Of a stretch of DNA of 64,000 nt, positions 1 to 64,000 are shown one piece after another. Made by a program: the position numbers and the translations under genes. The stretch lies in NCBI RefSeq assembly GCF_033954835.1, contig NZ_CP121471.1, positions 2,784,501 to 2,848,500 of the forward strand. The letters are read 5' to 3'. The notes beneath the pieces were generated by a model. The model was given only the letters and a program-made list of their open reading frames with translations. It was not told where the DNA came from and ran no database searches. This DNA comes from Thiorhodovibrio frisius. GTDB taxonomy: Bacteria; Pseudomonadota; Gammaproteobacteria; Chromatiales; Chromatiaceae. Within the stretch, counting starts at the first letter, position 1, and each line of letters begins with the position of its first letter.

Positions 1-1222
1 GTATTCCCATGGCCTGTGCGAGGTGCTGGCCGGTGAGGTCGTGAACAACTCCTTCGACGCCGCGCTTGCGGCACTCGAACAAGCCGGCGGCGGGACGCTG
101 GCCAAGCGCCAAGCCGAGGAGGTGGCCGTGCATCTGAGCCAGGACTTCGACGCCTTCTACGCCCAACCCTTTGTCCCCCAGGAGCCGAATGAAGCGAGCG
201 AACGCCTCCTGATCATCAGTGCTGACGGCAAGGGCATCGTGATGCGCCCCAGCGATTTGCGCGAGGCCACCCGCAAGGCGCGCGAGCGCCAAGCGCACAA
301 GCAACAGACCCGGCTGAGTCCTGGGGAGAAAAAGCAGCGCAAACGCATGGCCACCGTCGCCTCGGTCTATGAGGTCGAGCCCTACCCACGCACCCCAGAG
401 CAGATCCTTGATCCCAAACAAGCCCCCGCGGGCAAACGTCCCGAAGTCCAGAACAAACGCACCTGGGCACGCGTGGAGGCCGATCAGCGCACCGTCATCG
501 AGCAGGCGTTTGAGGAGGCCATGCGCCGCGACCCGGATCAGCACCGCCGCTGGGTGGTGCTCTGTGACGGTCAGGAAGATCTGCTGCGCCAAGTCACAGC
601 CGCGGCCGAGCGCTACAAGGTCGAGGTGGTGGTGATCCAGGACTTCATCCATGTGCTGGAATATCTGTGGAAAGCCGCGCATGCGCTCTTTCCCGAGACC
701 CCCGCGGAGCGCGAGCAGTGGGTGATGGAGCGCGCCATGGCCATCCTCGAAGGTCGCGCCCACGACGTGGCCGTGGGACTGCGCCGCGCGGCAACGCGCA
801 AGCAACTCGGCGAGACGGCGCGCAAACCCATCGATAAGGCGGCCGACTATATCGACAACAACCGCGAGCGCCTCGAATACGACCAAGCGCTTGCGCTGGG
901 GCTGCCAATCGCCACTGGTGTGATCGAAGGCGCCTGTCGCCATCTCGTCAAAGATCGCATGGATCTCACCGGGGCGCGTTGGGGGCTGGCCCGCGCCGAG
1001 GCGATCCTGAAACTGCGCTCACTAAAGATCAGTGGGGACTTGCCGGCCTATCTTGCGTTTCACTTCGACGCTGAGCACCGACGCCACTATCCAGGACCAC
1101 CGATCCCGCTGGACTTGCCCGTGGCGGCATGATGTCTCACTTGCGCCATCACCATCGACCGGAAACGTCGCCCGCAACCGCTGGATTCTGCGGCGCTTGG
1201 CGTCGTTCCAAAAGAGCCGCAC
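1..1222 (+). mobile_element. ISKra4-type insertion sequence, right part
   Basis: The element enters from outside the window and ends near 1222. The right edge is inferred from two things: the transposase stops at 1132, and homology to a response-regulator receiver domain resumes abruptly at codon 1225 (Asp-Gly-Phe-Glu). The roughly 90 bases after the transposase stop match no recognisable gene and are taken as the terminal region of the element. The left end and target duplication are not in the window, so the boundary is an estimate. Confidence 0.7.
2..1132 (+). CDS. ISKra4-family transposase (5'-truncated by window edge)
   Basis: This is the C-terminal ~376 residues of a DDE-type transposase that cuts and rejoins its own element. 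The frame is open from base 2, so the gene starts upstream; the GTG at 23 is only the first possible start inside the window. Visible acidic positions fit the catalytic triad: Asp in LIISADGKG (early third), Asp in WVVLCDGQEDL, and Glu in TGVIEGACRHLVKDRMD near the C-terminus. The last motif, followed by RWGLARAEAILKLR, is typical of the ISKra4 group. The stop overlaps the ATG of the next open frame, but that frame is the damaged host gene, so the overlap is fortuitous. The family call is firm; activity cannot be judged because the N-terminus is absent. Confidence 0.88.
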   Translation, partial: YSHGLCEVLAGEVVNNSFDAALAALEQAGGGTLAKRQAEEVAVHLSQDFDAFYAQPFVPQEPNEASERLLIISADGKGIVMRPSDLREATRKARERQAHKQQTRLSPGEKKQRKRMATVASVYEVEPYPRTPEQILDPKQAPAGKRPEVQNKRTWARVEADQRTVIEQAFEEAMRRDPDQHRRWVVLCDGQEDLLRQVTAAAERYKVEVVVIQDFIHVLEYLWKAAHALFPETPAEREQWVMERAMAILEGRAHDVAVGLRRAATRKQLGETARKPIDKAADYIDNNRERLEYDQALALGLPIATGVIEGACRHLVKDRMDLTGARWGLARAEAILKLRSLKISGDLPAYLAFHFDAEHRRHYPGPPIPLDLPVAA

Positions 1223-1224
1223 CC

Positions 1225-2226
1225 GATGGCTTTGAGGTCTGCACCCGCTTAAAGGACAATCCCGCCACCGCCTCGATCCCGGTCATCTTTTTGACTGGGC
1301 TGCACGAAGAAGAATTCGAAATACGCGGGCTTGAGCTTGGCGCGGCGGACTATATCCACAGGCCTTTTAACGCGGCGCTGGTCCGCCTGCGAATCGCCAC
1401 CCATTTGCAAGCCAGCCGAGCCAGTGTCGCCTTGCGCGAGAGGAATATCGCCCTGGAATATCAAGCGCAGGCCGTTCATCAGCGGGCCGATGCGCTGGAA
1501 CAGGGCGCCCGCCAGCGAGAGGATATAGATCGTGTTCTACGTCACGACCTTAAGGGTCCACTTTCGCCGATTATCGGCTTTGCCGATCTGATGCTCGAAG
1601 ATGACAATCTGACGGCGGATCAGATTGAAAATTTGCACATCATCCGGGATGCCGGGCACCGCATTCTGGGCATGATCCAGCGCTCGCTGGATCTTTACAA
1701 GATGGAAACACATCGTTACCGCTACAAGCCGCGCAACGAGAATATCGACAGAATCGTTGGCTCGGTGATGTCCTCCATGAAGCCGCTCGCTGACACTAGC
1801 GGAGTGGCCTTGCGCTATTCGAACTCGGATTCGGATTCGAATTCGACGATCATGTTTCCCGTCGAGGAGATGCTGCTGCACCTGCTCTTGAGCAACCTGA
1901 CCAAGAACGCAATTGAGGCATCATCCAAAGGGCAAGCAGTGGACATCGAGCATCAGCTTGAGACCAGCAAGCCCAAAGCTGAGAAATTGATTCTCTCCGT
2001 GTCGAACCCTTCGCTCGTGCCTGAGGGCATCCGCACGCACTTCTTTGACAAGTACGTCACCACCGGGAAGAGCAACGGAACCGGCCTCGGCACCTACGCG
2101 GCGCGTCTCATGGCGACAACCATGGGAGGCAAATTGATCATGCGCAGCGCCCCCCAAGTCGGAACGCGGGTCACTCTGACATTGCCAAAACCCAAGCCGC
2201 TATCGATGCTCTATACAACTGGGTAG
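1225..2226 (+). pseudogene. Response-regulator/histidine-kinase gene truncated by the insertion sequence
   Basis: The frame reads through from an ATG at 1129 inside the transposon tail, but recognisable protein begins at 1225. It starts in the middle of a receiver domain (DGFEVC, then PVIFLTG and the Lys-equivalent region). The phosphoacceptor Asp and the first two strands are missing. A linker helix follows, then a DHp helix with a likely phospho-His in LRHDLKGPL (about 140 codons after 1129), an N-box (NLTKNAIEA), and a GTGLGTY G-box of a HATPase domain. The intact protein would have been a receiver-kinase of the type that takes phosphate from another kinase. The remnant could still fold as a kinase core, but its input control is gone. 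A short Ser/Asp-rich stretch (around 1825-1850) comes from a TCGAACTCGGATTCGGA-like microrepeat. Confidence 0.8.
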
Positions 2227-2296
2227 CGCAGATGCCTGTCACCGCATCCCCGCATCCCGTTCGATCTCAGTCATCGACTGCGGGACAGCTCAGGCG

Positions 2297-4414
2297 ATGA
2301 AACACAAGAATGTTGAAAACCTCGCGATGGCTGGGCTCAGTGACGCCAGCATCAATGCGTTGGTGCGCCGGCTGGCCTGGATCATCACACTCATCCTGCT
2401 CGCGGCGACGCTGGCGATCGCCGGCAGCTTCTACCTGTTGCAGTCCAAACCGCTGGCGGCGGCGGATGTACTGGCGCGGCAGCAGACGGCGACAGAGCAA
2501 GTTCTCAGCAAACTCGACGCCCTGTCGTCCACGGTTGAGCGCCTGCTGCCCATGGGCAGGGACTGGACGAACGAGGGTCTGATCGATCTCGAAGACATTC
2601 GTGCCTTCAATCGGCTGCTGCTGCCGGCGCTGGTCGAGCATCCGGTCCTTAGCAGTCTGTATCTCGCCCGCTCCGACGGGCGCATGTTCTTCCTGATGCG
2701 CGATGGAGAGCGCTGGAAAAACCGCATCACCGATGTCGCAAAGCAGGGAACGCGGCAACATTGGCTGCACTGGCGCGACAAAGAGACCCAAGCCGGCGAT
2801 GAATGGGTCGATCAGCCCTTCGATCCGCGCCAGCGCCCCTGGTATCAGGGCACCATGGCGGTGGCCGAAGGCGAGCTGTATTGGACCGCTCCCTATCAGT
2901 TCGCCTCCGCGCCAGCCCCCGGGATCACCGCGGCCTTGCGGTGGACGGATGCCGTCAGCGGCCAGACGATGGTGTTCGCAGCCGATATCCTGCTGACGGA
3001 TTTGGCGGACTTTATCAGCTCGCTGTCGTACAGCACCAATGGTGAAGTCGCCCTGTTGACCACCGATGGCAACCTGCTGGCACCACCGGGGCAGCGCATT
3101 CGCAACGGCGCGCTGGCGGCGGCGACACTCAAGGAAAGCCTGCTGAAACAGCCGGACGCGGCCGGTTATCCGCTGTTGGCGGCCGCCCTGCGCCAGGCTC
3201 CGGGCCGCGAGAGTCCAGACCGTGAGATTAAGGTAGCGCTGCCCGCTGGCATCGCCGGCAACAGGGAGGAATGGCTGGCCAGCCTGCGACCGTTGCCGCT
3301 CGGCCAGGAGCAACTCATCCTGATCACCCTGGCGCCGACCAGCGACTTCGCGCCAATGTCGTCCGAAGGGCTGGCGCTTCTGCTGCTGGTGATGCTCAGC
3401 ATCGCCCTGCTGGCCACTCTGGCAATGCATGCGCAGGTCTGGCGGATGCGCCGGCCGATCATCAAAACCCTGACATGGGTCGAGCAGACCCGCCAGCTCG
3501 CCGAGCAGGAAACCCACCGCCACAGTGACACAGCCGCCATCGTCGCGCGCCTGCAACAGGCCACGACGCCCGCCGAACTTGGCCGCATCCTGCTCACGGA
3601 GCTGGCCCAGCGTCTGCCGCTGGCGCGCGGGATCTATTGTCTGTGGCAGCCGGAACAGCAACGGCTGGAGTGCATCGCCCGCTATGCCGGCGCGCAGATT
3701 TCCAGCGACAGCGAGGAGATCGATGCAGCACCCGCGCGCGGCCTGCTGCTTCAGTGCGCCCGGGATCAGCAACCCATTTTGCTCAATAACCCGCCCGCTG
3801 GGTACTTCGACATCCACTCCGGTCTCGGCGCGCATGCGCCAGTGGCACTGTTGCTGCACCCGCTACGCAATGGCGACAAACTCTGCGCTGTTGTGGAGCT
3901 GGCCAGTCTCAGGGCCTTTACCCCCAGCGACCGCCAATTGCTCGAAGTACTTGAAACAACCCTGTGTCTGAGTCTGGACCATCTGTTACAGGCGCAGGCG
4001 ACCAGCGCCCTGCTGCGCCAGACCGCCCGCAATGAAGCGCGCCATCGCTTGATCCTGAACTCGACCGACGACGGCATTCTGGGGCTGGATGCCGCTGGCC
4101 ACATCACCTTTAGCAACCGCTCGGCACTCGCGTTGCTCGGTTACGCAGAGCCGGAGGTAGTCGGTCTGGCAATGAAGGACGTTCACTCGCACGCGGCGAT
4201 GGATTCCAACACAGGCGCACAGCCCGAGTCTTTGTGCCCCATCCAGCTAACACTCCAGGATGGCGAAGCCCGCCGGGTCGCCGATGCGTTCTTTTTCACC
4301 AAGGACGCGCGCGCACTGCCCGTTCGGTATTCGACCACGTCCATCATGGAGCAGGGCCAGCTCCTTGGTGCCGTGATTGTCTTCAGCGCCAGGCCGGCGG
4401 AGCCATCGGCATGA
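2297..4414 (+). CDS. Membrane sensor protein: dCache, GAF, PAS, no kinase
   Basis: A 705-residue inner-membrane sensor. Transmembrane helix about 25-48; a large periplasmic region about 55-345 with FDPRQRPWY, a signature of double-Cache ligand-binding domains; a second helix about 357-378; a cytoplasmic GAF domain about 420-560; and a PAS domain about 575-700. It has no DHp, HATPase, GGDEF, EAL or methyl-accepting region, so it must pass its signal to another protein. The gene overlaps the next one by ATGA at 4411, which suggests translational coupling and a shared complex with that hybrid kinase. Its GAF domain resembles those in the next two genes (shared pattern G-L-L-Q-C-A, PP, GLG, LELAS). 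The Cache ligand cannot be deduced. Confidence 0.85.
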   Translation: MKHKNVENLAMAGLSDASINALVRRLAWIITLILLAATLAIAGSFYLLQSKPLAAADVLARQQTATEQVLSKLDALSSTVERLLPMGRDWTNEGLIDLEDIRAFNRLLLPALVEHPVLSSLYLARSDGRMFFLMRDGERWKNRITDVAKQGTRQHWLHWRDKETQAGDEWVDQPFDPRQRPWYQGTMAVAEGELYWTAPYQFASAPAPGITAALRWTDAVSGQTMVFAADILLTDLADFISSLSYSTNGEVALLTTDGNLLAPPGQRIRNGALAAATLKESLLKQPDAAGYPLLAAALRQAPGRESPDREIKVALPAGIAGNREEWLASLRPLPLGQEQLILITLAPTSDFAPMSSEGLALLLLVMLSIALLATLAMHAQVWRMRRPIIKTLTWVEQTRQLAEQETHRHSDTAAIVARLQQATTPAELGRILLTELAQRLPLARGIYCLWQPEQQRLECIARYAGAQISSDSEEIDAAPARGLLLQCARDQQPILLNNPPAGYFDIHSGLGAHAPVALLLHPLRNGDKLCAVVELASLRAFTPSDRQLLEVLETTLCLSLDHLLQAQATSALLRQTARNEARHRLILNSTDDGILGLDAAGHITFSNRSALALLGYAEPEVVGLAMKDVHSHAAMDSNTGAQPESLCPIQLTLQDGEARRVADAFFFTKDARALPVRYSTTSIMEQGQLLGAVIVFSARPAEPSA

Positions 4415-7400
4415 TGATCAAGCGCGCCAATCGCATCGTCATTGCCGGCTATCTGATGATGATCGGGGCCAATCTGGCCGGGTTCTATTACTACGACCTG
4501 ACCCGGCAGCAGGTGATTCTCGCCGCGCAGCACCGCACCGCGATGATCGATCAGGCGGAACAACTGCTGGCCGGTACCAAGTACCTGACGGCTAGCGTCC
4601 GCGCCTATGCCGCGACGGGCGAGGAGATTTACCACGACGACTACTGGAACGAGGTGCGCGTGGCCCAGCGGCGGCACAAGGCCGAAGCGGCGCTGCGCCA
4701 GCTTGGCATGAACCTCGAAGAAACCAAGCTGATCGAGTCCGCCAAGGACACCTCCGACCAACTGATCAAGCTTGAGGACGAAGCCATGATCCTGGCGCGC
4801 GAGGGCAAACATCAGGCCGCCATTGACCTGGTTTACGGCAAATTGTATTTGAATGCGATCGAGCACATTGATGCATCGCTCGAGCGTTTCCGAATCCTGA
4901 TCGACGAGCGGCTAGGACGCATCACGACAACCATGGACGAGCGCTTGGTCTTCGCCGAGCGGTTGAACCTAGCGCTCATGGTCATTAACGCCCTGATGAT
5001 GCTATCAATCATCGAGTGGTTCTACCATCACCGAGTGGTCGGACCGTTGATCGCCATGAGTCGCCGAATGCAGGATTTGCTCGCCGGCAAATCCGTCGCC
5101 GAACTCCCCTTTGCCGGGAGGCATTCGGAGATCGGCGAACTCGCGCAGGGCGTTGAAGCCTATCGGCTCATGTCCGATCAGGTCCGCGCCGAGCATTGGG
5201 TCGATGGGCAACAGGCACGGATTGGCGCACTGCTGCAAGCGGCGCCGAGCTTCACCGCGCTGGCCCAGGTGCTGATGGCCGAGGTCTCGCCCCCGCTTCA
5301 GGTGGCTGCGGGCGTCTTTTATATTTACGAACCCGACGAGCGGCACTTCCGCCTGCTGGCCCACTATGCCTGTCGCGAGCGCAAGACCCTGAATCAGTCT
5401 TTCGCCCTCGGCGAGGGCCTGATCGGTCAATGCGCGCTGGAGAAATCCCCCATCATCATCACTGAGCCGCCACGTGACTATTTCGTGGTCTCCAGTGCCT
5501 TGGGCTCGACCGCGCCCAGTGTCCTGATGGTCCTGCCGGTCATGCGCGATCACCAGGTGCTGGCTGTACTGGAACTGGCGGCCTTTCGTCGCTTCAGCGA
5601 CGTGGAACAGACACTCCTGGACAGCCTGATGCCCACACTCGCCATGTGTATGGAGATTCTCGCGCGCCGGCTGAAAACCGATCGCCTGCTTCACGCAACC
5701 CAACAGCAGGCGCAAGCCTTAGAAGAACAGGCCGCCGAGCTGGCCGCCAAGCAGCAGGCCTTGCTCGATCAGGCGAGCTTTCAGGAGGCGCTGATCGGCA
5801 CCATTCCCTACCCGGTGTTCTACAAGAGTCCGGACACCCGTTTGCTCGGCGTCAACCGCGCCTACGAAAAAACATTTGGCGTCGACAGGCACGAACTCAT
5901 CGGCAAGCGGGTGCTCGATTTCGAATTCTTACCAGAAGAACATCGCCGCCGCTATCAGCGCGAGAATCAAGACGCCATCGACAATGCCTGCGAGATCAGA
6001 CGCGAAATCAGCATGCGCCTTGCCGACGGTCGCGAGCATGACATGCTCTATTTCATCGCCGGTTTTCGGCGCGCCGACGGCAGTCCCGGCGGCCTGGTCG
6101 GCACCTTTGTCGATATCAGCGAGCAAAAGACCGCCGAGCGCACGATCCTGCATGCCAAGGAAGTGGCCGAGCAGACGGCCAAAACGGAGAGCGCTTTCCT
6201 CGCCAACATGAGCCATGAAATCCGCACCCCGATGAATGCGGTGCTCGGCATGGCCCATCTGGCCCTGATGACGGAGCTGTCGCCACGGCAACAGGACTAT
6301 ATCCGCAAGATCCAGCAAGCCGGTCAGCACCTGCTCGGCATCATCAACAACATTATGGTGTTCTCCAAGATCGAGGCCGGCAAGCTCGTCGTGGAGCATA
6401 CCAACTTCGACCTACATAAAGTGCTCGACAATGTTGCCACGATCATCGCCGAGAAAGCCGCTGCCAAAGGTCTGGAATTCATCTTCCGCATCGCGCCGGA
6501 CGTGCCCCTGCATCTGCTCGGCGATCCGTTGCGGATCGGGCAGGTACTGGTGAACTACTGTAGTAACTCGGTCAAGCTCACCGACGCGGGCGAAGTGGAG
6601 ATCGAGGTCACCCTGCTTGAGCGCGCCGAGGGCACGGCACTCCTGCGCTTTGCGGTGCGCGACACGGGCATCGGCCTGACCCAAGCGCAAATGGGCAAAC
6701 TCTTCCACAGCTTCCAGCAGGCGGATACCTCGACCTCACGCAAGTACGGCGGCACCGGGCTGGGACTGGTGATCTCCAAAAATCTTGCCAAGCTGATGGG
6801 CGGTGAGGTCGGCGTGAAGTCCGAATTCGGCCAGGGCGCGACCTTCTGGTTCAGCGCCCGCGTCGGTCTGCCGCAGCGTGATAGCCCGGCCCGTTCGCCA
6901 CCCATCGATCTGCGCGGTCGGCACCTGCTGGTCGTCGATGACAACAACAGTGCGCGCCAGGCGCTGACCGAGATGCTGAACAACATGGGCTTCGTCGTCG
7001 GCGATTGCGCGAGCGGCACCGCCGCGCTCGCGACCCTGCGCCGCGCTGCCGCCGAGCACACCCCCTATGAAGCGGTTTTACTCGACGCGCAGATGCCCGA
7101 CCTGGACGGACTTGATACCGCCGTGGCCATTCGACAGCTTGGGCTTGAGCCCTGCCCGCATCTGCTGCTGTTAAGCACCTATGGACGCGATGAAGCCATG
7201 CGCGACGCTGGGGCGGCGGGCTTCTTCAATGTCTTAATCAAGCCGGTCAATCCCTCGCTGCTGCTCGACAATCTGATGCGGGCCTTCGGTCTGGACAATG
7301 CCCCACTCGGGGTCGCGCCCTTCCCGCAAGCCTGCGGCCTTGACCTGACTGCCATCGCGGGTGCCCGCATCCTGCTGGTCGAGGACAACGACCTCAACCA

Positions 7401-8475
7401 GCAGGTCGCCATGGAGCTGATGCAGGGTGCGGGTCTTGTGGTTGACCTGGCCGAAAATGGGCAGGAAGCCGTCGCCAAGGTGCAAGAGCAATCCTATGAT
7501 GCGGTGCTCATGGACATGCAGATGCCGGTCATGGACGGCATCGCCGCCACGCAAGCCATCCGGCGCTTGCCGCAGTGCGCCGACCTGCCCATTCTGGCGA
7601 TGACCGCCAATGTGCTGGCGCAGGACCGCGAGCGCTCGGCGGCGGCCGGTATGAATGCGCATATCGCCAAGCCCATCGACCCGGACAACCTTTGGTGCAC
7701 TTTGATCGAATGGATCAAGCCGCGCGCCGAGCGCCCGCATCCGCTGGCCGAAGCGCAACCCGACACCGCATCGGCCCTAAGCGCCCCAAAGACTCCAAGC
7801 GCCTCAGCATCGCCAAGATCAACGCCTCTGCCCTCGCAAATCCCGGGTCTGGACACAACACTCGGACTCAAGCGAATGGACGCCAAGCCCGACCTGTATC
7901 AGTCCATTCTCGGCAGCTTCGCCGCCGGGCAGAAACAGGCCCCAACTCGCATCGCGGCGCTGCTCGCGACCGGGGATCTGGCTACGGCCGAGCGGCTGGC
8001 CCACACGCTGAAAGGCAACGCCGCGAATATCGGCGCCACCGCCCTGCAACAGGCCGCCGAGATACTCGAAGCCGCGCTGCGCGAGCCGCAGCCCGCCCCG
8101 GCGCTGCAAGCCTTGCTGGCGACCACGAAAGAGCACCTCGATCCGCTGATCAAGGCGCTGGAGGATTGGCTTGCGGCCAACGCCAAGGCCGCGAACACCC
8201 TGCCAGAGGTCGACACAGCAGGATCGGCTGCTAGCGCCGATTCCAGCACAGCCCCCATCCCGGCACCTTTGCTTCAAACCCTGCGGAACCTGTCGCGACT
8301 GTTAGCCGAGGATGATCGCGACGCCATCGACTGTTGGCGGCGCAACGCCACGGTGCTCAAGCCGCTGCTCGGCCCAACCTGGCCGTCGATCGAGCGCGAA
8401 CTTCAGCGTTATGAGTTCGACGCCGCGCGGGAGGCCTTGCATCTATGGGCCAACCGTCGGGAGCTTGACCTATGA
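4411..8475 (+). CDS. Hybrid sensor histidine kinase: HAMP-GAF-PAS-HisKA-HATPase-REC-REC-HPt
   Basis: A 1354-residue BarA-like phosphorelay kinase. The frame is open further upstream, but ATG 4411 is chosen because it overlaps the preceding stop (ATGA) and begins a membrane anchor. Approximate order: TM 8-27, helical periplasmic sensor, TM 185-207, HAMP, GAF 268-413, PAS 457-573, DHp with His ~602 in NMSHEIRTP, HATPase 690-820, receiver 1 (Asp in LLDAQMPD ~891), receiver 2 (Asp in VLMDMQMPVMDG ~1034), HPt with His ~1197 in AHTLKGNAA, and a final ~60-residue helical segment. All phosphorelay residues are present, so a His-Asp-His-Asp chain is plausible. No dedicated DNA-binding partner is adjacent; the REC-HD-GYP protein at 10167 is the obvious candidate acceptor. 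Confidence 0.92.
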   Translation: MMIKRANRIVIAGYLMMIGANLAGFYYYDLTRQQVILAAQHRTAMIDQAEQLLAGTKYLTASVRAYAATGEEIYHDDYWNEVRVAQRRHKAEAALRQLGMNLEETKLIESAKDTSDQLIKLEDEAMILAREGKHQAAIDLVYGKLYLNAIEHIDASLERFRILIDERLGRITTTMDERLVFAERLNLALMVINALMMLSIIEWFYHHRVVGPLIAMSRRMQDLLAGKSVAELPFAGRHSEIGELAQGVEAYRLMSDQVRAEHWVDGQQARIGALLQAAPSFTALAQVLMAEVSPPLQVAAGVFYIYEPDERHFRLLAHYACRERKTLNQSFALGEGLIGQCALEKSPIIITEPPRDYFVVSSALGSTAPSVLMVLPVMRDHQVLAVLELAAFRRFSDVEQTLLDSLMPTLAMCMEILARRLKTDRLLHATQQQAQALEEQAAELAAKQQALLDQASFQEALIGTIPYPVFYKSPDTRLLGVNRAYEKTFGVDRHELIGKRVLDFEFLPEEHRRRYQRENQDAIDNACEIRREISMRLADGREHDMLYFIAGFRRADGSPGGLVGTFVDISEQKTAERTILHAKEVAEQTAKTESAFLANMSHEIRTPMNAVLGMAHLALMTELSPRQQDYIRKIQQAGQHLLGIINNIMVFSKIEAGKLVVEHTNFDLHKVLDNVATIIAEKAAAKGLEFIFRIAPDVPLHLLGDPLRIGQVLVNYCSNSVKLTDAGEVEIEVTLLERAEGTALLRFAVRDTGIGLTQAQMGKLFHSFQQADTSTSRKYGGTGLGLVISKNLAKLMGGEVGVKSEFGQGATFWFSARVGLPQRDSPARSPPIDLRGRHLLVVDDNNSARQALTEMLNNMGFVVGDCASGTAALATLRRAAAEHTPYEAVLLDAQMPDLDGLDTAVAIRQLGLEPCPHLLLLSTYGRDEAMRDAGAAGFFNVLIKPVNPSLLLDNLMRAFGLDNAPLGVAPFPQACGLDLTAIAGARILLVEDNDLNQQVAMELMQGAGLVVDLAENGQEAVAKVQEQSYDAVLMDMQMPVMDGIAATQAIRRLPQCADLPILAMTANVLAQDRERSAAAGMNAHIAKPIDPDNLWCTLIEWIKPRAERPHPLAEAQPDTASALSAPKTPSASASPRSTPLPSQIPGLDTTLGLKRMDAKPDLYQSILGSFAAGQKQAPTRIAALLATGDLATAERLAHTLKGNAANIGATALQQAAEILEAALREPQPAPALQALLATTKEHLDPLIKALEDWLAANAKAANTLPEVDTAGSAASADSSTAPIPAPLLQTLRNLSRLLAEDDRDAIDCWRRNATVLKPLLGPTWPSIERELQRYEFDAAREALHLWANRRELDL

Positions 8476-10154
8476 GTCCTGATATCAGACTGGATCGGCC
8501 CTTGACCGCTTGGCTGCTGGCCAATCGCAGCCATTCCCTGTGGCTCGCAGCGCTGATCGCCCTGGCCCTGGGTGGCCTGGCCAGTGGCCTGGTGAACAGG
8601 CTGCGGGGGAACGATCTGAGCGCGGCGCTGAGCGCACAGGTCGATACGCGCGCGGCGGCGCTCCAAGTGGCTACCCTGTCGGGTCAGTCCATTGGTGTGG
8701 CGCGATTGCTCGGTCTCGCCGAGCCGGCGCTGAAATCGGCTGTCAGCGGAAATGCGCCCCCGAATGATGGCGCTGCGCTGGAGCCACTGCGCACCGCCCA
8801 AGCGATGCTCGACGCCAAAGATCTGTTCGTGATGAACGCCAGTGGCGATGTGGTGCTCCATGTCGGGCCTTCGACATTCTTCACCGGGAAAAACTTCGCT
8901 TTCCGGCCCTATTTCGAGCGCACCATGGCCGGGAAGGCCACCATCTATGCGGAGCTTGACCCCGTCTCCCGTCAGCACGGCTTATTCTTTGCCGTCCCGC
9001 TGCGAGCCGACGCCACCAAATCCAGCACAATCATCGGCGTCGTCGTCATTGAGGTCTCCGGTGACCTGCTCGACCACTTGCTCGCCAACACGGTCAAGCG
9101 GGTGTTCCTGATCTCGCCGCAGGGCCTGATCTTCGCGGGCTCCGAGCGGTCCTGGGTGGGAAGCCCCATGTTGCCGCCGGTCGCCAATCTCGCCCTGAGT
9201 GACTCGGCGGCTGGCGCCGACAACGGCGACCCGCCACCGGTGCGCTTCAGCTACCAGCCGGGCGAACGGACCCTGCTGATCAATGGTGAGCGCCACTATC
9301 TGGCCATCGCCCCGCTCGACTGGCAGGACCCCGCGGGCGACTGGCGTCTGGTCATGACTGCCAAGGCCACGACCGTCGCCCCTTTCGCGCAGCGGTTGAC
9401 CACCGGAGCCGCAGTGGCGCTCATGATGTTTCTGCTTCTGTGGTTGGTGTTACGTCTGTTTGGTAGCCGTCAGGAGCGCGCCCAGGCGCTGGCCGCGCAA
9501 CAGGTCGCCGTCGCTGAACTCGCCGCCGCCTCGGAGGCGAAAGCCCTGCTCGCAGACATCATCCTCAAGTCGCAGGAGGCTCTGACCCTGCAAGACCTGG
9601 CCAGGGTGTTTTTCGATCTACTCCGCCAGGGCTATCCGCTGCACCAGGGCACCCTTTACCTGGCCGAGCGCACGACGGCGCCGAACGGGACTCCGCCACT
9701 GCATCCAGATCAGGCAGATCAGGCAATAGGGCCCACTCGGCTGCGACTGATCGGCCACTATGCGGCCGCGGCCGCACCCGAGCTGATCGCCATGGGCGAA
9801 GGCCTGCTGGGCGAATGCGCGCAGCAAGGGCGCGCCCTGGCGTTCGATCAGCCCCCGGAGGGCTTCTGGCGCATCGGCTCCGGCCTGGGCGAGACTCATC
9901 CCCGGCGCCTGGATCTGCTGCCGCTGCAACGCCAGCAACGCCTGCTTGGCGTGCTGGAACTCGCCAGCCTGGAGTGGCCCGAGCCATCCGCTCGGGCGCT
10001 GCTCGATGGCCTGGTGCCTTTGCTCGCCATGCAGCTCGAAGTCATGCTGAACACCACTCAGAGGGCAAGTCCGCTGGCCGTCAAGGCAACTGAAGCGACC
10101 ACCGCACCGACGCCGGCTCCAGACCATCCCACCACCCCAGCACTGTCGCGCTAA
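8472..10154 (+). CDS. Membrane sensor protein: dCache-GAF, no output domain
   Basis: A 560-residue protein with a transmembrane helix about 20-42, a periplasmic double-Cache region about 43-295 (NFAFRPYFERTMAGK and GLFFAVPL are typical dCache stretches), a second helix about 313-335, a coiled linker, and a GAF domain about 370-530. The C-terminus is a short Ala/Thr/Pro-rich tail. It has no kinase or other catalytic module. ATG 8472 overlaps the stop of the hybrid kinase by ATGA. With the gene at 2297 it makes a pair of kinase-less sensors flanking the kinase, all three with related GAF domains. It probably modulates that kinase or the following HD-GYP protein; the ligand is unknown. Confidence 0.82.
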   Translation: MSPDIRLDRPLTAWLLANRSHSLWLAALIALALGGLASGLVNRLRGNDLSAALSAQVDTRAAALQVATLSGQSIGVARLLGLAEPALKSAVSGNAPPNDGAALEPLRTAQAMLDAKDLFVMNASGDVVLHVGPSTFFTGKNFAFRPYFERTMAGKATIYAELDPVSRQHGLFFAVPLRADATKSSTIIGVVVIEVSGDLLDHLLANTVKRVFLISPQGLIFAGSERSWVGSPMLPPVANLALSDSAAGADNGDPPPVRFSYQPGERTLLINGERHYLAIAPLDWQDPAGDWRLVMTAKATTVAPFAQRLTTGAAVALMMFLLLWLVLRLFGSRQERAQALAAQQVAVAELAAASEAKALLADIILKSQEALTLQDLARVFFDLLRQGYPLHQGTLYLAERTTAPNGTPPLHPDQADQAIGPTRLRLIGHYAAAAAPELIAMGEGLLGECAQQGRALAFDQPPEGFWRIGSGLGETHPRRLDLLPLQRQQRLLGVLELASLEWPEPSARALLDGLVPLLAMQLEVMLNTTQRASPLAVKATEATTAPTPAPDHPTTPALSR

Positions 10155-10166
10155 GGAGTCTTTGCA

Positions 10167-11330
10167 ATGGACATCGAACCCAAGCCGATCAACCAACCGC
10201 TGGTGCTGATTGTCGATGACAGCCCCCACAATCTGTCCCTGATGTCCGAACTACTCAAGGACACTTACAGGATCAAGATCGCCAACCATGGCGTCAAGGC
10301 GCTCAGAATCGCGGCGACCAAACCGCAACCGGACCTGATTCTGCTTGACATCATGATGCCGGAGATGGACGGCTACGACGTTTGCCGGCAACTGAAGGCC
10401 GACCCGGCCACGCGGGACATCCCGGTCATCTTTCTCACCGGAAGCTCTGGGCTGGGAAACGAAGAAAAGGGGCTGGCAATGGGTGCGGTCGATTACCTCC
10501 ACAAGCCAATCAGCCCGCCGATCATGCTCGCGCGCATCCAAGCGCAGCTCGCGCTCAAGGCCAGCGCCGATTTTCTGCGCAGCAAAGCGGCCTTTCTTGA
10601 GCAGGAAGTCGCCCGCCGCACCCGCGAGGCCCTGGCCATCCAGGATGTCACCATTCTGGCGATGGCCTCGCTCGCCGAGACCCGCGATAACGAAACCGGC
10701 AACCACATCCGCCGCACCCAGTATTACGTCAAGGTCCTGGCCGAGCATTTGCGCAGCCATCCGCGCTTAGCCCCGCAGCTTAGCGAGGACTACATCAAGG
10801 TGTTGTGGAAATCCGCGCCCTTGCATGACATTGGCAAGATCGGCATCCCCGATCGCATTCTGCTGAAGCCGGGTCGCTTAGAGCCGGCGGAATTCGAGAT
10901 CATGAAAACCCACACCACCCTGGGATGGAATGCGATTCAGGCCGCCGAGGATCGGCTTGGGATGCCCGTCGCCTTCCTCTCCGTTGCCAAGGAAATCGCC
11001 CTGTCGCATCAGGAAAAATGGGACGGCTCCGGCTACCCGCAAGGTCTCGCCGGCGAGGCCATCCCGCTATCGGCACGCCTGATGGCCGTTGCCGACGTTT
11101 ACGACGCCCTGATCAGCCGTCGCGTTTACAAACCCGCGATGCCGCACGACACAGCCGCCGCCATCATCATTGCAGGCAAAGGCCAGCATTTCGACCCCGA
11201 CATTGTCGACGCCTTCATCGCGTTGCAAACCGAATTCCAAGCCATCGCCGCGCGCTACCAAGACACCGACGCCGATCTAACGCAGAAAGCCGGAGCCATC
11301 GCCAGCGCATTTGGCACCGCAGGATGCTAA
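10167..11330 (+). CDS. Response regulator with HD-GYP c-di-GMP phosphodiesterase domain
   Basis: 387 residues. The N-terminal receiver domain (about 10-130) has phosphoacceptor Asp61 in LILLDIMMPEMDG and the Lys in YLHKPI. A helical linker leads to an HD-GYP domain (about 165-355) with the metal-binding HD in LHDIGKIGIPD, a second His in HTTLGWNAI, and the GYP loop as HQEKWDGSGYPQGL. HD-GYP enzymes hydrolyse cyclic di-GMP to GMP or pGpG. A TAAGGAG Shine-Dalgarno overlaps the stop of the upstream sensor, 12 bases before the ATG, so this is the fourth gene of the signalling operon and its likely output. All catalytic residues appear intact. The neighbouring minus-strand cyclase at 11370 would oppose it. 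Confidence 0.93.
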   Translation: MDIEPKPINQPLVLIVDDSPHNLSLMSELLKDTYRIKIANHGVKALRIAATKPQPDLILLDIMMPEMDGYDVCRQLKADPATRDIPVIFLTGSSGLGNEEKGLAMGAVDYLHKPISPPIMLARIQAQLALKASADFLRSKAAFLEQEVARRTREALAIQDVTILAMASLAETRDNETGNHIRRTQYYVKVLAEHLRSHPRLAPQLSEDYIKVLWKSAPLHDIGKIGIPDRILLKPGRLEPAEFEIMKTHTTLGWNAIQAAEDRLGMPVAFLSVAKEIALSHQEKWDGSGYPQGLAGEAIPLSARLMAVADVYDALISRRVYKPAMPHDTAAAIIIAGKGQHFDPDIVDAFIALQTEFQAIAARYQDTDADLTQKAGAIASAFGTAGC

Positions 11331-11369
11331 CGGAAACTTAGCCGAAGAAAGCGCTGAGTTGATCGCATC

Positions 11370-12437
11370 TCATGCGTTTGCACCAGTACAGTACGCGCAG
11401 TGATCAGCGGGATCGATCTGGGCTTCCTCCCAGACGCACACCCGGTCTCGCCCTGCGGTTTTGGCCGCATAGAGCGCTTGATCCGCCGCCTCGAACAAAG
11501 GCTGAGCCTCACAAATGCCGGCCTCCAGCAAACAGGACGACTCGGTGGCCTGCATCGGGCGCTTAGAGTCGTTGGGGATGAAGCTGGTCGCGCCGATGCT
11601 CAGGGTGATGTAGGGTGCCGCGTCTGAGTGCGCATGCGGGATGGCCAGTGCCCGCACGGCAGCGGCGCTCTTTTCGGCCAGCGCAACAGTATCCGCCAGC
11701 GAACTGCCGGGAAGCAGGAAGGCAAATTCCTCCCCGCCATAACGCGCCACCATGTCACCTGCGCGTGTCACGGTCGCGGCCAGCCGTTGGGCGACCTTGC
11801 GCAGACAGGTATCCCCGCACACATGCCCATAGTGGTCGTTGTAGGCTTTGAAATGGTCAATATCGGCCATTAACAGCCCCAGCGGTTGCTGCTGTCGCTC
11901 GGCGCGCCGCCATTCCTGGCTGAGACGCAGACCCAGAGCGCGCCGGTTGGCAAGATCGGTCAGTGGGTCCAGGTCGCTGAGCATCCGCAGGCGGTCCTGC
12001 TGTGCCTTGAGCTTGAGATGCATACAAACCCGTGCGCGAATCAATGGAGGATTGATCGGCTTGCTGAGAAAATCGCAGGCGCCGACATCCAGCGCCAGAA
12101 TCTCGCTGTCAAAACCCATTACGGCTGTCACGAAAAGCACCGGAATTTCTGGATGTGTGCGCTTCAGGATCTGACAGACCTCAAAACCATCCATCTCCGG
12201 CATCTTCACGTCAAGCAGCACCAGATCGAAACTGTCATAATCGACGCTTCGCAGAGCTTCCGCACCACTGGTGGCGAACCTTAATTCCCCTATGCCTTCA
12301 AGCGCCGCATGCAGCACCCGAATCGCGATCAGCTCATCGTCAACGATCAGTAGCCGCGGACGGTCATCATCGCCAGCACCGTTGCCACTAAAATGGGCAA
12401 GACATTTCTGCCGCGCGGATGGGGTTGCAAAATTCAT
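11370..12437 (-). CDS. Response regulator with GGDEF diguanylate cyclase domain
   Basis: 355 residues from ATG 12437; the longer open frame reaches into the upstream gene but adds only low-complexity sequence. The receiver domain has Asp in LVLLDVKMPEMDG and Lys in LSKPI. The GGDEF domain has the active-site form RYGGEEF and DPLTDLANRR at its start. An RAGD lies exactly five residues before GGEEF, which matches the inhibitory I-site (RxxD), so product inhibition by c-di-GMP is expected. An insert after FIPNDSKRPM separates the final strands. The gene follows a STAS-protein gene by 68 bases on the same strand and converges with the HD-GYP regulator at 10167, so synthesis and degradation of the same messenger are encoded back to back. 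Confidence 0.92.
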   Translation of the reverse strand: MNFATPSARQKCLAHFSGNGAGDDDRPRLLIVDDELIAIRVLHAALEGIGELRFATSGAEALRSVDYDSFDLVLLDVKMPEMDGFEVCQILKRTHPEIPVLFVTAVMGFDSEILALDVGACDFLSKPINPPLIRARVCMHLKLKAQQDRLRMLSDLDPLTDLANRRALGLRLSQEWRRAERQQQPLGLLMADIDHFKAYNDHYGHVCGDTCLRKVAQRLAATVTRAGDMVARYGGEEFAFLLPGSSLADTVALAEKSAAAVRALAIPHAHSDAAPYITLSIGATSFIPNDSKRPMQATESSCLLEAGICEAQPLFEAADQALYAAKTAGRDRVCVWEEAQIDPADHCAYCTGANA

Positions 12438-12471
12438 ACGAATATTCCCCAACGGGCGAATACCTGCACTT

Positions 12472-12507
12472 AATGGTGCGTCGATACTCAATGGTGCGTC
12501 GATACTC
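12472..12507. repeat. Perfect 18-bp tandem duplication
   Basis: Two exact copies of AATGGTGCGTCGATACTC abut at 12472-12489 and 12490-12507, in the spacer between the STAS gene and the cyclase gene. The STAS stop codon (TGA on the minus strand, 12506-12508) overlaps the end of the second copy. In the upstream-extended cyclase frame the repeat would read SIDAPL twice. Its length is a multiple of three, so it leaves frames unchanged. Confidence 0.95.
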
Positions 12508-13003
12508 AACTCCATCGGAAGTGGTGAAGAATCCCGGCACGCGCCAGGCGGCAGTAAACTGTGGGCCCACAATTGGCAAGAAGAATCCGCTCTCGCAGAT
12601 GCCCGGCATGGTGATTCAGCAGCAACAGCAGCGTCACACCAGAATCAAACACCTTTTCCGTCGCAGACAGATCAACGACCAGGGTTAGCGGCTTAACCGT
12701 CAAGAGCGCCTCAATCGCCCGACGGATGAGCCCAACGAGCCTGAGATCGAGCTGCTCGCCAAGGCGCACGACCAGCGTATTGGATTTTCTGTTCCAGGCC
12801 AGCTCCTCGCCCATCACGATGTCGCCTGAATGGTGACGGCGCTCACCCTGCAGCTCGGGACTCAGCAACACCTGCTGATCGCTGTGGCTGAGCGGTCGAC
12901 TCGAAGGCTGGCAAAAAATGGCCTCGCGGGTGAACGGGCCTGGGCTGACTGACGCTTCAACAACCGCCGAAGCCCCGCTGCTTAATCCCTTCCGAAGCTT
13001 CAT
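12506..13003 (-). CDS. STAS-domain protein (anti-sigma-antagonist-like)
   Basis: 165 residues from ATG 13003, which sits behind a run of eight G (GGGGGGGGTAGCG) that can serve as ribosome site. The first ~60 residues look disordered. Residues about 75-165 form a STAS fold: a strand NTLVVRLGEQLD, helix, then VVDLSATEKVFDSGVTLLLLL, where the Asp-Ser-Gly carries the usual phosphorylatable Ser. Such proteins relay signals by being phosphorylated by RsbW-like kinases and dephosphorylated by PP2C/SpoIIE phosphatases, or dock on cyclases. No RsbW gene is adjacent, but a SpoIIE-type phosphatase lies at 32367. Being directly upstream of the REC-GGDEF gene suggests control of c-di-GMP synthesis; this is inference. 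Confidence 0.75.
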   Translation of the reverse strand: MKLRKGLSSGASAVVEASVSPGPFTREAIFCQPSSRPLSHSDQQVLLSPELQGERRHHSGDIVMGEELAWNRKSNTLVVRLGEQLDLRLVGLIRRAIEALLTVKPLTLVVDLSATEKVFDSGVTLLLLLNHHAGHLRERILLANCGPTVYCRLARAGILHHFRWS

Positions 13004-13670
13004 CGCTACCCCCCCCGGTACAATAGAAAAGATCCCCCGACGCCGAGTCTCTGCGCCTTGGCGTTGATCTGGGAAGTATCCGGCCAAGCCGCCCCAAGGG
13101 TGATCGGCAAAGTCCTGATCCTTGAGTCCGGAATAATCACCCACCCAAGCTCGGATCATCGAGCAGGCCCGAGCCGCCAGCGACTTTCTCTGTCTGCAAA
13201 CAAAGTATTGACTACAACTGATGCTTGGGTAATAGGCAAAGCGCTGCCCCTAGGGTCAGGCGTTGTCCCCGGCCGGCACTTGGGGCATTGCTGACCGGGC
13301 TAAGGAGGAACTGATTTGTTAGACTTTTTTGGCCTTAGTTGTCAGGTCAGTGTCTGATTCGCAGAAGGCTTCAAATTTCAAATGCTGAAAAAATCAGTCT
13401 TTCCCTTAGGCATCGCCGGCGCGTGCGGTCCCCTGTATCGTCTTTTTGGGCCTATACTCCAAAAATTGACATCGATAAAGCTTGCGAGGCGAATCCCTGA
13501 TCATGGTTTTCGGAGGGGGGAAGATCAGGGGTTGGCACATTGCCTTATCCGATTGGAATTGTTCTATTCGATGATAACAAATGACTCTGGTCTCATTGTG
13601 AAGCCCTGTGCCAAGTTTGATCGTCAAACGTGATTGCCAAACGCTGGCAACAGCCGCGAGAAAAGCCACC
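13004..13670. promoter_or_regulatory. 667-bp divergent intergenic region
   Basis: This separates the minus-strand STAS-cyclase pair from the plus-strand regulator. No convincing gene: the open frames here (for example 13382-13633) show no family resemblance. A TTGACA hexamer at 13466-13471 could be a -35 box, but its 17-base-spaced partner (GCGAAT) is weak. An inverted repeat CCCTGATC / GATCAGGG lies at 13495-13502 and 13523-13530, with a 20-base loop. It is a candidate operator or transcript hairpin upstream of the regulator. Confidence 0.35.
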
Positions 13671-14399
13671 ATGCAAGCCAATTTACCCCTAGCGTCCCAT
13701 GCCGTCCTGCCAAGCCATTCAGCTCACCCACATTCAGCTCTCGCAAAGAGCAATGCCCGACGGGTCCTGATCGTAGACGACCATCCTCTGGTGCGCGCGG
13801 GTCTCTCGACGGTGATTAACCAGGAGCCGGATCTTTTTGTTTGTGGAGAGGCAGGCACCGCCCGCGAGGCTCTGGACCTTGTTCGACACACGCAAGCGGA
13901 CATTGTCATCCTGGACCTGACGCTTCCCGACGGCAGCGGACTGGACCTGCTCAAGCGATTGCCGAAGCTGCCGGGGTGCCCGCCTCTGCTGGTCTGCTCT
14001 ATCCACGAGGAAGCGCTATTCGCCGAGCGTGCGCTCGCCGCCGGTGCCAGCGGCTACATCCATAAGGCGGAGGCAACCACTCTAGTGGTAACAGCAATCC
14101 GAAAAGTCCTCTCTGGTAGCAGCTACTGGAGCGAAGACATCACCCAGTTCCTGCTGCACAAATTATCTGGCCGCCCAGCCAAAGGCAGCAAGGGTTCAGT
14201 CGGCAATCTCACCCCACGCGAACTACAAGTGTTCATGCTGCTCGGAAAATGCCTGAGTGCCTCCAAAATTGCCGAACAGCTTGATCTGAGTGTCAAAACC
14301 ATTGAAACCCATCGCGCGAAGATCAAACGCAAGCTCAACCTTTCAAACAGCGGTGAGCTGACACGCTACGCTGTACAGTGGGTACTGGAGCAGCATTAA
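13671..14399 (+). CDS. NarL/FixJ-type response regulator
   Basis: 242 residues from ATG 13671; an in-frame ATG 63 bases earlier is possible, but its extra residues are not receiver-like. The receiver domain has the acidic pair in LIVDDHP, phosphoacceptor Asp in DIVILDLTLPDGSG, and Lys in YIHKAE. A linker leads to a LuxR-type helix-turn-helix: LTPRELQVFMLLGKCLSASKIAEQLDLSVKTIETHRAKIKRKL. Such proteins bind DNA as phosphorylated dimers and control transcription. No dedicated kinase is adjacent downstream, but hybrid kinases at 4411 and 16964 are possible donors. The receiver and HTH both look complete. Confidence 0.93.
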   Translation: MQANLPLASHAVLPSHSAHPHSALAKSNARRVLIVDDHPLVRAGLSTVINQEPDLFVCGEAGTAREALDLVRHTQADIVILDLTLPDGSGLDLLKRLPKLPGCPPLLVCSIHEEALFAERALAAGASGYIHKAEATTLVVTAIRKVLSGSSYWSEDITQFLLHKLSGRPAKGSKGSVGNLTPRELQVFMLLGKCLSASKIAEQLDLSVKTIETHRAKIKRKLNLSNSGELTRYAVQWVLEQH

Positions 14400-14464
14400 G
14401 ACCTGAGTCAGATTTTCTTTTACACTGAGCTGAGACACTCCGGTTCTTTCAGGTCGATTCCAAA

Positions 14465-14604
14465 ATGCATTCCGATTCCAACAATCCCAAAGACATCACG
14501 ACGACCGACGCACCACCGACGCCCGTCCCCTCTGCCGCCGGCGCCCCTCCAGCAACAAAAGCCCCGCCCCCGGCACCCGAAGACTCCTCCACCACGCCCG
14601 AAAG
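14465..14604 (+). pseudogene. 5' remnant of a CheB-CheR fusion gene
   Basis: ATG 14465 opens a Pro/Ala/Thr-rich, probably disordered N-terminal segment of about 45 residues. In intact fusion proteins this would lead into the CheB methylesterase domain. Here the reading frame changes at about 14600: the next frame over begins with RAICMVLSGTGSDG, which is the end of a CheB domain. The parts of CheB with the catalytic Ser and His are absent. The simplest reading is an internal deletion of roughly 450-500 bp that also shifted the frame, so the first frame continues as junk to a stop at 14800. Confidence 0.7.
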
Positions 14605-14616
14605 CGCGCCATCTGC

Positions 14617-16983
14617 ATGGTGCTTTCCGGCACGGGTAGCGACGGCACTCTGGGCGCGCGCGCCATCAAAGGCGCTGGCGGTCTGGTTGTCGCACAGAGC
14701 CCCGACACGGCGGCCTATGACGGCATGCCGCGCAGCAGCAGCATCGCCACCGGCCTGGCGGATCTGGTGCTGTCACCGGCGGAAATGCCCGAACGCCTGA
14801 TGACCTACCTCGCGCGGGCTTTCGGTCAGCCGCCGGACAAGAAAAACCCGGTCGCCAAGACCGAGGATGCGCTGACCAATATATGCCTGCTACTGCGCGA
14901 CGCTACCCGTCACGACTTCTCCCAATACAAGCACAGCACCCTGGTGCGCCGTATCGAACGGCGCATGGCCCTGCACCAGATCGAGCAGCAGGTGGACTAT
15001 GTCCGCCACTTGCAACGCGAGCCGGAAGAGATTCTGGCGCTCTTCCACGACCTACTCATCGGCGTCACCAACTTCTTTCGTGATCCAGAGGCCTTTGCGG
15101 TGCTGGAGACTGAAGTTATTCCCAAACTGTTCGCGCGTAAACTCCAACACCGCACAGTGCGCATCTGGGTGTGCGGCTGCTCCTCCGGCGAGGAGGCCTA
15201 TTCCATCGCGATTCTGGTGCATGAGCACTTGGAAGCGCTCAACCAGAACCTACCAGTGCAAATTTTTGCCACTGATTTGGATGCAAGGGCCATTGCTCAG
15301 GCACGCGCGGGGACTTTCCCGATCAATATCACGACCCATGTCTCGCCTGAGCGTCTTCAGCGATTCTTCACGCTCGACACGGAGGCCCGCGTCTATCGGA
15401 TTCAGAAAGTGATTCGCGACCTTCTAGTGTTTTCGGAGCAAGATCTCATTCGCGACCCCACATTCTCTCGAATCGACCTCATCAGCTGCCGCAACCTGCT
15501 GATTTATCTAGATGGAAACCTGCAACGCCGAATCATCCCGCTGTTTCATTACGCCTTGAATCCAAACGGGGTACTCTTTCTTGGCAGTTCAGAAACCATC
15601 GACGATGCCTTGATGATGTTCACGGCAGTGGATCGCAAATGGAAGATCTTTTCCCGGCTCGATCCCATTTCCGGCATGTCTGCGCCGACCATTGGAGAAC
15701 TTACACTCAGGCGTCCTGTGAAACCGGTAACGGAGAAGCTGCCTTCTAGTGCTCAAAGAACGCGCGTCAATCACTTTATCCGCCCGGTTAAGTTCGTTCC
15801 GAGCAGCAGAGCGGGCGACGACCCGGCTTATTACCACTTGAGCTTCTTCGAGCCGGCACCCAATACAAACGGTCCCACAACCCAGCAGACAACTCCGGCT
15901 GCCAGCACCGATGCGGGCGCGAAAACGCCCTCTGATGGCAGGACCGACGCGACCCCGAAGCCAAAGCCGAGCGCGGAAACCGGGCGCGCGGAATCTCCGC
16001 CCGCCCCTGCGCAAGCGGACCACCGCATTGCCGAACTCGAGCAGGAACTGCGCGCCAACGAGGAATATCTCCAAGCAACACTTGAGGAAATGGAGACCTC
16101 TAACGAAGAGTTGAACTCGACCAACGAGGAAATGCAATCGGTCAACGAAGAACTAGCGACCGTAAACGTTGAACTCCAAACCAAGGTGGCCGATCTCTCG
16201 CGCGCCAATGACGACATGAACAACCTGCTCGCGGGCACCGGGGTGGCCACGCTCTTTGTCGATGATCGCCGGTGCATCAGCCGCTTTACACCAGCGATGA
16301 CGAAAATCATCAAGCTTATCCCTGGCGATACCGGTCGCCCGGTGGGCGATATCGTCTCGAACCTGATCGGCTACAGCACCCTTGAGGAAGACATTGATTC
16401 AGTGTTGCAAACCCTGGTACCCATCGAGAAGTCCGTGCAGGCACTGGATAACACCTGGTACCTGATGCGGATTGGCCCCTACCGCACCCTGACCAATGTG
16501 ATTGAGGGCGCGGTCATGACCTTCGTCGACATCACCAGCCGCAAGCGCATGGAAGACGATCTGCACAACGCGCGCACCTTCGCCGAGGGCATTGTCGATG
16601 CCGTGCGCGAGCCCCTGATCATCCTTGATGGCGAAACGGTGCTGATCTCGGCCAACCGGGCGTTTTATCGGCATTTTCAGCTCACCGAGTCCGAAACCTT
16701 GGGCCACCCCCTGTTTGAGCTCGGCAATGGCCAATGGGACATCCCCGCCCTGCGCGAGCTGATCGAGAAGATTCAAGCTTCTGGTGCAAGCCTTGACGAC
16801 TATCGCATTGCGCATGATTTCCCCCGGCTCGGCCACCGCGTCATGCAAATCAACGCCCGCCGTCTGTCAGCCATGAGCGACCAGAAGGGGCACATCCTGC
16901 TCGCGTTCGAAGACATGAACGCCCCTGTGGAACCCGACACCGCGCCACCGACGGGAGGCCCGCTTGAGCCGAACAACAAATGA
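14617..16983 (+). CDS. CheR-type methyltransferase with PAS domains (CheB part lost)
   Basis: Residues 1-60 are the C-terminal tail of a CheB methylesterase (VLSGTGSDGTLGARAIKGAGG, retaining only the conserved Asp). About 84-130 is the CheR N-terminal helical domain; 135-350 is the SAM methyltransferase domain, with WVCGCSSGEEAYS and the late motif DLISCRNLLIYLD. A Pro-rich linker precedes a long coiled coil (about 475-540, Glu/Asn-rich NEELNSTNEEMQSVNEEL), then two PAS domains (about 545-650 and 665-770). CheR enzymes methylate glutamates of chemoreceptors; the fusions feed PAS-linked signals. No receptor gene is nearby. The start is uncertain because of the upstream deletion: ATG 14617 has no clear ribosome site. 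The stop overlaps the next gene by 20 bases. Confidence 0.85.
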   Translation: MVLSGTGSDGTLGARAIKGAGGLVVAQSPDTAAYDGMPRSSSIATGLADLVLSPAEMPERLMTYLARAFGQPPDKKNPVAKTEDALTNICLLLRDATRHDFSQYKHSTLVRRIERRMALHQIEQQVDYVRHLQREPEEILALFHDLLIGVTNFFRDPEAFAVLETEVIPKLFARKLQHRTVRIWVCGCSSGEEAYSIAILVHEHLEALNQNLPVQIFATDLDARAIAQARAGTFPINITTHVSPERLQRFFTLDTEARVYRIQKVIRDLLVFSEQDLIRDPTFSRIDLISCRNLLIYLDGNLQRRIIPLFHYALNPNGVLFLGSSETIDDALMMFTAVDRKWKIFSRLDPISGMSAPTIGELTLRRPVKPVTEKLPSSAQRTRVNHFIRPVKFVPSSRAGDDPAYYHLSFFEPAPNTNGPTTQQTTPAASTDAGAKTPSDGRTDATPKPKPSAETGRAESPPAPAQADHRIAELEQELRANEEYLQATLEEMETSNEELNSTNEEMQSVNEELATVNVELQTKVADLSRANDDMNNLLAGTGVATLFVDDRRCISRFTPAMTKIIKLIPGDTGRPVGDIVSNLIGYSTLEEDIDSVLQTLVPIEKSVQALDNTWYLMRIGPYRTLTNVIEGAVMTFVDITSRKRMEDDLHNARTFAEGIVDAVREPLIILDGETVLISANRAFYRHFQLTESETLGHPLFELGNGQWDIPALRELIEKIQASGASLDDYRIAHDFPRLGHRVMQINARRLSAMSDQKGHILLAFEDMNAPVEPDTAPPTGGPLEPNNK

Positions 16984-19837
16984 CGCCCAGCACCCGGAAA
17001 CACCGCTGGCGCCGGCAGCCGCCAGCGCCAGCGCGCCCGCGTCCAGCCTCGACCTGCGCGCCCGCGCCGAGGCCCGCCTAGTCGCGCGGGGCAAGCTACC
17101 CTCCGAGCCCCTGACACGCGAAGCCAGCCAACAGCTGATTCACGAACTCAGCGTCCATCAGATTGAGCTGGAAATTCAAAACGAGGAACTGCGCCGCTCC
17201 CAGACGGAGCTAGAAGCCTCTCGCGCTCGCTATTTTGAGCTTTACGACCTCGCCCCCGTCGGCTATGTCGCCTTAAATGATGGCGGCCTCATCACAGAAG
17301 CCAACCTCGCCGCCGCCCGGCTCCTCGACCTACCCCGCCAGGCGCTGATCAACCGCCGCCTGTCGAACTGGATCAAACCGGACGACCAGGACATCTTCTA
17401 TCTCTGCCGTCGACAACTCAACGCCAAGGCGCCCCAGCAGCAATGCGAACTGCGCCTTCAGCGTCCCGACGGCTCCAGCCTGTGGGCGGCACTGGCGCTG
17501 TCTCTGCAACCGGAGCGTGAGAGCGAAGCGCACTGCCTGGTCGTCCTGAACGATATCGACGTTCATAAACAGCTGGATGCCCTGCGCAGCCAGGCCGAAG
17601 AGGACATGCTGCGCGTCAACGTCGACCTGGGCACGAGTGAGGCAAGAGCACACGCGGTCATCAACGCATCACCCGTACCGCTGGCCATCACCCAAAAGAG
17701 CGGCTGCGTCGATCACCTCAATCCCGCGTTCGTCGCGACCTTCGGCTACGCCCTTGACGAAATTCCCACCTGGAGCCACTGGTGGAATCGGGCTGCCCCC
17801 GAACCGGCCAAGCGCGCGCGAATTCTGGCCAAGCTTCGCAAACGCACAGCAACCAGCGCGCAGTCGGGCAAACCCTGCAGCCCCTTCGAAATCACAGTTC
17901 GCTGCCAGGATGGCCGCGAGGCAAACGTGATTATTCTGGTCACGGAACTGGGCGACGATCAGCGACTCAACACCCTCTACGACATCACCGAGCTGTCCCA
18001 GGCCCGCGAAGCCGCCCAGCAGGCCGCGCGCGCCAAGACGGACTTCCTCTCGCAAATGAGCCATGAGATCCGCACACCGCTGAACGCGGCGCTGGGAATG
18101 ACGGAAGTCCTGGAACGAACCCACCTCGATTCCGAGCAACTCCATTTAGTGCGCCAAGTGCGCATGGCCGGACGCTCGCTGCTGGAGATTCTGAACGACA
18201 TCCTGGATATTTCGCGCATCGAGGCGGGAGCAATGCAGCTCGAACAGCGTCCTTTCGCGCTGTCCTCGGTGGTGGAAGCCGTCCTAGCGCTGCTGTCGAG
18301 TGCGGCTCAGCAACAAGAGGTCAGGCTCGCGATCAGTGCGGCACCCGCAGTCCCAGGCGCTCTGCTCGGCGACGCGCGGCGACTGAAGCAAGTCCTGATC
18401 AATCTCGTGGGCAATGCCATCAAGTTCACCAAGCACGGCGGAGTGCGGGTCGAGATCACGCTGCTCGAAGAGACCACCAAAGCGGTCAGTCTGCGCTTCG
18501 AAGTGGTCGACACCGGCATCGGCATCCCACCTGAGATCCTGGAACATCTGTTCGAGCCCTTCGTCCAAGGTAGCGTTGGCGTGACGCGTCGTTTTGGCGG
18601 CACCGGACTCGGCCTGTCAATTTGCAGACGTCTGGTCGATATCATGGGCGGCACGATTGGTGCGGAAAGCCTGCCGGGCATCGGCAGCCTGTTCTGGTTC
18701 GATCTCACCTTTGAGCGCACGAGCGAGAAGCCGGAGGTATTTGCGCCGACCGCACCCGTCTATACCGGCGAACCGCGTCTGGCTTCAGCGCGGGTGCTAC
18801 TGGTGGACGACAGCGCCATGAATCAGGAGGTCGGCCAGCGCCTGCTCGCCCTGGAGGGGGCTAGCGTCACCCTGGCTACCGATGGCCGCAACGCATTGGA
18901 GTTGCTCTCTTCGGGCCCAGGCGACTTCGACCTGGTGCTGATGGATGTGCAAATGCCAGAAATGGACGGCCTCACCGCAACCCGACGCATCCGCAGCGAG
19001 CTTGGGCTGACCGAACTGCCCATCGTCGCCTTGACTGCGGGCGTGCTGCCGGCGCAGCAAGCCGCCGCGCGCCGAGCAGGAATGAACGCGGTCTTGATCA
19101 AACCGCTGGATACGGAGCAGATGATTGCCACCCTGCGCCAATGCATGAGGCTCGAACCAACCCCTAGCCCCAGCTCTCCGCCCCCCTCGACCAAGGCTGC
19201 CGAACCATTACCCGCAATCCCCGGAATCGACCCTGTCCAAGCCATCCGGATCACCGGCGGAAACCCGGCTCTATTTGAGAAACTGCTATCACTCTTCGCC
19301 GACGAATGCCCGTCCATCTTGACGAACACCCGCGAAGCCCTAAAGATCGGCGACCGCGCGCTTGCAAGCCGCCTGATGCACAGCCTGCGCGGCAATGCGA
19401 GCATTCTCGGAGCGTCTGAAATCATGGATACCGCCAAAGTGTTGGAAGACGCTATCGAGGCGGAGGAGACCGACCTAGCGCGACCACTGGAGGAGCTGGC
19501 CAAACAAATGGCCCCGCTAATCGCGGCCAGCACAGCCGCGTATCCGGCCCAAACCGCCAGCGCAACACAGGCCAAAGCAGCCCCGCAAGAAGCGTCGGAA
19601 GCTCCAGACGCAAAACTCAAAACGCTACCCGCCCTGAAAGCCATCTTGCACGCCAATAACCTCGACGCCCTGGCCCATTTCGACCGACTGCGCCCGGAGC
19701 TAAACAAGATACTGGGCGAGACGCGCACCGAGGCGCTTGGGCGCGAGATCAGCAAACTGCGCTTCACCGAAGCACTGGCGCTGCTAGAGCCCGCCCCTGT
19801 AGATGGCGGTCAAAACGCGCGCATAGCCGGTGAATAG
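16964..19837 (+). CDS. Hybrid sensor kinase: PAS-PAS-HisKA-HATPase-REC-HPt
   Basis: A cytoplasmic 957-residue phosphorelay kinase. The start is a TTG at 16964, favoured by a GGAGG six bases upstream, inside the end of the preceding gene. A coiled segment about 50-85 leads to PAS about 88-210 (APVGYVALNDGGLITEAN) and a second PAS about 228-340. DHp has His ~364 in QMSHEIRTPLNA; HATPase about 469-585 carries NLVGNAIKFT and GGTGLGLSI; the receiver (about 609-728) has Asp ~658 in VLMDVQMPEMDG; HPt has His ~805 in MHSLRGNAS. The last ~60 residues are a helical module also found at the end of the kinase at 4411. Overlap with the CheR gene implies co-expression, as in CheB-CheR/hybrid-kinase pairs. 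Confidence 0.92.
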   Translation: MSRTTNDAQHPETPLAPAAASASAPASSLDLRARAEARLVARGKLPSEPLTREASQQLIHELSVHQIELEIQNEELRRSQTELEASRARYFELYDLAPVGYVALNDGGLITEANLAAARLLDLPRQALINRRLSNWIKPDDQDIFYLCRRQLNAKAPQQQCELRLQRPDGSSLWAALALSLQPERESEAHCLVVLNDIDVHKQLDALRSQAEEDMLRVNVDLGTSEARAHAVINASPVPLAITQKSGCVDHLNPAFVATFGYALDEIPTWSHWWNRAAPEPAKRARILAKLRKRTATSAQSGKPCSPFEITVRCQDGREANVIILVTELGDDQRLNTLYDITELSQAREAAQQAARAKTDFLSQMSHEIRTPLNAALGMTEVLERTHLDSEQLHLVRQVRMAGRSLLEILNDILDISRIEAGAMQLEQRPFALSSVVEAVLALLSSAAQQQEVRLAISAAPAVPGALLGDARRLKQVLINLVGNAIKFTKHGGVRVEITLLEETTKAVSLRFEVVDTGIGIPPEILEHLFEPFVQGSVGVTRRFGGTGLGLSICRRLVDIMGGTIGAESLPGIGSLFWFDLTFERTSEKPEVFAPTAPVYTGEPRLASARVLLVDDSAMNQEVGQRLLALEGASVTLATDGRNALELLSSGPGDFDLVLMDVQMPEMDGLTATRRIRSELGLTELPIVALTAGVLPAQQAAARRAGMNAVLIKPLDTEQMIATLRQCMRLEPTPSPSSPPPSTKAAEPLPAIPGIDPVQAIRITGGNPALFEKLLSLFADECPSILTNTREALKIGDRALASRLMHSLRGNASILGASEIMDTAKVLEDAIEAEETDLARPLEELAKQMAPLIAASTAAYPAQTASATQAKAAPQEASEAPDAKLKTLPALKAILHANNLDALAHFDRLRPELNKILGETRTEALGREISKLRFTEALALLEPAPVDGGQNARIAGE

Positions 19838-19926
19838 CGCAGTCAATCGCCAACGAGACTGGTGATAGACCGCCTTCCATCCCTCCTCGACGGTCTCGAC
19901 GGGGGATTGATCAACAGCAGCCCTCG

Positions 19927-22900
19927 CTAAACCATCTGCCGCGCCGCCAGGCGGGCGAATTGCCCGTTGGCCTGCATCAGGCTTGCATAGTTTCCCGACT
20001 CGACGATGCGACCGGCGTCCATGACGTGGATGCGCTCGGCATTGACCACTGTGCTGAGGCGATGCGCGACGACGATGCGGGTGACCCGCAATCGGTCCAG
20101 GCTTTCCGTGACCACGGCCTGGGTGCGATTATCCAGCGCGCTGGTGGCCTCATCCAGCAGCAAGACCTTGGGGCGGTTGACGATGGCGCGGGCAATCATC
20201 AGGCGTTGCATTTGTCCACCGGACAGGGCTCCGCCGCCTTCCATGATGACGGTCTGCATGCCCATGGGCATTGCGTGGATGTCATCGGCCAGACCAACCT
20301 GGGTGGCCGCTTCCCAGGCGTCGTCCAGGCTGCCGCCGCTGGTGCCGACAATGTTCTGGTAGAGAGAGCCCGGCATCAGCTGCGCGTTCTGCATCACCAC
20401 CCCCATTTGTCGTCGCACTGCGGTGGCATCGACACTGGTCAGCGCCTGCCCGTCGAAAAAAATCCCGCCGGACTCCAGTGACTCAAACCCCATGATGAGG
20501 CGCAGCAGCGTGGACTTGCCGGACCCGGAGGCACCGACCAGGGCGACAAAGCGCCCGGGCTCGATCTCCAGCGAGACATCGTCAAGAATCAGCGGTCCGT
20601 TCGGGGTATAGCGAAAACTGACATGGGAGACCTCAATGGCCCCGGACAGCGCGCCAGGGTCCTTGCGCTCCTCGCTCACCTCCGGAACCGCCGTGAGCAG
20701 AGGGCGGGCGCGCTCCACCTGTGGCTGGATGGCGATCAGGCCAGTCGCCACCATCACCATCATCGAGAGGCTGGCGGAGAATTGCTGGAAAGCGACCAGT
20801 AGCGCCGAGAAGGCCCCAATCGCGATGAGGTTGGGCGCTTGCGAGGGTTTGCCAATCAGCAGGACGAAGATCAGCAGCCCGATCAAGGCCAGGACCTGGT
20901 TGAGCGCGGATTGCCAGGCGCCCAGGCGTTGGGAGCGCAACTGATGCCGACGACTCTTGGCATAGGGACTGGCCAAGCGGGCAAAGGCGCGGTCTTCGGC
21001 AGCGGCGAGTCGAATCTTGGCAACACCAAGAATCAAGTGAAGCAGGATGTTGCTAAAGTCCCCCATCAGGCCCGCCAGAGCGCGCTCCTGGCGCAGTCGC
21101 AGATAGCTGATCACCAGGCTGAGGATGAGATACACCAGGGTCAGCACCAGCGCCCACAGGGCCAGCCGGGCGTCGTAATAGAACATGAGCAGAAAGCCGG
21201 CCAGGCCGAAAATGCCGCTCAGGATGGCATTGACCGCGCCGGTTGAAAGCAGCGTCTGGATCTGCGTCATCGCCATCACGCGGTTGGCCAAATCCCCGGC
21301 GGAAAAATTCTGAAAGAACCTCATGGGCAGGCGCAAGACCCGGTCAAGCAGACCCGACTGCAACGCGCGGCCCATGCGGCTCTCGGCGCGAGTAAAAGCT
21401 AAGGTCGCCACATAGTCGACGACGAAGGCGGTGCCACCAAGCACCGCCAAAACAACGCCGATCTCAATTAAGTGGCCCACTTCATGGTTGGGTATGGCCG
21501 TGTCGATCAGGTAAGCGGTTGTCACCGGGATGGCCAGGGTCATCATCCCGGCCATGGCGCTCATCACCAACATCAGGACCGCGTCGCGCCAACCGCGCGC
21601 GAAGGCGAAACCAAACAGGGAGCGGAATCCCATGGCCCGAAACGGCAGGTGGGTGGTGAACTCGAAGGCCTCGGGCGCGAGTCGCTGCCGATGGGTCTCA
21701 AAGTCCAGTTCCTGACCATCGGCCGGGTCAATCAACTGGGCGCGCCCCTGGTCGGTGTACAGGAGCGCCAAGGGCCGTTGGGTTTCGGCTTCAAACGCCA
21801 GCAGCGCGCCGAAATCCCCCTGCCACCAGTCATCGCGCAAGGTGACAGTGCGCTGACGCAGCCGACTGAACCGCACAATGTTCTCTAAGGTGAGCGCATC
21901 ATCAGACTTGAGCTCAACCGGGACTTGGATCTGGAATCCGCACGCCTGGCCCACCAGCCGCATGGCACCGACCAAGGGAATGTCGCCCCGCACCGGCGTC
22001 GCCTCCAACCGGGGGCGCGGCGCCGTGACCGACATCAAGTCGGAGAATGCGTGATCGCGTTCGGCCTCAGTCGCAACACGGCGCGCCATGAGTCGGTTGT
22101 ACTCATCGGCATTGCCCAGCATGAGGTTCATCGAGGCCGTCTCAAACAGCAAGCGATGCAGCGTGGCAACGCCGTCCCAGGCATCGCCGTCGCGCAAGGC
22201 GGCGGCTGTTGATCGGCCATGCAGCTCCAGCGCCGTCATGGTCCATAGCCAGGCCTCGGCGGCGAGGGGAAAGGTCACCTCATCCGCCGTTGAGTCGATT
22301 TCCTGGGTGTCGAGAAAGAGCCCTGCCTCGGGCGCCAGGCGAATCCAGATCAGGACCTGTTGCGCAGTGCAACGCCGACCGGAAGGGATCGAGAGCCTCT
22401 CATCGGTGCCAATGCCCACATCCACCACCGGGAGCGGCGTCACCCAGCGCGACATGCCCCAGCTCAGCGCGCGCAGCCAATGCTCCAATGCCGGGACCAG
22501 GGCGGGCAGGACATCAGGCGCGGCGGATTCAGCCGACAACAAGGCCAAGGGCCACTCAATAAGATCTGTGTCCACATGGGGCACAGCCAGCAAGACAAAG
22601 TCTGCCGAGTCGTCTAGCCCAATCCCCAGCAGCAGCCCACCTGCGGGCACCGTCGCCAGATAATGCCGCGTGCCCTCAACGCCGTCAGGGGACAGGCTGA
22701 CCAGAAACAGCTCAACCTGGCCTTGACGTACCAGCCAGGCGCGATTGAGATCAGACAGGCGGATTGGCTGATGTCCACCAAGTCGCTCCGCCCTGCCCTG
22801 CCGCAGCAAGCGCTCTGGCCATTCTATTGCATCTTCTGGTGCAGCCACTGGCGCACTCACTGACGCACCCTCTGGCGCACTCACTGGAGTGCCCGTTGGA

Positions 22901-22932
22901 ACAGCGCCTGGATCATCGCCGGAAGCATCCAT
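19927..22932 (-). CDS. NHLP-type peptide export ABC transporter, permease/ATPase subunit
   Basis: 1001 residues. A Pro/Ala/Ser-rich N-terminal stretch of ~35 residues with loosely repeated VSAPEGASVSAPVAAPE is followed by a cytoplasmic regulatory region of ~390 residues. Then come a six-helix ABC exporter membrane domain (about 435-720) and an ATPase domain (about 760-990) with Walker A GASGSGKST, signature LSGGQMQR, and Walker B VLLLDEATSALD. It lacks the C39 peptidase of its partner at 22938. This matches the second transporter subunit that accompanies nitrile-hydratase-like leader peptide clusters. The likely role is to pair with the peptidase subunit and HlyD protein to export processed peptides. 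It ends the operon, 5 bases after the upstream gene. Confidence 0.92.
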   Translation of the reverse strand: MDASGDDPGAVPTGTPVSAPEGASVSAPVAAPEDAIEWPERLLRQGRAERLGGHQPIRLSDLNRAWLVRQGQVELFLVSLSPDGVEGTRHYLATVPAGGLLLGIGLDDSADFVLLAVPHVDTDLIEWPLALLSAESAAPDVLPALVPALEHWLRALSWGMSRWVTPLPVVDVGIGTDERLSIPSGRRCTAQQVLIWIRLAPEAGLFLDTQEIDSTADEVTFPLAAEAWLWTMTALELHGRSTAAALRDGDAWDGVATLHRLLFETASMNLMLGNADEYNRLMARRVATEAERDHAFSDLMSVTAPRPRLEATPVRGDIPLVGAMRLVGQACGFQIQVPVELKSDDALTLENIVRFSRLRQRTVTLRDDWWQGDFGALLAFEAETQRPLALLYTDQGRAQLIDPADGQELDFETHRQRLAPEAFEFTTHLPFRAMGFRSLFGFAFARGWRDAVLMLVMSAMAGMMTLAIPVTTAYLIDTAIPNHEVGHLIEIGVVLAVLGGTAFVVDYVATLAFTRAESRMGRALQSGLLDRVLRLPMRFFQNFSAGDLANRVMAMTQIQTLLSTGAVNAILSGIFGLAGFLLMFYYDARLALWALVLTLVYLILSLVISYLRLRQERALAGLMGDFSNILLHLILGVAKIRLAAAEDRAFARLASPYAKSRRHQLRSQRLGAWQSALNQVLALIGLLIFVLLIGKPSQAPNLIAIGAFSALLVAFQQFSASLSMMVMVATGLIAIQPQVERARPLLTAVPEVSEERKDPGALSGAIEVSHVSFRYTPNGPLILDDVSLEIEPGRFVALVGASGSGKSTLLRLIMGFESLESGGIFFDGQALTSVDATAVRRQMGVVMQNAQLMPGSLYQNIVGTSGGSLDDAWEAATQVGLADDIHAMPMGMQTVIMEGGGALSGGQMQRLMIARAIVNRPKVLLLDEATSALDNRTQAVVTESLDRLRVTRIVVAHRLSTVVNAERIHVMDAGRIVESGNYASLMQANGQFARLAARQMV

Positions 22933-22937
22933 TGGAC

Positions 22938-25136
22938 TCAGGTCTCAATCAGCTGCCGATAGGCGCCGTCTTCGGCAATCAGCTGGCTATGAGTGCCGCG
23001 TTGCAGGATATCGCCTTGGTGCATCACAATAATCTCATCGCAATCCCGAATGGTACTGAGCCGATGGGCGATGATCAGGCAGGTGCAGCCGCGGCGGCGC
23101 AGGTTGTTCATAATCGCCTCCTCGGTCAGGGTATCCAGGGCGCTGGTCGCCTCATCCAAAACCAAGAGCGTCGGATTGCCGGCCAGAGCGCGGGCGATCT
23201 CCAGGCGTTGTCGTTGACCGCCGCTCAGATTCCGACCATTTTCTCCCACCGGGGCGTCATAGCCGCCTCGACGACTGACGATGACATCGTGAATCTGCGC
23301 ATCCTTGGCCGCCGCCACCCAATGCTCCTGCGGCAGGGTGTCATCCCATAGACTAATGTTGTCGCGCACGCTGCCTTCAAACAACACCACATCCTGGTCC
23401 ACCACGGCCAGGGAGTTGCGCAGAATATCGCGCGGGATTTTCGTCATGGGCTGCCCGTCGAACAGAATCTGTCCGGCTTGGGGCTCCAACAGGCCGGTCA
23501 ATAACTTACCCACAGTCGATTTGCCGCTGCCAGAGCCTCCCACCAGCGCAACCCGGCTGCCGGGCGTCATCTCCAGGGAAAAATCCCGAATCAGCGGCGG
23601 ATCAAGCGGGGCATAGCCAAAGGAGATGGCCTCAAGGCGCACTTGCCCGCTCAACCGGCGTAACGGCGCCGTTGTGGGCCGCTGGGACGCTTCGGCGAAG
23701 TTCGTCTTGGTGTCCGTCTCAAGCTCATCAAATTCCCGCGCTAGGGGATAGCCCAGGGTGTCGTCCAATTGGGCAATGGCGCCCTGGGTCTGTTGCAGCA
23801 TGCCAGCCAAGCTCACTAACACAGTCACCGGCTGATTGAACAGCACAGTGATGACGGAAAACGCCACCAGCATGCCGATGGAGAACTGCTCCGTCATGGT
23901 GTAGTAGCCCCCCACCACCAGCACCAGCGCCGCCGTCAGACTCGCCAACCAGGTTTGCAGTCCCGCAATCAGCGCCTCGCGCTTGGCAATCGCTTGCTGC
24001 GCGTTAATGTAGAGCACCTGCAGCCCAGACCACTGCGAGAAAAACAGATCATCGGTGCCGGTGGATTTCAGGGTTTCCATCATGCGCACCCCTTGCATCA
24101 CCTTGCCACCCATCTTTACGGTCTGCATGGCGACCTTCTCCGAGGCTTCCCCCAGACTCTTGCGCAGGCGTTGGAAAAGCAGCGCGTTGAATAGATTCAT
24201 GCCGATGACGATCAGCGTCAGGGAGACGCTGTACTGCAACATCAGCAGCGTGAGCAGCAGCACGAGTGCCACATTGCTCAGCACCTGGGACAGGCTCTGG
24301 GTCAGGGTGAGCACCAGCTGATCTGCCAACCCCACCCGAGCGCTGATCATGCCCGCGTAGCGCTGACCAAAAAACAGCACCGGAAGACGCAACACGCGCC
24401 AGGCCAGTCGGCTAGTCAAGACGATGGAGAGTTTGGCGTTGAGCGCGGCAATGAGTCGGGCATGCAGCCAGGTGAGAAAGGCCATCACCGGCGCGATCAC
24501 CGCCAGAATGATCGCCAGGGGATAGACCCAATTGTCCAGCTGCTCGATCAGGATGCGATCAATATAGATCTGCTGCAGCCCCGGCATCAGGATGCTGAAA
24601 ACAGCCAGCAGCAGACCTGCCAAGGCCAACAGGCCCAGCGGCCAGAGCGACTGTCGAGCCATCGCCCACAGGCTGGGCAGGATAGATGGCGCTGTGCCAC
24701 CCGGCTGAAAGGCGTCGGTCGGCTCGAATGCCAGCACCAAGCCGGTAAAGAGTTCGTCGAATTCTTTGGCTGTTAGCAGCCGCCGACCGGCCGCGGGGTC
24801 ATTGAGCTGAAACTTCCCTTTGCTCACCCCCTCGAACACTACAAAGTGGTTCATGCCGACAAACAAAATGGCCGGCACCGGCAAGCTGGCCAGATCGTCC
24901 GGCTCCAGGCGTTTGCCGCTCGCCTTCAATCCAAGAACGCGGGCCGCCTTAACGAGATTGATCGCCTTACTGCCGTCTCGCGAGACCCCGCATAACAGCC
25001 GCAACTTCTCCAGCGGCTCCCAGCGCCCATAATGCGCCAACACCATGGCCAGGGCGGCAGCGCCGCACTCCAGGGCCTCCATTTGCAGGATGGTGGGCGT
25101 GCGCACCACACCAACCACCGGCTTGCGGGCGCTCAT
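22938..25136 (-). CDS. NHLP-type export ABC transporter with C39 leader peptidase
   Basis: 732 residues. The N-terminal C39 cysteine peptidase (about 1-140) has the catalytic Cys in MEALECGAAALAMVLAHYG, His in NHFVVFEG and Asp in LNDPAAG, all in place. Next are an ABC exporter membrane domain (about 165-440) and an ATPase domain with Walker A GGSGSGKST, signature LSGGQRQR and Walker B LLVLDEATSALD. The enzyme cleaves leaders after a Gly-Gly or Ala-Gly pair while transporting the peptide out. The precursors at 26959-32099 all end their leader with such a pair. The start overlaps the HlyD-like gene by ATGA, so the three transport genes form one operon. Confidence 0.94.
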   Translation of the reverse strand: MSARKPVVGVVRTPTILQMEALECGAAALAMVLAHYGRWEPLEKLRLLCGVSRDGSKAINLVKAARVLGLKASGKRLEPDDLASLPVPAILFVGMNHFVVFEGVSKGKFQLNDPAAGRRLLTAKEFDELFTGLVLAFEPTDAFQPGGTAPSILPSLWAMARQSLWPLGLLALAGLLLAVFSILMPGLQQIYIDRILIEQLDNWVYPLAIILAVIAPVMAFLTWLHARLIAALNAKLSIVLTSRLAWRVLRLPVLFFGQRYAGMISARVGLADQLVLTLTQSLSQVLSNVALVLLLTLLMLQYSVSLTLIVIGMNLFNALLFQRLRKSLGEASEKVAMQTVKMGGKVMQGVRMMETLKSTGTDDLFFSQWSGLQVLYINAQQAIAKREALIAGLQTWLASLTAALVLVVGGYYTMTEQFSIGMLVAFSVITVLFNQPVTVLVSLAGMLQQTQGAIAQLDDTLGYPLAREFDELETDTKTNFAEASQRPTTAPLRRLSGQVRLEAISFGYAPLDPPLIRDFSLEMTPGSRVALVGGSGSGKSTVGKLLTGLLEPQAGQILFDGQPMTKIPRDILRNSLAVVDQDVVLFEGSVRDNISLWDDTLPQEHWVAAAKDAQIHDVIVSRRGGYDAPVGENGRNLSGGQRQRLEIARALAGNPTLLVLDEATSALDTLTEEAIMNNLRRRGCTCLIIAHRLSTIRDCDEIIVMHQGDILQRGTHSQLIAEDGAYRQLIET

Positions 25137-26395
25137 AGCGCGCGGAACCAGCCGTAGACGTATTCCATCGCCGGGAACAAGAGGCTGATCAGATGAATAC
25201 GCTCCACCACCACCTCGGAACGGGCCAAGGTTCCGGGTTCAATCGGGATGTCAGGGCCTTGGCCGGAAGTCCATGCGTACCCGCTAGGTGTCGTTGCATC
25301 GCGCTGCAACTCTACCTCTACCTCGAATGGGGTGCCAGAGCTGAGAATCTCATCCACAAACACGGCATTCTTGAGGCGGCGCATCAAGCCTTCGCGACTA
25401 GAAGGCAGTTCCGCGACCCGAATCACACGGCCATGAATATAGCCGTCAAGCTCCACCTTCACCGTCGAGGGCGAAACCCGCGCCGGCATGTCGATTTTGA
25501 CCTTTTTTCCGTCGCCAGCCGGCAAATAGGCAACGGCGGTCAGCGGTGCCTCCTCCGCGCCATCGACCAACAGCCGTGCAATGACCTGTCCGGGAGTGAC
25601 GGGATCGTTCACATCAACGCCCAGTTCGGCGAGGTCCCCCGTCGCGGTGGCGAGCACTTGACCGTCCCGATCATACTCTCGGCGCAGATTGGCGGCGCGA
25701 CGGCGCAGATTCAGTGACTGGATACGCAGCTCCGCCAGTTCCTGGTGTCGCCGAGCCGCGTCCTGCTCCTGCTGCAGCGACGTCTCGACCATGCGATTCC
25801 GCGCGGTCGCGATTTCATGCTCCACCTGAGCCAAGAGCTGCGCCGTCTCGAACTGATTGACCGCACTCACCATGCCCTTACCCTGCAACCTGGCCTCACC
25901 CTCACTGCGCTTGGCCAGCACCGCACGCTGCTTCTCCAGAGTCGCAATGCGCTCCGCATCCGCCGCGCGCAGACGCGCCATCAAGTCCGTCTGGAGTTGA
26001 TCCTGGGCCGCAAACTCGGTTTGCAGAAGCTCATACCGATCATTGACATCGCGGGCCTCATCCTCTGCCGCCTCAAGCTCATCAAGCCGCTCGGGCTGGC
26101 GAATTCTGGCGATTGGTTGGCCCAGAGTGACCGCATCACCAGGCTGAACCAAAATCGCGTCAATATGCCCGCTGCCCTGGGCGGTCACCGCCGCCACACC
26201 AGCGGACGAGAGCAAAACGCCAGGGCCACCGACAATCACCGGCGCCGTGGACAGGATGCTCCAGATCAAGCCCGCGACCATAACAGCAGCAACAACGCCG
26301 AACCCCAGCACATGCCGAGGGCGGACGACGCTCAGAAGCTGATCGAGTTGATCGGGATCGGTGACTTTTGCGAGAACCTGCGGACGAAATAGCAT
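25133..26395 (-). CDS. HlyD-type periplasmic adaptor of the NHLP export system
   Basis: 420 residues: cytoplasmic N-terminus, one transmembrane helix about 33-55, a biotinyl-lipoyl-like half motif (GSGHIDAILVQPGDAVTLGQPIARI), a long alpha-helical hairpin with coiled-coil character (about 105-235), the second half motif, and a beta-barrel region. Membrane-fusion proteins of this kind link an inner-membrane ABC exporter to an outer-membrane channel. No TolC-type channel is encoded here, so a shared TolC elsewhere is presumed. It is the first gene of the transport operon; the 560 bases upstream hold only reverse-transcriptase remnants, so its promoter is not evident and it may be read through from the precursor genes. 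Confidence 0.9.
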   Translation of the reverse strand: MLFRPQVLAKVTDPDQLDQLLSVVRPRHVLGFGVVAAVMVAGLIWSILSTAPVIVGGPGVLLSSAGVAAVTAQGSGHIDAILVQPGDAVTLGQPIARIRQPERLDELEAAEDEARDVNDRYELLQTEFAAQDQLQTDLMARLRAADAERIATLEKQRAVLAKRSEGEARLQGKGMVSAVNQFETAQLLAQVEHEIATARNRMVETSLQQEQDAARRHQELAELRIQSLNLRRRAANLRREYDRDGQVLATATGDLAELGVDVNDPVTPGQVIARLLVDGAEEAPLTAVAYLPAGDGKKVKIDMPARVSPSTVKVELDGYIHGRVIRVAELPSSREGLMRRLKNAVFVDEILSSGTPFEVEVELQRDATTPSGYAWTSGQGPDIPIEPGTLARSEVVVERIHLISLLFPAMEYVYGWFRAL

Positions 26396-26487
26396 GGTCA
26401 GTTTGCTCGGGATGCCAGGGTGAAATCACCCACCTGAGTATTCGAATAGTTGCCAGTTCCCGAAGCGGCGGCAAAAGGCTCCGAATC

Positions 26488-26523
26488 GACTCCGGCTGAC
26501 CATGTGGTGTTGGCATCTATGGT
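26488..26523 (+). repeat. Truncated extra copy of the RT-fragment repeat
   Basis: GACTCCGGCTGACCATGTGG and the bases after it closely match the segment near 26720-26755 of the following RT fragment and its equivalents at 27563 and 28460. So a short piece of one copy is joined directly to the start of the next. It shows that the array once had at least one more unit on this side. Confidence 0.55.
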
Positions 26524-26862
26524 GTGCACTCTGTGCTCGCGGCGCTGAGGCTCAGCGTCCATCCGGACAAGCGCTTTATCGGCAAAACCGCCAGAGGGTT
26601 CGATTTCCTGGGATATCGCTTCCGACCGGGCCGGAAACGGCGGCCCGCCCAGCAGTCCATCGACCGACTCACCACCCGCGCGCGTCGGCTTCATGAGCAA
26701 GGAGCCGCTCTCTATCGGCTCCGGCAGACCATGTGGCGTTGGTATCGATGGCTGCATGGCGGGCTACGCGGCCGGGTCAGCACCAAGGGGCGATTCACCA
26801 GGGTCTGGGTCTTGATACTGAAACAGCTTCACCTCACCGGCAACCGTATCCGCCCGCGCTGA
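26524..26862 (+). pseudogene. Reverse transcriptase C-terminal fragment, copy 1
   Basis: A 112-codon frame encoding only the tail of a group-II-intron-like reverse transcriptase. The start LRLSVHPDKRFIGK followed by GFDFLGYRF is the segment after the catalytic palm; then come a basic helix (RARRLHEQ) and WRWYRWLHGGL. The YxDD catalytic box and all upstream domains are absent, so it cannot polymerise. It lies antisense and just downstream of NHLP precursor 1. The same fragment recurs at 27363, 28258 and, decayed, at 30976. It differs in sequence from the complete intron RT at 54864, so it comes from another element. Confidence 0.8.
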
Positions 26863-26958
26863 GCGGCCTCCGGCCGCGCACGGTTGGGGTGTCGCTGGAA
26901 CACAGCCAGGCGCGTTCTGCCCCTGGCTTCCCCGCCGCGCGTGGATCAACATCCGCAT

Positions 26959-27243
26959 CTACATAAATATAGTAAAATTTTGATGCACAAAGGGCCGTAT
27001 CAACAACGCTCCCGCCGACACCTCTGAGAGATCTTCATCCGCTAAATCCGTCGGCCGGGCAGGAATCACCAGATTCAAGACCTGCGCGGTGTTTTCTAAG
27101 GCATTGACCTTCACGCCATCAGGAACCACGACGCCCTCCGCTTTCAGGGTTCCTGCCGGATCGGCCAGAAGCCGCTGCTTGAAGGCCTCGTCGGCCCAGC
27201 ACTTGGCAATGAGTTGCTGATACTGTTTGGCTTGGTCGTTCAT
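26959..27243 (-). CDS. NHLP-family ribosomal peptide precursor 1
   Basis: 94 residues from ATG 27243, preceded by TGAGAACACC as in all precursors here. Residues 1-77 form a nitrile-hydratase-alpha-like leader (KQYQQLIAKCWADEAFKQRLL, then VLNLVIPARPTDLADEDL). The leader ends in VSAG, a C39 cleavage site. The predicted core is the 16 residues ALLIRPFVHQNFTIFM. It has no Cys or Ser and one Thr, so lanthionine or thiazole formation is unlikely; it is strongly hydrophobic with one Arg and one His. The leader region is nearly identical in DNA to precursor 2, but similarity stops at the leader end (27031). The exporter genes downstream are the expected processing and secretion machinery. Confidence 0.88.
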   Translation of the reverse strand: MNDQAKQYQQLIAKCWADEAFKQRLLADPAGTLKAEGVVVPDGVKVNALENTAQVLNLVIPARPTDLADEDLSEVSAGALLIRPFVHQNFTIFM

Positions 27244-27362
27244 GGTGTTCTCAGTTAGACATTCGTGAGTTGAGTAACGCGCCGTCATGGAATTTCCCAC
27301 CCTGGAGGCAAACATCCCGTTCAGCAGCGGCGCGCTGGCCCAGTTAGCATGCCCGCTTCGCA

Positions 27363-27704
27363 GTGGTCAGACAACTAAAATGGCTATCCTTGCTGGTCGT
27401 TCTCTCTCACTGGAGTTTCATCGGTAAAACTGCTAGGGGGTTCGATTTCCTGGGGTATCGCTTCCGACCGGGCCGGAAACTGCGGCCCGCCCAGCAGTCC
27501 ATCGACCGACTCACCACTCGTGCACGCCGGCTTCATGAGCAAGGAGCCCCTCTCTATCGGCTTCGGCAGACCATGTGGCGTTAGTATCGATGGCTGCATG
27601 GCGGGCTGCGCGGGCGAGTCAGCACCAAACAGCGATTCCTCAGGGTCTGGGTCACCGTTCTAAAACGACTTCACCTCACCGGCAACCGTATCCGCCCGCG
27701 CTGA
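27363..27704 (+). pseudogene. Reverse transcriptase C-terminal fragment, copy 2 (internal stop)
   Basis: The same fragment as copies 1 and 3, read from ATG 27363 through FIGKTARGFDFLGYRF. The frame is interrupted by TAG at 27582-27584, where the other copies have TGG (Trp). After the stop the same frame continues with YRWLHGGLRGR to a TGA at 27702-27704. The first 54 bases differ from copy 1 but are identical to copy 3, so copies 2 and 3 arose by a later duplication with an 895-bp offset. Antisense to the precursors. Confidence 0.8.
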
Positions 27705-27788
27705 GCGGCCTCCGGCCGCGCACGGTAGGGTGTCGCTTGACCACAGCCAGGCGCGTTCTGCGCCCTGGCTTCCCCGCCGCGCGTGGAT

Positions 27789-27926
27789 CTATCTTGTTCA
27801 ACTCATTTAAACAAAATTACCATTTACCGGTGATTCATTCTTTGTTATCTAAAATAACTATTGTTCTGATTTTCCTCTATATTTTTAAATCAAGTATATC
27901 CTGTACCTCCCGCCGTGCCGCTCAAC
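27789..27926. other. AT-rich variable slot of cassette 2
   Basis: About 138 bases between the constant RT-fragment flank (ends CGTGGATC at 27788) and the constant leader sequence (resumes TCTTCATCCGC at 27927). Much of it is strongly AT-rich, for example around 27790-27900 with runs of T and A, unlike the GC-rich flanks. It contains the core codons and 3' end of precursor 2. The equivalent slot of cassette 1 (about 26948-27030) is shorter and has unrelated sequence, although it too starts AT-rich. Confidence 0.7.
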
Positions 27927-28138
27927 TCTTCATCCGCTAAATCCGTCCGCCGGGCAGGAATCACCAGATTCAAGACCTGCGCGGTGTTTTCTAAGGCATT
28001 GATCTTCACGCCATCAGGAACCGCGACGCCCTCCGCTTTCAAGGTTCCTGCCGGATCGGCCAGAAGCCGCTGCTTGAAGGCCTCATCCGCCCAGCACTTG
28101 GCAATGAGTTGTTGGTATTGGTTGGATTGGTCGTTCAT
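27890..28138 (-). CDS. NHLP-family ribosomal peptide precursor 2 (very short core)
   Basis: 82 residues from ATG 28138, with GGAGAACACC as ribosome site. The leader is almost the same as precursor 1 (KQ to NQ at residues 5-6 and a few conservative changes) and ends DLADEELSGTAGG. After the Gly-Gly only TGYT remains before the stop, so any mature product would be a tetrapeptide, or the core has been lost. The 3' end lies in an AT-rich insert. Its upstream region (28139-28260) is nearly identical to that of precursor 1, including the spacer before the RT fragment, and marks an 895-bp duplication unit. Confidence 0.82.
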   Translation of the reverse strand: MNDQSNQYQQLIAKCWADEAFKQRLLADPAGTLKAEGVAVPDGVKINALENTAQVLNLVIPARRTDLADEELSGTAGGTGYT

Positions 28139-28257
28139 GGTGTTCTCCGATAGACATTCGTGAGTTGAGTAACGCGCCGTCATGGAATTCCCCACCCTGG
28201 AGGCAAACATCCCGTTCAGCAGCGGCGCGCTGGCCCAGTTAGCATGCCCGCTTCGCA

Positions 28258-28599
28258 GTGGTCAGACAACTAAAATGGCTATCCTTGCTGGTCGTTCTCT
28301 CTCACTGGAGTTTCATCGGTAAAACTGCTAGGGGGTTCGATTTCCTGGGGTATCGCTTCCGACCGGGCCGGAAACTGCGGCCCGCCCAGCAGTCCATCGA
28401 CCGACTCATCACCCGTGCGCGTCGGCTTCATGAGCAAGGAGCCGATCTCTATCGGCTGCGGCAGACCGTGTGGCGTTGGTATCGATGGCTGCATGGCGGG
28501 CTGCGCGGCCACGTCAGCACCAAGGGACGATTCACCAGGGTCTGGGTCACCGTGCTAAAACGACTTCACCTCACCGGCAATCGTATCCGCCCGCGCTGA
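28258..28599 (+). pseudogene. Reverse transcriptase C-terminal fragment, copy 3
   Basis: A 113-codon uninterrupted frame with the same content as copies 1 and 2: FIGKTARGFDFLGYRF, a basic helix, WRWYRWLHGGLRG, and the ending HLTGNRIRPR. Only the post-catalytic part of the enzyme is present. It is virtually identical to copy 2 over the first 150 bases. It lies between precursor 2 and precursor 3 on the opposite strand. The open frame may simply reflect recent duplication rather than selection. Confidence 0.8.
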
Positions 28600-28686
28600 G
28601 CGGCCTCCGGCTGCGCGCGGGTGGGTGCCACCAGGCTAAAGCTCGGCGCGTTCTGCATCGCTGTCTCGCTCTCTCCCACATGCGTT

Positions 28687-28977
28687 TCACCCACGCACGC
28701 CAGGTCTGCGGTCGGTCGGGCATACCATGCCGCCACCAACAATCCCACCACTTACGCCGCCCAACCCCTCATCAGATAATTCTGTTGGCCTAATCGGAAT
28801 CACCAGATTCAAGACCTCCGCGGTGTTTTCCACTACCTGAATCCGGATGCCTTCGGGCACCTCCCCCCCCTCGTCTTTGAGTGTCTTGGCCGGGTTGGCC
28901 AGGAGCCGCTGCTTGAAGGCCTCGTCGGCCCAGCACTTATTGATGAGTTGCTGATACTGTTTGGCTTGGTCATTCAT
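28687..28977 (-). CDS. NHLP-family ribosomal peptide precursor 3
   Basis: 96 residues from ATG 28977, behind AGGAGAACACT. The leader shares MNDQAKQYQQLI-KCWADEAFKQRLL with the others but is more diverged in the middle (LKDEGGEVPEGIRIQVVENTAEV). It ends ELSDEGLGGVSGG. The core after Gly-Gly is IVGGGMVCPTDRRPGVRG: 18 residues, Gly- and Arg-rich with one Cys and one Thr, the only core in the array with a Cys. The permease gene lies 62 bases upstream on the same strand, so the two may share a transcript. Confidence 0.87.
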   Translation of the reverse strand: MNDQAKQYQQLINKCWADEAFKQRLLANPAKTLKDEGGEVPEGIRIQVVENTAEVLNLVIPIRPTELSDEGLGGVSGGIVGGGMVCPTDRRPGVRG

Positions 28978-29039
28978 AGTGTTCTCCTATAGAAGACCCT
29001 AGGTATCCATTAGAATTTTAGGAAATTCTCTGCTGGGTA

Positions 29040-30749
29040 TTAGTGTTTAAAGTGCAGCCTTGTTTGCGTCTCTTCTCCCACGCATTTGGTTACAACTTTG
29101 TCTGCCCATGAGCGGACGAGGAAGCCAGCTAGTTGACGCGCACCATCGGATTCAACAATCTCACCCATCGACGGAGCTGTTTCCGGAAGCCCTGGTGCAT
29201 TTCCAAGATGGGTAATGCAGATATCAAGATTGTACTCATCAAAAGAAGCCTCAATGTCAGTAACGGAGGAGACTGTCTCGAGATATCCAAGGGCCTCAAC
29301 ATACTCGATGGTGGCGGCGGTGGCCTTCTTAATCACTTCAGGACGGGCCGCCCAGGCGCCGCCCTGCTTTTCCATAAAAGTGGCAATAGCCTGATGGTAA
29401 TGCGTGTCTGACTCAAGCTTGAGAGAGGCTTTTGCTTTGATGCCAATGCGGAAGATCAGGTTAAGGACGAGAGCTGAGATTGTAGCTGCGGAAAGCGAGG
29501 AAGAGAAGATGGCCCTGAGGATAGGATGCAGGTCCGCGAACGCTTGAGGCAATAGATCTACCGTTAGACCGCAAATTATGGACAGGCCGATGATAAATGT
29601 TTTCCTGCCATCGAGCATTCTGGACATGATAATCTGAATACCTGCCACAATCATAAAGCCGAGTGCGAATACAAGAGTTGCACCCACCACGGGACGCGGC
29701 ATGATCGCAAAAATTCCGGTGATCTTTGGACAAAATGCCAGCATGATGAGAACTATCCCAGTACTCCAGGCAATGGCGCGGCTGGTGGCTCCAGTGGCAA
29801 TGGTTAGACCAATATTGGTGGAGGATGTCGATTGACCAAATCCGCCGAATACGCCCGCCGAGAAACATCCCACCGCATCAGCTAGGATGCCTTTTTGAAT
29901 GTTGTCCATGTCTGGACGTTTCCATTGAGTATCATTGATTTTTTGGCAGGTGGTTATATCTCCAACACTCTTGAGGCTGGAGCAGACCATCGCGATAATT
30001 ATGGGCAGAACCATATTTACATCGAAGGCCCAACCTGGGTGGATGGAGAATGGAAACCAGATAACCGGACGTGACATGGCATGGCTAATCTCTTGGACTG
30101 TTAATGCGCCGAAAAGCATGGCTGCTGTATAACCAGCCACCATGCCTATGAGGGCACAGAACAGCTTCACCTTCCCCTGTGTCCAAACATTAAGGCCGAC
30201 CATGATTGCAAGGGTGATACCACCAATCATTGCCCCTTGACCATTGATTGCACCGGATGGATCGAGGTCGAGGAAATTCTGCCCACTCATTTTGACGACC
30301 GTTATGCCAACCATAGCCACGATAAGTCCGGTCACTTCGGTGGGAAAGAGCACACGGAGCTTGTGTATTGCGCGGGAGAAAAGTGCTTCGATTACTCCGG
30401 CAAAAGCGGTCATGCCAAAGACGAGCGGCAGGCCGCCGGTTTTCATACAAAGAAAGGACGCAGCCAGATAGGACGGGCCGCATAACTGCGGACAGAGATA
30501 GCCTGATCCCACCGGACCTTTACGTAAAGATTGAACAATGACGCCGATGCCCCCTGCAAGCATAGACATGCTGATAACAAAGGCAGCCTGATCGGTGGTG
30601 CCGCCGCCTTCGTGGATAAGGAGAATGGGAAGTACAAAGGAAATGGCTATGATGCTGAAATGTTGCAAACCAAGAAATGCGTTGATCAACAAGGGTGGAC
30701 GATCTTCAAGCCCATAGAGCAAAGAGGTTGGTTTCATGCTGTGATTCAT
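29040..30749 (-). CDS. NCS2-type nucleobase permease with extra C-terminal domain
   Basis: About 569 residues. The start is uncertain: ATG 30749 or 30737 fits the family N-terminus, while a GTG at 30791 opens the frame; none has a good ribosome site. Roughly 450 residues are hydrophobic with 12-14 helices and resemble xanthine/uracil permeases, which import nucleobases with H+ or Na+. It carries the family-like QNFLDLDPSGAI and GFGQSTSSTNIGL segments. The last ~125 residues are soluble: helix, strand SFDEYNLDICI, HLGNAPG, then ARQLAGFLVRSWADKVV and QTRLHFKH. This pattern resembles an RsbW-like HATPase domain lacking the N-box Asn. GC content is visibly lower than in the rest of the window, suggesting transfer. 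Sited among peptide precursors, its link to them is unclear. Confidence 0.82.
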   Translation of the reverse strand: MNHSMKPTSLLYGLEDRPPLLINAFLGLQHFSIIAISFVLPILLIHEGGGTTDQAAFVISMSMLAGGIGVIVQSLRKGPVGSGYLCPQLCGPSYLAASFLCMKTGGLPLVFGMTAFAGVIEALFSRAIHKLRVLFPTEVTGLIVAMVGITVVKMSGQNFLDLDPSGAINGQGAMIGGITLAIMVGLNVWTQGKVKLFCALIGMVAGYTAAMLFGALTVQEISHAMSRPVIWFPFSIHPGWAFDVNMVLPIIIAMVCSSLKSVGDITTCQKINDTQWKRPDMDNIQKGILADAVGCFSAGVFGGFGQSTSSTNIGLTIATGATSRAIAWSTGIVLIMLAFCPKITGIFAIMPRPVVGATLVFALGFMIVAGIQIIMSRMLDGRKTFIIGLSIICGLTVDLLPQAFADLHPILRAIFSSSLSAATISALVLNLIFRIGIKAKASLKLESDTHYHQAIATFMEKQGGAWAARPEVIKKATAATIEYVEALGYLETVSSVTDIEASFDEYNLDICITHLGNAPGLPETAPSMGEIVESDGARQLAGFLVRSWADKVVTKCVGEETQTRLHFKH

Positions 30750-30975
30750 CGGGTACGCGTCTGGTTTTTCATGACATTTTTGCCTAAACACCTCTTGCGG
30801 GAGATGCGCTAGCCCGCATCGCTCATCATACTTGGCGCTTACTTGCCTGCAGACTTTGACTCTTTGACAACTCCTGGCGACCGCACTCGGCCATTATGTT
30901 GAGCGCTACATTACGGCCAGGTGCGGATGTTCAACCGGCGCCAGCGAGTAATGACAACGCCTCCTTCAGCGGACG

Positions 30976-31096
30976 TTCCATACGGAGAGCTGCGCGGCAG
31001 GCTCATCCGAGTCTGAACCAATGGGCGATTCACCTGGGTCTGGGTCACAGCACGAAACGGCTTCACCTCACCGGCAACAGTATCCGCCAACGCTGA
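30976..31096 (+). pseudogene. Reverse transcriptase C-terminal fragment, copy 4 (decayed)
   Basis: DNA similarity to the ends of copies 1-3 is clear in CTTCACCTCACCGGCAAC and TCCGCCAACGCTGA, and the following GGCCTCCGGCTCC matches the flank of the other copies. Frameshifts and an in-frame stop break the coding sequence: the tail LTGNSIRQR is in one frame and GRFTWVWV in another. It is the oldest-looking member of the array. Confidence 0.65.
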
Positions 31097-31253
31097 ACGG
31101 CCTCCGGCTCCACGCGGATGGGGTGTCACCGGTTCAAGGAAAGCCGGGTTCTGTGGCCCTATCTGCGCCCGCCCTTGCGCGCTGACACCTCGACATTTAC
31201 ATCACGTCCATATCCCCCTTCAAACTAAAACAACTTATCTCCATATCTACCCA

Positions 31254-31335
31254 GGGTGTTCTCCAGTGGTTGATGGTGCCCCCTCAGATCACCTGCGGCG
31301 TTTCGGGCGAGGAGCAGGGGACCGGACCCGGACCG
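31254..31335. repeat. Relic of a deleted precursor gene's upstream region
   Basis: GGTGTTCTCCAGTGGTTGAT and the following bases, including GCGAGGAGCAGGGGA, align with the sequence just upstream of precursor 4 (31625 onward) and more loosely with that of precursor 5 (32100 onward). These regions carry the ribosome site and leader transcript of the precursors. Here no leader peptide follows (to the left, on the minus strand), so one more precursor gene appears to have been lost between the RT relic and precursor 4. Confidence 0.6.
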
Positions 31336-31375
31336 CCTGAACAGATCAGAACCCGACCTACCCTCTCCCCCGCAG

Positions 31376-31624
31376 TCAACGAGTCATAAAGCCACCCGCC
31401 ACCGCCTCCAACGCGTTGTCAGGTACATCCGTTGGGCAGGCAGGAATGACCAGATTCATGACCTGCGCGGTATTTTCCAACACCTGAATCCGAGTTCCCT
31501 CGGGCACATTAATACCCTCCGCCTTAAGCGTCCCGGCCGGATCGGCCAACAGCCGCTGCTTGAAGGGCTCGTCAGTCCAGCACTTTTTGATGAGTTGCTG
31601 ATACTGTTTGAGTTGGTCGTTCAT
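31376..31624 (-). CDS. NHLP-family ribosomal peptide precursor 4 (short core)
   Basis: 82 residues from ATG 31624, behind CTGGAGAACATC. The leader is MNDQLKQYQQLIKKCWTDEPFKQRLLADPAGTL-like at its start and ends VPDNALEAVAGG. Only FMTR follows the Gly-Gly, so the encoded core is four residues, as in precursor 2. The leader remains intact and conserved, which argues that it was functional recently. Lies between the relic at 31254 and precursor 5, all on the minus strand. Confidence 0.82.
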   Translation of the reverse strand: MNDQLKQYQQLIKKCWTDEPFKQRLLADPAGTLKAEGINVPEGTRIQVLENTAQVMNLVIPACPTDVPDNALEAVAGGFMTR

Positions 31625-31811
31625 GATGTTCTCCAGTAGTTGATGATGACCTTTCGGGTCATTCGCTGCGGTAACGGCGAGGAGCAGAACCCTGACCGCG
31701 TGATCAGATCAGGACGCGGCACAGCCCCCATGCATCCGATCCGCCAAGGATAATGCCAGCGTCAAGAAGATAGTATCGAGCAACGGCTTCGCTCCATACC
31801 ATTGAAAATCC

Positions 31812-32099
31812 CTATATCGCAAAACCCGCATTCAAAGCCAATGGAATCGCGCTCTCAGACCCTTGACCTGCCGCCAGACCAGCCAACTCATCATCTGCGA
31901 GTTCTGTAGGCCGGATGGGGATAACGAGGTTCAAGACCTGCGCGGTGTTTTCCACGACCTGAACTTGAACTCCCTCGGGCAGCTCAAACCCCTCGTCTTT
32001 GAGCGTCTCAGCCGGCTTTGCCAGGAGCCGCTGCTTGAAGGCCTCGTCGGCCCAGCACTTATTTATCAGCTGCTGGTACTGTGTGGATTGTTCTTTCAT
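31812..32099 (-). CDS. NHLP-family ribosomal peptide precursor 5
   Basis: 95 residues from ATG 32099 (an upstream in-frame start at 32219 adds unrelated residues); ribosome site GGGAGAACACG. The leader begins MKEQSTQYQQLINKCWADE-like and ends ELADDELAGLAAG. The predicted core after Ala-Gly is QGSESAIPLALNAGFAI: 17 residues, Ala-rich with two Ser and no Cys. It is the first precursor of the minus-strand series and lies 267 bases from the divergent phosphatase gene, so the intervening region probably holds promoters for both. Confidence 0.86.
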   Translation of the reverse strand: MKEQSTQYQQLINKCWADEAFKQRLLAKPAETLKDEGFELPEGVQVQVVENTAQVLNLVIPIRPTELADDELAGLAAGQGSESAIPLALNAGFAI

Positions 32100-32337
32100 C
32101 GTGTTCTCCCGTATTTGAAAATCGTTTCCCAACCCGAAGCGGCGATTCTGGCGAGGAGCAGAACCAGGACTGCTTGACTCTATCAGGACGCAGCAGCCTA
32201 CTTGTGCCGAACAGGCCAAGGATAGAACATTCCCGCCAAAAAGCTAGATGCAAAGCATCACTTCGTATATTGTTAAATCGACTGAATGATCAAACTGACC
32301 GACCACCGCTGCGAAGCACACCTTCTGAGGTGATGAC

Positions 32338-32376
32338 GATGACACTCTCTACAGCAGTCCATAACGATGATCTCTA
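32338..32376 (+). CDS. Possible short leader ORF coupled to the phosphatase gene
   Basis: ATG 32338, eight bases after a GAGG, encodes MTLSTAVHNDDL and stops at TAA 32374-32376. The phosphatase ATG (32367) lies inside it in another frame and has no ribosome site of its own. Overlapping stop and start regions of this kind allow translation re-initiation. This rests only on spacing; the peptide resembles nothing known. Confidence 0.3.
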
Positions 32377-34217
32377 AAAGTTTAGGCCTTAAGTTGACAG
32401 TTCTTGTGCTTGGTGTTTCAGCCCTGATTCTTGGGGCAGTATTGACCAACACCTACCTGTTCTCGAAACACGTTATTGTCGAACAAGCAGAAGAGCGCAG
32501 CCGGACCCTTGGCAGAGAGGCCGCCAACAGAATTGCCGCACTAATTAAGCCTGTCGAGCAAGCGGCACAAAACATTGCCCTGGCAATGGAAGACAGCTCG
32601 CTGAGGAGTGAAGAAATCAGCTTGCTGCCTCAGCGTGTGGTGAATAACAACCAGGATCTTTTCGGCATGGCCATCGCCTTTGAGCCATACGAATTATCCA
32701 AGGATAAGCGGTTTTTTTCCCCTTACAGCTACCGCGATCAGGATGAAATTAAAAGCATTATGATCGGCGGTCCTGATGAAAACTATTTTGAGCTACACTG
32801 GTATAAAGTTTGTAAAGAAAAGGGGGTACCAGTCTGGTCAGAACCCTATTACGACACCGTCGGCTCTAAGTCGCTCATGGTCACCTATTCAGTCCCCTTT
32901 TATCGTGCAGATAAGGGAGGCACGCATTTCGCCGGTGTCGTTACCGCGGATATCACCCTTGATTGGTTGCAGGAGATGATGTCGGGCTTCAAGCTTTACC
33001 AAACCGGCTACACTTTAATCCTCAGCGCTTCCGGGACCTTTATCTACCATCCGGTCCAGCAATTGGTATCAAATGAAACGATTTTTTCACTCGCCGACAG
33101 GTTGCAGAGTGAAGAGTTGACTGAGATCGGCCGCAATATGATTGCCGGCAAGACGGATTTCATTGTGCGTCCGAGCTTCCGTGACAAAAAAGAAAGCTTT
33201 TTGTTCTATATGCCTTTGCCCATTGGCGGCTGGTCGCTTGGGTTTCTCTTCCCGACCAATGAGGTTTTAACTCACGTACACGAATTAACGCGCAATACGC
33301 TACTAATCGGTCTTGCCGGTTTTGTCGTACTCACCCTGGCCGTGTTATGGATTTCCAGACGCATTACCCAGCCCATTCGGACTCTTTCAGATGGTGCACT
33401 TGAAATTGCTGGAGGCAATCTTTACGCGACTCTACCATCCGCGCAATCTAAAGATGAAGTGGGCCAACTGACTGACTCCTTGAATACCATGCAGAAGTCG
33501 CTACATGCCTATGTCGCTAATCTGGAACAAACCACAATTCACAAAGAGCGGATAGAGTCAGAATTACGGATCGCCCGTGACATTCAGATGGGCATCCTGC
33601 CGAAACTCTTTCCAGCGTTTTCCGAGTATGAGGAATTTGATATTTTTGCCAGCCTCAAGTCAGCCAAAGAAGTGGGTGGCGATCTTTACGACTTCTTTTT
33701 TATTGATCCGCACCACGTCTGTTTTAACATCGGGGATGTTTCTGGCAAAGGTGTACCGGCAGCCTTCTTTATGGCCATCACCAAGACCCTGATCAAGGTG
33801 ATGGCTGAACGAGACTCCGACCCTCACCGGATTATTGAAAAGGTCAATAATGACCTGGCCGAGGACAATGAATCCTGCATGTTCGTCACATTGTTTCTGG
33901 CTATTCTAGACATTCGTACCGGCCAAGTGAGTTACTGCTGCGCCGGTCACAATCCACCCATTCTGAGACAAGCGGGGGTGACGACCTACCTGAAAACCAT
34001 GGGCGAACCGATTGCCGGCGCCTTGCCCGATATCGAATACACCACTCAGTACCTGACTCTGGCCCCAGGAGACACGATATTTCTCTACACCGACGGCGTC
34101 ACAGAAGCGATGAATATAAATGATGAACTCTATTCCGATGCACGACTGCTCAACTTTATGACCCAGGTAGAAACACAAAATGCTGCTGATATCATTGAGC
34201 CATACCATTACCCATAA
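32367..34217 (+). pseudogene. SpoIIE-type PP2C phosphatase sensor gene, 5' part (split by IS)
   Basis: 616 residues: TM about 7-28, periplasmic dCache about 38-295 (FFSPYSYRDQDE and WSEPYYDTVGSKSLMVTYSVPFY), TM about 307-328, HAMP about 329-382, then a PP2C/SpoIIE domain from about 395 (QMGILPK, KEVGGDLYDFF, GDVSGKGVPAAFFMA, TDGVTEAMN). Such proteins dephosphorylate STAS antagonists in partner-switching systems. At 34200 the IS4-type element interrupts the gene. The frame reads six codons into the terminal repeat (PYHYP, stop). The missing last 30 codons include the final metal-binding Asp-Asp motif and lie intact at 36585-36676. The truncated product probably lacks phosphatase activity. GC content is low compared with most of the window. 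Confidence 0.9.
34191..34200. repeat. Target-site duplication, left copy
   Basis: ATCATTGAGC directly abuts the left end of the IS4-type element; an identical 10-mer follows its right end at 36575-36584. Joining the flanks through one copy restores the phosphatase frame (AADIIEQVSRSV), proving the insertion point. Confidence 0.97.
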
Positions 34218-34218
34218 C
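34201..34218 (+). repeat. Left terminal inverted repeat
   Basis: CATACCATTACCCATAAC, a perfect inverse of the right end. It contains the in-frame TAA (34215-34217) that truncates the phosphatase. Confidence 0.97.
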
Positions 34219-34306
34219 TCCCCGCCCCCAGCGTCGTCCAGGGCTGGACACAGCTACCGAGATCTGCTGAGATGCCGTCCCATCATCACCGACGGGACGA
34301 AAGACA

Positions 34307-35188
34307 ATGGACCAAGGCATTCCAAGTCGCTTATGTGGGCGCCCCTTCAACGAAACCGACTTAGCGCGCATTCGCCACGAAATCGCACTGGCGCAGCCGC
34401 CGCTGCGCGCGGAGATCGCGCGGCGGGTGTGTCGCGCGCTGGACTGGACCGATATCCAAGGCCGCCCAAAGCTCATGAGTGCCCGCGTGGGGTTGCTGCG
34501 TCTGCATCGCGCCGGTCTTATCGAACTCCCACCGCCGAGCTGCGGCAATGGCAATGGGCGCCGATACCTCGCGCGCCCCGAGACCTGGCCCGAGCCGGTC
34601 CCGGTGTCTGGTCCGCTGCGCACCCTCAGCGGCTTGCACTTGGCGCCCGTCAGTGACCGGCGTACCTCGCACTTATGGAATAGCCTGATCGAATGCTATC
34701 ACTACCTCGGCTACAGCCCACTGCCCGGTGCGCAGCTGCGCTACCTGATCCAGTGGGATGGCGGCCTACTCGGCGCCATCGGCTTTGGGGCGGCGGCCTG
34801 GAAAGTCGCCGCCCGCGACCGCTGGATTGGCTGGACGCCCGCGCAGCGCCAAGCGCAGCTGGGGCGGGTGCTCAACAACGCCCGCTTCCTCATCCTGCCC
34901 TGGGTGCAGGTCAAGCACCTCGCCTCCAAGGTCCTGTCCGTGGCCGCGCGACAAGTAGCCGTCGACTTCCCCGCCCGCTACGGCGAGCGCGTCGTGCTGC
35001 TGGAGACCTTCGTCGAGACCCCGCGCTTTGCGGGCACCTGTTATCGTGCCGCCAACTGGCAGTCTCTCGGCGAGACCACCGGACGGGGCAAAACCGACCG
35101 CACCCATCAGGCCGCGCTGCCGCGCAAAGCGGTCTATGTCTATCCGCTGGCGGCCAACTTCCGCACCGCCCTGGGGGTGGTGGCATGA
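34307..35188 (+). CDS. DUF4338 / Druantia DruA-like protein inside an insertion sequence
   Basis: 293 residues, starting 106 bases from the left repeat. The N-terminal part has a predicted winged-helix-like region (DLARIRHEIALAQPPLRAEIARRVCRALDW, LMSARVGLLRLHRAGLIELP). The conserved DUF4338 core follows: LIECYHYLGYSPLPGAQLRYLI, LGAIGFGAAAWKVAARDRWIGW, NNARFLILPWVQVKHLASKVLS, LLETFVETPRFAGTCYRAANW, LGETTGRGK and VYVYPL. DruA is a component of Druantia anti-phage loci, but DUF4338 proteins also occur next to transposases. Here none of the other Druantia genes is present. It lies wholly within the element and overlaps the transposase start by ATGA, so it is more likely an accessory of transposition or a carried defence gene. 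Its biochemical role is unknown. Confidence 0.85.
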   Translation: MDQGIPSRLCGRPFNETDLARIRHEIALAQPPLRAEIARRVCRALDWTDIQGRPKLMSARVGLLRLHRAGLIELPPPSCGNGNGRRYLARPETWPEPVPVSGPLRTLSGLHLAPVSDRRTSHLWNSLIECYHYLGYSPLPGAQLRYLIQWDGGLLGAIGFGAAAWKVAARDRWIGWTPAQRQAQLGRVLNNARFLILPWVQVKHLASKVLSVAARQVAVDFPARYGERVVLLETFVETPRFAGTCYRAANWQSLGETTGRGKTDRTHQAALPRKAVYVYPLAANFRTALGVVA

Positions 35189-36567
35189 TGGCGCCTGAAT
35201 CCAAATTGGCATCCGAGCTCCAAGACATCTCCCTGGGTGATCGGCGTCTCAATCACCGTGCCCAGCAGTTGATCGAAACCCTCGGCGCCAAGCCAACACA
35301 GAGCATTCCGGGGGCCTGTAACGGCTGGGATGAGACCCGTGCCGCCTATCGTTTTTTCGATCATGACCGGGCCACCGCCAAGCAGGTGCTCGCCCCCCAT
35401 GTCGCCTGCACCCAAGCGCGTCTGCGCGAACATCCCCGGGTGCTTTGCATTCAAGATACCAGCGAGCTGGACTATACAACCAAAAAAGGCATCGCCGGTC
35501 TTGGGCCGCTGAACTTTGAGAGCCGCTATGGGATGTACATCCATCCCACCTTGGCGCTCACGCCCGAGCGCGTCGCACTGGGGTTGCTCGACTTGCACAC
35601 CTTCACGCGCGAGCCCGGGAGCTTAGGCCAGGACAAAGACCCATTGCGCCCGCTGGAGGAGAAAGAGAGCGTGCGCTGGGTCGATGGCTACGGGCGTGTC
35701 AATGAGCTGGCCGAGACACTGACCGACACGCGCCTGACCTACATCGCTGATCGCGAGGGGGATATTTACGACCTGTTCGTCGAGGCCCCTATCCCTGAGA
35801 ACAGCGCGGATTGGCTGGTGCGGGTGCAGCATCGCGACCGCTGCCTGGCCGATGGCAGAAAGCTCAATGAGGCCCTGGACGCCGCCCCGGTGCTCACCGA
35901 GATCACCTTCGAGCGTCCCGCCACCAAGGGGGCCAAGGCGCGTCAGGTCGAGCAGGAGGTGAAGGTGGTGCGCGTGACCCTAAAGGCGCCTAGGCGTCCG
36001 GATCGCACCTTGGCCGATGTCACGGTCACGGCCTTGCTCGCCACCGAGGTCAATCCACCCGCCGGCGAGGAACCGCTTAACTGGCTGTTGCTGACCAATA
36101 TGGCGGTAGAAACCGCCGAGCAGGCCATCGAGAAGCTCTCCTGGTATCTTTGCAGGTGGCAAGTGGAGATTTTTTTCCGAATTTTAAAAAGCGGCTGCCG
36201 CATTGAGGAGCTTCAGTTAGAAACCCGCGAACGCCTCGAGCCGGCGCTCGCCTTCTACATGATCATCGCCTGGCGGGTGTTGCATCTGACCATGCTCGGG
36301 CGCGAATGCCCGGAGTTGCCTTGCGATGCGGTCTTTGCCGAAGAAGAATGGAAAGCGGTTTATCTGGTCACCCAACGCCAAGCACCACCCGAACAGCCGC
36401 CTTCGCTCGACACCATCGTGCGCATGGTTGCCAGCCTCGGCGGCTTTCTCAACCGCAAATCCGATGGGTTTCCGGGGCCGAAGACGCTCTGGATTGGCTT
36501 GCAGCGCATCCCCGATTTTGTGATGGCGCTGGAGGCATACCGCAGCGTCGGGGATAGTTATGGGTAA
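35185..36567 (+). CDS. IS4-family transposase (Tn5-like N-terminal domain)
   Basis: 460 residues from ATG 35185, coupled to the DruA-like gene; the longer frame from 34693 is only shadow. The N-terminal domain (ELQDISLGDRRLNHRAQQLIETL, RAAYRFFDHDRA) matches the Tn5-type DNA-binding region. The DDE triad is visible: Asp in CIQDTSELDYT (~95), Asp in TYIADREGDIYD (~192), and Glu in the IS4 YREK-like helix WYLCRWQVEIFFRILKSGC (~330). Such enzymes excise and insert the element through hairpin intermediates. The stop lies inside the right terminal repeat. No damage is seen, so activity is plausible. Confidence 0.94.
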   Translation: MMAPESKLASELQDISLGDRRLNHRAQQLIETLGAKPTQSIPGACNGWDETRAAYRFFDHDRATAKQVLAPHVACTQARLREHPRVLCIQDTSELDYTTKKGIAGLGPLNFESRYGMYIHPTLALTPERVALGLLDLHTFTREPGSLGQDKDPLRPLEEKESVRWVDGYGRVNELAETLTDTRLTYIADREGDIYDLFVEAPIPENSADWLVRVQHRDRCLADGRKLNEALDAAPVLTEITFERPATKGAKARQVEQEVKVVRVTLKAPRRPDRTLADVTVTALLATEVNPPAGEEPLNWLLLTNMAVETAEQAIEKLSWYLCRWQVEIFFRILKSGCRIEELQLETRERLEPALAFYMIIAWRVLHLTMLGRECPELPCDAVFAEEEWKAVYLVTQRQAPPEQPPSLDTIVRMVASLGGFLNRKSDGFPGPKTLWIGLQRIPDFVMALEAYRSVGDSYG

Positions 36568-36574
36568 TGGTATG
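36557..36574 (-). repeat. Right terminal inverted repeat
   Basis: GTTATGGGTAATGGTATG, the perfect inverse of the left end. It contains the transposase stop TAA at 36565-36567. Confidence 0.97.
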
Positions 36575-36584
36575 ATCATTGAGC
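36575..36584. repeat. Target-site duplication, right copy
   Basis: ATCATTGAGC, identical to 34191-34200. Confidence 0.97.
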
Positions 36585-36676
36585 AGGTCAGTCGATCTGT
36601 CACCGAATTTGCCGACGGAGCTGAGCAATCGGACGACATCACCATGTTGGCATTAACCTTCACCGGAGTGAAATAA
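36585..36676 (+). pseudogene. 3' end of the split SpoIIE-type phosphatase gene
   Basis: Read in the frame that continues from 34200, this encodes QVSRSVTEFADGAEQSDDITMLAL and a short tail, ending at TAA 36674-36676. QSDDITMLAL is the last conserved block of PP2C/SpoIIE domains and supplies a metal-binding Asp. It has no start codon of its own. Precise excision of the element would restore the whole protein of about 640 residues. Confidence 0.93.
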
Positions 36677-36818
36677 AAAACAAACGGCGATATCCTTGGT
36701 TGTGGTAGTATCTCTACAGACTCAACAAGAACAATTCCTGCCTAATTCGTTTGCAGGACCTTCTCTGCTAGCCGTTATTTGTGTGTCTTCTCCCCCAATT
36801 AATAATTAAGGATACCTT

Positions 36819-37304
36819 ATGATCTGTTTCTCCAAATCTTTTTCACGAATGCTCGCGGTACTTGTATTGCTTGGTCTGTTTAACGCTGTTAATGCTGCGG
36901 ACCAAGAGGTTGTGTTGCAAGACTTTGACGTGTCGCATTCTGGATTCAGTTTTCATCTCGGCAAGATCACTAAATCGCGGGGAGAACTGACAGCAGAAAC
37001 CGATTTCATGCTCGATTTACCCCATGGAATCGGAACAAACAACACCAAGTTGTCCAAGAAGTTCACAGGTCAGGCTGGGGTCGTCGACATGGGTGAAATG
37101 TCGCTCGCAGAGATCAAGGAAGCCCCGAAAACGGGTTATCAGCCCGCCCTATCACCCTCTGACATCAAGGTGGGCCACAGTTATTGCTTTCTGACCGCAG
37201 ACGGCCAGCACTATGGCAAGATAGAGGTACTGGGTTTCGACGAGGACAACGAGACACTGACCTTTATTTGGCAGTATCAGCCGGAAAAAACCAATCAGTT
37301 TTAA
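36819..37304 (+). CDS. Secreted protein of unknown function
   Basis: 161 residues; AAGGA seven bases before ATG 36819. The N-terminus has a basic start, a hydrophobic stretch MLAVLVLLGLFNAV and AxA-like NAADQ, a typical cleavable signal peptide of about 26 residues, so the protein is probably periplasmic. The mature part is beta-rich, hydrophilic, with a single Cys (SYCFLTADGQHYGKIEVLGF). No family recognised. It lies downstream of the split phosphatase in the same lower-GC stretch and might have been co-acquired with it. Confidence 0.75.
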   Translation: MICFSKSFSRMLAVLVLLGLFNAVNAADQEVVLQDFDVSHSGFSFHLGKITKSRGELTAETDFMLDLPHGIGTNNTKLSKKFTGQAGVVDMGEMSLAEIKEAPKTGYQPALSPSDIKVGHSYCFLTADGQHYGKIEVLGFDEDNETLTFIWQYQPEKTNQF

Positions 37305-37369
37305 CCTGAGCAGGCGGGCGATGACAGGGCGCAACAAAGAATTGGTTTTGTGATTATTGTTCTTGCCCC

Positions 37370-39028
37370 TCAGCGCTCGCTTTGCTGGATTGCCAAACAG
37401 GGGGCTTCGGTCGCGGCGTTACGGTTGCAAATGCGGCCTTCGACTGCGGGATCGATGCCCGCCTCGTTGGCCGCAACCAAGGCCGTCACCACCAGATTGA
37501 CCAGATCCGGCGCTGCGGCCTGTGTGTCGACGATCTGTGTCCTGTTCAGCATCCGGTATCCGTCCTGATCGCCAATTGACGGATCAAGCAGAAAACCACT
37601 GGTGACCACCAGTAACTCCTCGTCCGGGGTAATCGCGCGTGGCCCCTCTGGGCCAAGCAAGGTCAAATCATCAACTCGCCCTTCGACGCTGTCGTGCACG
37701 AATGCCAGGCCCGCTACCTGTAGCCAGCGGCCATGCCCTGGCCAACCGTCAATCGACTTCCGCAGCACCTGATGCAAGGTCTCCCCGGAGATGCGAATCA
37801 TGAACAGCGGACTCGGAAAGGCAAACAGTTCGGCGAGATGCGCCCTTGCAATCTCACTGCCGGCAAGTAGATCCTGATTCAGACGCAGACTGCCGGAGTT
37901 GATCAGGGCAATCTGCGCACCCTGGTCGCGAAATGCCTCCAGGGCTTGGTCCGCCACCCAATTGCCGAGATTGGTCTCGATGCTGCGGATCTGCAACTCC
38001 TCGCCTACCAGCTTGACGGCAGTGCGTCCCAAGGGTTGGGTGAGACAGTTGGGTGCGTCCTTTTGCTCAGCACAAAACTCCTGTTGAAAGCGCGACATCC
38101 ACTGCCGGGTGGAGGCTTGCGTCTCCGCATCCGGGCGGATGGTCTCATCCAGGTGACGGAACTCGAACGTCACCGCTGGCCGCCCGGATGCCGGCACGTC
38201 GATGCGGGCGACAGTTGCGGTGCGGGCGTCGGCGTCGGCTTTGACCACCAGCCGCCCGTCGACCTCCGCGCTTTGGCGAAAGTGCTCGTGGCCGCCGAAG
38301 ATGATGTCCGGCCCACGCTCGCCGAGCTGCTCCAGCAACTGGCGGTCGGTGGCCATGTCCAAATGCGTGAGCCCGATCACCAACTCAGCGCCGCGAGCGC
38401 GCAGCGATGCGCTGCGCTCCTCCGCGACCGCCACCGGATCATCGATGGCGCTCACATACTCTGGCACCAGGACATCGGTGGTGAGGCCGAAGAGTCCAAC
38501 CTTGACCCCGTTGACGTCAACGAGCACATCGCGCTGCAAATGGGGTGCGTAAACAACCGGCTCGTCCTCGCCACCAGTGACGAACTGGACATTGGAATTC
38601 ACCCAGGTAAAGCGGGACTCGTCTACCCGAGCGGCGAGAATCGGGGCCTGCTCGGCCTTGGACTTCTCGAACTCATGATTACCGAACACCACGAACAGGC
38701 GCTCATCGAAGGCGTCTGCGTCGCCGTCCAGACGGTTGAGCATGTCAATCATCTGGGCGCCGTTGTAGCGTCGGCTGAGCATCGACGGAAACAGCAGATC
38801 GCCGGCATGCAGCACCAGCAGGCTGGGATCTTCCCGCTCAAGCTCCCGCCGCAGGCTACGGATGCGCGCGATGCCGCCGCTAGCGCCCTCATCAACGCCG
38901 TCGATGCGGTAGATGTCGTTAACCGCAAGCACGGTGACGCGACGAGCCGGAGCCTCACTCGCAAAGCCATGGATCGGCAGTCCCAAGGCCAACAGGGTCG
39001 TTAATAACAGCGGGAACAATCGGTGCAT
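37370..39028 (-). CDS. Periplasmic 5'-nucleotidase / UshA-like metallophosphatase
   Basis: 552 residues from ATG 39028, with AGGA nine bases upstream; the longer frame lacks signal-peptide logic. Signal peptide about 1-23 (LLLTTLLALGLPIHGFASEA). The N-terminal metallophosphoesterase domain has VNDIYRIDG, HAGDLLFPS, FGNHEFE, GLTHLDM and GGHEH, which supply the two-metal site. The C-terminal 5'-nucleotidase domain (about 340-530) includes TNLGNWVADQALEAF and INSGSLRLNQ. These enzymes dephosphorylate nucleotides or UDP-sugars in the periplasm for nucleoside uptake. In the first metal motif, Asn-Asp-Ile-Tyr replaces the usual Asn-Asp-x-His, a shift seen in some bacterial homologues that may affect metal use. 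Confidence 0.88.
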   Translation of the reverse strand: MHRLFPLLLTTLLALGLPIHGFASEAPARRVTVLAVNDIYRIDGVDEGASGGIARIRSLRRELEREDPSLLVLHAGDLLFPSMLSRRYNGAQMIDMLNRLDGDADAFDERLFVVFGNHEFEKSKAEQAPILAARVDESRFTWVNSNVQFVTGGEDEPVVYAPHLQRDVLVDVNGVKVGLFGLTTDVLVPEYVSAIDDPVAVAEERSASLRARGAELVIGLTHLDMATDRQLLEQLGERGPDIIFGGHEHFRQSAEVDGRLVVKADADARTATVARIDVPASGRPAVTFEFRHLDETIRPDAETQASTRQWMSRFQQEFCAEQKDAPNCLTQPLGRTAVKLVGEELQIRSIETNLGNWVADQALEAFRDQGAQIALINSGSLRLNQDLLAGSEIARAHLAELFAFPSPLFMIRISGETLHQVLRKSIDGWPGHGRWLQVAGLAFVHDSVEGRVDDLTLLGPEGPRAITPDEELLVVTSGFLLDPSIGDQDGYRMLNRTQIVDTQAAAPDLVNLVVTALVAANEAGIDPAVEGRICNRNAATEAPCLAIQQSER

Positions 39029-39179
39029 GGGTATTTCCTGGTTAGGGGTAGCGGAGTCAGTATTAGGGCGCGAGCTGTTCAGGTATAGTTGCCATCTACG
39101 ACCTGCCGCTGCCAATTGCAGGCGTCTATCTGCAAGCATCCGTCCATCCGTCAGCGATCATCCCGGAACTTTCACCCTC

Positions 39180-39626
39180 ATGCCGCAGACTCCACGCCCT
39201 CTGATCACAGAACATGCCTCTTCGCCCCGGAAGTGCGCTGCTGCACTGCTGCTGGTGCTGATGCAGGCCGCGCCGGCATTCGCCGAGCCGCTTGACGAAC
39301 ACACCGAGGCCATGCTGGTCAATGCGGTCGAGGCCGCCTATGAGCTTGATTTTTACAACCGACGCTGCCGCATGGATCAGTCCGGCCGGCGCAGTGAGAA
39401 CCTGAACAAAGAATTGGTCAGCCGCTATCGGTTGACGGTGATCGACGTGCAGGACGACTACTTTCCGGAGGGCTATTATCGCGATGCCCAAGCACGCATG
39501 CAGGCCGATTTTCTCGCGCGGTTGCGGGATCTCGGCGGCTGCGATGGCGCTAAAGCTGCCGGATTGCGCGACACACTCGGCGAACGCTATGACCAGGCGA
39601 TGACGGATCTGTCGCGCCGGCCCTGA
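39180..39626 (+). CDS. Periplasmic protein of unknown function
   Basis: 148 residues from ATG 39180, divergent from the nucleotidase with a 151-base shared upstream region. A basic N-terminus and AAALLLVLMQAAPAFAEPL form a signal peptide ending AFA. The mature part is helical, charged, with two Cys (NRRCRMDQ, LGGCDGAK) that may form a disulfide. I do not recognise the family. The Tyr-rich stretch VQDDYFPEGYYRDAQARM is distinctive. Confidence 0.72.
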   Translation: MPQTPRPLITEHASSPRKCAAALLLVLMQAAPAFAEPLDEHTEAMLVNAVEAAYELDFYNRRCRMDQSGRRSENLNKELVSRYRLTVIDVQDDYFPEGYYRDAQARMQADFLARLRDLGGCDGAKAAGLRDTLGERYDQAMTDLSRRP

Positions 39627-39666
39627 TGCGGCTGAGCGACACGGAAGGAGTCCTTGCCAGCCGCCA

Positions 39667-40488
39667 TCAATCGAGCGCACGGACCCGCATTTGCAGGTGC
39701 CGCTCGCCTTGGTTTTGGGTCGACCAGCGCCTGACACCTTCCTCCTCGAACTGCTGTTGGCCGCCAACATCCAGCCACTCGCCCAGATAGCCACGCACCT
39801 GGGTCCGCGCCGAACCGCCGCGCATGCGCCCATTCGGCAGAGCTTGTTCGTCCTGCTGATAGAGTTCCACCGTGACCTCATCGCCATGGGCGCGCGGCAG
39901 CGCGTAGAAGCCGGTATCGATCGACTGATACCCCTGTTCGACGAAGACACCGACCGGATTGGCGACCGCATTGGCGACCGGGCGCCATTGGCCCGTGCGG
40001 ATCAGCGCCGGGCGGCCGTCGAGTGTCTGCACCCGCTGAACCATATCGCCCTGACGCTGGGTGTGAATCTCGCGCGCCCCGGCGTTAATCCTGACTTGAT
40101 CGCGCCCATCGGTGCGCTGCCAGGAGCCACTGAGATGCTGGCCTGAGCGCTGTCCGACGGAATTCTCGGCCACTCGCACCTCGATCATCAGCCGCCGCGC
40201 CGGCTGGTCGAGCCGCTCCAGCGCCTCGCTGACCGTCGCGATCTCCGCCTGGGTGCCGTGCACGATAATCTGGTTGCCATGCGCCATCACCGAGCCACCG
40301 CCGGCCATGGGGCGCAGCACCTCGAGCAGATCTTCGGCCGGCTGGGAATAGACCGGCAGGTAGGCAAAGTCGCGCCCGTCAGCGGCCCTAGCCAGCGGTA
40401 TGCTGGACGCCGTCATCAGCAAGCCAAGACAAAGCCCCAACAGACCGGGCCATCCGGCCCAGCCGCGACGAGAGGTGCGGATGTTCAT
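39667..40488 (-). CDS. Secretin-type short domain protein, periplasmic
   Basis: 273 residues. Signal peptide about 1-35 (hydrophobic GLLGLCLGLLMTASSIPLARA). Residues about 42-100 resemble the N0/N1-like repeat found in secretins and NolW proteins: LPVYSQPAEDLLEVLRPMAGGGSVMAHGNQIIVHGTQAEIATVSEALERLD. A second region continues RLMIEVRVAENS, but no membrane-inserting secretin beta-barrel follows. It may therefore assist a secretion or pilus assembly or be a lone domain. The start overlaps the stop of the NUDIX gene by ATGA, indicating co-translation. Confidence 0.75.
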   Translation of the reverse strand: MNIRTSRRGWAGWPGLLGLCLGLLMTASSIPLARAADGRDFAYLPVYSQPAEDLLEVLRPMAGGGSVMAHGNQIIVHGTQAEIATVSEALERLDQPARRLMIEVRVAENSVGQRSGQHLSGSWQRTDGRDQVRINAGAREIHTQRQGDMVQRVQTLDGRPALIRTGQWRPVANAVANPVGVFVEQGYQSIDTGFYALPRAHGDEVTVELYQQDEQALPNGRMRGGSARTQVRGYLGEWLDVGGQQQFEEEGVRRWSTQNQGERHLQMRVRALD

Positions 40489-41075
40489 GCTGTTTCTCCT
40501 GTTGCCGAATCATTATCAACCACCAGGCTGTGCGCCTGCGGACCTTTTAGCAAAGCGGCGGCGCGAAACAGCCCGATCAGGGTTTTGGCATCGGTGATCT
40601 CGCCGGACTGACAGCGCTCCAGCGCCGTATCAAGTGCGACCCAATGCACCTCGATCAGCTCGCCATGCTCATGGGACATGGCACGTGGGCTAAGCGCGCG
40701 CGCTAGATAGAGATAAATCACCTCGGTCAGCACCCCGGGCGAGCTGTGCAGCCGTCCAAGCGACACCCAATCCGCAGCCGCCATGCCGGCTTCCTCAATC
40801 AGCTCCCGTTCGACCGTGGTGCGCGGCGACTCACCCGGGTCCAGCTTGCCGGCGGGCAACTCCCACAGCCAACCGCCAGCGGCATGGCGATATTGCCGCA
40901 GCAGGCAAACCCGGCCCTGATCATCCAAGGCCACCGCCGCCGCGCCGCCAGGATGACGGACAATGTCGAGCTCCACCAGGGCCTCATTGGGCAGGCGCAC
41001 CCGCTCGCGAAACACATCCACCACCCGGCCCTGGTAGCAAAGTTGGCGCTCTGTCACTTCATCATTGGCCATCAT
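40485..41075 (-). CDS. NUDIX hydrolase, ADP-ribose pyrophosphatase type
   Basis: 196 residues from ATG 41075, chosen for AGGAG six bases upstream. The complete NUDIX box is GKLDPGESPRTTVERELIEEAGM, matching GX5EX7REUXEEXGU with all metal-binding Glu present. Preceding residues CLLRQYRHAAGGWLWELPAG fit ADP-ribose pyrophosphatases, which cleave ADP-ribose to AMP and ribose-5-phosphate and limit free ADP-ribose. The gene overlaps the secretin-domain gene by four bases; this pairing has no obvious functional logic. Confidence 0.9.
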   Translation of the reverse strand: MMANDEVTERQLCYQGRVVDVFRERVRLPNEALVELDIVRHPGGAAAVALDDQGRVCLLRQYRHAAGGWLWELPAGKLDPGESPRTTVERELIEEAGMAAADWVSLGRLHSSPGVLTEVIYLYLARALSPRAMSHEHGELIEVHWVALDTALERCQSGEITDAKTLIGLFRAAALLKGPQAHSLVVDNDSATGETA

Positions 41076-41272
41076 GGCTGCTCCTGATTGAGTTGTCGCC
41101 AGAACGCGCCGGGAGTCAGGACCGGCTGTCGAAGCAACCATATCATCACTCAAGGCTCCCCAGCACGCGGCAACCGAGCCAGTCGGCAATAGGCCGCCCT
41201 GTCGGGACTATCCAAGCGCCGCGCGCCATGGCAAGGTACCAACCAAAGCCATTGCGCGAATGAGGATCGACC

Positions 41273-42748
41273 ATGAGCGAGAGCCTTGCAGAAACAACCA
41301 ATGAGCGCGCGGCGGCACGGGCAGACCCCGGCTTGTGCCTGGTATTCGGCGCCAGCGGCTATATCGGCGGCCATCTGGTGCCCAAGCTGCTTGCCCAAGG
41401 CATGCGGGTGCGTGCCAGCGCGCGCAATCAGGCCACGCTAGAATCCCGCGGCTGGGACCAGGCCGAGTTTGTCAGCGCCGATGCGCTCAAGCCCGAGTCT
41501 CTTGGCGACGCGCTCGCGGGTGCGAAAATCGCCTATTATCTGGTGCATTCCATGGGCGCCGGAAAATCCTTCGGGCAGCTCGATCTGGAAGCCGCCGGCA
41601 ATTTTGCCACTGCGGCCGCCGAGGCCAGCGTAGAGCGCATTATTTATCTCGGCGGCCTGGTGCCCGAGGATGCCGCAAGCGAACATATCGTCTCGCGCCG
41701 CGACACCGGCGATGTGCTGCGGCGCGGTAGCGTCCCGGTGACCGAGGTACGCGCGGGCATCATCGTCGGCCCCGGATCGGCGGCCTTTGAGGTGATGCGC
41801 GATCTGGTCTATCACCTGCCGATCATGATTACCCCGCGCTGGGTGCGCGCCAAGTCCCCGCCCATCGCGCTTGATAATCTGCTCACCTATCTGGTTGAGC
41901 TGGCGCGCCTGCCCGAGACCGGCGGCGGCATCTACGACACCGCCGGCCCCGAGACCCTGACCTACCAGCACATGATGCGCATTCTGGCCGAGGCCGGCGG
42001 ACGGCGACCACCACTGATCATCCCGGTGCCGGTGCTCTCGCCCAAGTTGTCGTCTTACTGGCTGCGACTGATCACCTCGGTGCCAATCAATGTGGCGCGC
42101 GCCCTGATCGAAGGGCTAAAGCACGATTTCACCGCTGATGATGCCGAACTGCGCCGCCTGGTACCGCAGCGGCTGCTCGGCTTTCGCGAAGCGGTCGAGG
42201 CAGCCTTTGCCGCCGAGCGCGAGCATCGCATCACCACCCGTTGGGTTGAAGGAGCCTTTTCCGTGCGCAATCACCGTATTGACTATGCCTACTATGCCAA
42301 ACGCGCCGGCGGCTCGGCCGAAACCAGCGCCTCACCGGCCGCCGTCTGGCGCGTCGTGACCGCCATTGGTGGCGAGACCGGCTATTACTATCTCAATGGG
42401 CTGTGGCAGTTGCGCGAGCGGCTCGACTGGCTCGCCGGCGGCCCCGGCCATCGCGGCGGACGCCGCCACCCAAGCGAGCTGCGCGTCGGCGACCGCATTG
42501 ACTCCTGGAAGGTGATTGGCCTTGAGCCCGAACGCCGCCTAAGCCTAGCCTTTGGTATGAAAGCACCAGGCGCCGGCATGCTGGAATTCGAGCTGGAACC
42601 GCGCGCCGACGGTGGCACCCGATTAAATCTGACGGCTTACTGGCACCCCGCCGGGGTCTGGGGCCTACTTTACTGGTATAGCTTTGAGCCCGCGCATAAG
42701 GTCATCTTCAGCGGCACCGCGCGCGAGATCTGCCAGCGGGCTAGTTGA
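41273..42748 (+). CDS. SDR-type NAD(P)-binding protein with DUF2867 domain
   Basis: 491 residues. The N-terminal atypical short-chain dehydrogenase/NmrA-like domain (about 20-310) has the nucleotide-binding GASGYIGGHLV and a basic residue pair after strand 2 (RASARN), suggesting NADP(H). The catalytic Tyr-x-x-x-Lys of classical SDRs is not evident. The C-terminal DUF2867 domain (about 325-485, from IDYAYYAKRAGGSAETSASP to FEPAHKVIFSGTAREIC) resembles START-like ligand-binding folds. YbjT-type proteins with this arrangement are inner-membrane or cytoplasmic and poorly characterised. A single-gene unit between divergent and convergent neighbours. Confidence 0.87.
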   Translation: MSESLAETTNERAAARADPGLCLVFGASGYIGGHLVPKLLAQGMRVRASARNQATLESRGWDQAEFVSADALKPESLGDALAGAKIAYYLVHSMGAGKSFGQLDLEAAGNFATAAAEASVERIIYLGGLVPEDAASEHIVSRRDTGDVLRRGSVPVTEVRAGIIVGPGSAAFEVMRDLVYHLPIMITPRWVRAKSPPIALDNLLTYLVELARLPETGGGIYDTAGPETLTYQHMMRILAEAGGRRPPLIIPVPVLSPKLSSYWLRLITSVPINVARALIEGLKHDFTADDAELRRLVPQRLLGFREAVEAAFAAEREHRITTRWVEGAFSVRNHRIDYAYYAKRAGGSAETSASPAAVWRVVTAIGGETGYYYLNGLWQLRERLDWLAGGPGHRGGRRHPSELRVGDRIDSWKVIGLEPERRLSLAFGMKAPGAGMLEFELEPRADGGTRLNLTAYWHPAGVWGLLYWYSFEPAHKVIFSGTAREICQRAS

Positions 42749-42786
42749 GAGTTGTCGGCGCCACTCTAATTTCATCAAATCCTCAA

Positions 42787-44055
42787 TCAGAGCACCTGAA
42801 GCAACGCCGGCGTTGGCCAGGCGTCGGCTGGGATGTTGCGGCGGAGTTGTTCGGCACGGACGGCTGCGCGAGTTTTGGCGCCGAGAATGCCGTCGATTTT
42901 GCCGACATCGTAACCGAGGTCTTTGAGTGTTTGCTGTAGCTGCTTCATCTGCTCACCTGACAGGCCGGGGTCCGGTGCGCGCGGGTTGACCTTGCTGGCA
43001 CCGTCCAGGCGGGTTGCAAAGTAAGCAGCAGTGGTGGCGTAGACCAGGGACTGATTCCATTCCAGGAAGACGTCCATGTTCGGATAGGCCAGAAAGGCCG
43101 GGCCGTGGCGGCCCATCGGCAGCAGCAGCGCGGCGGGTAACTCGGGGCTTGCGTAGCCATCGGCCAGCAGTTGGGAGCCGCTGGCGGTGCGCACGCCAAG
43201 CTCAACCCAACGGCTGCGCGGCAGGCGGTTGTAGAGACCGACCTCGGCCCAGGGCAGTTGCTCGGGGATTTGCACTTCTTCGAGCCAGGGCTCGCCAGCG
43301 CGCCAGCCGAGGTCTTGGAGCAGGCGCGCGGCGGTCAGTATCACGTCCGCCTTGGTGGCGCGCAGATCGATGCGGCCATCCCCGTTGCCGTCGGTTCCAA
43401 GGCGCAGATAATCGGACGGTAGCAGCTGAATCTGGCCGATCTCGCCCGCCCAGGCGCCTTTGAATTCATTCGCTGCCAGATCGCCATGATCGAGCAGTTC
43501 CAGCGCCGCCAGAAGCTGCTGGCGGAAGAAGGCCGCGCGGCGACAGTCGTGGGCCAAGGTGGCCAGGGCGCGCAGAGTGTCGAAATCGCCGAGCACCTGA
43601 CCGTAGTCGGTTTCCAGCCCCCAGAAGGCGGTGATGACCGGCCCGGGCACGCCGTAACGCTGCTGGGCCTCGGCAAAAGTGCTGGCCCAATCGCGCAGAT
43701 GCTCACGCCCAAGGCGCAGGCGGTAGCCATTGACCATGCGCCCGGCGAAGGTGAGCCAGTCTTGGGTGAACACTGCCTGAGAGCGGTCATGCGCCAGCAC
43801 TTTGGGATCGGGCGACAGGGCGGCAAGCCGCGCCAGCGCCTGTTCGCTTCGGCCCTGAGCGCGGGCTTCGGCGGCGACACCCTGACGCCAGTCGGCGAAA
43901 GATCCGCCGCAAGGTGCCTGTTCCAGTTTCGGTTTCAGTGCAGGCTCTGGTGTCAGCTCCGGTATCGGGTCCTGTTCCTGCGCTGGCAACAGGGGCGAAA
44001 ATAGCATCAAGAGCGCAGCAAGCGGCAACAACTGCCGTGGATTCCAAACCTTCAT
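42787..44055 (-). CDS. MltB-type lytic murein transglycosylase with peptidoglycan-binding domain
   Basis: 422 residues. Signal peptide about 1-25 (LLPLAALLMLFSPLLPAQEQ); no lipobox Cys at the cleavage site, so it is soluble and periplasmic. A Pro/Glu-rich linker leads to the SLT_2 catalytic domain (about 50-345), with the catalytic Glu in TAFWGLETDYGQ and the support motifs AGEIGQIQLLPSDYL and DLRATKADVI. The C-terminal PG_binding_1 domain (about 360-420) has LQQTLKDLGYDVGKIDGILGAKTRAAV. It cleaves the MurNAc-GlcNAc bond leaving 1,6-anhydro-MurNAc. Convergent with the SDR gene, 38 bases away. Confidence 0.93.
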   Translation of the reverse strand: MKVWNPRQLLPLAALLMLFSPLLPAQEQDPIPELTPEPALKPKLEQAPCGGSFADWRQGVAAEARAQGRSEQALARLAALSPDPKVLAHDRSQAVFTQDWLTFAGRMVNGYRLRLGREHLRDWASTFAEAQQRYGVPGPVITAFWGLETDYGQVLGDFDTLRALATLAHDCRRAAFFRQQLLAALELLDHGDLAANEFKGAWAGEIGQIQLLPSDYLRLGTDGNGDGRIDLRATKADVILTAARLLQDLGWRAGEPWLEEVQIPEQLPWAEVGLYNRLPRSRWVELGVRTASGSQLLADGYASPELPAALLLPMGRHGPAFLAYPNMDVFLEWNQSLVYATTAAYFATRLDGASKVNPRAPDPGLSGEQMKQLQQTLKDLGYDVGKIDGILGAKTRAAVRAEQLRRNIPADAWPTPALLQVL

Positions 44056-44078
44056 TGAACACCTCCTTTTCTTTCAGG

Positions 44079-44205
44079 ATATACAAATCGCAAACTGATT
44101 TTCGGTTTTGGGTCGGGTGACGGCCACGGGGTCTCGGCGGCAGGACGCCGCCGGGAAGCCTACAGGGAAGTATTCACGGCGTCCCCGTGGCCGTCACCCG
44201 ACCCA
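44079..44205. repeat. Dispersed palindromic repeat, copy A
   Basis: About 127 bases with a perfect 20-bp inverted repeat (GTCGGGTGACGGCCACGGGG at 44112-44131, complement at 44183-44202) around a core that contains CGGCGGCAGGACGCCGCCG, itself a hairpin. The flank TACAAATCGCAAACTGATTT is also conserved in copy B at 53099-53229. It fills the space between two minus-strand genes. REP/MITE-like; it could form a strong transcript hairpin and act as terminator or mRNA stabiliser. Confidence 0.88.
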
Positions 44206-44220
44206 GAACGAGCCGAAATC

Positions 44221-44808
44221 TCAAAGGGTTTCGGTATAAAATCCGAGTTCGGCGACACACAACTCGGCGGTCATCTCGCGGCCAATGGCAACCAACCCGA
44301 GCCGTTTGAGCCGCGCCAGATCGAGTGGGCGGTCGATCCGATACGGCGCGAAATCCGCGAAGGGCAGCCGCACCAGAGTCCAGTCGGAGGTACTGGTAAA
44401 ACCGGCACGATAGGACTGCCAGGGCAGGCGGGTCGCGGAGGTTTTAAGATGCAGGCTATAGTCCGCGCCATTGCCGCGCTGGACCAACCAGATGCCTGAG
44501 TAGTCGCTGGCGTCGAGTGGACCATCGGCGGCTAAATCCAGATTGATCTGGGCGAAGCCGCCGTTGTTCTCGAGGCTCACCTCGCCTTCCAGGCACAAAG
44601 CATCACGGTCGCCGCTCTGGATGCGATGCATGCGCGCACTCGAGACGCCGCCCATGACCTGATCACTGACGACGCGCCAGGAGGTGCCGAGTTGCGAGCG
44701 CCCGGCATCGCGAAAATCATCGATTAGCCAGCCTTGTGCCGGCCGCTCGAGCCCAGCCTCTGGTGCATCGCCGGAAAGCCCGGCGCTTGGCCCCCGTTCA
44801 TCCGCCAT
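44221..44808 (-). CDS. CIA30-family protein
   Basis: 195 residues from ATG 44808, selected because AGGGAGG lies five bases upstream; the frame extends further but would overlap the divergent gene. After ~35 polar residues the CIA30 fold begins: WLIDDFRDAGRSQLGTSWRVVSDQVMGGVSSARM, LEGEVSLENNGGFAQINLDL, DYSGIWLVQRGNGADYSLHLKTS and WTLVRLPFADF. These are the recognised blocks of the NADH:ubiquinone oxidoreductase complex I intermediate-associated protein 30 family, a galactose-binding-like fold. In bacteria the role is not established. No signal peptide. Confidence 0.85.
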   Translation of the reverse strand: MADERGPSAGLSGDAPEAGLERPAQGWLIDDFRDAGRSQLGTSWRVVSDQVMGGVSSARMHRIQSGDRDALCLEGEVSLENNGGFAQINLDLAADGPLDASDYSGIWLVQRGNGADYSLHLKTSATRLPWQSYRAGFTSTSDWTLVRLPFADFAPYRIDRPLDLARLKRLGLVAIGREMTAELCVAELGFYTETL

Positions 44809-44970
44809 ACCAACCTCCCTCGCCAACAGGGCTACAATGAACAAAAATCCAATTCTAAAACTGGCAGACAGAGACCCGGCGCGCCTTACCCCGAACTGAC
44901 AAAAGCCCCTGGCAGGGCCAGCTCGCGCCCCATTCTTTGCCGACCAAACCACTGAGTTCGCCTCCTGATC

Positions 44971-45495
44971 ATGTCTCAAGAATCCAACCCTCCGTCATTC
45001 GTTGACCGCCTGCGCCAGAGCCTGAAAGGCCATCGTGGCGAGTATCTGGTGGCGATTCAGTTCGCGCTGATACTTATTTTTGCGATCATGCCAGCCTGGC
45101 ATCCGGGCGTCGATAGCGCGCTACTGGCGACCCTGCGGCCCTGGTTGCTGCCGCTGGTGATTCCCGCCGCTGTGGTGGCCATACTCTTTGCCGGCTTCGG
45201 TTCACTGCACATCCGCGAGTACCTGACCCCCCTGCCCTACCCGGTTGATCACAATCAACTGGTGCAGACAGGGGTTTACAGTATCGTGCGTCATCCGCTC
45301 TACTCGAGTCAGCTCTTTGCCGCCTTTGCCTGGACGCTCTACAATCTCAGTCTGTCGCATCTGCTGGTACTGATCGCCGGCTTTGTCTTTTTCGATCATA
45401 AGGCGCGCAAGGAAGAAGCCTGGCTGACCGAGCGCCACTCGGACTATCCCGGCTATGCCCAAAGAGTGCGAAAATTCGTCCCCTGGATCTACTAA
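44971..45495 (+). CDS. Isoprenylcysteine carboxyl methyltransferase-like membrane protein
   Basis: 174 residues with about four transmembrane helices (around 27-42, 58-78, 113-130 and 132-147). The conserved C-terminal half has HNQLVQTGVYSIVRHPLYSSQL, the ICMT/PEMT-type SAM-binding signature (GxYxxxRHPxY), and FFDHKARKEEAWLTERHSDYPGYAQRVRKFVPWI. Bacterial members of this superfamily probably methylate small or lipid substrates; the substrate here is unknown. Its ATG lies only 163 bases from the divergent CIA30 start. Confidence 0.87.
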   Translation: MSQESNPPSFVDRLRQSLKGHRGEYLVAIQFALILIFAIMPAWHPGVDSALLATLRPWLLPLVIPAAVVAILFAGFGSLHIREYLTPLPYPVDHNQLVQTGVYSIVRHPLYSSQLFAAFAWTLYNLSLSHLLVLIAGFVFFDHKARKEEAWLTERHSDYPGYAQRVRKFVPWIY

Positions 45496-45646
45496 ACACC
45501 CTGGATCCACTAGGGACTGAACGCAACGCCCAACCGGGTCGCAGCATCACCCATTTCCGGCCTGGCGGCCAGGGCGCAAGCGCCCTGCCGCCCCGACCTC
45601 CCCCATCGCCTCCGACCACCAGCCGCCCCAAGGCCAGAAATTTAAG

Positions 45647-48295
45647 ATGTCCGCAATCGATCCGGTCACCGCGACGGCTTTGGCTTCAGCAGCCGGCGAC
45701 GCCAACGAGCCGTCAAATCTACTCGATCATTACCTGCCGTTGCCAAGCAGCTTCGACGAGATGCGCGCGGGCGATGGTCGCCTGCGACCGCACTGGCAGT
45801 ATCTGCTCGAGTCCCTGCGCACCCTGGGACCCAACAGTATCGCCGCGCGCTCGCGCGAGGCCCGCCGGCTGGTGCGGGATAATGGCGTCACTTACAACGT
45901 CTACGGCGATCCGCGCGGGATGTCGCGCCCCTGGGAGCTGGACCCCATCCCGCTGTTGGTGCGCGGCGACGAATGGGCCGATCTTGAGCGCGGACTCAAC
46001 CAACGTGCCGAGCTGCTCAACCAAATCCTGGTCGATCTCCACGGACCGCGCCAACTGGTGCGCAAAGGACTGATTCCGCCCGAGCTGATCGACGGCTACC
46101 CCGGCTATCTGCTGCCCTGTGTCGGCGCAGAGGTTGCCGACAACCAGCCGCTGGTGCTCTATGGCGCCGATCTGACCCGCGACGGCCAGGGGCGCTGGTA
46201 TGTGCTCGATGATCGCGCCCAGAGCCCATCCGGCGCCGGCTATGCGTTGGAAAATCGCGTGGTGCTCTCGCGCGTGCTACCGAGCCTGTTCCGCGACTCC
46301 CATGTGCATCGGCTGGCCGGCTTTTTCCGCGCCGTGCGCCGCGCACTCGGCCGGCTGGCACCGGGGGAGCCGGACGAGGCGCGCATTGCGCTCATGACCC
46401 CCGGGCCGAGCAACGAGGCCTACTTCGAGCACGCCTATCTGGCGAACTATCTCGGCTACGGCCTGGTGCAGGGCAGCGATCTGTCGGTGCGTGACGGCGC
46501 GCTCTGGCTGCGCACCCTGGGTCGCTTGGAACGCATCGATGCCCTGATCCGGCGAGTTGATGATCTCTGGTGCGATCCGCTCGAGCTGCGCGAGGATTCT
46601 CTGCTCGGCGTGCCCGGTGTTCTTGCAGCCGTGCGCGCCGGCAATTTAACCGTCGCCAACGCACTTGGCAGCGGTGTGCTGGAGCATCCCGGCCTGTTCT
46701 CCCTGCTGCCACGGCTATGCCAGCATCTGCTCGGCGAGGAGCTACAGCTGCCGCAGCGGGGCACCTGGTGGTGCGGCGATCCCGAGGCGCAAAAGCAGGT
46801 GATTGACAACCTCAGCCAGCTTGCCATCCGCCAGACCGGCGGTCTAGGCAGCCCGCGCAGCTGGCTGGGCAAAGATCTTTCTGGCCCTGAGCGCGCTGCG
46901 CTGATCACCACCATTCGCGCCGAGCCCGCGTTTTTCGTTGGCCAGGAGGTCACCAAACCCTCCACCACGCCGGCCTATATTGAGGGGCGTCTGCAACCGC
47001 GCCCCTTTGTCCTGCGCAGTTTCCTGGTGGCCGATCAGGACGGCTATGTAGTGATGCCCGGCGGCCTGAGCCGGGTCGCGCTGAACCAGAGCACGCCCAT
47101 TGTCTCCAACCAGCTCGGTGGGCTCGGCAAGGACACCTGGGTACTGGCCACCGAGCCCGAGCGCCAGGAAAGCCTGGTGGTGCCGGGCGAGCGCGGCGCG
47201 CCGGCCATTGTGCAGGAAAGCGAGGTCTCGAGCCGGGTGGCGGACAATCTGTTCTGGATTGGCCGCTACACCGAGCGCGCCGAGGGGCTGGTTCGGCTGC
47301 TGCGGGTCACATTGATTAAGCTCGGGGACAGATTCAATTTCGAGCCCGAGGTCAACAACTCCTGCTGCCTGAACCTGCTGCTACAGGCACTCACCTACCA
47401 AAGCCAGACCTATCCAGGATTTGTCGGCGACGGCGCCGAACAGCGTCTGGCCCAACCCACTGAGGAAATGCTCTCCCTCATCACCAATGCCGAGCGCGCC
47501 GGCGCACTGCCGCAAACCCTGCAAGCGCTGGGACAGGCTGCCTGGTCGGTGCGTGATCGGCTGTCGAACGACACTTGGCGGGTGGTCAACGCCATTGAAA
47601 AAAGCCTGCACGCACTCACTGAACATCAACCCCAGGCCCTGAATGGCGTGCTGGATGTGCTCGACCCACTGGTCACCTTCCTGGTCGCCTTTGCCGCGTT
47701 GACCAACGAGAACATGACCCACAACGAAGGCTGGCACTTTCTGGAGGCCGGTCGTCGGCTCGAACGTGGCCGCGACATCGCCGCTCTGCTGCGCGCCACC
47801 CTGGTGCCCGTGAGTGGCGAACCGGACGAAACCCTGGCCATTGAGGCCGTGCTGGGCGTGACCGACAGCCTGATCACCTACCGCCGCCGCTACCGCGCTG
47901 GCACCCGGGTTGGAGCACTGCTTGACCTGGTGTGTCAGGACGAGACCAATCCGCGCTCCCTGGCCTTTCAGCTGGTGCAACTACAAAAGCTTGTCGATGA
48001 CATGCCGCGCACCCAGAACCAGCCCGAGCGCAGTCAGGCGCAGAAAATCATGCTGCGCCTGGTCACCGACCTGCGCCTGGCCGAACTCGACCAACTCAGC
48101 CAGGCCGCGCCAGCGGCAGATAACGTCCAGCCCCAGCGCGATGCGCTCTATCGCTTGCTGACTGGCATCGAAAACGGCCTGGCGGGACTCTCCAACGCGC
48201 TCACGGCGCAATACTTCCGCCACGAAGAGCAGCCGCATTATTTGATCGACCCGCGCGGCAATTACGAACCACCCACAGACGGGAGCCGCACATGA
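45647..48295 (+). CDS. Circularly permuted ATP-grasp / alpha-E domain fusion protein
   Basis: 882 residues. The first ~510 form a circularly permuted type 2 ATP-grasp domain (blocks such as VTYNVYGDPRGMSRPWELDPIPLL, PSNEAYFEHAYLANYLGYGLVQGSDL and GTWWCGDPEAQ). From ~525 an alpha-E (DUF403) all-helical domain begins SRVADNLFWIGRYTERAEGLVRLL. These two domains are often separate genes next to a bacterial transglutaminase; here they are fused. ATP-grasp enzymes form amide-type bonds using ATP, so the cluster may build or modify a peptide-like compound, but the product is unknown. The stop overlaps the transglutaminase start by ATGA. Confidence 0.9.
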   Translation: MSAIDPVTATALASAAGDANEPSNLLDHYLPLPSSFDEMRAGDGRLRPHWQYLLESLRTLGPNSIAARSREARRLVRDNGVTYNVYGDPRGMSRPWELDPIPLLVRGDEWADLERGLNQRAELLNQILVDLHGPRQLVRKGLIPPELIDGYPGYLLPCVGAEVADNQPLVLYGADLTRDGQGRWYVLDDRAQSPSGAGYALENRVVLSRVLPSLFRDSHVHRLAGFFRAVRRALGRLAPGEPDEARIALMTPGPSNEAYFEHAYLANYLGYGLVQGSDLSVRDGALWLRTLGRLERIDALIRRVDDLWCDPLELREDSLLGVPGVLAAVRAGNLTVANALGSGVLEHPGLFSLLPRLCQHLLGEELQLPQRGTWWCGDPEAQKQVIDNLSQLAIRQTGGLGSPRSWLGKDLSGPERAALITTIRAEPAFFVGQEVTKPSTTPAYIEGRLQPRPFVLRSFLVADQDGYVVMPGGLSRVALNQSTPIVSNQLGGLGKDTWVLATEPERQESLVVPGERGAPAIVQESEVSSRVADNLFWIGRYTERAEGLVRLLRVTLIKLGDRFNFEPEVNNSCCLNLLLQALTYQSQTYPGFVGDGAEQRLAQPTEEMLSLITNAERAGALPQTLQALGQAAWSVRDRLSNDTWRVVNAIEKSLHALTEHQPQALNGVLDVLDPLVTFLVAFAALTNENMTHNEGWHFLEAGRRLERGRDIAALLRATLVPVSGEPDETLAIEAVLGVTDSLITYRRRYRAGTRVGALLDLVCQDETNPRSLAFQLVQLQKLVDDMPRTQNQPERSQAQKIMLRLVTDLRLAELDQLSQAAPAADNVQPQRDALYRLLTGIENGLAGLSNALTAQYFRHEEQPHYLIDPRGNYEPPTDGSRT

Positions 48296-49185
48296 AATAC
48301 CGCGTCAGTCATGTCACCCGCTATGCCTATGCGGCGCCTGTCTCCCTGTGCCACAGTATCGCTCATCTCAAACCCAGGTCCATGGACCATCAGCGCGTGA
48401 TCAATACCAGCCTGCGCGTCACGCCCTGGCCCACGGTCACACGCGAACATCAAGACTTTTTTGGCAACAGAGTCAGCTACTTCTCACTACAGCAGTCCCA
48501 CTCGATGCTCGAGATCAGCGCCGCGAGCGAAGTGGAGATCGCCATCCCGCCAGTGCCCGCCGCGAACGCCGACCCGCCGTGGGACAGCGTGCCCGAGCGA
48601 CTGCGAGAAAACTCGGACGCCGAGCATCTGGCGGCGCGAGCCTTCACCCTGCCCTCGCCCGCCGTTCCACAGCAGCCGGATGCGGTCGCCTTTGCGCAGG
48701 CGAGCTTTCCGCCCGGTCGCCCGCTGTTCGAGGCCACGCGCGAGTTGGTGAATCGCATCTTTAGCGACTTCGAGTATGATCCGAGCTTCACCACCATCGC
48801 CACGCCCATCAGCGAGGTACTCACCCACCGCCGCGGGGTCTGTCAGGACTTTGCCCATCTGGGCATAGCCGCGCTTCGGGGTCTGGGTCTGCCCGCGCGT
48901 TATGTCAGCGGCTATCTCGAAACCCTGCCACCACCCGGACAGCCCAAACTGCGCGGTGCTGACGCCTCCCACGCCTGGTTCTCGCTCTTCGTGCCCGGTC
49001 ATGGCTGGGTGGATTTCGACCCCACCAACGACAGCCTGATCGGCGAGCAACACATCACCACCGCCATCGGGCGCGACTACCAGGACGTCACCCCGGTGCG
49101 CGGCGTCTTCTACGGGGGTGGCGAGCATGAACTCACAGTTGCGGTCGATGTTGATCGCATCGAGCCGACGGATGCCGCCTGCTAA
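48292..49185 (+). CDS. Transglutaminase-like cysteine protease family protein
   Basis: 297 residues. The N-terminal bacterial transglutaminase-like domain (about 1-90, KYRVSHVTRYAYAAPVSLCHSIAHLKPR) is followed by a transglutaminase core with catalytic Cys in HRRGVCQDFAHL, His in ASHAWFSLFVPGHGW and Asp in VDFDPTND. No signal peptide, hence cytoplasmic. It forms, with the overlapping ATP-grasp/alpha-E gene, the usual two-to-three-gene cluster. In such sets the transglutaminase fold may hydrolyse or transfer amide bonds made by the ATP-grasp partner; this is family-level inference. Confidence 0.92.
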   Translation: MKYRVSHVTRYAYAAPVSLCHSIAHLKPRSMDHQRVINTSLRVTPWPTVTREHQDFFGNRVSYFSLQQSHSMLEISAASEVEIAIPPVPAANADPPWDSVPERLRENSDAEHLAARAFTLPSPAVPQQPDAVAFAQASFPPGRPLFEATRELVNRIFSDFEYDPSFTTIATPISEVLTHRRGVCQDFAHLGIAALRGLGLPARYVSGYLETLPPPGQPKLRGADASHAWFSLFVPGHGWVDFDPTNDSLIGEQHITTAIGRDYQDVTPVRGVFYGGGEHELTVAVDVDRIEPTDAAC

Positions 49186-49673
49186 TGCCAGTCTCCACCC
49201 AAGTCCAGCCTGACAGCTCAGTGGGTTGCGAGCCGTTTGAATACCAGTTTCGCGTCGCATTGCACGACACGGACGCTGCACGCCGGCTATTTTTCGGCCA
49301 TCTGTTTCGACACCTGCACGATGCCTACGAACTTTGGATGGAAGCACTCGGCTTCCCGGTTGATATGCTCATCCGCGAGGGCGAGATCCTGCTACCACTG
49401 ATCCATGCCGAGGCCGACTACCGCGCCCCGATGCACCATGGCGAGCGCATCCGCGTTCAGCTCGCTCTGAGCCAGCGCGAAGCGACCCGTTTCACCCTCG
49501 CCTACCGCTGTCTGAATGACAGCAACAAGCTTGCCGCGACCGGCTTGACCCGGCATTGTTGCATCGACCCCAAGCGACAAAAACCCATCTCTTTACCCAA
49601 GACCCTTGCACAGGCTTTGGAGTGCCGAGCTGTTCATCGCACCACCACGGGAGACCCCTTCGATGAGCGATAA
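49185..49673 (+). CDS. Hotdog-fold acyl-CoA thioesterase (4HBT type)
   Basis: 162 residues. ATG 49185 overlaps the transglutaminase stop (TAATG). The 4-hydroxybenzoyl-CoA thioesterase pattern is present: FRVALHDTDAARRLFFGHLFRHLHDAYELWMEALG, with Asp in HDTDAAR at the catalytic position, then YRAPMHHGERIRVQLAL. These cytoplasmic enzymes hydrolyse aromatic or naphthoyl-CoA esters. The closest functional idea is dihydroxynaphthoyl-CoA or 4HBT-type hydrolysis, but substrate cannot be told from sequence alone. The end overlaps the msrB start by 11 bases. Confidence 0.85.
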   Translation: MPVSTQVQPDSSVGCEPFEYQFRVALHDTDAARRLFFGHLFRHLHDAYELWMEALGFPVDMLIREGEILLPLIHAEADYRAPMHHGERIRVQLALSQREATRFTLAYRCLNDSNKLAATGLTRHCCIDPKRQKPISLPKTLAQALECRAVHRTTTGDPFDER

Positions 49674-50073
49674 CATCGAGAAGACTGACGACCAATGGCG
49701 GGAGGAACTGACGCCAGAGCAGTTCCGGGTATGCCGGAAGCAGGGTACGGAACCTGCATTTACGGGCGCCTACTGGGACAAAAAGGATGCCGGTCGCTAC
49801 GCCTGTGTCGCCTGTGGCGAACCGCTGTTTGATTCAACACAAAAGTTTGACTCCGGCACCGGCTGGCCGAGCTTTTTTGACGCCATCGATCCAAACGCCG
49901 TGGCTGCGCGCGAGGATCGCAGCCACGGGATGCTTCGCACCGAGGTCCATTGCCAGCGCTGCGGCTCCCATCTCGGACATCTGTTCCCGGATGGCCCGGC
50001 ACCGACAGGACAGCGCTATTGCATTAATTCAGTTTCGCTGCACTTCATGCCCGCAGTGACGGACCCCGACTAA
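49663..50073 (+). CDS. msrB: Peptide-methionine (R)-S-oxide reductase
   Basis: 136 residues from ATG 49663; the 57 bases upstream in frame belong to the thioesterase gene. Signature MsrB features: two CxxC zinc pairs (YACVACGEPL and VHCQRCGSHL), GTGWPSFFDAI, HLGHLFPDGP, and the catalytic Cys in RYCINSVSLHF. It reduces the R form of methionine sulfoxide in proteins using thioredoxin. It lacks a signal peptide, so it works in the cytoplasm. Last gene of a four-gene overlapping run from 45647; it converges with pmbA. Confidence 0.95.
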   Translation: MSDNIEKTDDQWREELTPEQFRVCRKQGTEPAFTGAYWDKKDAGRYACVACGEPLFDSTQKFDSGTGWPSFFDAIDPNAVAAREDRSHGMLRTEVHCQRCGSHLGHLFPDGPAPTGQRYCINSVSLHFMPAVTDPD

Positions 50074-50092
50074 GCGAGACTCTGCTCACCCC

Positions 50093-51481
50093 TCAATCGC
50101 CGGCGATGGTCATGCGCTCAACGAGCCAGGAGCCGGTGCGAGTGCTGCCGGGGTAGTCGCAGTCGTTGCCGACCGCAACCAGGTTCTCGAACATGGTTTT
50201 GAGGTTGCCGGCGATGGTCACTTCTTCGACCGGGTGCTGGATCTCGCCGTTCTCAACCCAAAAGCCAGAGGCACCACGCGAATAGTCTCCGGTAACCATG
50301 TTGACCCCCTGCCCCATCAGCTCGGTGACGAACAAGCCGGTCCCGAGTTCGCGCAGCATGGCCTTGCGGTCAAGTTCGCCCATGGTGATGGCGAGATTGC
50401 GCGGTCCACCCGCATTGGCGGTGCTGGTCAGACCCAGACGGCAGGCGGAGTAGTGGTCGAGCACATAGCTTTTGAGTTCACCACCGCTGACAAAGTGCTT
50501 CGCCTGGGTGGCCAGTCCGTCGCCATCGAAGGGCGCACTGGCAAGGCCGCGGGGCAGATGCGGCTGTTCAAAAATTTCCACCCAGGGTGGGAAAATCCGC
50601 TTGCCGAGCTGGTCGAGCAGGAAGCTCGATTTACGATAGAGATTTCCGCCGTTAATGGCCCCGGCCAGAGCACGCAGCAGGCTGGAAGCCAGGTCGGCGC
50701 GAAAAAGCACCGGCGCCTTGCGCGTGCCGAGCCGTCGCCCCCCAAGACGCGCGACCGTGCGCCGTGCCGCCTCACGGCCCACCTCGGTGGCGGCTTGTAA
50801 CTCGTTGGCTGCGCGCGCGCTGGTCCACCAGTAATCGCGCTGCATGCTGTCGTCCTGACTGGCAACCACGGCGCAACTCATGCCATGGCGAGTGCTCGGA
50901 TAGCCGCCGATGAAGCCATGGCTGTTGCCGTAAATCTTCAGGCCAGAATGGGTCGAGAGGCTGGCTCCCTCAGAATTGACGATGCGCGGGTCGGTAGCAC
51001 GGGCAGCATCCTCGCAGGCGATGGCCAGGGCGGTGGCGTCATCGACCGATAGCGCCCAGGGGTGGTTCAAGTCGAGATCCAGCACCTGACTGGCCATGAG
51101 CGCGGCATCGGCCAGGCCGGCGCAGGGGTCTTCTTGTGTGTGACGGGCGAGATTGCAAGCCCGCTGCACCGCATCGCGCACCGCCTCGGGGCTGAAGTCG
51201 GAGGTGCTGGCAGAACCGGTGCGATGGCCAAAGTAGACGGTGATGCCAAGGCCGCGATCACGCGTATGCTCGACTGTCTCGACCTCGCCCAAGCGCACTG
51301 ATATCTCAAGGCCGTTGCTGTTGGTCACTGCGGCCTCGGCCGCGCTGGCCCCGCAGCGCTTGGCCTCGGCGAGCAAATCCTCGAGTGTTTGGCGCAAGCC
51401 GGCGAGCTGCTCGCTGTTTTGGTCGATAGTGCGGGGAGTGGCCGGGGCTTGGCCCCGGGATTGGATGGGGGATTGGGTCAT
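50093..51481 (-). CDS. pmbA: Metalloprotease PmbA (TldE)
   Basis: 462 residues from ATG 51481, 13 bases after the tldD stop; a TTG 33 bases earlier is in frame but unlikely. PmbA pairs with TldD as a heterodimeric protease that degrades unfolded peptides and matures peptides such as microcin B17, and it relieves CcdA and gyrase-inhibitor effects. PmbA lacks the HExxxH metal site, as seen here. Recognisable blocks include RDRGLGITVYFGHRTGSASTSD, HGFIGGYPSTRHGMSCAVV and TGDYSRGASGFWVENGEIQHPVEEVTIAGNL. Since the window also holds peptide precursors, a role of TldD/PmbA in processing them is conceivable, though the genes are 20 kb away. Confidence 0.94.
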   Translation of the reverse strand: MTQSPIQSRGQAPATPRTIDQNSEQLAGLRQTLEDLLAEAKRCGASAAEAAVTNSNGLEISVRLGEVETVEHTRDRGLGITVYFGHRTGSASTSDFSPEAVRDAVQRACNLARHTQEDPCAGLADAALMASQVLDLDLNHPWALSVDDATALAIACEDAARATDPRIVNSEGASLSTHSGLKIYGNSHGFIGGYPSTRHGMSCAVVASQDDSMQRDYWWTSARAANELQAATEVGREAARRTVARLGGRRLGTRKAPVLFRADLASSLLRALAGAINGGNLYRKSSFLLDQLGKRIFPPWVEIFEQPHLPRGLASAPFDGDGLATQAKHFVSGGELKSYVLDHYSACRLGLTSTANAGGPRNLAITMGELDRKAMLRELGTGLFVTELMGQGVNMVTGDYSRGASGFWVENGEIQHPVEEVTIAGNLKTMFENLVAVGNDCDYPGSTRTGSWLVERMTIAGD

Positions 51482-51494
51482 GGAATGGCTCACC

Positions 51495-52937
51495 TTATGC
51501 CTCGGTTCCGCCAACAGTCAGGCTGTCGATCTTGAGTGTGGGTTGACCAACGCCGACAGGTAAGCTCTGCCCGTCCTTGCCGCAGGTGCCAATGCCGGGG
51601 TCCAGCTCCAGGTCATGACCCACCATGCTGACGCGGGTCAGGACATCGGGACCATTGCCAATGAGGGTGGCACCTTTGACCGGACGGCCGATTTTGCCGT
51701 TTTCAATCAGATAAGCCTCGCTGGCTGAGAACACGAACTTGCCCGAGGTGATATCCACCTGCCCACCGCCAAAGTTGACCGCGTAAAGCCCGCGTTCGAC
51801 CGAAGCGATGATTTCCTCGGGGTCATGCTGACCGGGGCGCATGTAGGTGTTGGTCATGCGCGGCATCGGCAGATGGGCGTAGGACTCGCGCCGGCCGTTG
51901 CCGGTGGGATTCACTTTCATCAGGCGGGCGTTGAGTCGGTCTTGCATGTAGCCGACCAAAATGCCGTCTTCGATCAGCGTGGTGCATTGGGTCGGCTCGC
52001 CTTCGTCGTCGATATTGAGCGAACCACGTCGCCCATCCAGGGTGCCGTCATCCACTACGGTCACGCCTTTGGCAGCCACCTGCTCGCCCAGGCGACCGGA
52101 GAAGGCCGAGGTGCCCTTGCGATTGAAGTCCCCTTCCAGCCCATGGCCGACGGCCTCGTGCAGCAGCACGCCCGGCCAGCCGTTGCCAAGCACCACCGGC
52201 ATACTGCCAGCCGGTGCCTCAACCGCATCGAGCTTGAGCAATGCCTGGCGAACGGCCTCGTGCGCGAAGCTCAGCGCGCGGTCCTCTTCGAGCAGATAGC
52301 CGAGGTCGCGCCGCGCACCACCGCCCATGGAGCCCTGTTCGCGCCGCCCTGCTTGCTCGACGATGACGTTGACGTTCAACCGCATCAGCGGGCGCACATC
52401 AGCGCTCATCAGGCCATCGTCGCGCACCACTAAAATGGTGTCCTGCACCGCAACCAGGCTGACGATCACCTCCTTGACGCGCGGATCGCAGCGACGCGCC
52501 TCGGCATCCACACGCTTGAGGAGGTCGACCTTGTCGCCATCGGGCAGACTGTCGATGGGGTCGATAGGTTGGTAGCGTCGCGCCACGGCGGCACCGGGTG
52601 AGATGCTGACCTGCCCTTCGGCATTCGCACGCGCGATGGCACGGGCGGCATCCGCTGCCTGGGCCAGGGCGGGAAATTCGAGCTCATCGGAGTAGGCAAA
52701 GCCGGTTTTCTCGCCGCTGATGGCACGCAGGCCGGCGCCGCGTTCGATATTGAAATGGCCATCTTTGATGATGCCATCCTCCAGCGTCCAGGACTGAAGG
52801 CGGCTGCTTTGAAAGTAGATATCGGCGGCATCCACCCGCGGGCTGCGCAGGGCGCCGATCAGTCGGTCAAGGTCGCCATCAGCCAGGCCAACCGGGGCCA
52901 GAATGCGATCACGGGCGAGAGTCAAAGTGTCATTCAT
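51495..52937 (-). CDS. tldD: Metalloprotease TldD
   Basis: 480 residues, essentially the family length (~481). The zinc site is in [13 protein letters not shown] (HExxxH) near residue 262, with the later Cys of [10 protein letters not shown] as in the family. The TldD/PmbA pair forms a chamber that cleaves unstructured peptides. Other typical stretches: [29 protein letters not shown] and [24 protein letters not shown]. Upstream on the same strand is the nitrilase gene, 318 bases away across a palindromic repeat, so tldD-pmbA may have their own promoter in that gap. Confidence 0.95.
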
Positions 52938-53098
52938 TCGTACAATGAGAGCCTACAAACTGTGCTAAAAAAGGGCGCAAACAGAAGCGCGAAAACGCAC
53001 ATTCTACGCTAACACCTTGGGTGATTTGCGCGAAATCCCATGCCAAGGCGTCAATCCCGCCTCGGCAAATCCATGCGCCGCTACCAGCGACCGCCGAG

Positions 53099-53229
53099 AT
53101 ATACCAATCGCAAACTGGTTGTCGGTTTTGGGCCGGGTGACGGCCACGGGGGTCTCGGCGGCAGGACGCCGCCGGGAAGCCTACAGGGAGGTATTCACGG
53201 CATCCCCCGTGGCTGTCACCCGGACCAAA
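53099..53229. repeat. Dispersed palindromic repeat, copy B
   Basis: The second copy of the element at 44079, about 90 percent alike by eye: the same AATCGCAAACTGG flank, arms GGCCGGGTGACGGCCACGGG (from 53131) and the matching complement ending about 53226, with a few compensating or single changes. It occupies most of the 318-base gap between nit and tldD. The rest of that gap (52938-53098) shows nothing recognisable. Confidence 0.87.
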
Positions 53230-53255
53230 ATCGTTCTAATTGACCGTCAGAAAGC

Positions 53256-54098
53256 CTAGGTGTCGACGCTGAGCGAACATTTCAAACGCCGATGATCCAG
53301 CACGGGGAAACTGCGCCGGACTGACTGCTGAAAACCGGCATCGAGCGGACAGCAGATGGCGCCGGCACCACGCGGCACTTGGGCCAGAATCGCGCCCCAG
53401 GGATCGACGATCATGCTGTGTCCGTGGGTCTCGCGACCGTTTAAGTGGTAGCCACCCTGAGCTGCGGCAATCACATAGGCGAGATTCTCAATCGCGCGGG
53501 CGCGCACCAGCACCTCCCAGTGCGCCTTGCCGGTCAGCGCCGTAAAGGAGGACGGAATGGCCAGAAGCTGGACGCCATGATCCTGCATCTGCCGAAACAG
53601 CTCAGGAAAGCGCAGATCGTAGCAGACGGCCACACCCATGCGCCCAAGCGGCGTCTCCACCACCGCTAGAGCATCGCCCGGCTCCAGAGTGGCCGACTCG
53701 TGATAACGTTCCTCCGAGCCCGGCAGGCTGACATCGAACAAATGCATTTTGTCATAACGCGCCACCTGCTGGCCCGAGGCATCGAACACTAGCGAAGCCG
53801 ATCGCACCCGATCAGGCACGGATGCCTGCAGCGGGATAGTGCCGCCGACCAGCCAGATGCCCAGGCGATCCGCCGTGGACGACAAAAACGTCTGCAAGCG
53901 GCCATTGCCAGGCGACTCCGCGATGCTGAGCTGATCCTGATCCTTCTTCCCCATAAAGGCAAAGTTCTCGGGCAGCACCACCAGGTTGGCGCCCATCTCG
54001 GCCGCCTCCTTGATCAGGCGCTCGACTTCAATCAGGTTGGAATCCACACTCGGACCCGCAGCCATCTGGATGGCCGCAGCACGCATTGGTTTGCTCAT
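53256..54098 (-). CDS. Carbon-nitrogen hydrolase (nitrilase superfamily, Nit type)
   Basis: 280 residues from ATG 54098, four bases after CAAGG; the longer frame would run into the intron. The catalytic triad of nitrilase-fold amidases is complete: Glu in LVVLPENFAF, Lys in ARYDKMHLFD, and Cys in GVAVCYDLRFPELFR. NRETHGHSMIVDPWG is typical of the Nit1/deaminated-glutathione amidase branch, which repairs dGSH made by transaminases. In many gammaproteobacteria this gene sits between yhdP and tldD, as here. The group II intron lies 64 bases upstream of its start and may separate it from the yhdP transcript. Confidence 0.92.
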   Translation of the reverse strand: MSKPMRAAAIQMAAGPSVDSNLIEVERLIKEAAEMGANLVVLPENFAFMGKKDQDQLSIAESPGNGRLQTFLSSTADRLGIWLVGGTIPLQASVPDRVRSASLVFDASGQQVARYDKMHLFDVSLPGSEERYHESATLEPGDALAVVETPLGRMGVAVCYDLRFPELFRQMQDHGVQLLAIPSSFTALTGKAHWEVLVRARAIENLAYVIAAAQGGYHLNGRETHGHSMIVDPWGAILAQVPRGAGAICCPLDAGFQQSVRRSFPVLDHRRLKCSLSVDT

Positions 54099-54863
54099 AG
54101 CCTTGGGCTCGCTATCGGGAAGTTTTGTCGAAATGGCCGCATGCGCCAAGCTTCGTCGATTAGTGCGCCAAGCGAAGCTTGGCGCTTCTTGCCGGGTGAA
54201 AGTCCCGGTCGGGTAAGGGCTAGCCACCCACCCGTATCGCGTGTTGCGCCTCTGGCGGATAGCGACGCACTGGTCAGGAGACTGGTGCTATCGTGAACAA
54301 AAGAGGTGAAGCGTACATAGAGAAACTTGTAGGCCAGAGGGGTGTACGCACCACCCTGAAGCGATTTCAGCCTCGTTAAAAGCATTAAAGCAGACGGCGA
54401 CAGGGTTAACGACCTGGAAGCCAACACAGAGGACTCAATAGAACGACGATGGGCAAGATATTGTGGCACTGCCGGGAAACCAGGCAGCAAACAGAGAAAA
54501 CAAACGTTGCCCTAAGGTCGTTCACGGCGAGAGTCCCGAGGGTCTGTCGGGGTCCGAGCGCCTGGCATGCAAGCACAGAAGCGTCGAGAACTTGGGAGAC
54601 CCCATCAGCTCCCGGCGGGAGAGGTAAGGCATGCGGTTATTGAGACACACAGGGGGAAACCCCGAAACGGAATTAGACCGAAGCCTAGAGCCGACCGACC
54701 GGGGAAGCGCAACTGACCGAGAAGGAAGGTTCGCCGGAAGCGGATGGGGAGTCAGACCGACTCATAGTACTCCGAGCGCGGGAGAGCCGCGTACATGGGA
54801 AAGGGGTCGGCGAAGTGATGCAGCCAACAAAGGACACTTCACCCAGACACGACGGGCTGGACC

Positions 54864-56138
54864 ATGAAGCAAACCTCCCTGTTGGGAATAGCGAAAAAGG
54901 CGGCATCGGACAAGGCCCATCGATTCCGCAACCTCTTTGGCCTGCTCAACGTCAGCTATCTTCTGGCCTGTTGGCGGCTGATTAACAAAGGTGCGGCCAG
55001 CGGTGTCGACCGACTGGATGCCCGCGCCTATGAAGCCAACCTTCAGGACAATGTAGAAGCACTGGCGGCGGCGGTCAAAGGGGGATGGTATCGGGCCAAG
55101 CTGGTACTGAGAAGATACATCCCCAAGCTCAACGGAAAGTTGAGGCCATTGGGGATTCCGGCCATCGCGGACAAAGTGCTCCAGATGGGGGTTACCAAGA
55201 TACTGGAAGAGATTTATGAGCAGGACTTTCTGGACTGTAGCTATGGTTACCGACCTCGGGTTGGTGCCCTGGATGCAGTGCGAGACCTGAGCGCCGAGCT
55301 GCGAAGCGGGCGTTATCACTTCCTGGTCGAGGCGGATATTCGCGCATTCTTTGATCGAATCGATCACGATACACTGATCGAACTGTTGCAGCGACGGATA
55401 GACGATGAACCCTTTTTGCGGCTGATTCGCAAGTGGTTAAAGGCCGGCGTTTTGGAGCCAGATGGCGCGGTTCAGCATCCCAAGACAGGCTCGCCCCAGG
55501 GCGGGATCATCTCCCCGATGCTTGCGAATATCTATCTCCACTACGCGCTAGATGAGTGGTTTGAGAACACGGTCAAGACACATTGCAAAGGGAAAGCGTA
55601 CCTCTGTCGGTATGCCGACGATTTTGTGTGCGCGTTTGAATGTGAGTTCGACGCCCAGCGCTTTTATCGGGTGCTTGGGTTGCGGATGGAGCGGTTCGGG
55701 CTGGAAGTCGCGCAAGAGAAAACGCAGTTGCTGCGGTTCTCGCGTCAGGACTGGACGCGTAACGGCACCTTTGAGTTTCTCGGATTCGAGTTTCGCTGGG
55801 GACGAGGGCGTTGGGGAAAACCCGCGCTCAAACGGCGCACGGCACGGAAGAAATACCGCGCCTCCCTGGCCAGTTTTCGAGACTGGTGTCGGGCACACTG
55901 CCGGATGCACAAGGACAAGTTCTTCGCGGCTCTCAATGCGAAGCTGCGCGGGTACTACAATTACTACGGTATCCGAGGCAACTCCGACAGCCTGGGTGAC
56001 TTTTTCTACCATGTCACACGCATGCTCTACCGGGAGCTGAATCGCCGCAGTCAGCGGCGCAGTTACAACTGGAAGGGCTTTGCCGAACTGATCAAGGTGT
56101 TCAAGCTTGAGCGACCACGAATCTGCCACAGCTTCTGA
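54864..56138 (+). CDS. ltrA: Group II intron reverse transcriptase/maturase
   Basis: 424 residues. RT blocks in order: INKGAASGVDRLDARAYE, RRYIPKLNGKLRPLGIPAIADKVLQMG, YGYRPRVGALDAV, VEADIRAFFDRIDHD, GSPQGGIISPMLANIYLHYALD, catalytic YADD in CRYADDFVCAF, and FEFLGFEF. The maturase (X) region with KLRGYYNYYGIRGN follows. No HNH endonuclease domain is seen at the C-terminus, so insertion would rely on reverse splicing at nicked or single-stranded sites. The protein binds its intron RNA to aid splicing and copies it into DNA. It is not the parent of the RT fragments at 26-31 kb, whose tail sequence differs. Confidence 0.94.
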   Translation: MKQTSLLGIAKKAASDKAHRFRNLFGLLNVSYLLACWRLINKGAASGVDRLDARAYEANLQDNVEALAAAVKGGWYRAKLVLRRYIPKLNGKLRPLGIPAIADKVLQMGVTKILEEIYEQDFLDCSYGYRPRVGALDAVRDLSAELRSGRYHFLVEADIRAFFDRIDHDTLIELLQRRIDDEPFLRLIRKWLKAGVLEPDGAVQHPKTGSPQGGIISPMLANIYLHYALDEWFENTVKTHCKGKAYLCRYADDFVCAFECEFDAQRFYRVLGLRMERFGLEVAQEKTQLLRFSRQDWTRNGTFEFLGFEFRWGRGRWGKPALKRRTARKKYRASLASFRDWCRAHCRMHKDKFFAALNAKLRGYYNYYGIRGNSDSLGDFFYHVTRMLYRELNRRSQRRSYNWKGFAELIKVFKLERPRICHSF

Positions 56139-56180
56139 GTATTCTGCAATGTTGCCGCGTGCGAAGCGAATCATTTCGAG

Positions 56181-56214
56181 GAGCCCGGTGCGGTAGTTCC
56201 GCACGCCGGGATCT
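56181..56214 (+). ncRNA. Group II intron domain V
   Basis: A 34-base hairpin GAGCCCGGTGCGG-loop-CCGCACGCCGGGATCT, with the AGC catalytic triad near the 5' strand and a two-base bulge in the 3' strand, as in group II ribozymes. It lies 42 bases after the RT stop, the expected spacing, and is followed by a domain VI-like stem. Confidence 0.8.
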
Positions 56215-56334
56215 GTACGGGGGCGGCCGGGTAACTGGCCGTCCTACCGTGATGTCTTGGAATGGTCAAGCCATTGTCACACTGATTGCACCCCGCAAGA
56301 AGATGGCCAGCAGCGCGCGACCAACAGAGCGCAG

Positions 56335-59300
56335 TCAGAAATTCTCAAGAAACAGGTTCTCCGGCTGGCGACGGGCTGGTTGCTCCGATCTGCTTGATCG
56401 CGGAGTGGGCGACGTGCCAGTTGGTGCATCTCTAGTTGGGACATCTCTAGTTGGGACATCTCTAGTTGGGACATCTCTGGTTGGGACATCTCTGGTTAGG
56501 GCATCTCTGCTTGCCGCATTTCCGGTTCGCGCATTTCCGGGTGGCACATCTCCAGTTGGCGCAGACCTGACCCCCGTCGCAGAACTGGTGGCCGAACCTG
56601 CCTGCTCGATTCTGTCATTGACCGTCAACCCAAGCTTTTCGACCTTTGGCTCGCGCCAGGGGCCGGTGATTCGGTACTGGTACTGCGTCAACCGATTGAC
56701 CGCCCCGCCCGTGACCTTATCGGCCAGCAGCACGGCAGCACCCACCAGCGGCCCGCCAGCAAGGGCGCTGGCCAGGGCCAGGCCCGAGCCGATCTTGGGC
56801 GTGACCGTAACGGTTTGCTCAAGCGTCTCCTTGACCAGATTGGTGGTGCCGGAAATTCCGATATCCGCAGTCGACGACAGCAGTGTAAAACGCTCAATGC
56901 GTGCCAGGCCATCAGCCACCACAAAGCGCCCCTTGGCCTGGTCAAAACTGAAGCCTTCATCCACCACATCACGAAAATCCAGACTCAGACGCCGTTGAAT
57001 CGCGGCGACGTTTAGAAAGCCGAGCATGCGCCCCACGCCTGGCTCCACTTCCAGCAGACGACCAGCTTTGAAATCGACCTCCACCGCACCGCGTGCGCGC
57101 GCCAGCCCGAAGGCCGCCGGGTCACCGGGCCACTCGAGATCGGCGCTGATCTGCGCTTTGCTGCCATCAAGCCCCTGATACAACCCGAGCCTGCGCAGTA
57201 ATTCCCCGGCATTGGGGCTGTTCATTTGCACACTGGCCGCAGTGCGAAACCCACCGGCCAGATCGCTCTGCCAGCTTCCTTGCCCCTGGGCATTGATCAA
57301 GGCACCGGTCAGTTGCAGCTCCTGAAAGTCCACTCCCGCACCATTGGGCCGCAGGCGAACCCGAAACCGGCCGAGTGGAGTTTGATTCCACGCGAGCCGC
57401 TCCACGCGGATGTCAATCGGCCCGAGCCGACGCGGATCGATACCCGCACCTGCCGGTCTGGCTTGTGCGACAGGTGCATCGGCCAGCCCCACAGAATCCG
57501 GACTCTCAAGCCGCCAGTGCTCCAGTTCGACCCGCAGCGGCGCAGCGGAGCCAACCGGCGGCAGACCAATGACACCGGTGTTGTCGCGTGCGTTGAAGCG
57601 CACCTCAGTGCCGCCGTCGGCGCGCGGCGCGAGTTTGGCGGTCAGATCGCGAAACTCAAGCACGCCCAGATTCAAGCGTCCAATCTCGATGCCGCTGGAG
57701 CGCACTGGCAGCGCCTCTCGGCCCTGCCCGAATTGGGTGCGATGCGCTTTCCACCAGTCGATCCAGGGCCCTAATTTCAACGAAGCCAAACGCCCGCTAA
57801 GGCTGATCTCGCGCGACTGCGGTGGCGCCGGTGGCTCGGCATTCAAGGCGACGGCCACCGCGCGCAACCGTGGCGGCTGCCCCTGCGCCTGGCGAAGTGC
57901 CAGCCGCGCCTTGAGCGGCCCCAGTTGCAGTGCGGGGCGCTGCAAGCCTTGTCCGACGAGTTGGGCGCTCAGACGCAATGGCATCTCTGCCTGGGCGCCC
58001 TTGCCAAGGGGGGCTGGCAGTTTCAGACTCACACCCTTGAGGTTGGAGCTGAGTTGCAGATTAATCGGCGCACTGGTGCTGGAAAAATCCTGATTCGACA
58101 GACTGACCGCGAGCTGCCAGTCTGGATCGCCCGCCACCAGATCCCAGATCGGGCTGGGGAAGCTCTCCACCAGGCTTTGCAAGGGTGCCTGCCCGCGCGC
58201 CTCAACCCGAGTGAGCGCCGCCCCCTGCCCAGCATCGGGCTGCTGCGTTTTTACATCCACCGAGATGGTCTGTTCGCCCAGCCGTGCCTGTATGTTTTGC
58301 GCTTCGACACCGCGATTGGAAAAGCCAAGCTGCCCCTGGATGTCGCGCAAGGCAATCGGCTCGCGCCCCTCGCCTAAGTCGAGGCGCGCGCTGGCCTCTG
58401 ATCGCCACTCGAGCTCGCCCTGGTAGTCAACCTCGGCGCCGCGCCGAAAAGGCACCCCGAGTTCGAGCGCGATGCCGAGCTTGCCGTCCACCTCGAAGGC
58501 GCGCGCCAGACGCCCGAGCTGAGCCTCAAGTGGGGTCTCAAGCAGCACCCGACGACCATCGGCGAAGGGCCCCTGCCCGCGCGCTTTGATGAAAATTCGC
58601 TCCGGTTTCCAGAGGTTGGGAATATTGGCTGAGCCGCCAAGCAAGGCGCTGTCGAGGAAACGACCGCCATCGACGCTGATGTCCAGGCGCCGGTTGACAA
58701 TGCGCACCTCGGCATTCAGACCCTCCAGCGCCGGCCAGCGCGGGCGTGGCTTGACACCCGGGCGCGGCGCGGAATAATCCAGAGTGCCGTCGCTGATCTG
58801 CAAGTCCATCACAAAGCGTCCCTGATGCTCGTCGAAGGGAAAATCCGCCAGTCGCCCGCGCAGCAGAAAATCGCCCTCGGTCACACGCCCACCGCGCACG
58901 GCGCGATTGAGCCAGGCCACCAGCGGCGGGTCCAGCACCCGCACTGGCAGATAACGGCCGACAGCGCTGGCATCCGCATCGCGCAACTGTAGATGCAGAT
59001 CGACATCGGGACTCGCCGAGCTGTGCAGGCGCACCTCGGCGGCAAGCTCGGCACCCAGGTCTGACGTGCGCAAGCGCGCATCCGGCACCCGCAGGCGCAG
59101 CTCACCGGATGGCTCAATGCGCCAGCCAAGCTGTGCGTCCAGGCGATCAACCGCGAGAGGTTCCGCCAGTCGCGGACGCAGGTCTAAAGTCCCCTCACGC
59201 ATGCCGATGCGGGCGAAACCACGCTCAGGCTCGGCATCAACTTCAAGCTGCAGGCCGCGCCCTCCGGGCCAGCCCTGGACTTGTTCCACCCCAAGTCCAT

Positions 59301-60657
59301 CGAGTTCGGCTTTAATGCGCCAATCGGTCGGGGTGAATTCCTCCGCAGGCAGATCCAGCGCGAAGACTAGGCGCTCAAGGCGCCCGGCGAGCGGCTGTTG
59401 CACCAGATTGGGCGGGAGTTTGGCCATCAGCTCAGGCATCGTCAGGCGCGCGAGCTGTTGCAGAACGGAGAGCTCAGCTTCACCAAGCCCACCCGACAAC
59501 CGCCTGGAGCCTCGCGCGCCGCTGGCTTGTTCATCCGCTGCGGGCACTTTCCCTGCACTGGTGGCTTGCGTGGTATCGGTGGCAGGCACCGATGTCGCCG
59601 CAACGGGCGACAACGACAGACCGATGGAAAGCGGATGCGTTCCCAGCCCATGCGCGCGCAGATCAGCCACTCGCAGATGGGTTGTCGCCCCCTCGCGCGA
59701 CCACTGGACCAGAGCGCTCAGCCCGTCCAGCGTCAAGGCCGGAGCCGGTGCCGCTGCCGGTGCCGGCGTGGCGCGAGATGCCTGATCAGCAGTCGCCACC
59801 CGGTTGGCACTCAGGGCATCCGCACGCAATTTTGCCAGCACGGCCACTAGGCGCCCGGCATCGATCCGCGACCAGATTTCCAGCCGCAGACCTGACAGAC
59901 TGAGCGCGACACCACCCGAGAGTTGCTGTTGCAGTTGCGACAACAGATCCTGCTGGCTGTCGAGCCGGGTGTAGAGCTCACCGGCCCAGCCGCTGAGGTC
60001 CTGGGCCGCGCCGCGCAGATGTCCGCGCGCACTGAGACGGGTACGGGGATCGGCGGCCAGCCAGGCATCGAGCCGCAACAGGTGCTGCTCATCGCGATTG
60101 ACTACCAAGAACTTGGCGATATCAACGGCGATGGTCGGCGATCCAGAAAAGGTGTCCGTCCAGTACAGCCGGCTATCGGTCAGGGCGAAATGCCCTTCGC
60201 GCAGGAAAAACGTCAGCCCCCCCGGATCATCGCCGCCCCCAAGCGCTTGCAGGCCGCTGATTGAAAAGCCACCTTCGATGTCGCGGCGCAACTCGAGTTC
60301 AGCGCCAACCAGCGTCAGCCCCTCGATACGCAATTTTCGCGCACCCCAGGTCGCGAACAGATTCAGATCGAGCACCAGTTCGCGCGCGCTGAATTCGGCC
60401 TGGTCGCTCAGGCGGCCTCGCAGCGTCACATCGGTGAGCGTCAGATGCGGCGACCAGCCCTCAAAGCGCACTGTGAGCGCTCCAACCTCGACCCGCATGC
60501 CCAGCAGCTCGTCCAGATGGGTGGCCAGCTCACCACGCAGACCCTCGGCGAAAGGCACCAGGGCACGGGCGAGAAGCAGCACCACGGCGAGCCCGAGCAC
60601 GGCCAGGATGACGAGCCGCCGCGTATGCCAGAAAGCCGCGAGTGCTACGCGCTTCAT
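56335..60657 (-). CDS. yhdP: YhdP family envelope protein (AsmA-like)
   Basis: 1440 residues, longer than the ~1270 usual for YhdP. A single N-terminal transmembrane helix (about 12-33, LVILAVLGLAVVLLLARALVPF) anchors a long periplasmic beta-rich bridge. YhdP, with TamB and YdbH, carries phospholipids to the outer membrane. Recognisable C-terminal AsmA-like region: VDFKAGRLLEVEPGVGRMLGFLNVAAIQRRLSLDFRDV and IGISGTTNLVKETLEQTVTVTPKIGSG. After the normal end (about residue 1350) comes a ~75-residue tail with RDVPT pentapeptide repeats (see repeat entry). An Ala-rich insert occurs near 290-310 and a Thr/Ala/Ser-rich one near 360-390. In this genome the following nit gene is separated from it by the intron. 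Confidence 0.92.
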   Translation of the reverse strand: MKRVALAAFWHTRRLVILAVLGLAVVLLLARALVPFAEGLRGELATHLDELLGMRVEVGALTVRFEGWSPHLTLTDVTLRGRLSDQAEFSARELVLDLNLFATWGARKLRIEGLTLVGAELELRRDIEGGFSISGLQALGGGDDPGGLTFFLREGHFALTDSRLYWTDTFSGSPTIAVDIAKFLVVNRDEQHLLRLDAWLAADPRTRLSARGHLRGAAQDLSGWAGELYTRLDSQQDLLSQLQQQLSGGVALSLSGLRLEIWSRIDAGRLVAVLAKLRADALSANRVATADQASRATPAPAAAPAPALTLDGLSALVQWSREGATTHLRVADLRAHGLGTHPLSIGLSLSPVAATSVPATDTTQATSAGKVPAADEQASGARGSRRLSGGLGEAELSVLQQLARLTMPELMAKLPPNLVQQPLAGRLERLVFALDLPAEEFTPTDWRIKAELDGLGVEQVQGWPGGRGLQLEVDAEPERGFARIGMREGTLDLRPRLAEPLAVDRLDAQLGWRIEPSGELRLRVPDARLRTSDLGAELAAEVRLHSSASPDVDLHLQLRDADASAVGRYLPVRVLDPPLVAWLNRAVRGGRVTEGDFLLRGRLADFPFDEHQGRFVMDLQISDGTLDYSAPRPGVKPRPRWPALEGLNAEVRIVNRRLDISVDGGRFLDSALLGGSANIPNLWKPERIFIKARGQGPFADGRRVLLETPLEAQLGRLARAFEVDGKLGIALELGVPFRRGAEVDYQGELEWRSEASARLDLGEGREPIALRDIQGQLGFSNRGVEAQNIQARLGEQTISVDVKTQQPDAGQGAALTRVEARGQAPLQSLVESFPSPIWDLVAGDPDWQLAVSLSNQDFSSTSAPINLQLSSNLKGVSLKLPAPLGKGAQAEMPLRLSAQLVGQGLQRPALQLGPLKARLALRQAQGQPPRLRAVAVALNAEPPAPPQSREISLSGRLASLKLGPWIDWWKAHRTQFGQGREALPVRSSGIEIGRLNLGVLEFRDLTAKLAPRADGGTEVRFNARDNTGVIGLPPVGSAAPLRVELEHWRLESPDSVGLADAPVAQARPAGAGIDPRRLGPIDIRVERLAWNQTPLGRFRVRLRPNGAGVDFQELQLTGALINAQGQGSWQSDLAGGFRTAASVQMNSPNAGELLRRLGLYQGLDGSKAQISADLEWPGDPAAFGLARARGAVEVDFKAGRLLEVEPGVGRMLGFLNVAAIQRRLSLDFRDVVDEGFSFDQAKGRFVVADGLARIERFTLLSSTADIGISGTTNLVKETLEQTVTVTPKIGSGLALASALAGGPLVGAAVLLADKVTGGAVNRLTQYQYRITGPWREPKVEKLGLTVNDRIEQAGSATSSATGVRSAPTGDVPPGNARTGNAASRDALTRDVPTRDVPTRDVPTRDVPTRDAPTGTSPTPRSSRSEQPARRQPENLFLENF
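56427..56516. repeat. 15-bp minisatellite in the end of yhdP
   Basis: Units CATCTCTAGTTGGGA at 56427, 56442 and 56457, then CATCTCTGGTTGGGA at 56472, a variant at 56487 and a degenerate sixth at 56502. In the gene (minus strand) they encode repeated VPTRD. Period divisible by three, so unit number can vary without frame loss. Confidence 0.93.
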
Positions 60658-60720
60658 TGATCGGGCTCAGACCTCCGGCAGCGAGATAAAAAACCGACGA
60701 ACAGGCCTAACCCAGCGCGG

Positions 60721-62175
60721 CTAGACCAGCACAACGTCATACTGTTCTTGAGTATAGAGCGCCTCGGCCTGGAGACGGATCGGGCGACCGATGAATTCCT
60801 CCAGCTCGGCAAGGTGGGCGGACTCTTCATCCAGCAGGCGGTCGATCACATCCTGCGAGGCCAGCACCATCAGGGTTTCGACCTCGAACTGGCGCGACTC
60901 GCGCATGATCTCGCGGAAAATTTCGTAGCACGTGCTTTCGGCGGTTTTCACCGAGCCACGCCCGCCGCAGCAAGGGCAGGGCTCGCACAGCACATGTTCG
61001 AGGGATTCGCGCGTGCGCTTGCGCGTCATTTCCACCAGCCCCAGGGATGAGACCTCGGTGATGTGCGTCTTGGCATGGTCCTTGGCCAGGCATTTCTCAA
61101 GCGCACGCAACACCTGGCGCTTGTGCTCTTCATCGGTCATGTCGATGAAGTCGATGATAATGATGCCGCCGAGATTGCGCAGTCGCAGCTGCCGGCAAAT
61201 AGCCTGCGCGGCCTCGAGGTTGGTCTTGAAAATGGTCTCCTCGAGATTGCGATGGCCAACAAAGGCGCCGGTGTTCACATCAATGGTGGTCATGGCTTCG
61301 GTCTGGTCGATGACCAGATGACCGCCGGATTTGAGCTGCACCTTGCGATGCAGGGATTTCTGGATCTCGTCCTCGACGCCATAAAGATCGAACAGCGGGC
61401 GCTCGCCGTCGTAATACTCCATGCGCTCGACGACTTCCGGAATGTATTTGACGCCAAAAGCGCGCGCCCGCTCCAGGGTCGAACGCGAGTCGATGCGCAC
61501 CCGCTCGACCTCGGGTGTGACCAGATCGCGCAGCGCGCGCAGCGGCAGCGGCAGATCGTCATGCACCGGCCCCACCTCAACATCGGCCTCGCAGCGCTCC
61601 TTGATGTTACCCCACAGCTTGATCAGGAAGGTCATATCCCGACACAGGGCCGCATCGCTGACGGTCTCGGCTGCGGTGCGCGCGATGAAGCCACCGCTGA
61701 CGGCGTTGTCATCGACATAGTGCTGAATAACCTCGCGCAAGCGTTTGCGTTCTTCTTCCCCTTCGATTTTCTGCGACACACCGGTGTTGGTCAGACTGGG
61801 CATAAACACCAGGTAACGCGACGCGATGGAGATACTCGTGGTCAGGCGTGCGCCCTTGGTGCCCAGCGGGTCCTTGACGACCTGAACCACGATCATCCCA
61901 CCTTCGTGGACAAGCTCATTGATGTTTTCGCTGCGCGGCTCACCCTCTGCGGTGATGATGTCCGAGGCATGCAAAAAAGCGGCGCGCTCCAGGCCGATGT
62001 CGACAAAGGCCGCCTGCATGCCGGGCAATACCCGACACACCCGCCCACGATAGACACTGCCAACCAAACCGCAGCGGTTGGAGCGTTCGATCATAATCTC
62101 CTGCACCACGCCGTTTTCCACCACGGCCACCCGGGTCTCGGGCGGCGTGACATTGATCAGGATTTCCTCGCTCAT
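60721..62175 (-). CDS. rng: Ribonuclease G
   Basis: 484 residues, the normal RNase G length (~489), and shorter than RNase E. The S1-like domain near the start reads GSVYRGRVCRVLPGMQAAFVDIGLERAAFLHASD. The DNase-like catalytic domain has the two metal-binding Asp regions (TTIDVNTGAFVG, IIIIDFIDM). The zinc link is CEPCPCCGGRG. The enzyme trims the 5' end of 16S rRNA and degrades mRNAs. Its start overlaps the maf stop by ATGA. The order maf-rng-yhdP is conserved in gammaproteobacteria. Confidence 0.96.
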   Translation of the reverse strand: MSEEILINVTPPETRVAVVENGVVQEIMIERSNRCGLVGSVYRGRVCRVLPGMQAAFVDIGLERAAFLHASDIITAEGEPRSENINELVHEGGMIVVQVVKDPLGTKGARLTTSISIASRYLVFMPSLTNTGVSQKIEGEEERKRLREVIQHYVDDNAVSGGFIARTAAETVSDAALCRDMTFLIKLWGNIKERCEADVEVGPVHDDLPLPLRALRDLVTPEVERVRIDSRSTLERARAFGVKYIPEVVERMEYYDGERPLFDLYGVEDEIQKSLHRKVQLKSGGHLVIDQTEAMTTIDVNTGAFVGHRNLEETIFKTNLEAAQAICRQLRLRNLGGIIIIDFIDMTDEEHKRQVLRALEKCLAKDHAKTHITEVSSLGLVEMTRKRTRESLEHVLCEPCPCCGGRGSVKTAESTCYEIFREIMRESRQFEVETLMVLASQDVIDRLLDEESAHLAELEEFIGRPIRLQAEALYTQEQYDVVLV

Positions 62176-62798
62176 GGGGATGCCTCTTGCAAACGCGGGC
62201 CCCAGGGCGTCAGCCCCTCTGCGGCCAGCAAACTCCCGGTCTCGAACAATGGCAGACCCACCACGTTGGAATAGCTTCCATCGATGCGCTCGACAAAGAG
62301 GGCTCCGCGTCCCTGAATGCCGTAGCCACCCGCTTTGTCACTTGGCTCACCGCTAGCCCAGTAGGCGGCAGCCTCCCAGGGTTCGATGGTGCGAAACAGC
62401 ACTCGGGTCATCACAGTGACGCTCTGGCGTTGGCAGCCCAAGAGGGCGACCCCGGTGATGACCTCATGCCAGCGCCCGGATAGGCGTTGGATCATGCGCG
62501 CCGCGTCAGCTGCGTCCACTGGCTTGCCGAGGATGTCGTCATCGATCATCACCAGGGTATCCGCAGCCAGAATTAACCGCGATTGTTTCTGATTCGAGGG
62601 GGCATCAGCCTGCTCAAGCCGCTCAGCGACGGCCTGCGCCTTCGCCATCGCCAAGCGCAAGACATGGCGGTTGGGCGACTCGCCAGTCGCGGGCGTTTCG
62701 TCCACATCCGCACTCAGGCAATGAGAATTCAATCCCAACTGCGCGATCAGCTCCCGCCGCCGTGGCGACGCGGATGCCAGAACCAGCATTGGTTGCAT
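62172..62798 (-). CDS. maf: Maf-type nucleoside triphosphate pyrophosphatase
   Basis: 208 residues from ATG 62798, after GAGGAG; the longer frame overlaps rlmH with no family content. N-terminal LVLASASPRRRELIAQLGL is the Maf signature. Catalytic or substrate motifs: DVDETPATGESP, LAADTLVMIDDDILGKPVDAADAARMIQRLSGRWHEVITGVAL. GSYSNVVGLPLFET is also typical. Maf proteins hydrolyse noncanonical or canonical NTPs (dTTP, UTP) to monophosphates and affect septation. It lies 14 bases after rlmH and overlaps rng. Confidence 0.94.
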   Translation of the reverse strand: MQPMLVLASASPRRRELIAQLGLNSHCLSADVDETPATGESPNRHVLRLAMAKAQAVAERLEQADAPSNQKQSRLILAADTLVMIDDDILGKPVDAADAARMIQRLSGRWHEVITGVALLGCQRQSVTVMTRVLFRTIEPWEAAAYWASGEPSDKAGGYGIQGRGALFVERIDGSYSNVVGLPLFETGSLLAAEGLTPWGPRLQEASP

Positions 62799-62812
62799 GG
62801 TGATGGCTCCTC

Positions 62813-63283
62813 TCAGCCTCGGTGGTAAGGATGGCCCTGGAGCAGCGTCCAGGCACGGTAGACTTGTTCGGCTAGGATCACCCGCACCAGCGGATGGGGA
62901 AAGGTGAGCGGCGACAGGGACCAGCGTGCATCTGCGCGCGCCAGGCACTTAGAAGACAAACCGTCGGCTCCCCCGACCAGCAATGCCACATCCTGGCCCG
63001 ATGCCAGCCAGCGTTTGAGTTCCGCAGCCAAGGCCTCGGTTGACCAGCTTTGGCCGCCAACATCCAGGGCGATGACCCGGGCCCCCTTGGGCAGGGCTTG
63101 CAGCAGTCGCTCACCTTCCAGGGAGATTGCGCGGACGCGATCTCCACTCTTGGTGCGCGGCACCGGATCGATCTCGACCAAGCGCAGGTCGCACTCTTTT
63201 GGCAAACGTTTGGCGTATTCGCCAAAGCCTTGTTCAACCCAAGCCGGCATGCGGCGCCCGACACTCAGCAGATGAATACGCAC
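62813..63283 (-). CDS. rlmH: 23S rRNA pseudouridine-1915 N3-methyltransferase
   Basis: 156 residues from a GTG at 63283 (VRIHLLSVGRRMPAW), equal to the usual 155; the longer frame upstream belongs to the cytochrome gene's antisense-free end and is not conserved. SPOUT methyltransferase features: ALDVGGQSWSTEALAAEL, LLVGGADGLSSKCLARAD, LSPLTFPHPLVRVILAEQVYRAW and the terminal HPYHRG. It methylates pseudouridine 1915 of 23S rRNA in assembled ribosomes with S-adenosylmethionine. It starts 22 bases after the cytochrome c gene stop. Confidence 0.95.
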   Translation of the reverse strand: MRIHLLSVGRRMPAWVEQGFGEYAKRLPKECDLRLVEIDPVPRTKSGDRVRAISLEGERLLQALPKGARVIALDVGGQSWSTEALAAELKRWLASGQDVALLVGGADGLSSKCLARADARWSLSPLTFPHPLVRVILAEQVYRAWTLLQGHPYHRG

Positions 63284-63305
63284 AGGTCGAGGGTCACCAG
63301 CCGCC

Positions 63306-63986
63306 TTAGCGACCGAGTTCGACCAGGTGATTGATGATGGCGTCTGCCGTGGCCGCGTCCGGGGCGCCGCAGTCTGCGCTATGCGCATGCTTGCGCTCGC
63401 CGGTGGCGAAATCCCGGATCTGCTTGGCCAGATAGGCCGGATACTGCGCAACCAGCGGCGGCGCATCCCCGCTATCCGCCCCCTGCCCTTGCGCGCCATG
63501 GCAGCTGGCACATTGGTCCTTGTATGCCTGCTTCCCAGCAGCCGCATAGCCTTCGCGCGAATCGAACGCCGCCAGGGCGTCGGGATCGGGCTCATAGGGC
63601 CAGAGCCCCAGATTCGGCACCGACATGGAGGCGATGTATGCCGAGACCAGGTCGATGACCTCCTCGTTGAAATTGACGTGCTTAAAGATGGGAATCATGG
63701 GCTTGTTGTCGCGATCCTGTGCCTTAAAGGCATGAATCTGCGCATCAATGTACGGCTGGGGTAGCCCGGCAATACGCGGGTAACGTCCACCCTCGCCACC
63801 AACACCATATTTTCCATGACAGCCAACGCAATAGGAATACACCCCATCAGCTGTCGCTTCAGCAGCCATCACGCCGCGTGCCGTGACACCCATTACCAAA
63901 GCCAGAATGGTGACCACCCCCATAAGCAACGGCCTTGAGTCAAGAACCGAGAATCGCAGCAGACGCCGACTAGACTGGTAGGTCAT
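63306..63986 (-). CDS. Diheme cytochrome c (c4-like)
   Basis: 226 residues from ATG 63986, with GGAG five bases upstream. A hydrophobic N-terminal segment about 20-42 serves as signal or anchor. Two class I cytochrome domains: heme site CVGCH (~53) with a likely distal Met in NKPMIPIF, and CASCH (~160), with a possible second ligand less clear since the late region reads ERKHAHSADC. Such proteins shuttle electrons in the periplasm, for example to cytochrome oxidase or in sulfur or photosynthetic electron transport. First gene of the minus-strand series in the window; its upstream region lies beyond the edge. Confidence 0.88.
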   Translation of the reverse strand: MTYQSSRRLLRFSVLDSRPLLMGVVTILALVMGVTARGVMAAEATADGVYSYCVGCHGKYGVGGEGGRYPRIAGLPQPYIDAQIHAFKAQDRDNKPMIPIFKHVNFNEEVIDLVSAYIASMSVPNLGLWPYEPDPDALAAFDSREGYAAAGKQAYKDQCASCHGAQGQGADSGDAPPLVAQYPAYLAKQIRDFATGERKHAHSADCGAPDAATADAIINHLVELGR

Positions 63987-64000
63987 CGAAACTCCTTAAC

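What the first reader, a model, noticed from the sequence alone, without database searches (positions are those of the whole stretch)
26396..32099. Tandem cassettes: constant NHLP leader, variable core slot, constant RT fragment
Precursors 1 and 2 share almost identical leader DNA and identical upstream DNA, and both are followed by the same antisense reverse-transcriptase tail. Between these two constant blocks lies a slot (about 26948-27030 and 27789-27926) with no similarity between copies, and it holds exactly the core-peptide codons. Copy 3 shows the same layout with more divergence. This looks like a system in which a core is swapped between fixed flanks, by recombination or retro-copying, rather than by ordinary mutation. 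Whether the RT remnant is cause or passenger is open.
Basis: partly seen in the sequence, partly recalled or inferred. Interest (0 to 1): 0.85.

Follow-up and report, generated by a model that had tools for sequence, protein, structure and literature searches.

The report
Peptide genes with swappable ends
A purple bacterium carries copies of a small exported-peptide gene whose front part stays the same while its active end is completely replaced, each end lying against a leftover of an uncharacterised reverse transcriptase; the same layout recurs in unrelated bacteria, hinting at an unknown way to make new peptides.

Summary
In cassettes 1 and 2 the upstream DNA is 93-100% identical, leaders ~92-95%, and the flank after the slot, running into an antisense reverse-transcriptase (RT) tail, ~90%. 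The slot between (core, stop, up to 100 nt of non-coding DNA) is no more alike than shuffled sequence. The tail belongs to RT class UG4, for which my searches listed no known function. The unit recurs in other purple sulfur bacteria and in Actinomycetota, where an intact, selectively constrained UG4 RT lies tail-to-tail with NHLP-like leaders; there two cassettes have 92-95% identical leaders, a 100% identical right flank (100 nt) and unrelated cores. In this genome leader and RT tail beside the same slot differ strongly in synonymous divergence, so the slot is a recombination boundary. UG4 RTs also abut variable ends of adhesin genes on plasmids. An RT-less array of the same genus shows the opposite pattern. 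Best reading: block replacement of a gene's 3' segment between fixed flanks, probably UG4-driven; local RTs are relics. Against: one slot is inherited between species with ordinary divergence; many leaders lack RT; no slot source or template was found. RT causality is inferred, not shown.

The parts
27010..27243 (-). Precursor 1 (W1), NHLP leader ending AG; whole ORF 26959-27243, 94 aa, core ALLIRPFVHQNFTIFM
   Evidence: TIGR03793 E 7.9e-24, above cut-off
26954..27009 (-). Slot of cassette 1 as I set it by hand: core codons, stop and 5 nt beyond it (11 nt beyond when compared with cassette 2 alone)
   Evidence: No similarity to slot 2 above shuffles; sharp borders
26863..26953 (-). Right constant block of cassette 1 (non-coding, between slot and RT stop; predicted hairpins)
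   Evidence: 0.90 and 0.93 identical over 100 nt to W2 and A1; fold
26518..26862 (+). UG4 RT tail a, antisense to the precursor, 5'-truncated (RT residues 174-283 of the L039 RT)
   Evidence: PADLOC RT_UG4 E 2.9e-18
27244..27411 (-). Constant upstream region of cassette 1, 93-100% identical per window to that of cassette 2
27905..28138 (-). Precursor 2 (W2), NHLP leader ending GG; whole ORF 27890-28138, 82 aa, core TGYT
   Evidence: TIGR03793 E 1.5e-23
27790..27904 (-). Slot of cassette 2 (115 nt, AT-rich, 100 nt of it non-coding)
   Evidence: No second copy in the genome, no convincing match in phages or plasmids; composition
27705..27789 (-). Right constant block of cassette 2
27405..27704 (+). 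UG4 RT tail b, 5'-truncated, one in-frame TAG
28139..28306 (-). Constant upstream region of cassette 2
28687..28977 (-). Precursor 3 (W3), 96 aa: diverged leader (28744-28977) and own core
   Evidence: TIGR03793 E 6e-26; leader pS 0.57 and 0.61 to W1 and W2
28303..28599 (+). UG4 RT tail c, 5'-truncated
   Evidence: RT-tail pS 0.13 to each of the other three tails
31376..31624 (-). Precursor 4 (W4), 82 aa, core FMTR
   Evidence: TIGR03793 E 4.4e-24
31812..32099 (-). Precursor 5 (W5), 95 aa, no RT tail found beside it
   Evidence: TIGR03793 E 6e-25
31000..31153 (+). DNA relic of the RT 3' end and right block
   Evidence: repeat families D3 and D4; 79% match
19927..26395 (-). NHLP export genes: ABC2 (19927-22932), ABC1 with C39 peptidase (22938-25136), HlyD-type adaptor (25133-26395)
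   Evidence: TIGR03797, TIGR03796, TIGR03794, all above cut-off; Peptidase_C39

Best explanation
These are cassettes of exported (NHLP-type RiPP) precursor genes whose 3' segment, the core with its stop and a little non-coding DNA, is replaced as a block between two fixed neighbours: the leader on one side and, on the other, a short block that leads into a reverse-transcriptase gene of class UG4 lying tail-to-tail with the precursor. SHOWN by sequence: block replacement, the recurrent unit, an intact and constrained RT in some relatives, and different histories of the two sides of the slot. INFERRED: the UG4 RT is the agent. It would start DNA synthesis at or near the conserved block next to its own 3' end, write a new segment (from a switched RNA template, or untemplated) and join it to the leader by end-joining or homology; 5'-truncated RT tails would be by-products of incomplete copying. 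In this genome the searches found no full-length UG4 RT of this family, so the window shows the decayed, tandemly duplicated leavings of such a system.
For: Block replacement: W1/W2, and Actinobacterial N1/N2 (leader 0.92-0.95, right flank 1.00 over 100 nt; 161 and 189 of 200 slot shuffles score as high). Non-coding slot DNA differs too. Recurrent unit: of 31 leaders of this subtype held from the family, 15 had an antisense RT match (14 bits or more) within 450 nt downstream, in 5 genomes; two of the 15 share one RT stretch and several matches are short or weak (15-39 bits). Actinomycetota genomes G212, G214, G283. Intact RT, dN/dS 0.15-0.19 in three comparisons, two of them with a partial RT. 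Discordant sides: leader pS 0.49-0.61 v RT-tail pS 0.11-0.13 in 5 of 6 pairs, Fisher p 5.6e-6 or less. Right block opens with stops in all three frames in 10 of the 11 Actinobacterial cassettes whose block starts with TAG (five further leaders there had no such block or were cut). Control: an RT-less array of another NHLP leader subtype in the same genus has homologous cores and mostly dissimilar right flanks. Generality: on one Salmonella plasmid two adhesin genes are 96% identical over 4,976 nt, then share nothing for ~600 nt, then share the UG4 RT at 91%; in two E. albertii plasmids the UG4 RT is 97% identical and similarity stops 13 nt before its stop codon, ahead of an unrelated adhesin gene.
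Against: M2/P3: a slot inherited between species with ordinary divergence. 16 of 31 leaders had no RT match within 450 nt, 11 of these with at least 200 nt of downstream DNA held. RT loci of the family without a leader: L040, L042, L044, L150, L151. In eight of nine fimbrial loci read (two near-identical) the RT is co-directional, not tail-to-tail. No source for slot 2 or for the A1 slot in plasmids, and no template repeat, was found. W1/W2 leader and tail diverged equally (0.18, 0.19), as simple duplication predicts. The three-frame-stop permutation test is weak (0.036). The C-poor slot composition is not distinctive in Actinomycetota, where the right block is G-rich too. Actinobacterial leaders match TIGR03793 best but below its cut-off (38-46 of 50.9 bits, 4 of 4 scanned). 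No activity was measured.
Confidence: 0.5

Rival explanations
1. Ordinary duplication plus homologous recombination: leader and downstream RT relic are merely conserved flanks, and unrelated cores are shuffled in by double crossover or conversion from other copies or strains. The RT is a hitchhiking selfish gene.
For: Constant flanks on both sides suffice for crossover; W1/W2 is a tandem duplication with one shared unit junction; discordant leader/tail divergence fits conversion stopped by the unlike slot; adhesin C-terminal swapping is common in general (recalled).
Against: Does not explain why the same RT class lies beside NHLP-type leaders in two phyla and beside adhesin ends, why the intact RT is under purifying selection, or where new cores come from: slot 2 has no second copy in the genome. 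The RT-less array shows no such pattern.
Confidence: 0.33
2. Diversity-generating retroelement of the known kind: adenine-directed mutagenic retrohoming from a template repeat into the core.
For: RT next to a hypervariable 3' end; a hairpin-forming block beside the variable segment in some copies, as recalled for DGR targets; DGR RTs are among the closest folds (8ub7, TM 0.69/0.62).
Against: Slots differ in length and most do not align; no template-like second copy of slot 2; the RT is UG4, not DGR.
Confidence: 0.07
3. LINE-like retrotransposition: 5'-truncated copies of the RT transcript inserted downstream of existing leader genes, carrying unrelated DNA that became the core.
For: The RT stretches beside leaders in the purple bacteria start at RT residue 94-262 and end at 262-287 of 287; tails in the own genome are about equally young whatever the age of their leader.
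Against: Ascertainment favours 3' parts; tandem duplication also spreads truncated tails; one 5'-only RT stretch exists (L100, residues 5-142); target-site duplications were not sought.
Confidence: 0.1

Closest known systems
UG4 reverse transcriptases (PADLOC PDLC03779; Toro 2014 PMC4244168 and myRT PMC8934634, passages read)
   Same: RT_UG4 is the best PADLOC family for the window tail and for the seven other RTs scanned.
   Different: The RTs near RiPP genes that I scanned in full (L039, L149, L150) match only from profile position 57-61 on; myRT reports fimbrial neighbours (66%) and the passages name no peptide genes; Toro 2014 calls UG4 restricted to Proteobacteria, whereas I find it in Actinomycetota too.
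NHLP RiPP precursors (TIGR03793; Haft 2010 PMC2887384, passages read)
   Same: Leader, mostly GG site, hypervariable core, NHLP exporter genes.
   Different: Hypervariability was known; the sharp replaceable slot with a constant right block and a convergent RT is not in the passages I read.
Diversity-generating retroelements
   Same: RT beside a hypervariable segment of an exported or surface product.
   Different: No template/variable repeat pair found; slots of different length and no common origin instead of adenine substitutions.
Abi, DRT and G2L4 RTs (untemplated or end-joining synthesis; PMC9508834 and PMC13275509 seen as search listing with the start of the abstract; G2L4 activity recalled)
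   Same: Show that bacterial RTs can add random DNA or join ends, a possible source of new cores; G2L4 is the top fold match (9d4s).
   Different: No such activity tested for UG4.

Membership tests
NHLP RiPP precursor | Leader matches TIGR03793 above cut-off | tested here: met
   5 of 5 window precursors and A1. In Actinomycetota best family but below cut-off, 4 of 4 scanned
NHLP RiPP precursor | NHLP export genes adjacent | tested here: met
   TIGR03794, 03796, 03797 above cut-off in the window; not tested in the relatives
NHLP RiPP precursor | Modifying enzyme nearby | tested here: inconclusive
   None among 10 further window proteins scanned with Pfam; most other window ORFs not scanned
UG4 RT | Best RT family is UG4 | tested here: met
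   Window tail, L016, L039, L149, L150, L155, L158, L161: 8 of 8
UG4 RT | Intact catalytic domain | tested here: not met
   Not in the window: tails start after the FMDD motif; motif present in L016 and L039, YADD in L108
UG4 RT | Fimbrial neighbourhood (myRT, 66%) | tested here: not met
   NHLP exporter and precursors instead
Diversity-generating retroelement | Template repeat similar to the variable region | tested here: not met
   Slot 2 has no second copy in the own genome; other slots and genomes not tested for this
Diversity-generating retroelement | Adenine-specific substitutions | tested here: not met
   21 of 24 slot pairs not clearly above shuffles; the one alignable pair changed at A, G and C
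Diversity-generating retroelement | DGR-clade RT | tested here: not met
   UG4 best by a wide margin in PADLOC; no tree built
Group II intron | Intron RNA | tested here: not met
   No Rfam match at gathering score in 26000-33000
Silent-cassette gene conversion | Donor copies of the variable segment in the genome | tested here: not met
   Slot 2 only: best other match 23 nt at 87%, longest exact 15 nt

The most novel reading that the evidence does not exclude
UG4 reverse transcriptases form a new class of diversity-generating retroelement that does not mutate a template but rewrites the whole 3' end of a neighbouring gene for a secreted or surface molecule (RiPP core, adhesin end, fimbrial adhesin), possibly with untemplated or captured sequence, using in some lineages a conserved block with stop codons in all three frames to close any reading frame.
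Probability: 0.38. Interest if true: 0.95.

Novelty: new variant of a known kind. Interest (0 to 1): 0.84.

Why it matters
How RiPP precursors with a constant leader acquire unrelated cores is, to my knowledge, unresolved, and the papers listed or read here give UG4 RTs no function. If the RT does it, one compact enzyme of ~290 residues replaces the business end of peptides and adhesins as a block, a kind of diversification distinct from adenine-mutating DGRs, and would be a natural generator of peptide libraries on a fixed leader. Even if the RT is only a flank, the cassettes are unusually clean records of core replacement, and the different target families give independent places to test it.

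Tried and rejected
Point mutation or selection on codons: rejected, because non-coding slot DNA is as dissimilar as the codons and flanks are near identical. Slot copied from the host, a phage or a plasmid: no convincing source for slot 2 (best phage E 0.03, best plasmid E 0.3), nor for the A1 slot in plasmids (best E 2). Other slots were not searched this way. Templated insertion from near flanks: 1 of 13 slots (N4, 2 of 200 shuffles) stood out. Slot base bias as proof of untemplated synthesis: dropped, since the Actinobacterial right block is G-rich too. Rfam: none in 26000-33000. Tandem Repeats Finder: none in 25000-33500. Phage records by tblastn with the Salmonella UG4 RT: none at E 1e-20. 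E. coli complete genomes by DNA with the same RT: none. Viral contigs: 15 RT relatives of at most 37% identity, not followed. Lasso-type precursors near UG4 in L040 and L150: only asparagine-synthase neighbours confirmed; no precursor established.
Full report
WHAT IS THERE. The window lies at G000:C1:2784501-2848500 of a 5.4 Mb single-contig genome. Same-family genomes that I could name, by matching contig lengths, are Thiocystis minor (G146), an uncultured Lamprocystis (G167) and a Halochromatium (G118), so the host is a purple sulfur bacterium (family name Chromatiaceae recalled). On the minus strand lie NHLP export genes (19927-26395) and upstream of them five NHLP precursors, all above the TIGR03793 cut-off. 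Precursors 1-3 are each followed, antisense, by the 3' tail of an RT. The first tail matches only RT_UG4 in PADLOC at E 1e-8 or better (E 2.9e-18).

THE SLOT. Along cassettes 1 and 2 identity is 86-100% upstream, 83-100% in the leader, 13-60% across the slot and 73-100% beyond it, per 30-column window. The slots score no better than shuffles (161 of 200 as high). The last ~8 leader codons differ as well, and the slot runs past the stop by 11 nt (copy 1) and 100 nt (copy 2), so 'exactly the core codons' is slightly off. Slots 1, 2 and A1 together are 69% A+T in a window of 39% A+T. Slot 2 has one place in the genome; the next best matches are 23 nt at 87% and 15 nt exact. Phages and plasmids gave only weak matches.

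THE TWO SIDES HAVE DIFFERENT HISTORIES. In the own genome four leader-RT pairs could be compared (W1, W2, W3, and A1, 1.7 Mb away). Leader synonymous difference is 0.49-0.61 in five of six pairs, RT-tail difference 0.11-0.13 in the same pairs (Fisher p 5.6e-6 or smaller); W1/W2 is the exception, 0.18 and 0.19. Either young RT tails with their cores came to old leaders, or tails were homogenised up to the unlike slot. Both make the slot a recombination boundary; W1/W2 alone looks like plain duplication. In Actinomycetota the same comparison leans the same way in all ten pairs of five cassettes, with p below 0.05 in six of ten.

RELATIVES IN THE FAMILY. RT matches at E 1e-15 or better occur in 8 of 194 family genomes, close ones (best match above 65% identity) in 6; leaders above cut-off in 15 of 194. 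In the stretches I held, 15 of 31 leaders of this subtype (100 bits or more to a model built from six of the own genome's leaders) had an antisense RT match within 450 nt downstream, in five genomes (G000, G146, G167, G107, G028); two of the 15 share one RT stretch, and some matches are short and weak (15-39 bits). Of the 16 without, 5 had under 200 nt held downstream. In G031 an RT tail lies on the other side of a leader at a contig end, as in a tandem array. In G146 two cassettes, H1 and H3, show leaders 83-96% alike per window, different cores and the same post-stop hairpin block. Three close RT loci had no leader found (L040, L042, L044). A same-genus genome, G076, has a leader array of another NHLP subtype (37-43 bits to my model) without RT: four similar copies with leaders 0.91-0.95 alike carry cores 0.54-0.80 alike (0 to 3 of 200 shuffles as high in all six pairs) and right flanks of 0.59-0.62, with one pair at 0.84; the fifth copy is unlike the rest. 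That is the reverse of the slot pattern.

RELATIVES IN ACTINOMYCETOTA. The one scan of genome contigs gave 9 loci. In a Nanopelagicales genome (G212) a full-length UG4 RT (289-297 aa by start chosen; YADD) lies tail-to-tail with leader N1, and further leaders, some with RT tails or right blocks, are dispersed on other contigs. These leaders have TIGR03793 as best family but below its cut-off (38-46 of 50.9 bits, 4 of 4 scanned), so I call them NHLP-like. N1 and N2 have 92-95% identical leaders and a 100% identical right flank over 100 nt, but slots of 41 and 48 nt that do not align. Across 24 slot pairs (3 in the own genome, 21 in Actinomycetota) 21 had 16 or more of 200 shuffles scoring as high; three did not (N2/N4, N4/M1, N5/M1: 3, 0 and 2), perhaps through a few shared bases at the right edge. 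The RT is found in 6 of 85 genomes of that family, two of them weak or short matches, and dN/dS is 0.15-0.19 in three comparisons. Of 16 leaders seen there, 11 have a right block that begins TAG, and 10 of these have stops in all three frames within 21 nt, by differing codons and offsets; I placed the slot borders by hand. A column permutation on 10 of them (9 observed, mean 7.0, fraction 0.036) is only suggestive. Against swapping in every lineage, M2 (G214) and P3 (G283) share one slot, 0.85 alike with leaders 0.86 alike. A 3.7 kb contig binned as Thermoleophilia (L106; binning unchecked) has a frame-broken UG4-like RT and three leaders, one above the TIGR03793 cut-off of the one scanned.

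BEYOND RIPPS. 47 plasmid records match a Salmonella UG4 RT at E 1e-20. In five of five Salmonella plasmids read, the RT or a piece of it converges on the 3' end of an inverse-autotransporter gene. On one plasmid two such genes are 96% identical for 4,976 nt, then unrelated for ~600 nt, then alike again in the RT (91%, one copy 5'-truncated); a cross-plasmid pair shows 95.7% over ~4,250 nt, a ~610 nt gap, then 95.4%. In two E. albertii plasmids the fimbrial operon is 91% and the UG4 RT 97% identical, and similarity stops 13 nt before the RT stop codon, ahead of an unrelated adhesin gene; this is one informative pair. In eight of nine fimbrial loci read the RT is co-directional, so the common rule is that the variable segment abuts the RT 3' end, not that the genes converge. 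These loci were described and compared only.

STRUCTURE. A model of the Nanopelagicales RT (pLDDT 82.6, six-row alignment) resembles G2L4 RT (TM 0.72), a group II intron RT (0.71) and a DGR RT (0.69; 0.62 by target). This says RT fold, not which chemistry.

HOW IT MAY WORK. Shown: block replacement, the recurrent unit, a constrained RT, discordant flanks. Inferred: the RT copies from or extends at the conserved block beside its own 3' end, adds new sequence by template switching or without template, and the end is joined to the leader; stops in three frames close any frame. Likelihoods: block replacement ~0.85; RT as agent ~0.5; untemplated source ~0.2.

LITERATURE. Searches of the held library for UG4 with reverse transcriptase (3 of 3 papers listed), NHLP with reverse transcriptase (1 of 1), DGR with RiPP terms (12 of 27 listed), RT with inverse autotransporter or fimbrial terms (2 of 2) and RT with tip adhesin or hypervariable terms (10 of 101 listed) showed no report of this association among the papers listed; the unlisted ones were not seen. 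Passages of PMC8934634, PMC4244168 and PMC2887384 were read; other papers only as search listings.

Noticed in passing
L146:4739-4768 and L016:9804-9881 (minus): Slots N4 (Actinomycetota) and A1 (own genome) share an exact 15-mer that encodes W-G-W-N in both; no other exact copy in the four genomes searched. Chance, convergence or exchange is open.
   Followed up: partly
L152 (M2) and L189 (P3): All five substitutions between these related slots are transversions between complementary bases, while their leaders have 18 transitions and 13 transversions.
   Followed up: no
window 54864-56138 (+): A separate group II intron RT/maturase (TIGR04416, above cut-off), unrelated to the UG4 tails.
   Followed up: no
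window 29040-30791 (-): Xanthine-permease-like gene between precursors 3 and 4.
   Followed up: no
window 26480-26515: The left end of RT tail a seems to hold a displaced piece of the same RT joined to the rest, like a rearrangement or template-switch scar (seen by eye).
   Followed up: no
L040 and L150: UG4 RTs downstream of asparagine-synthase homologues, as in lasso-peptide clusters (recalled); the precursor was not identified.
   Followed up: partly
window 34693-36567 (+): Tn5-type transposase near the precursor array.
   Followed up: no
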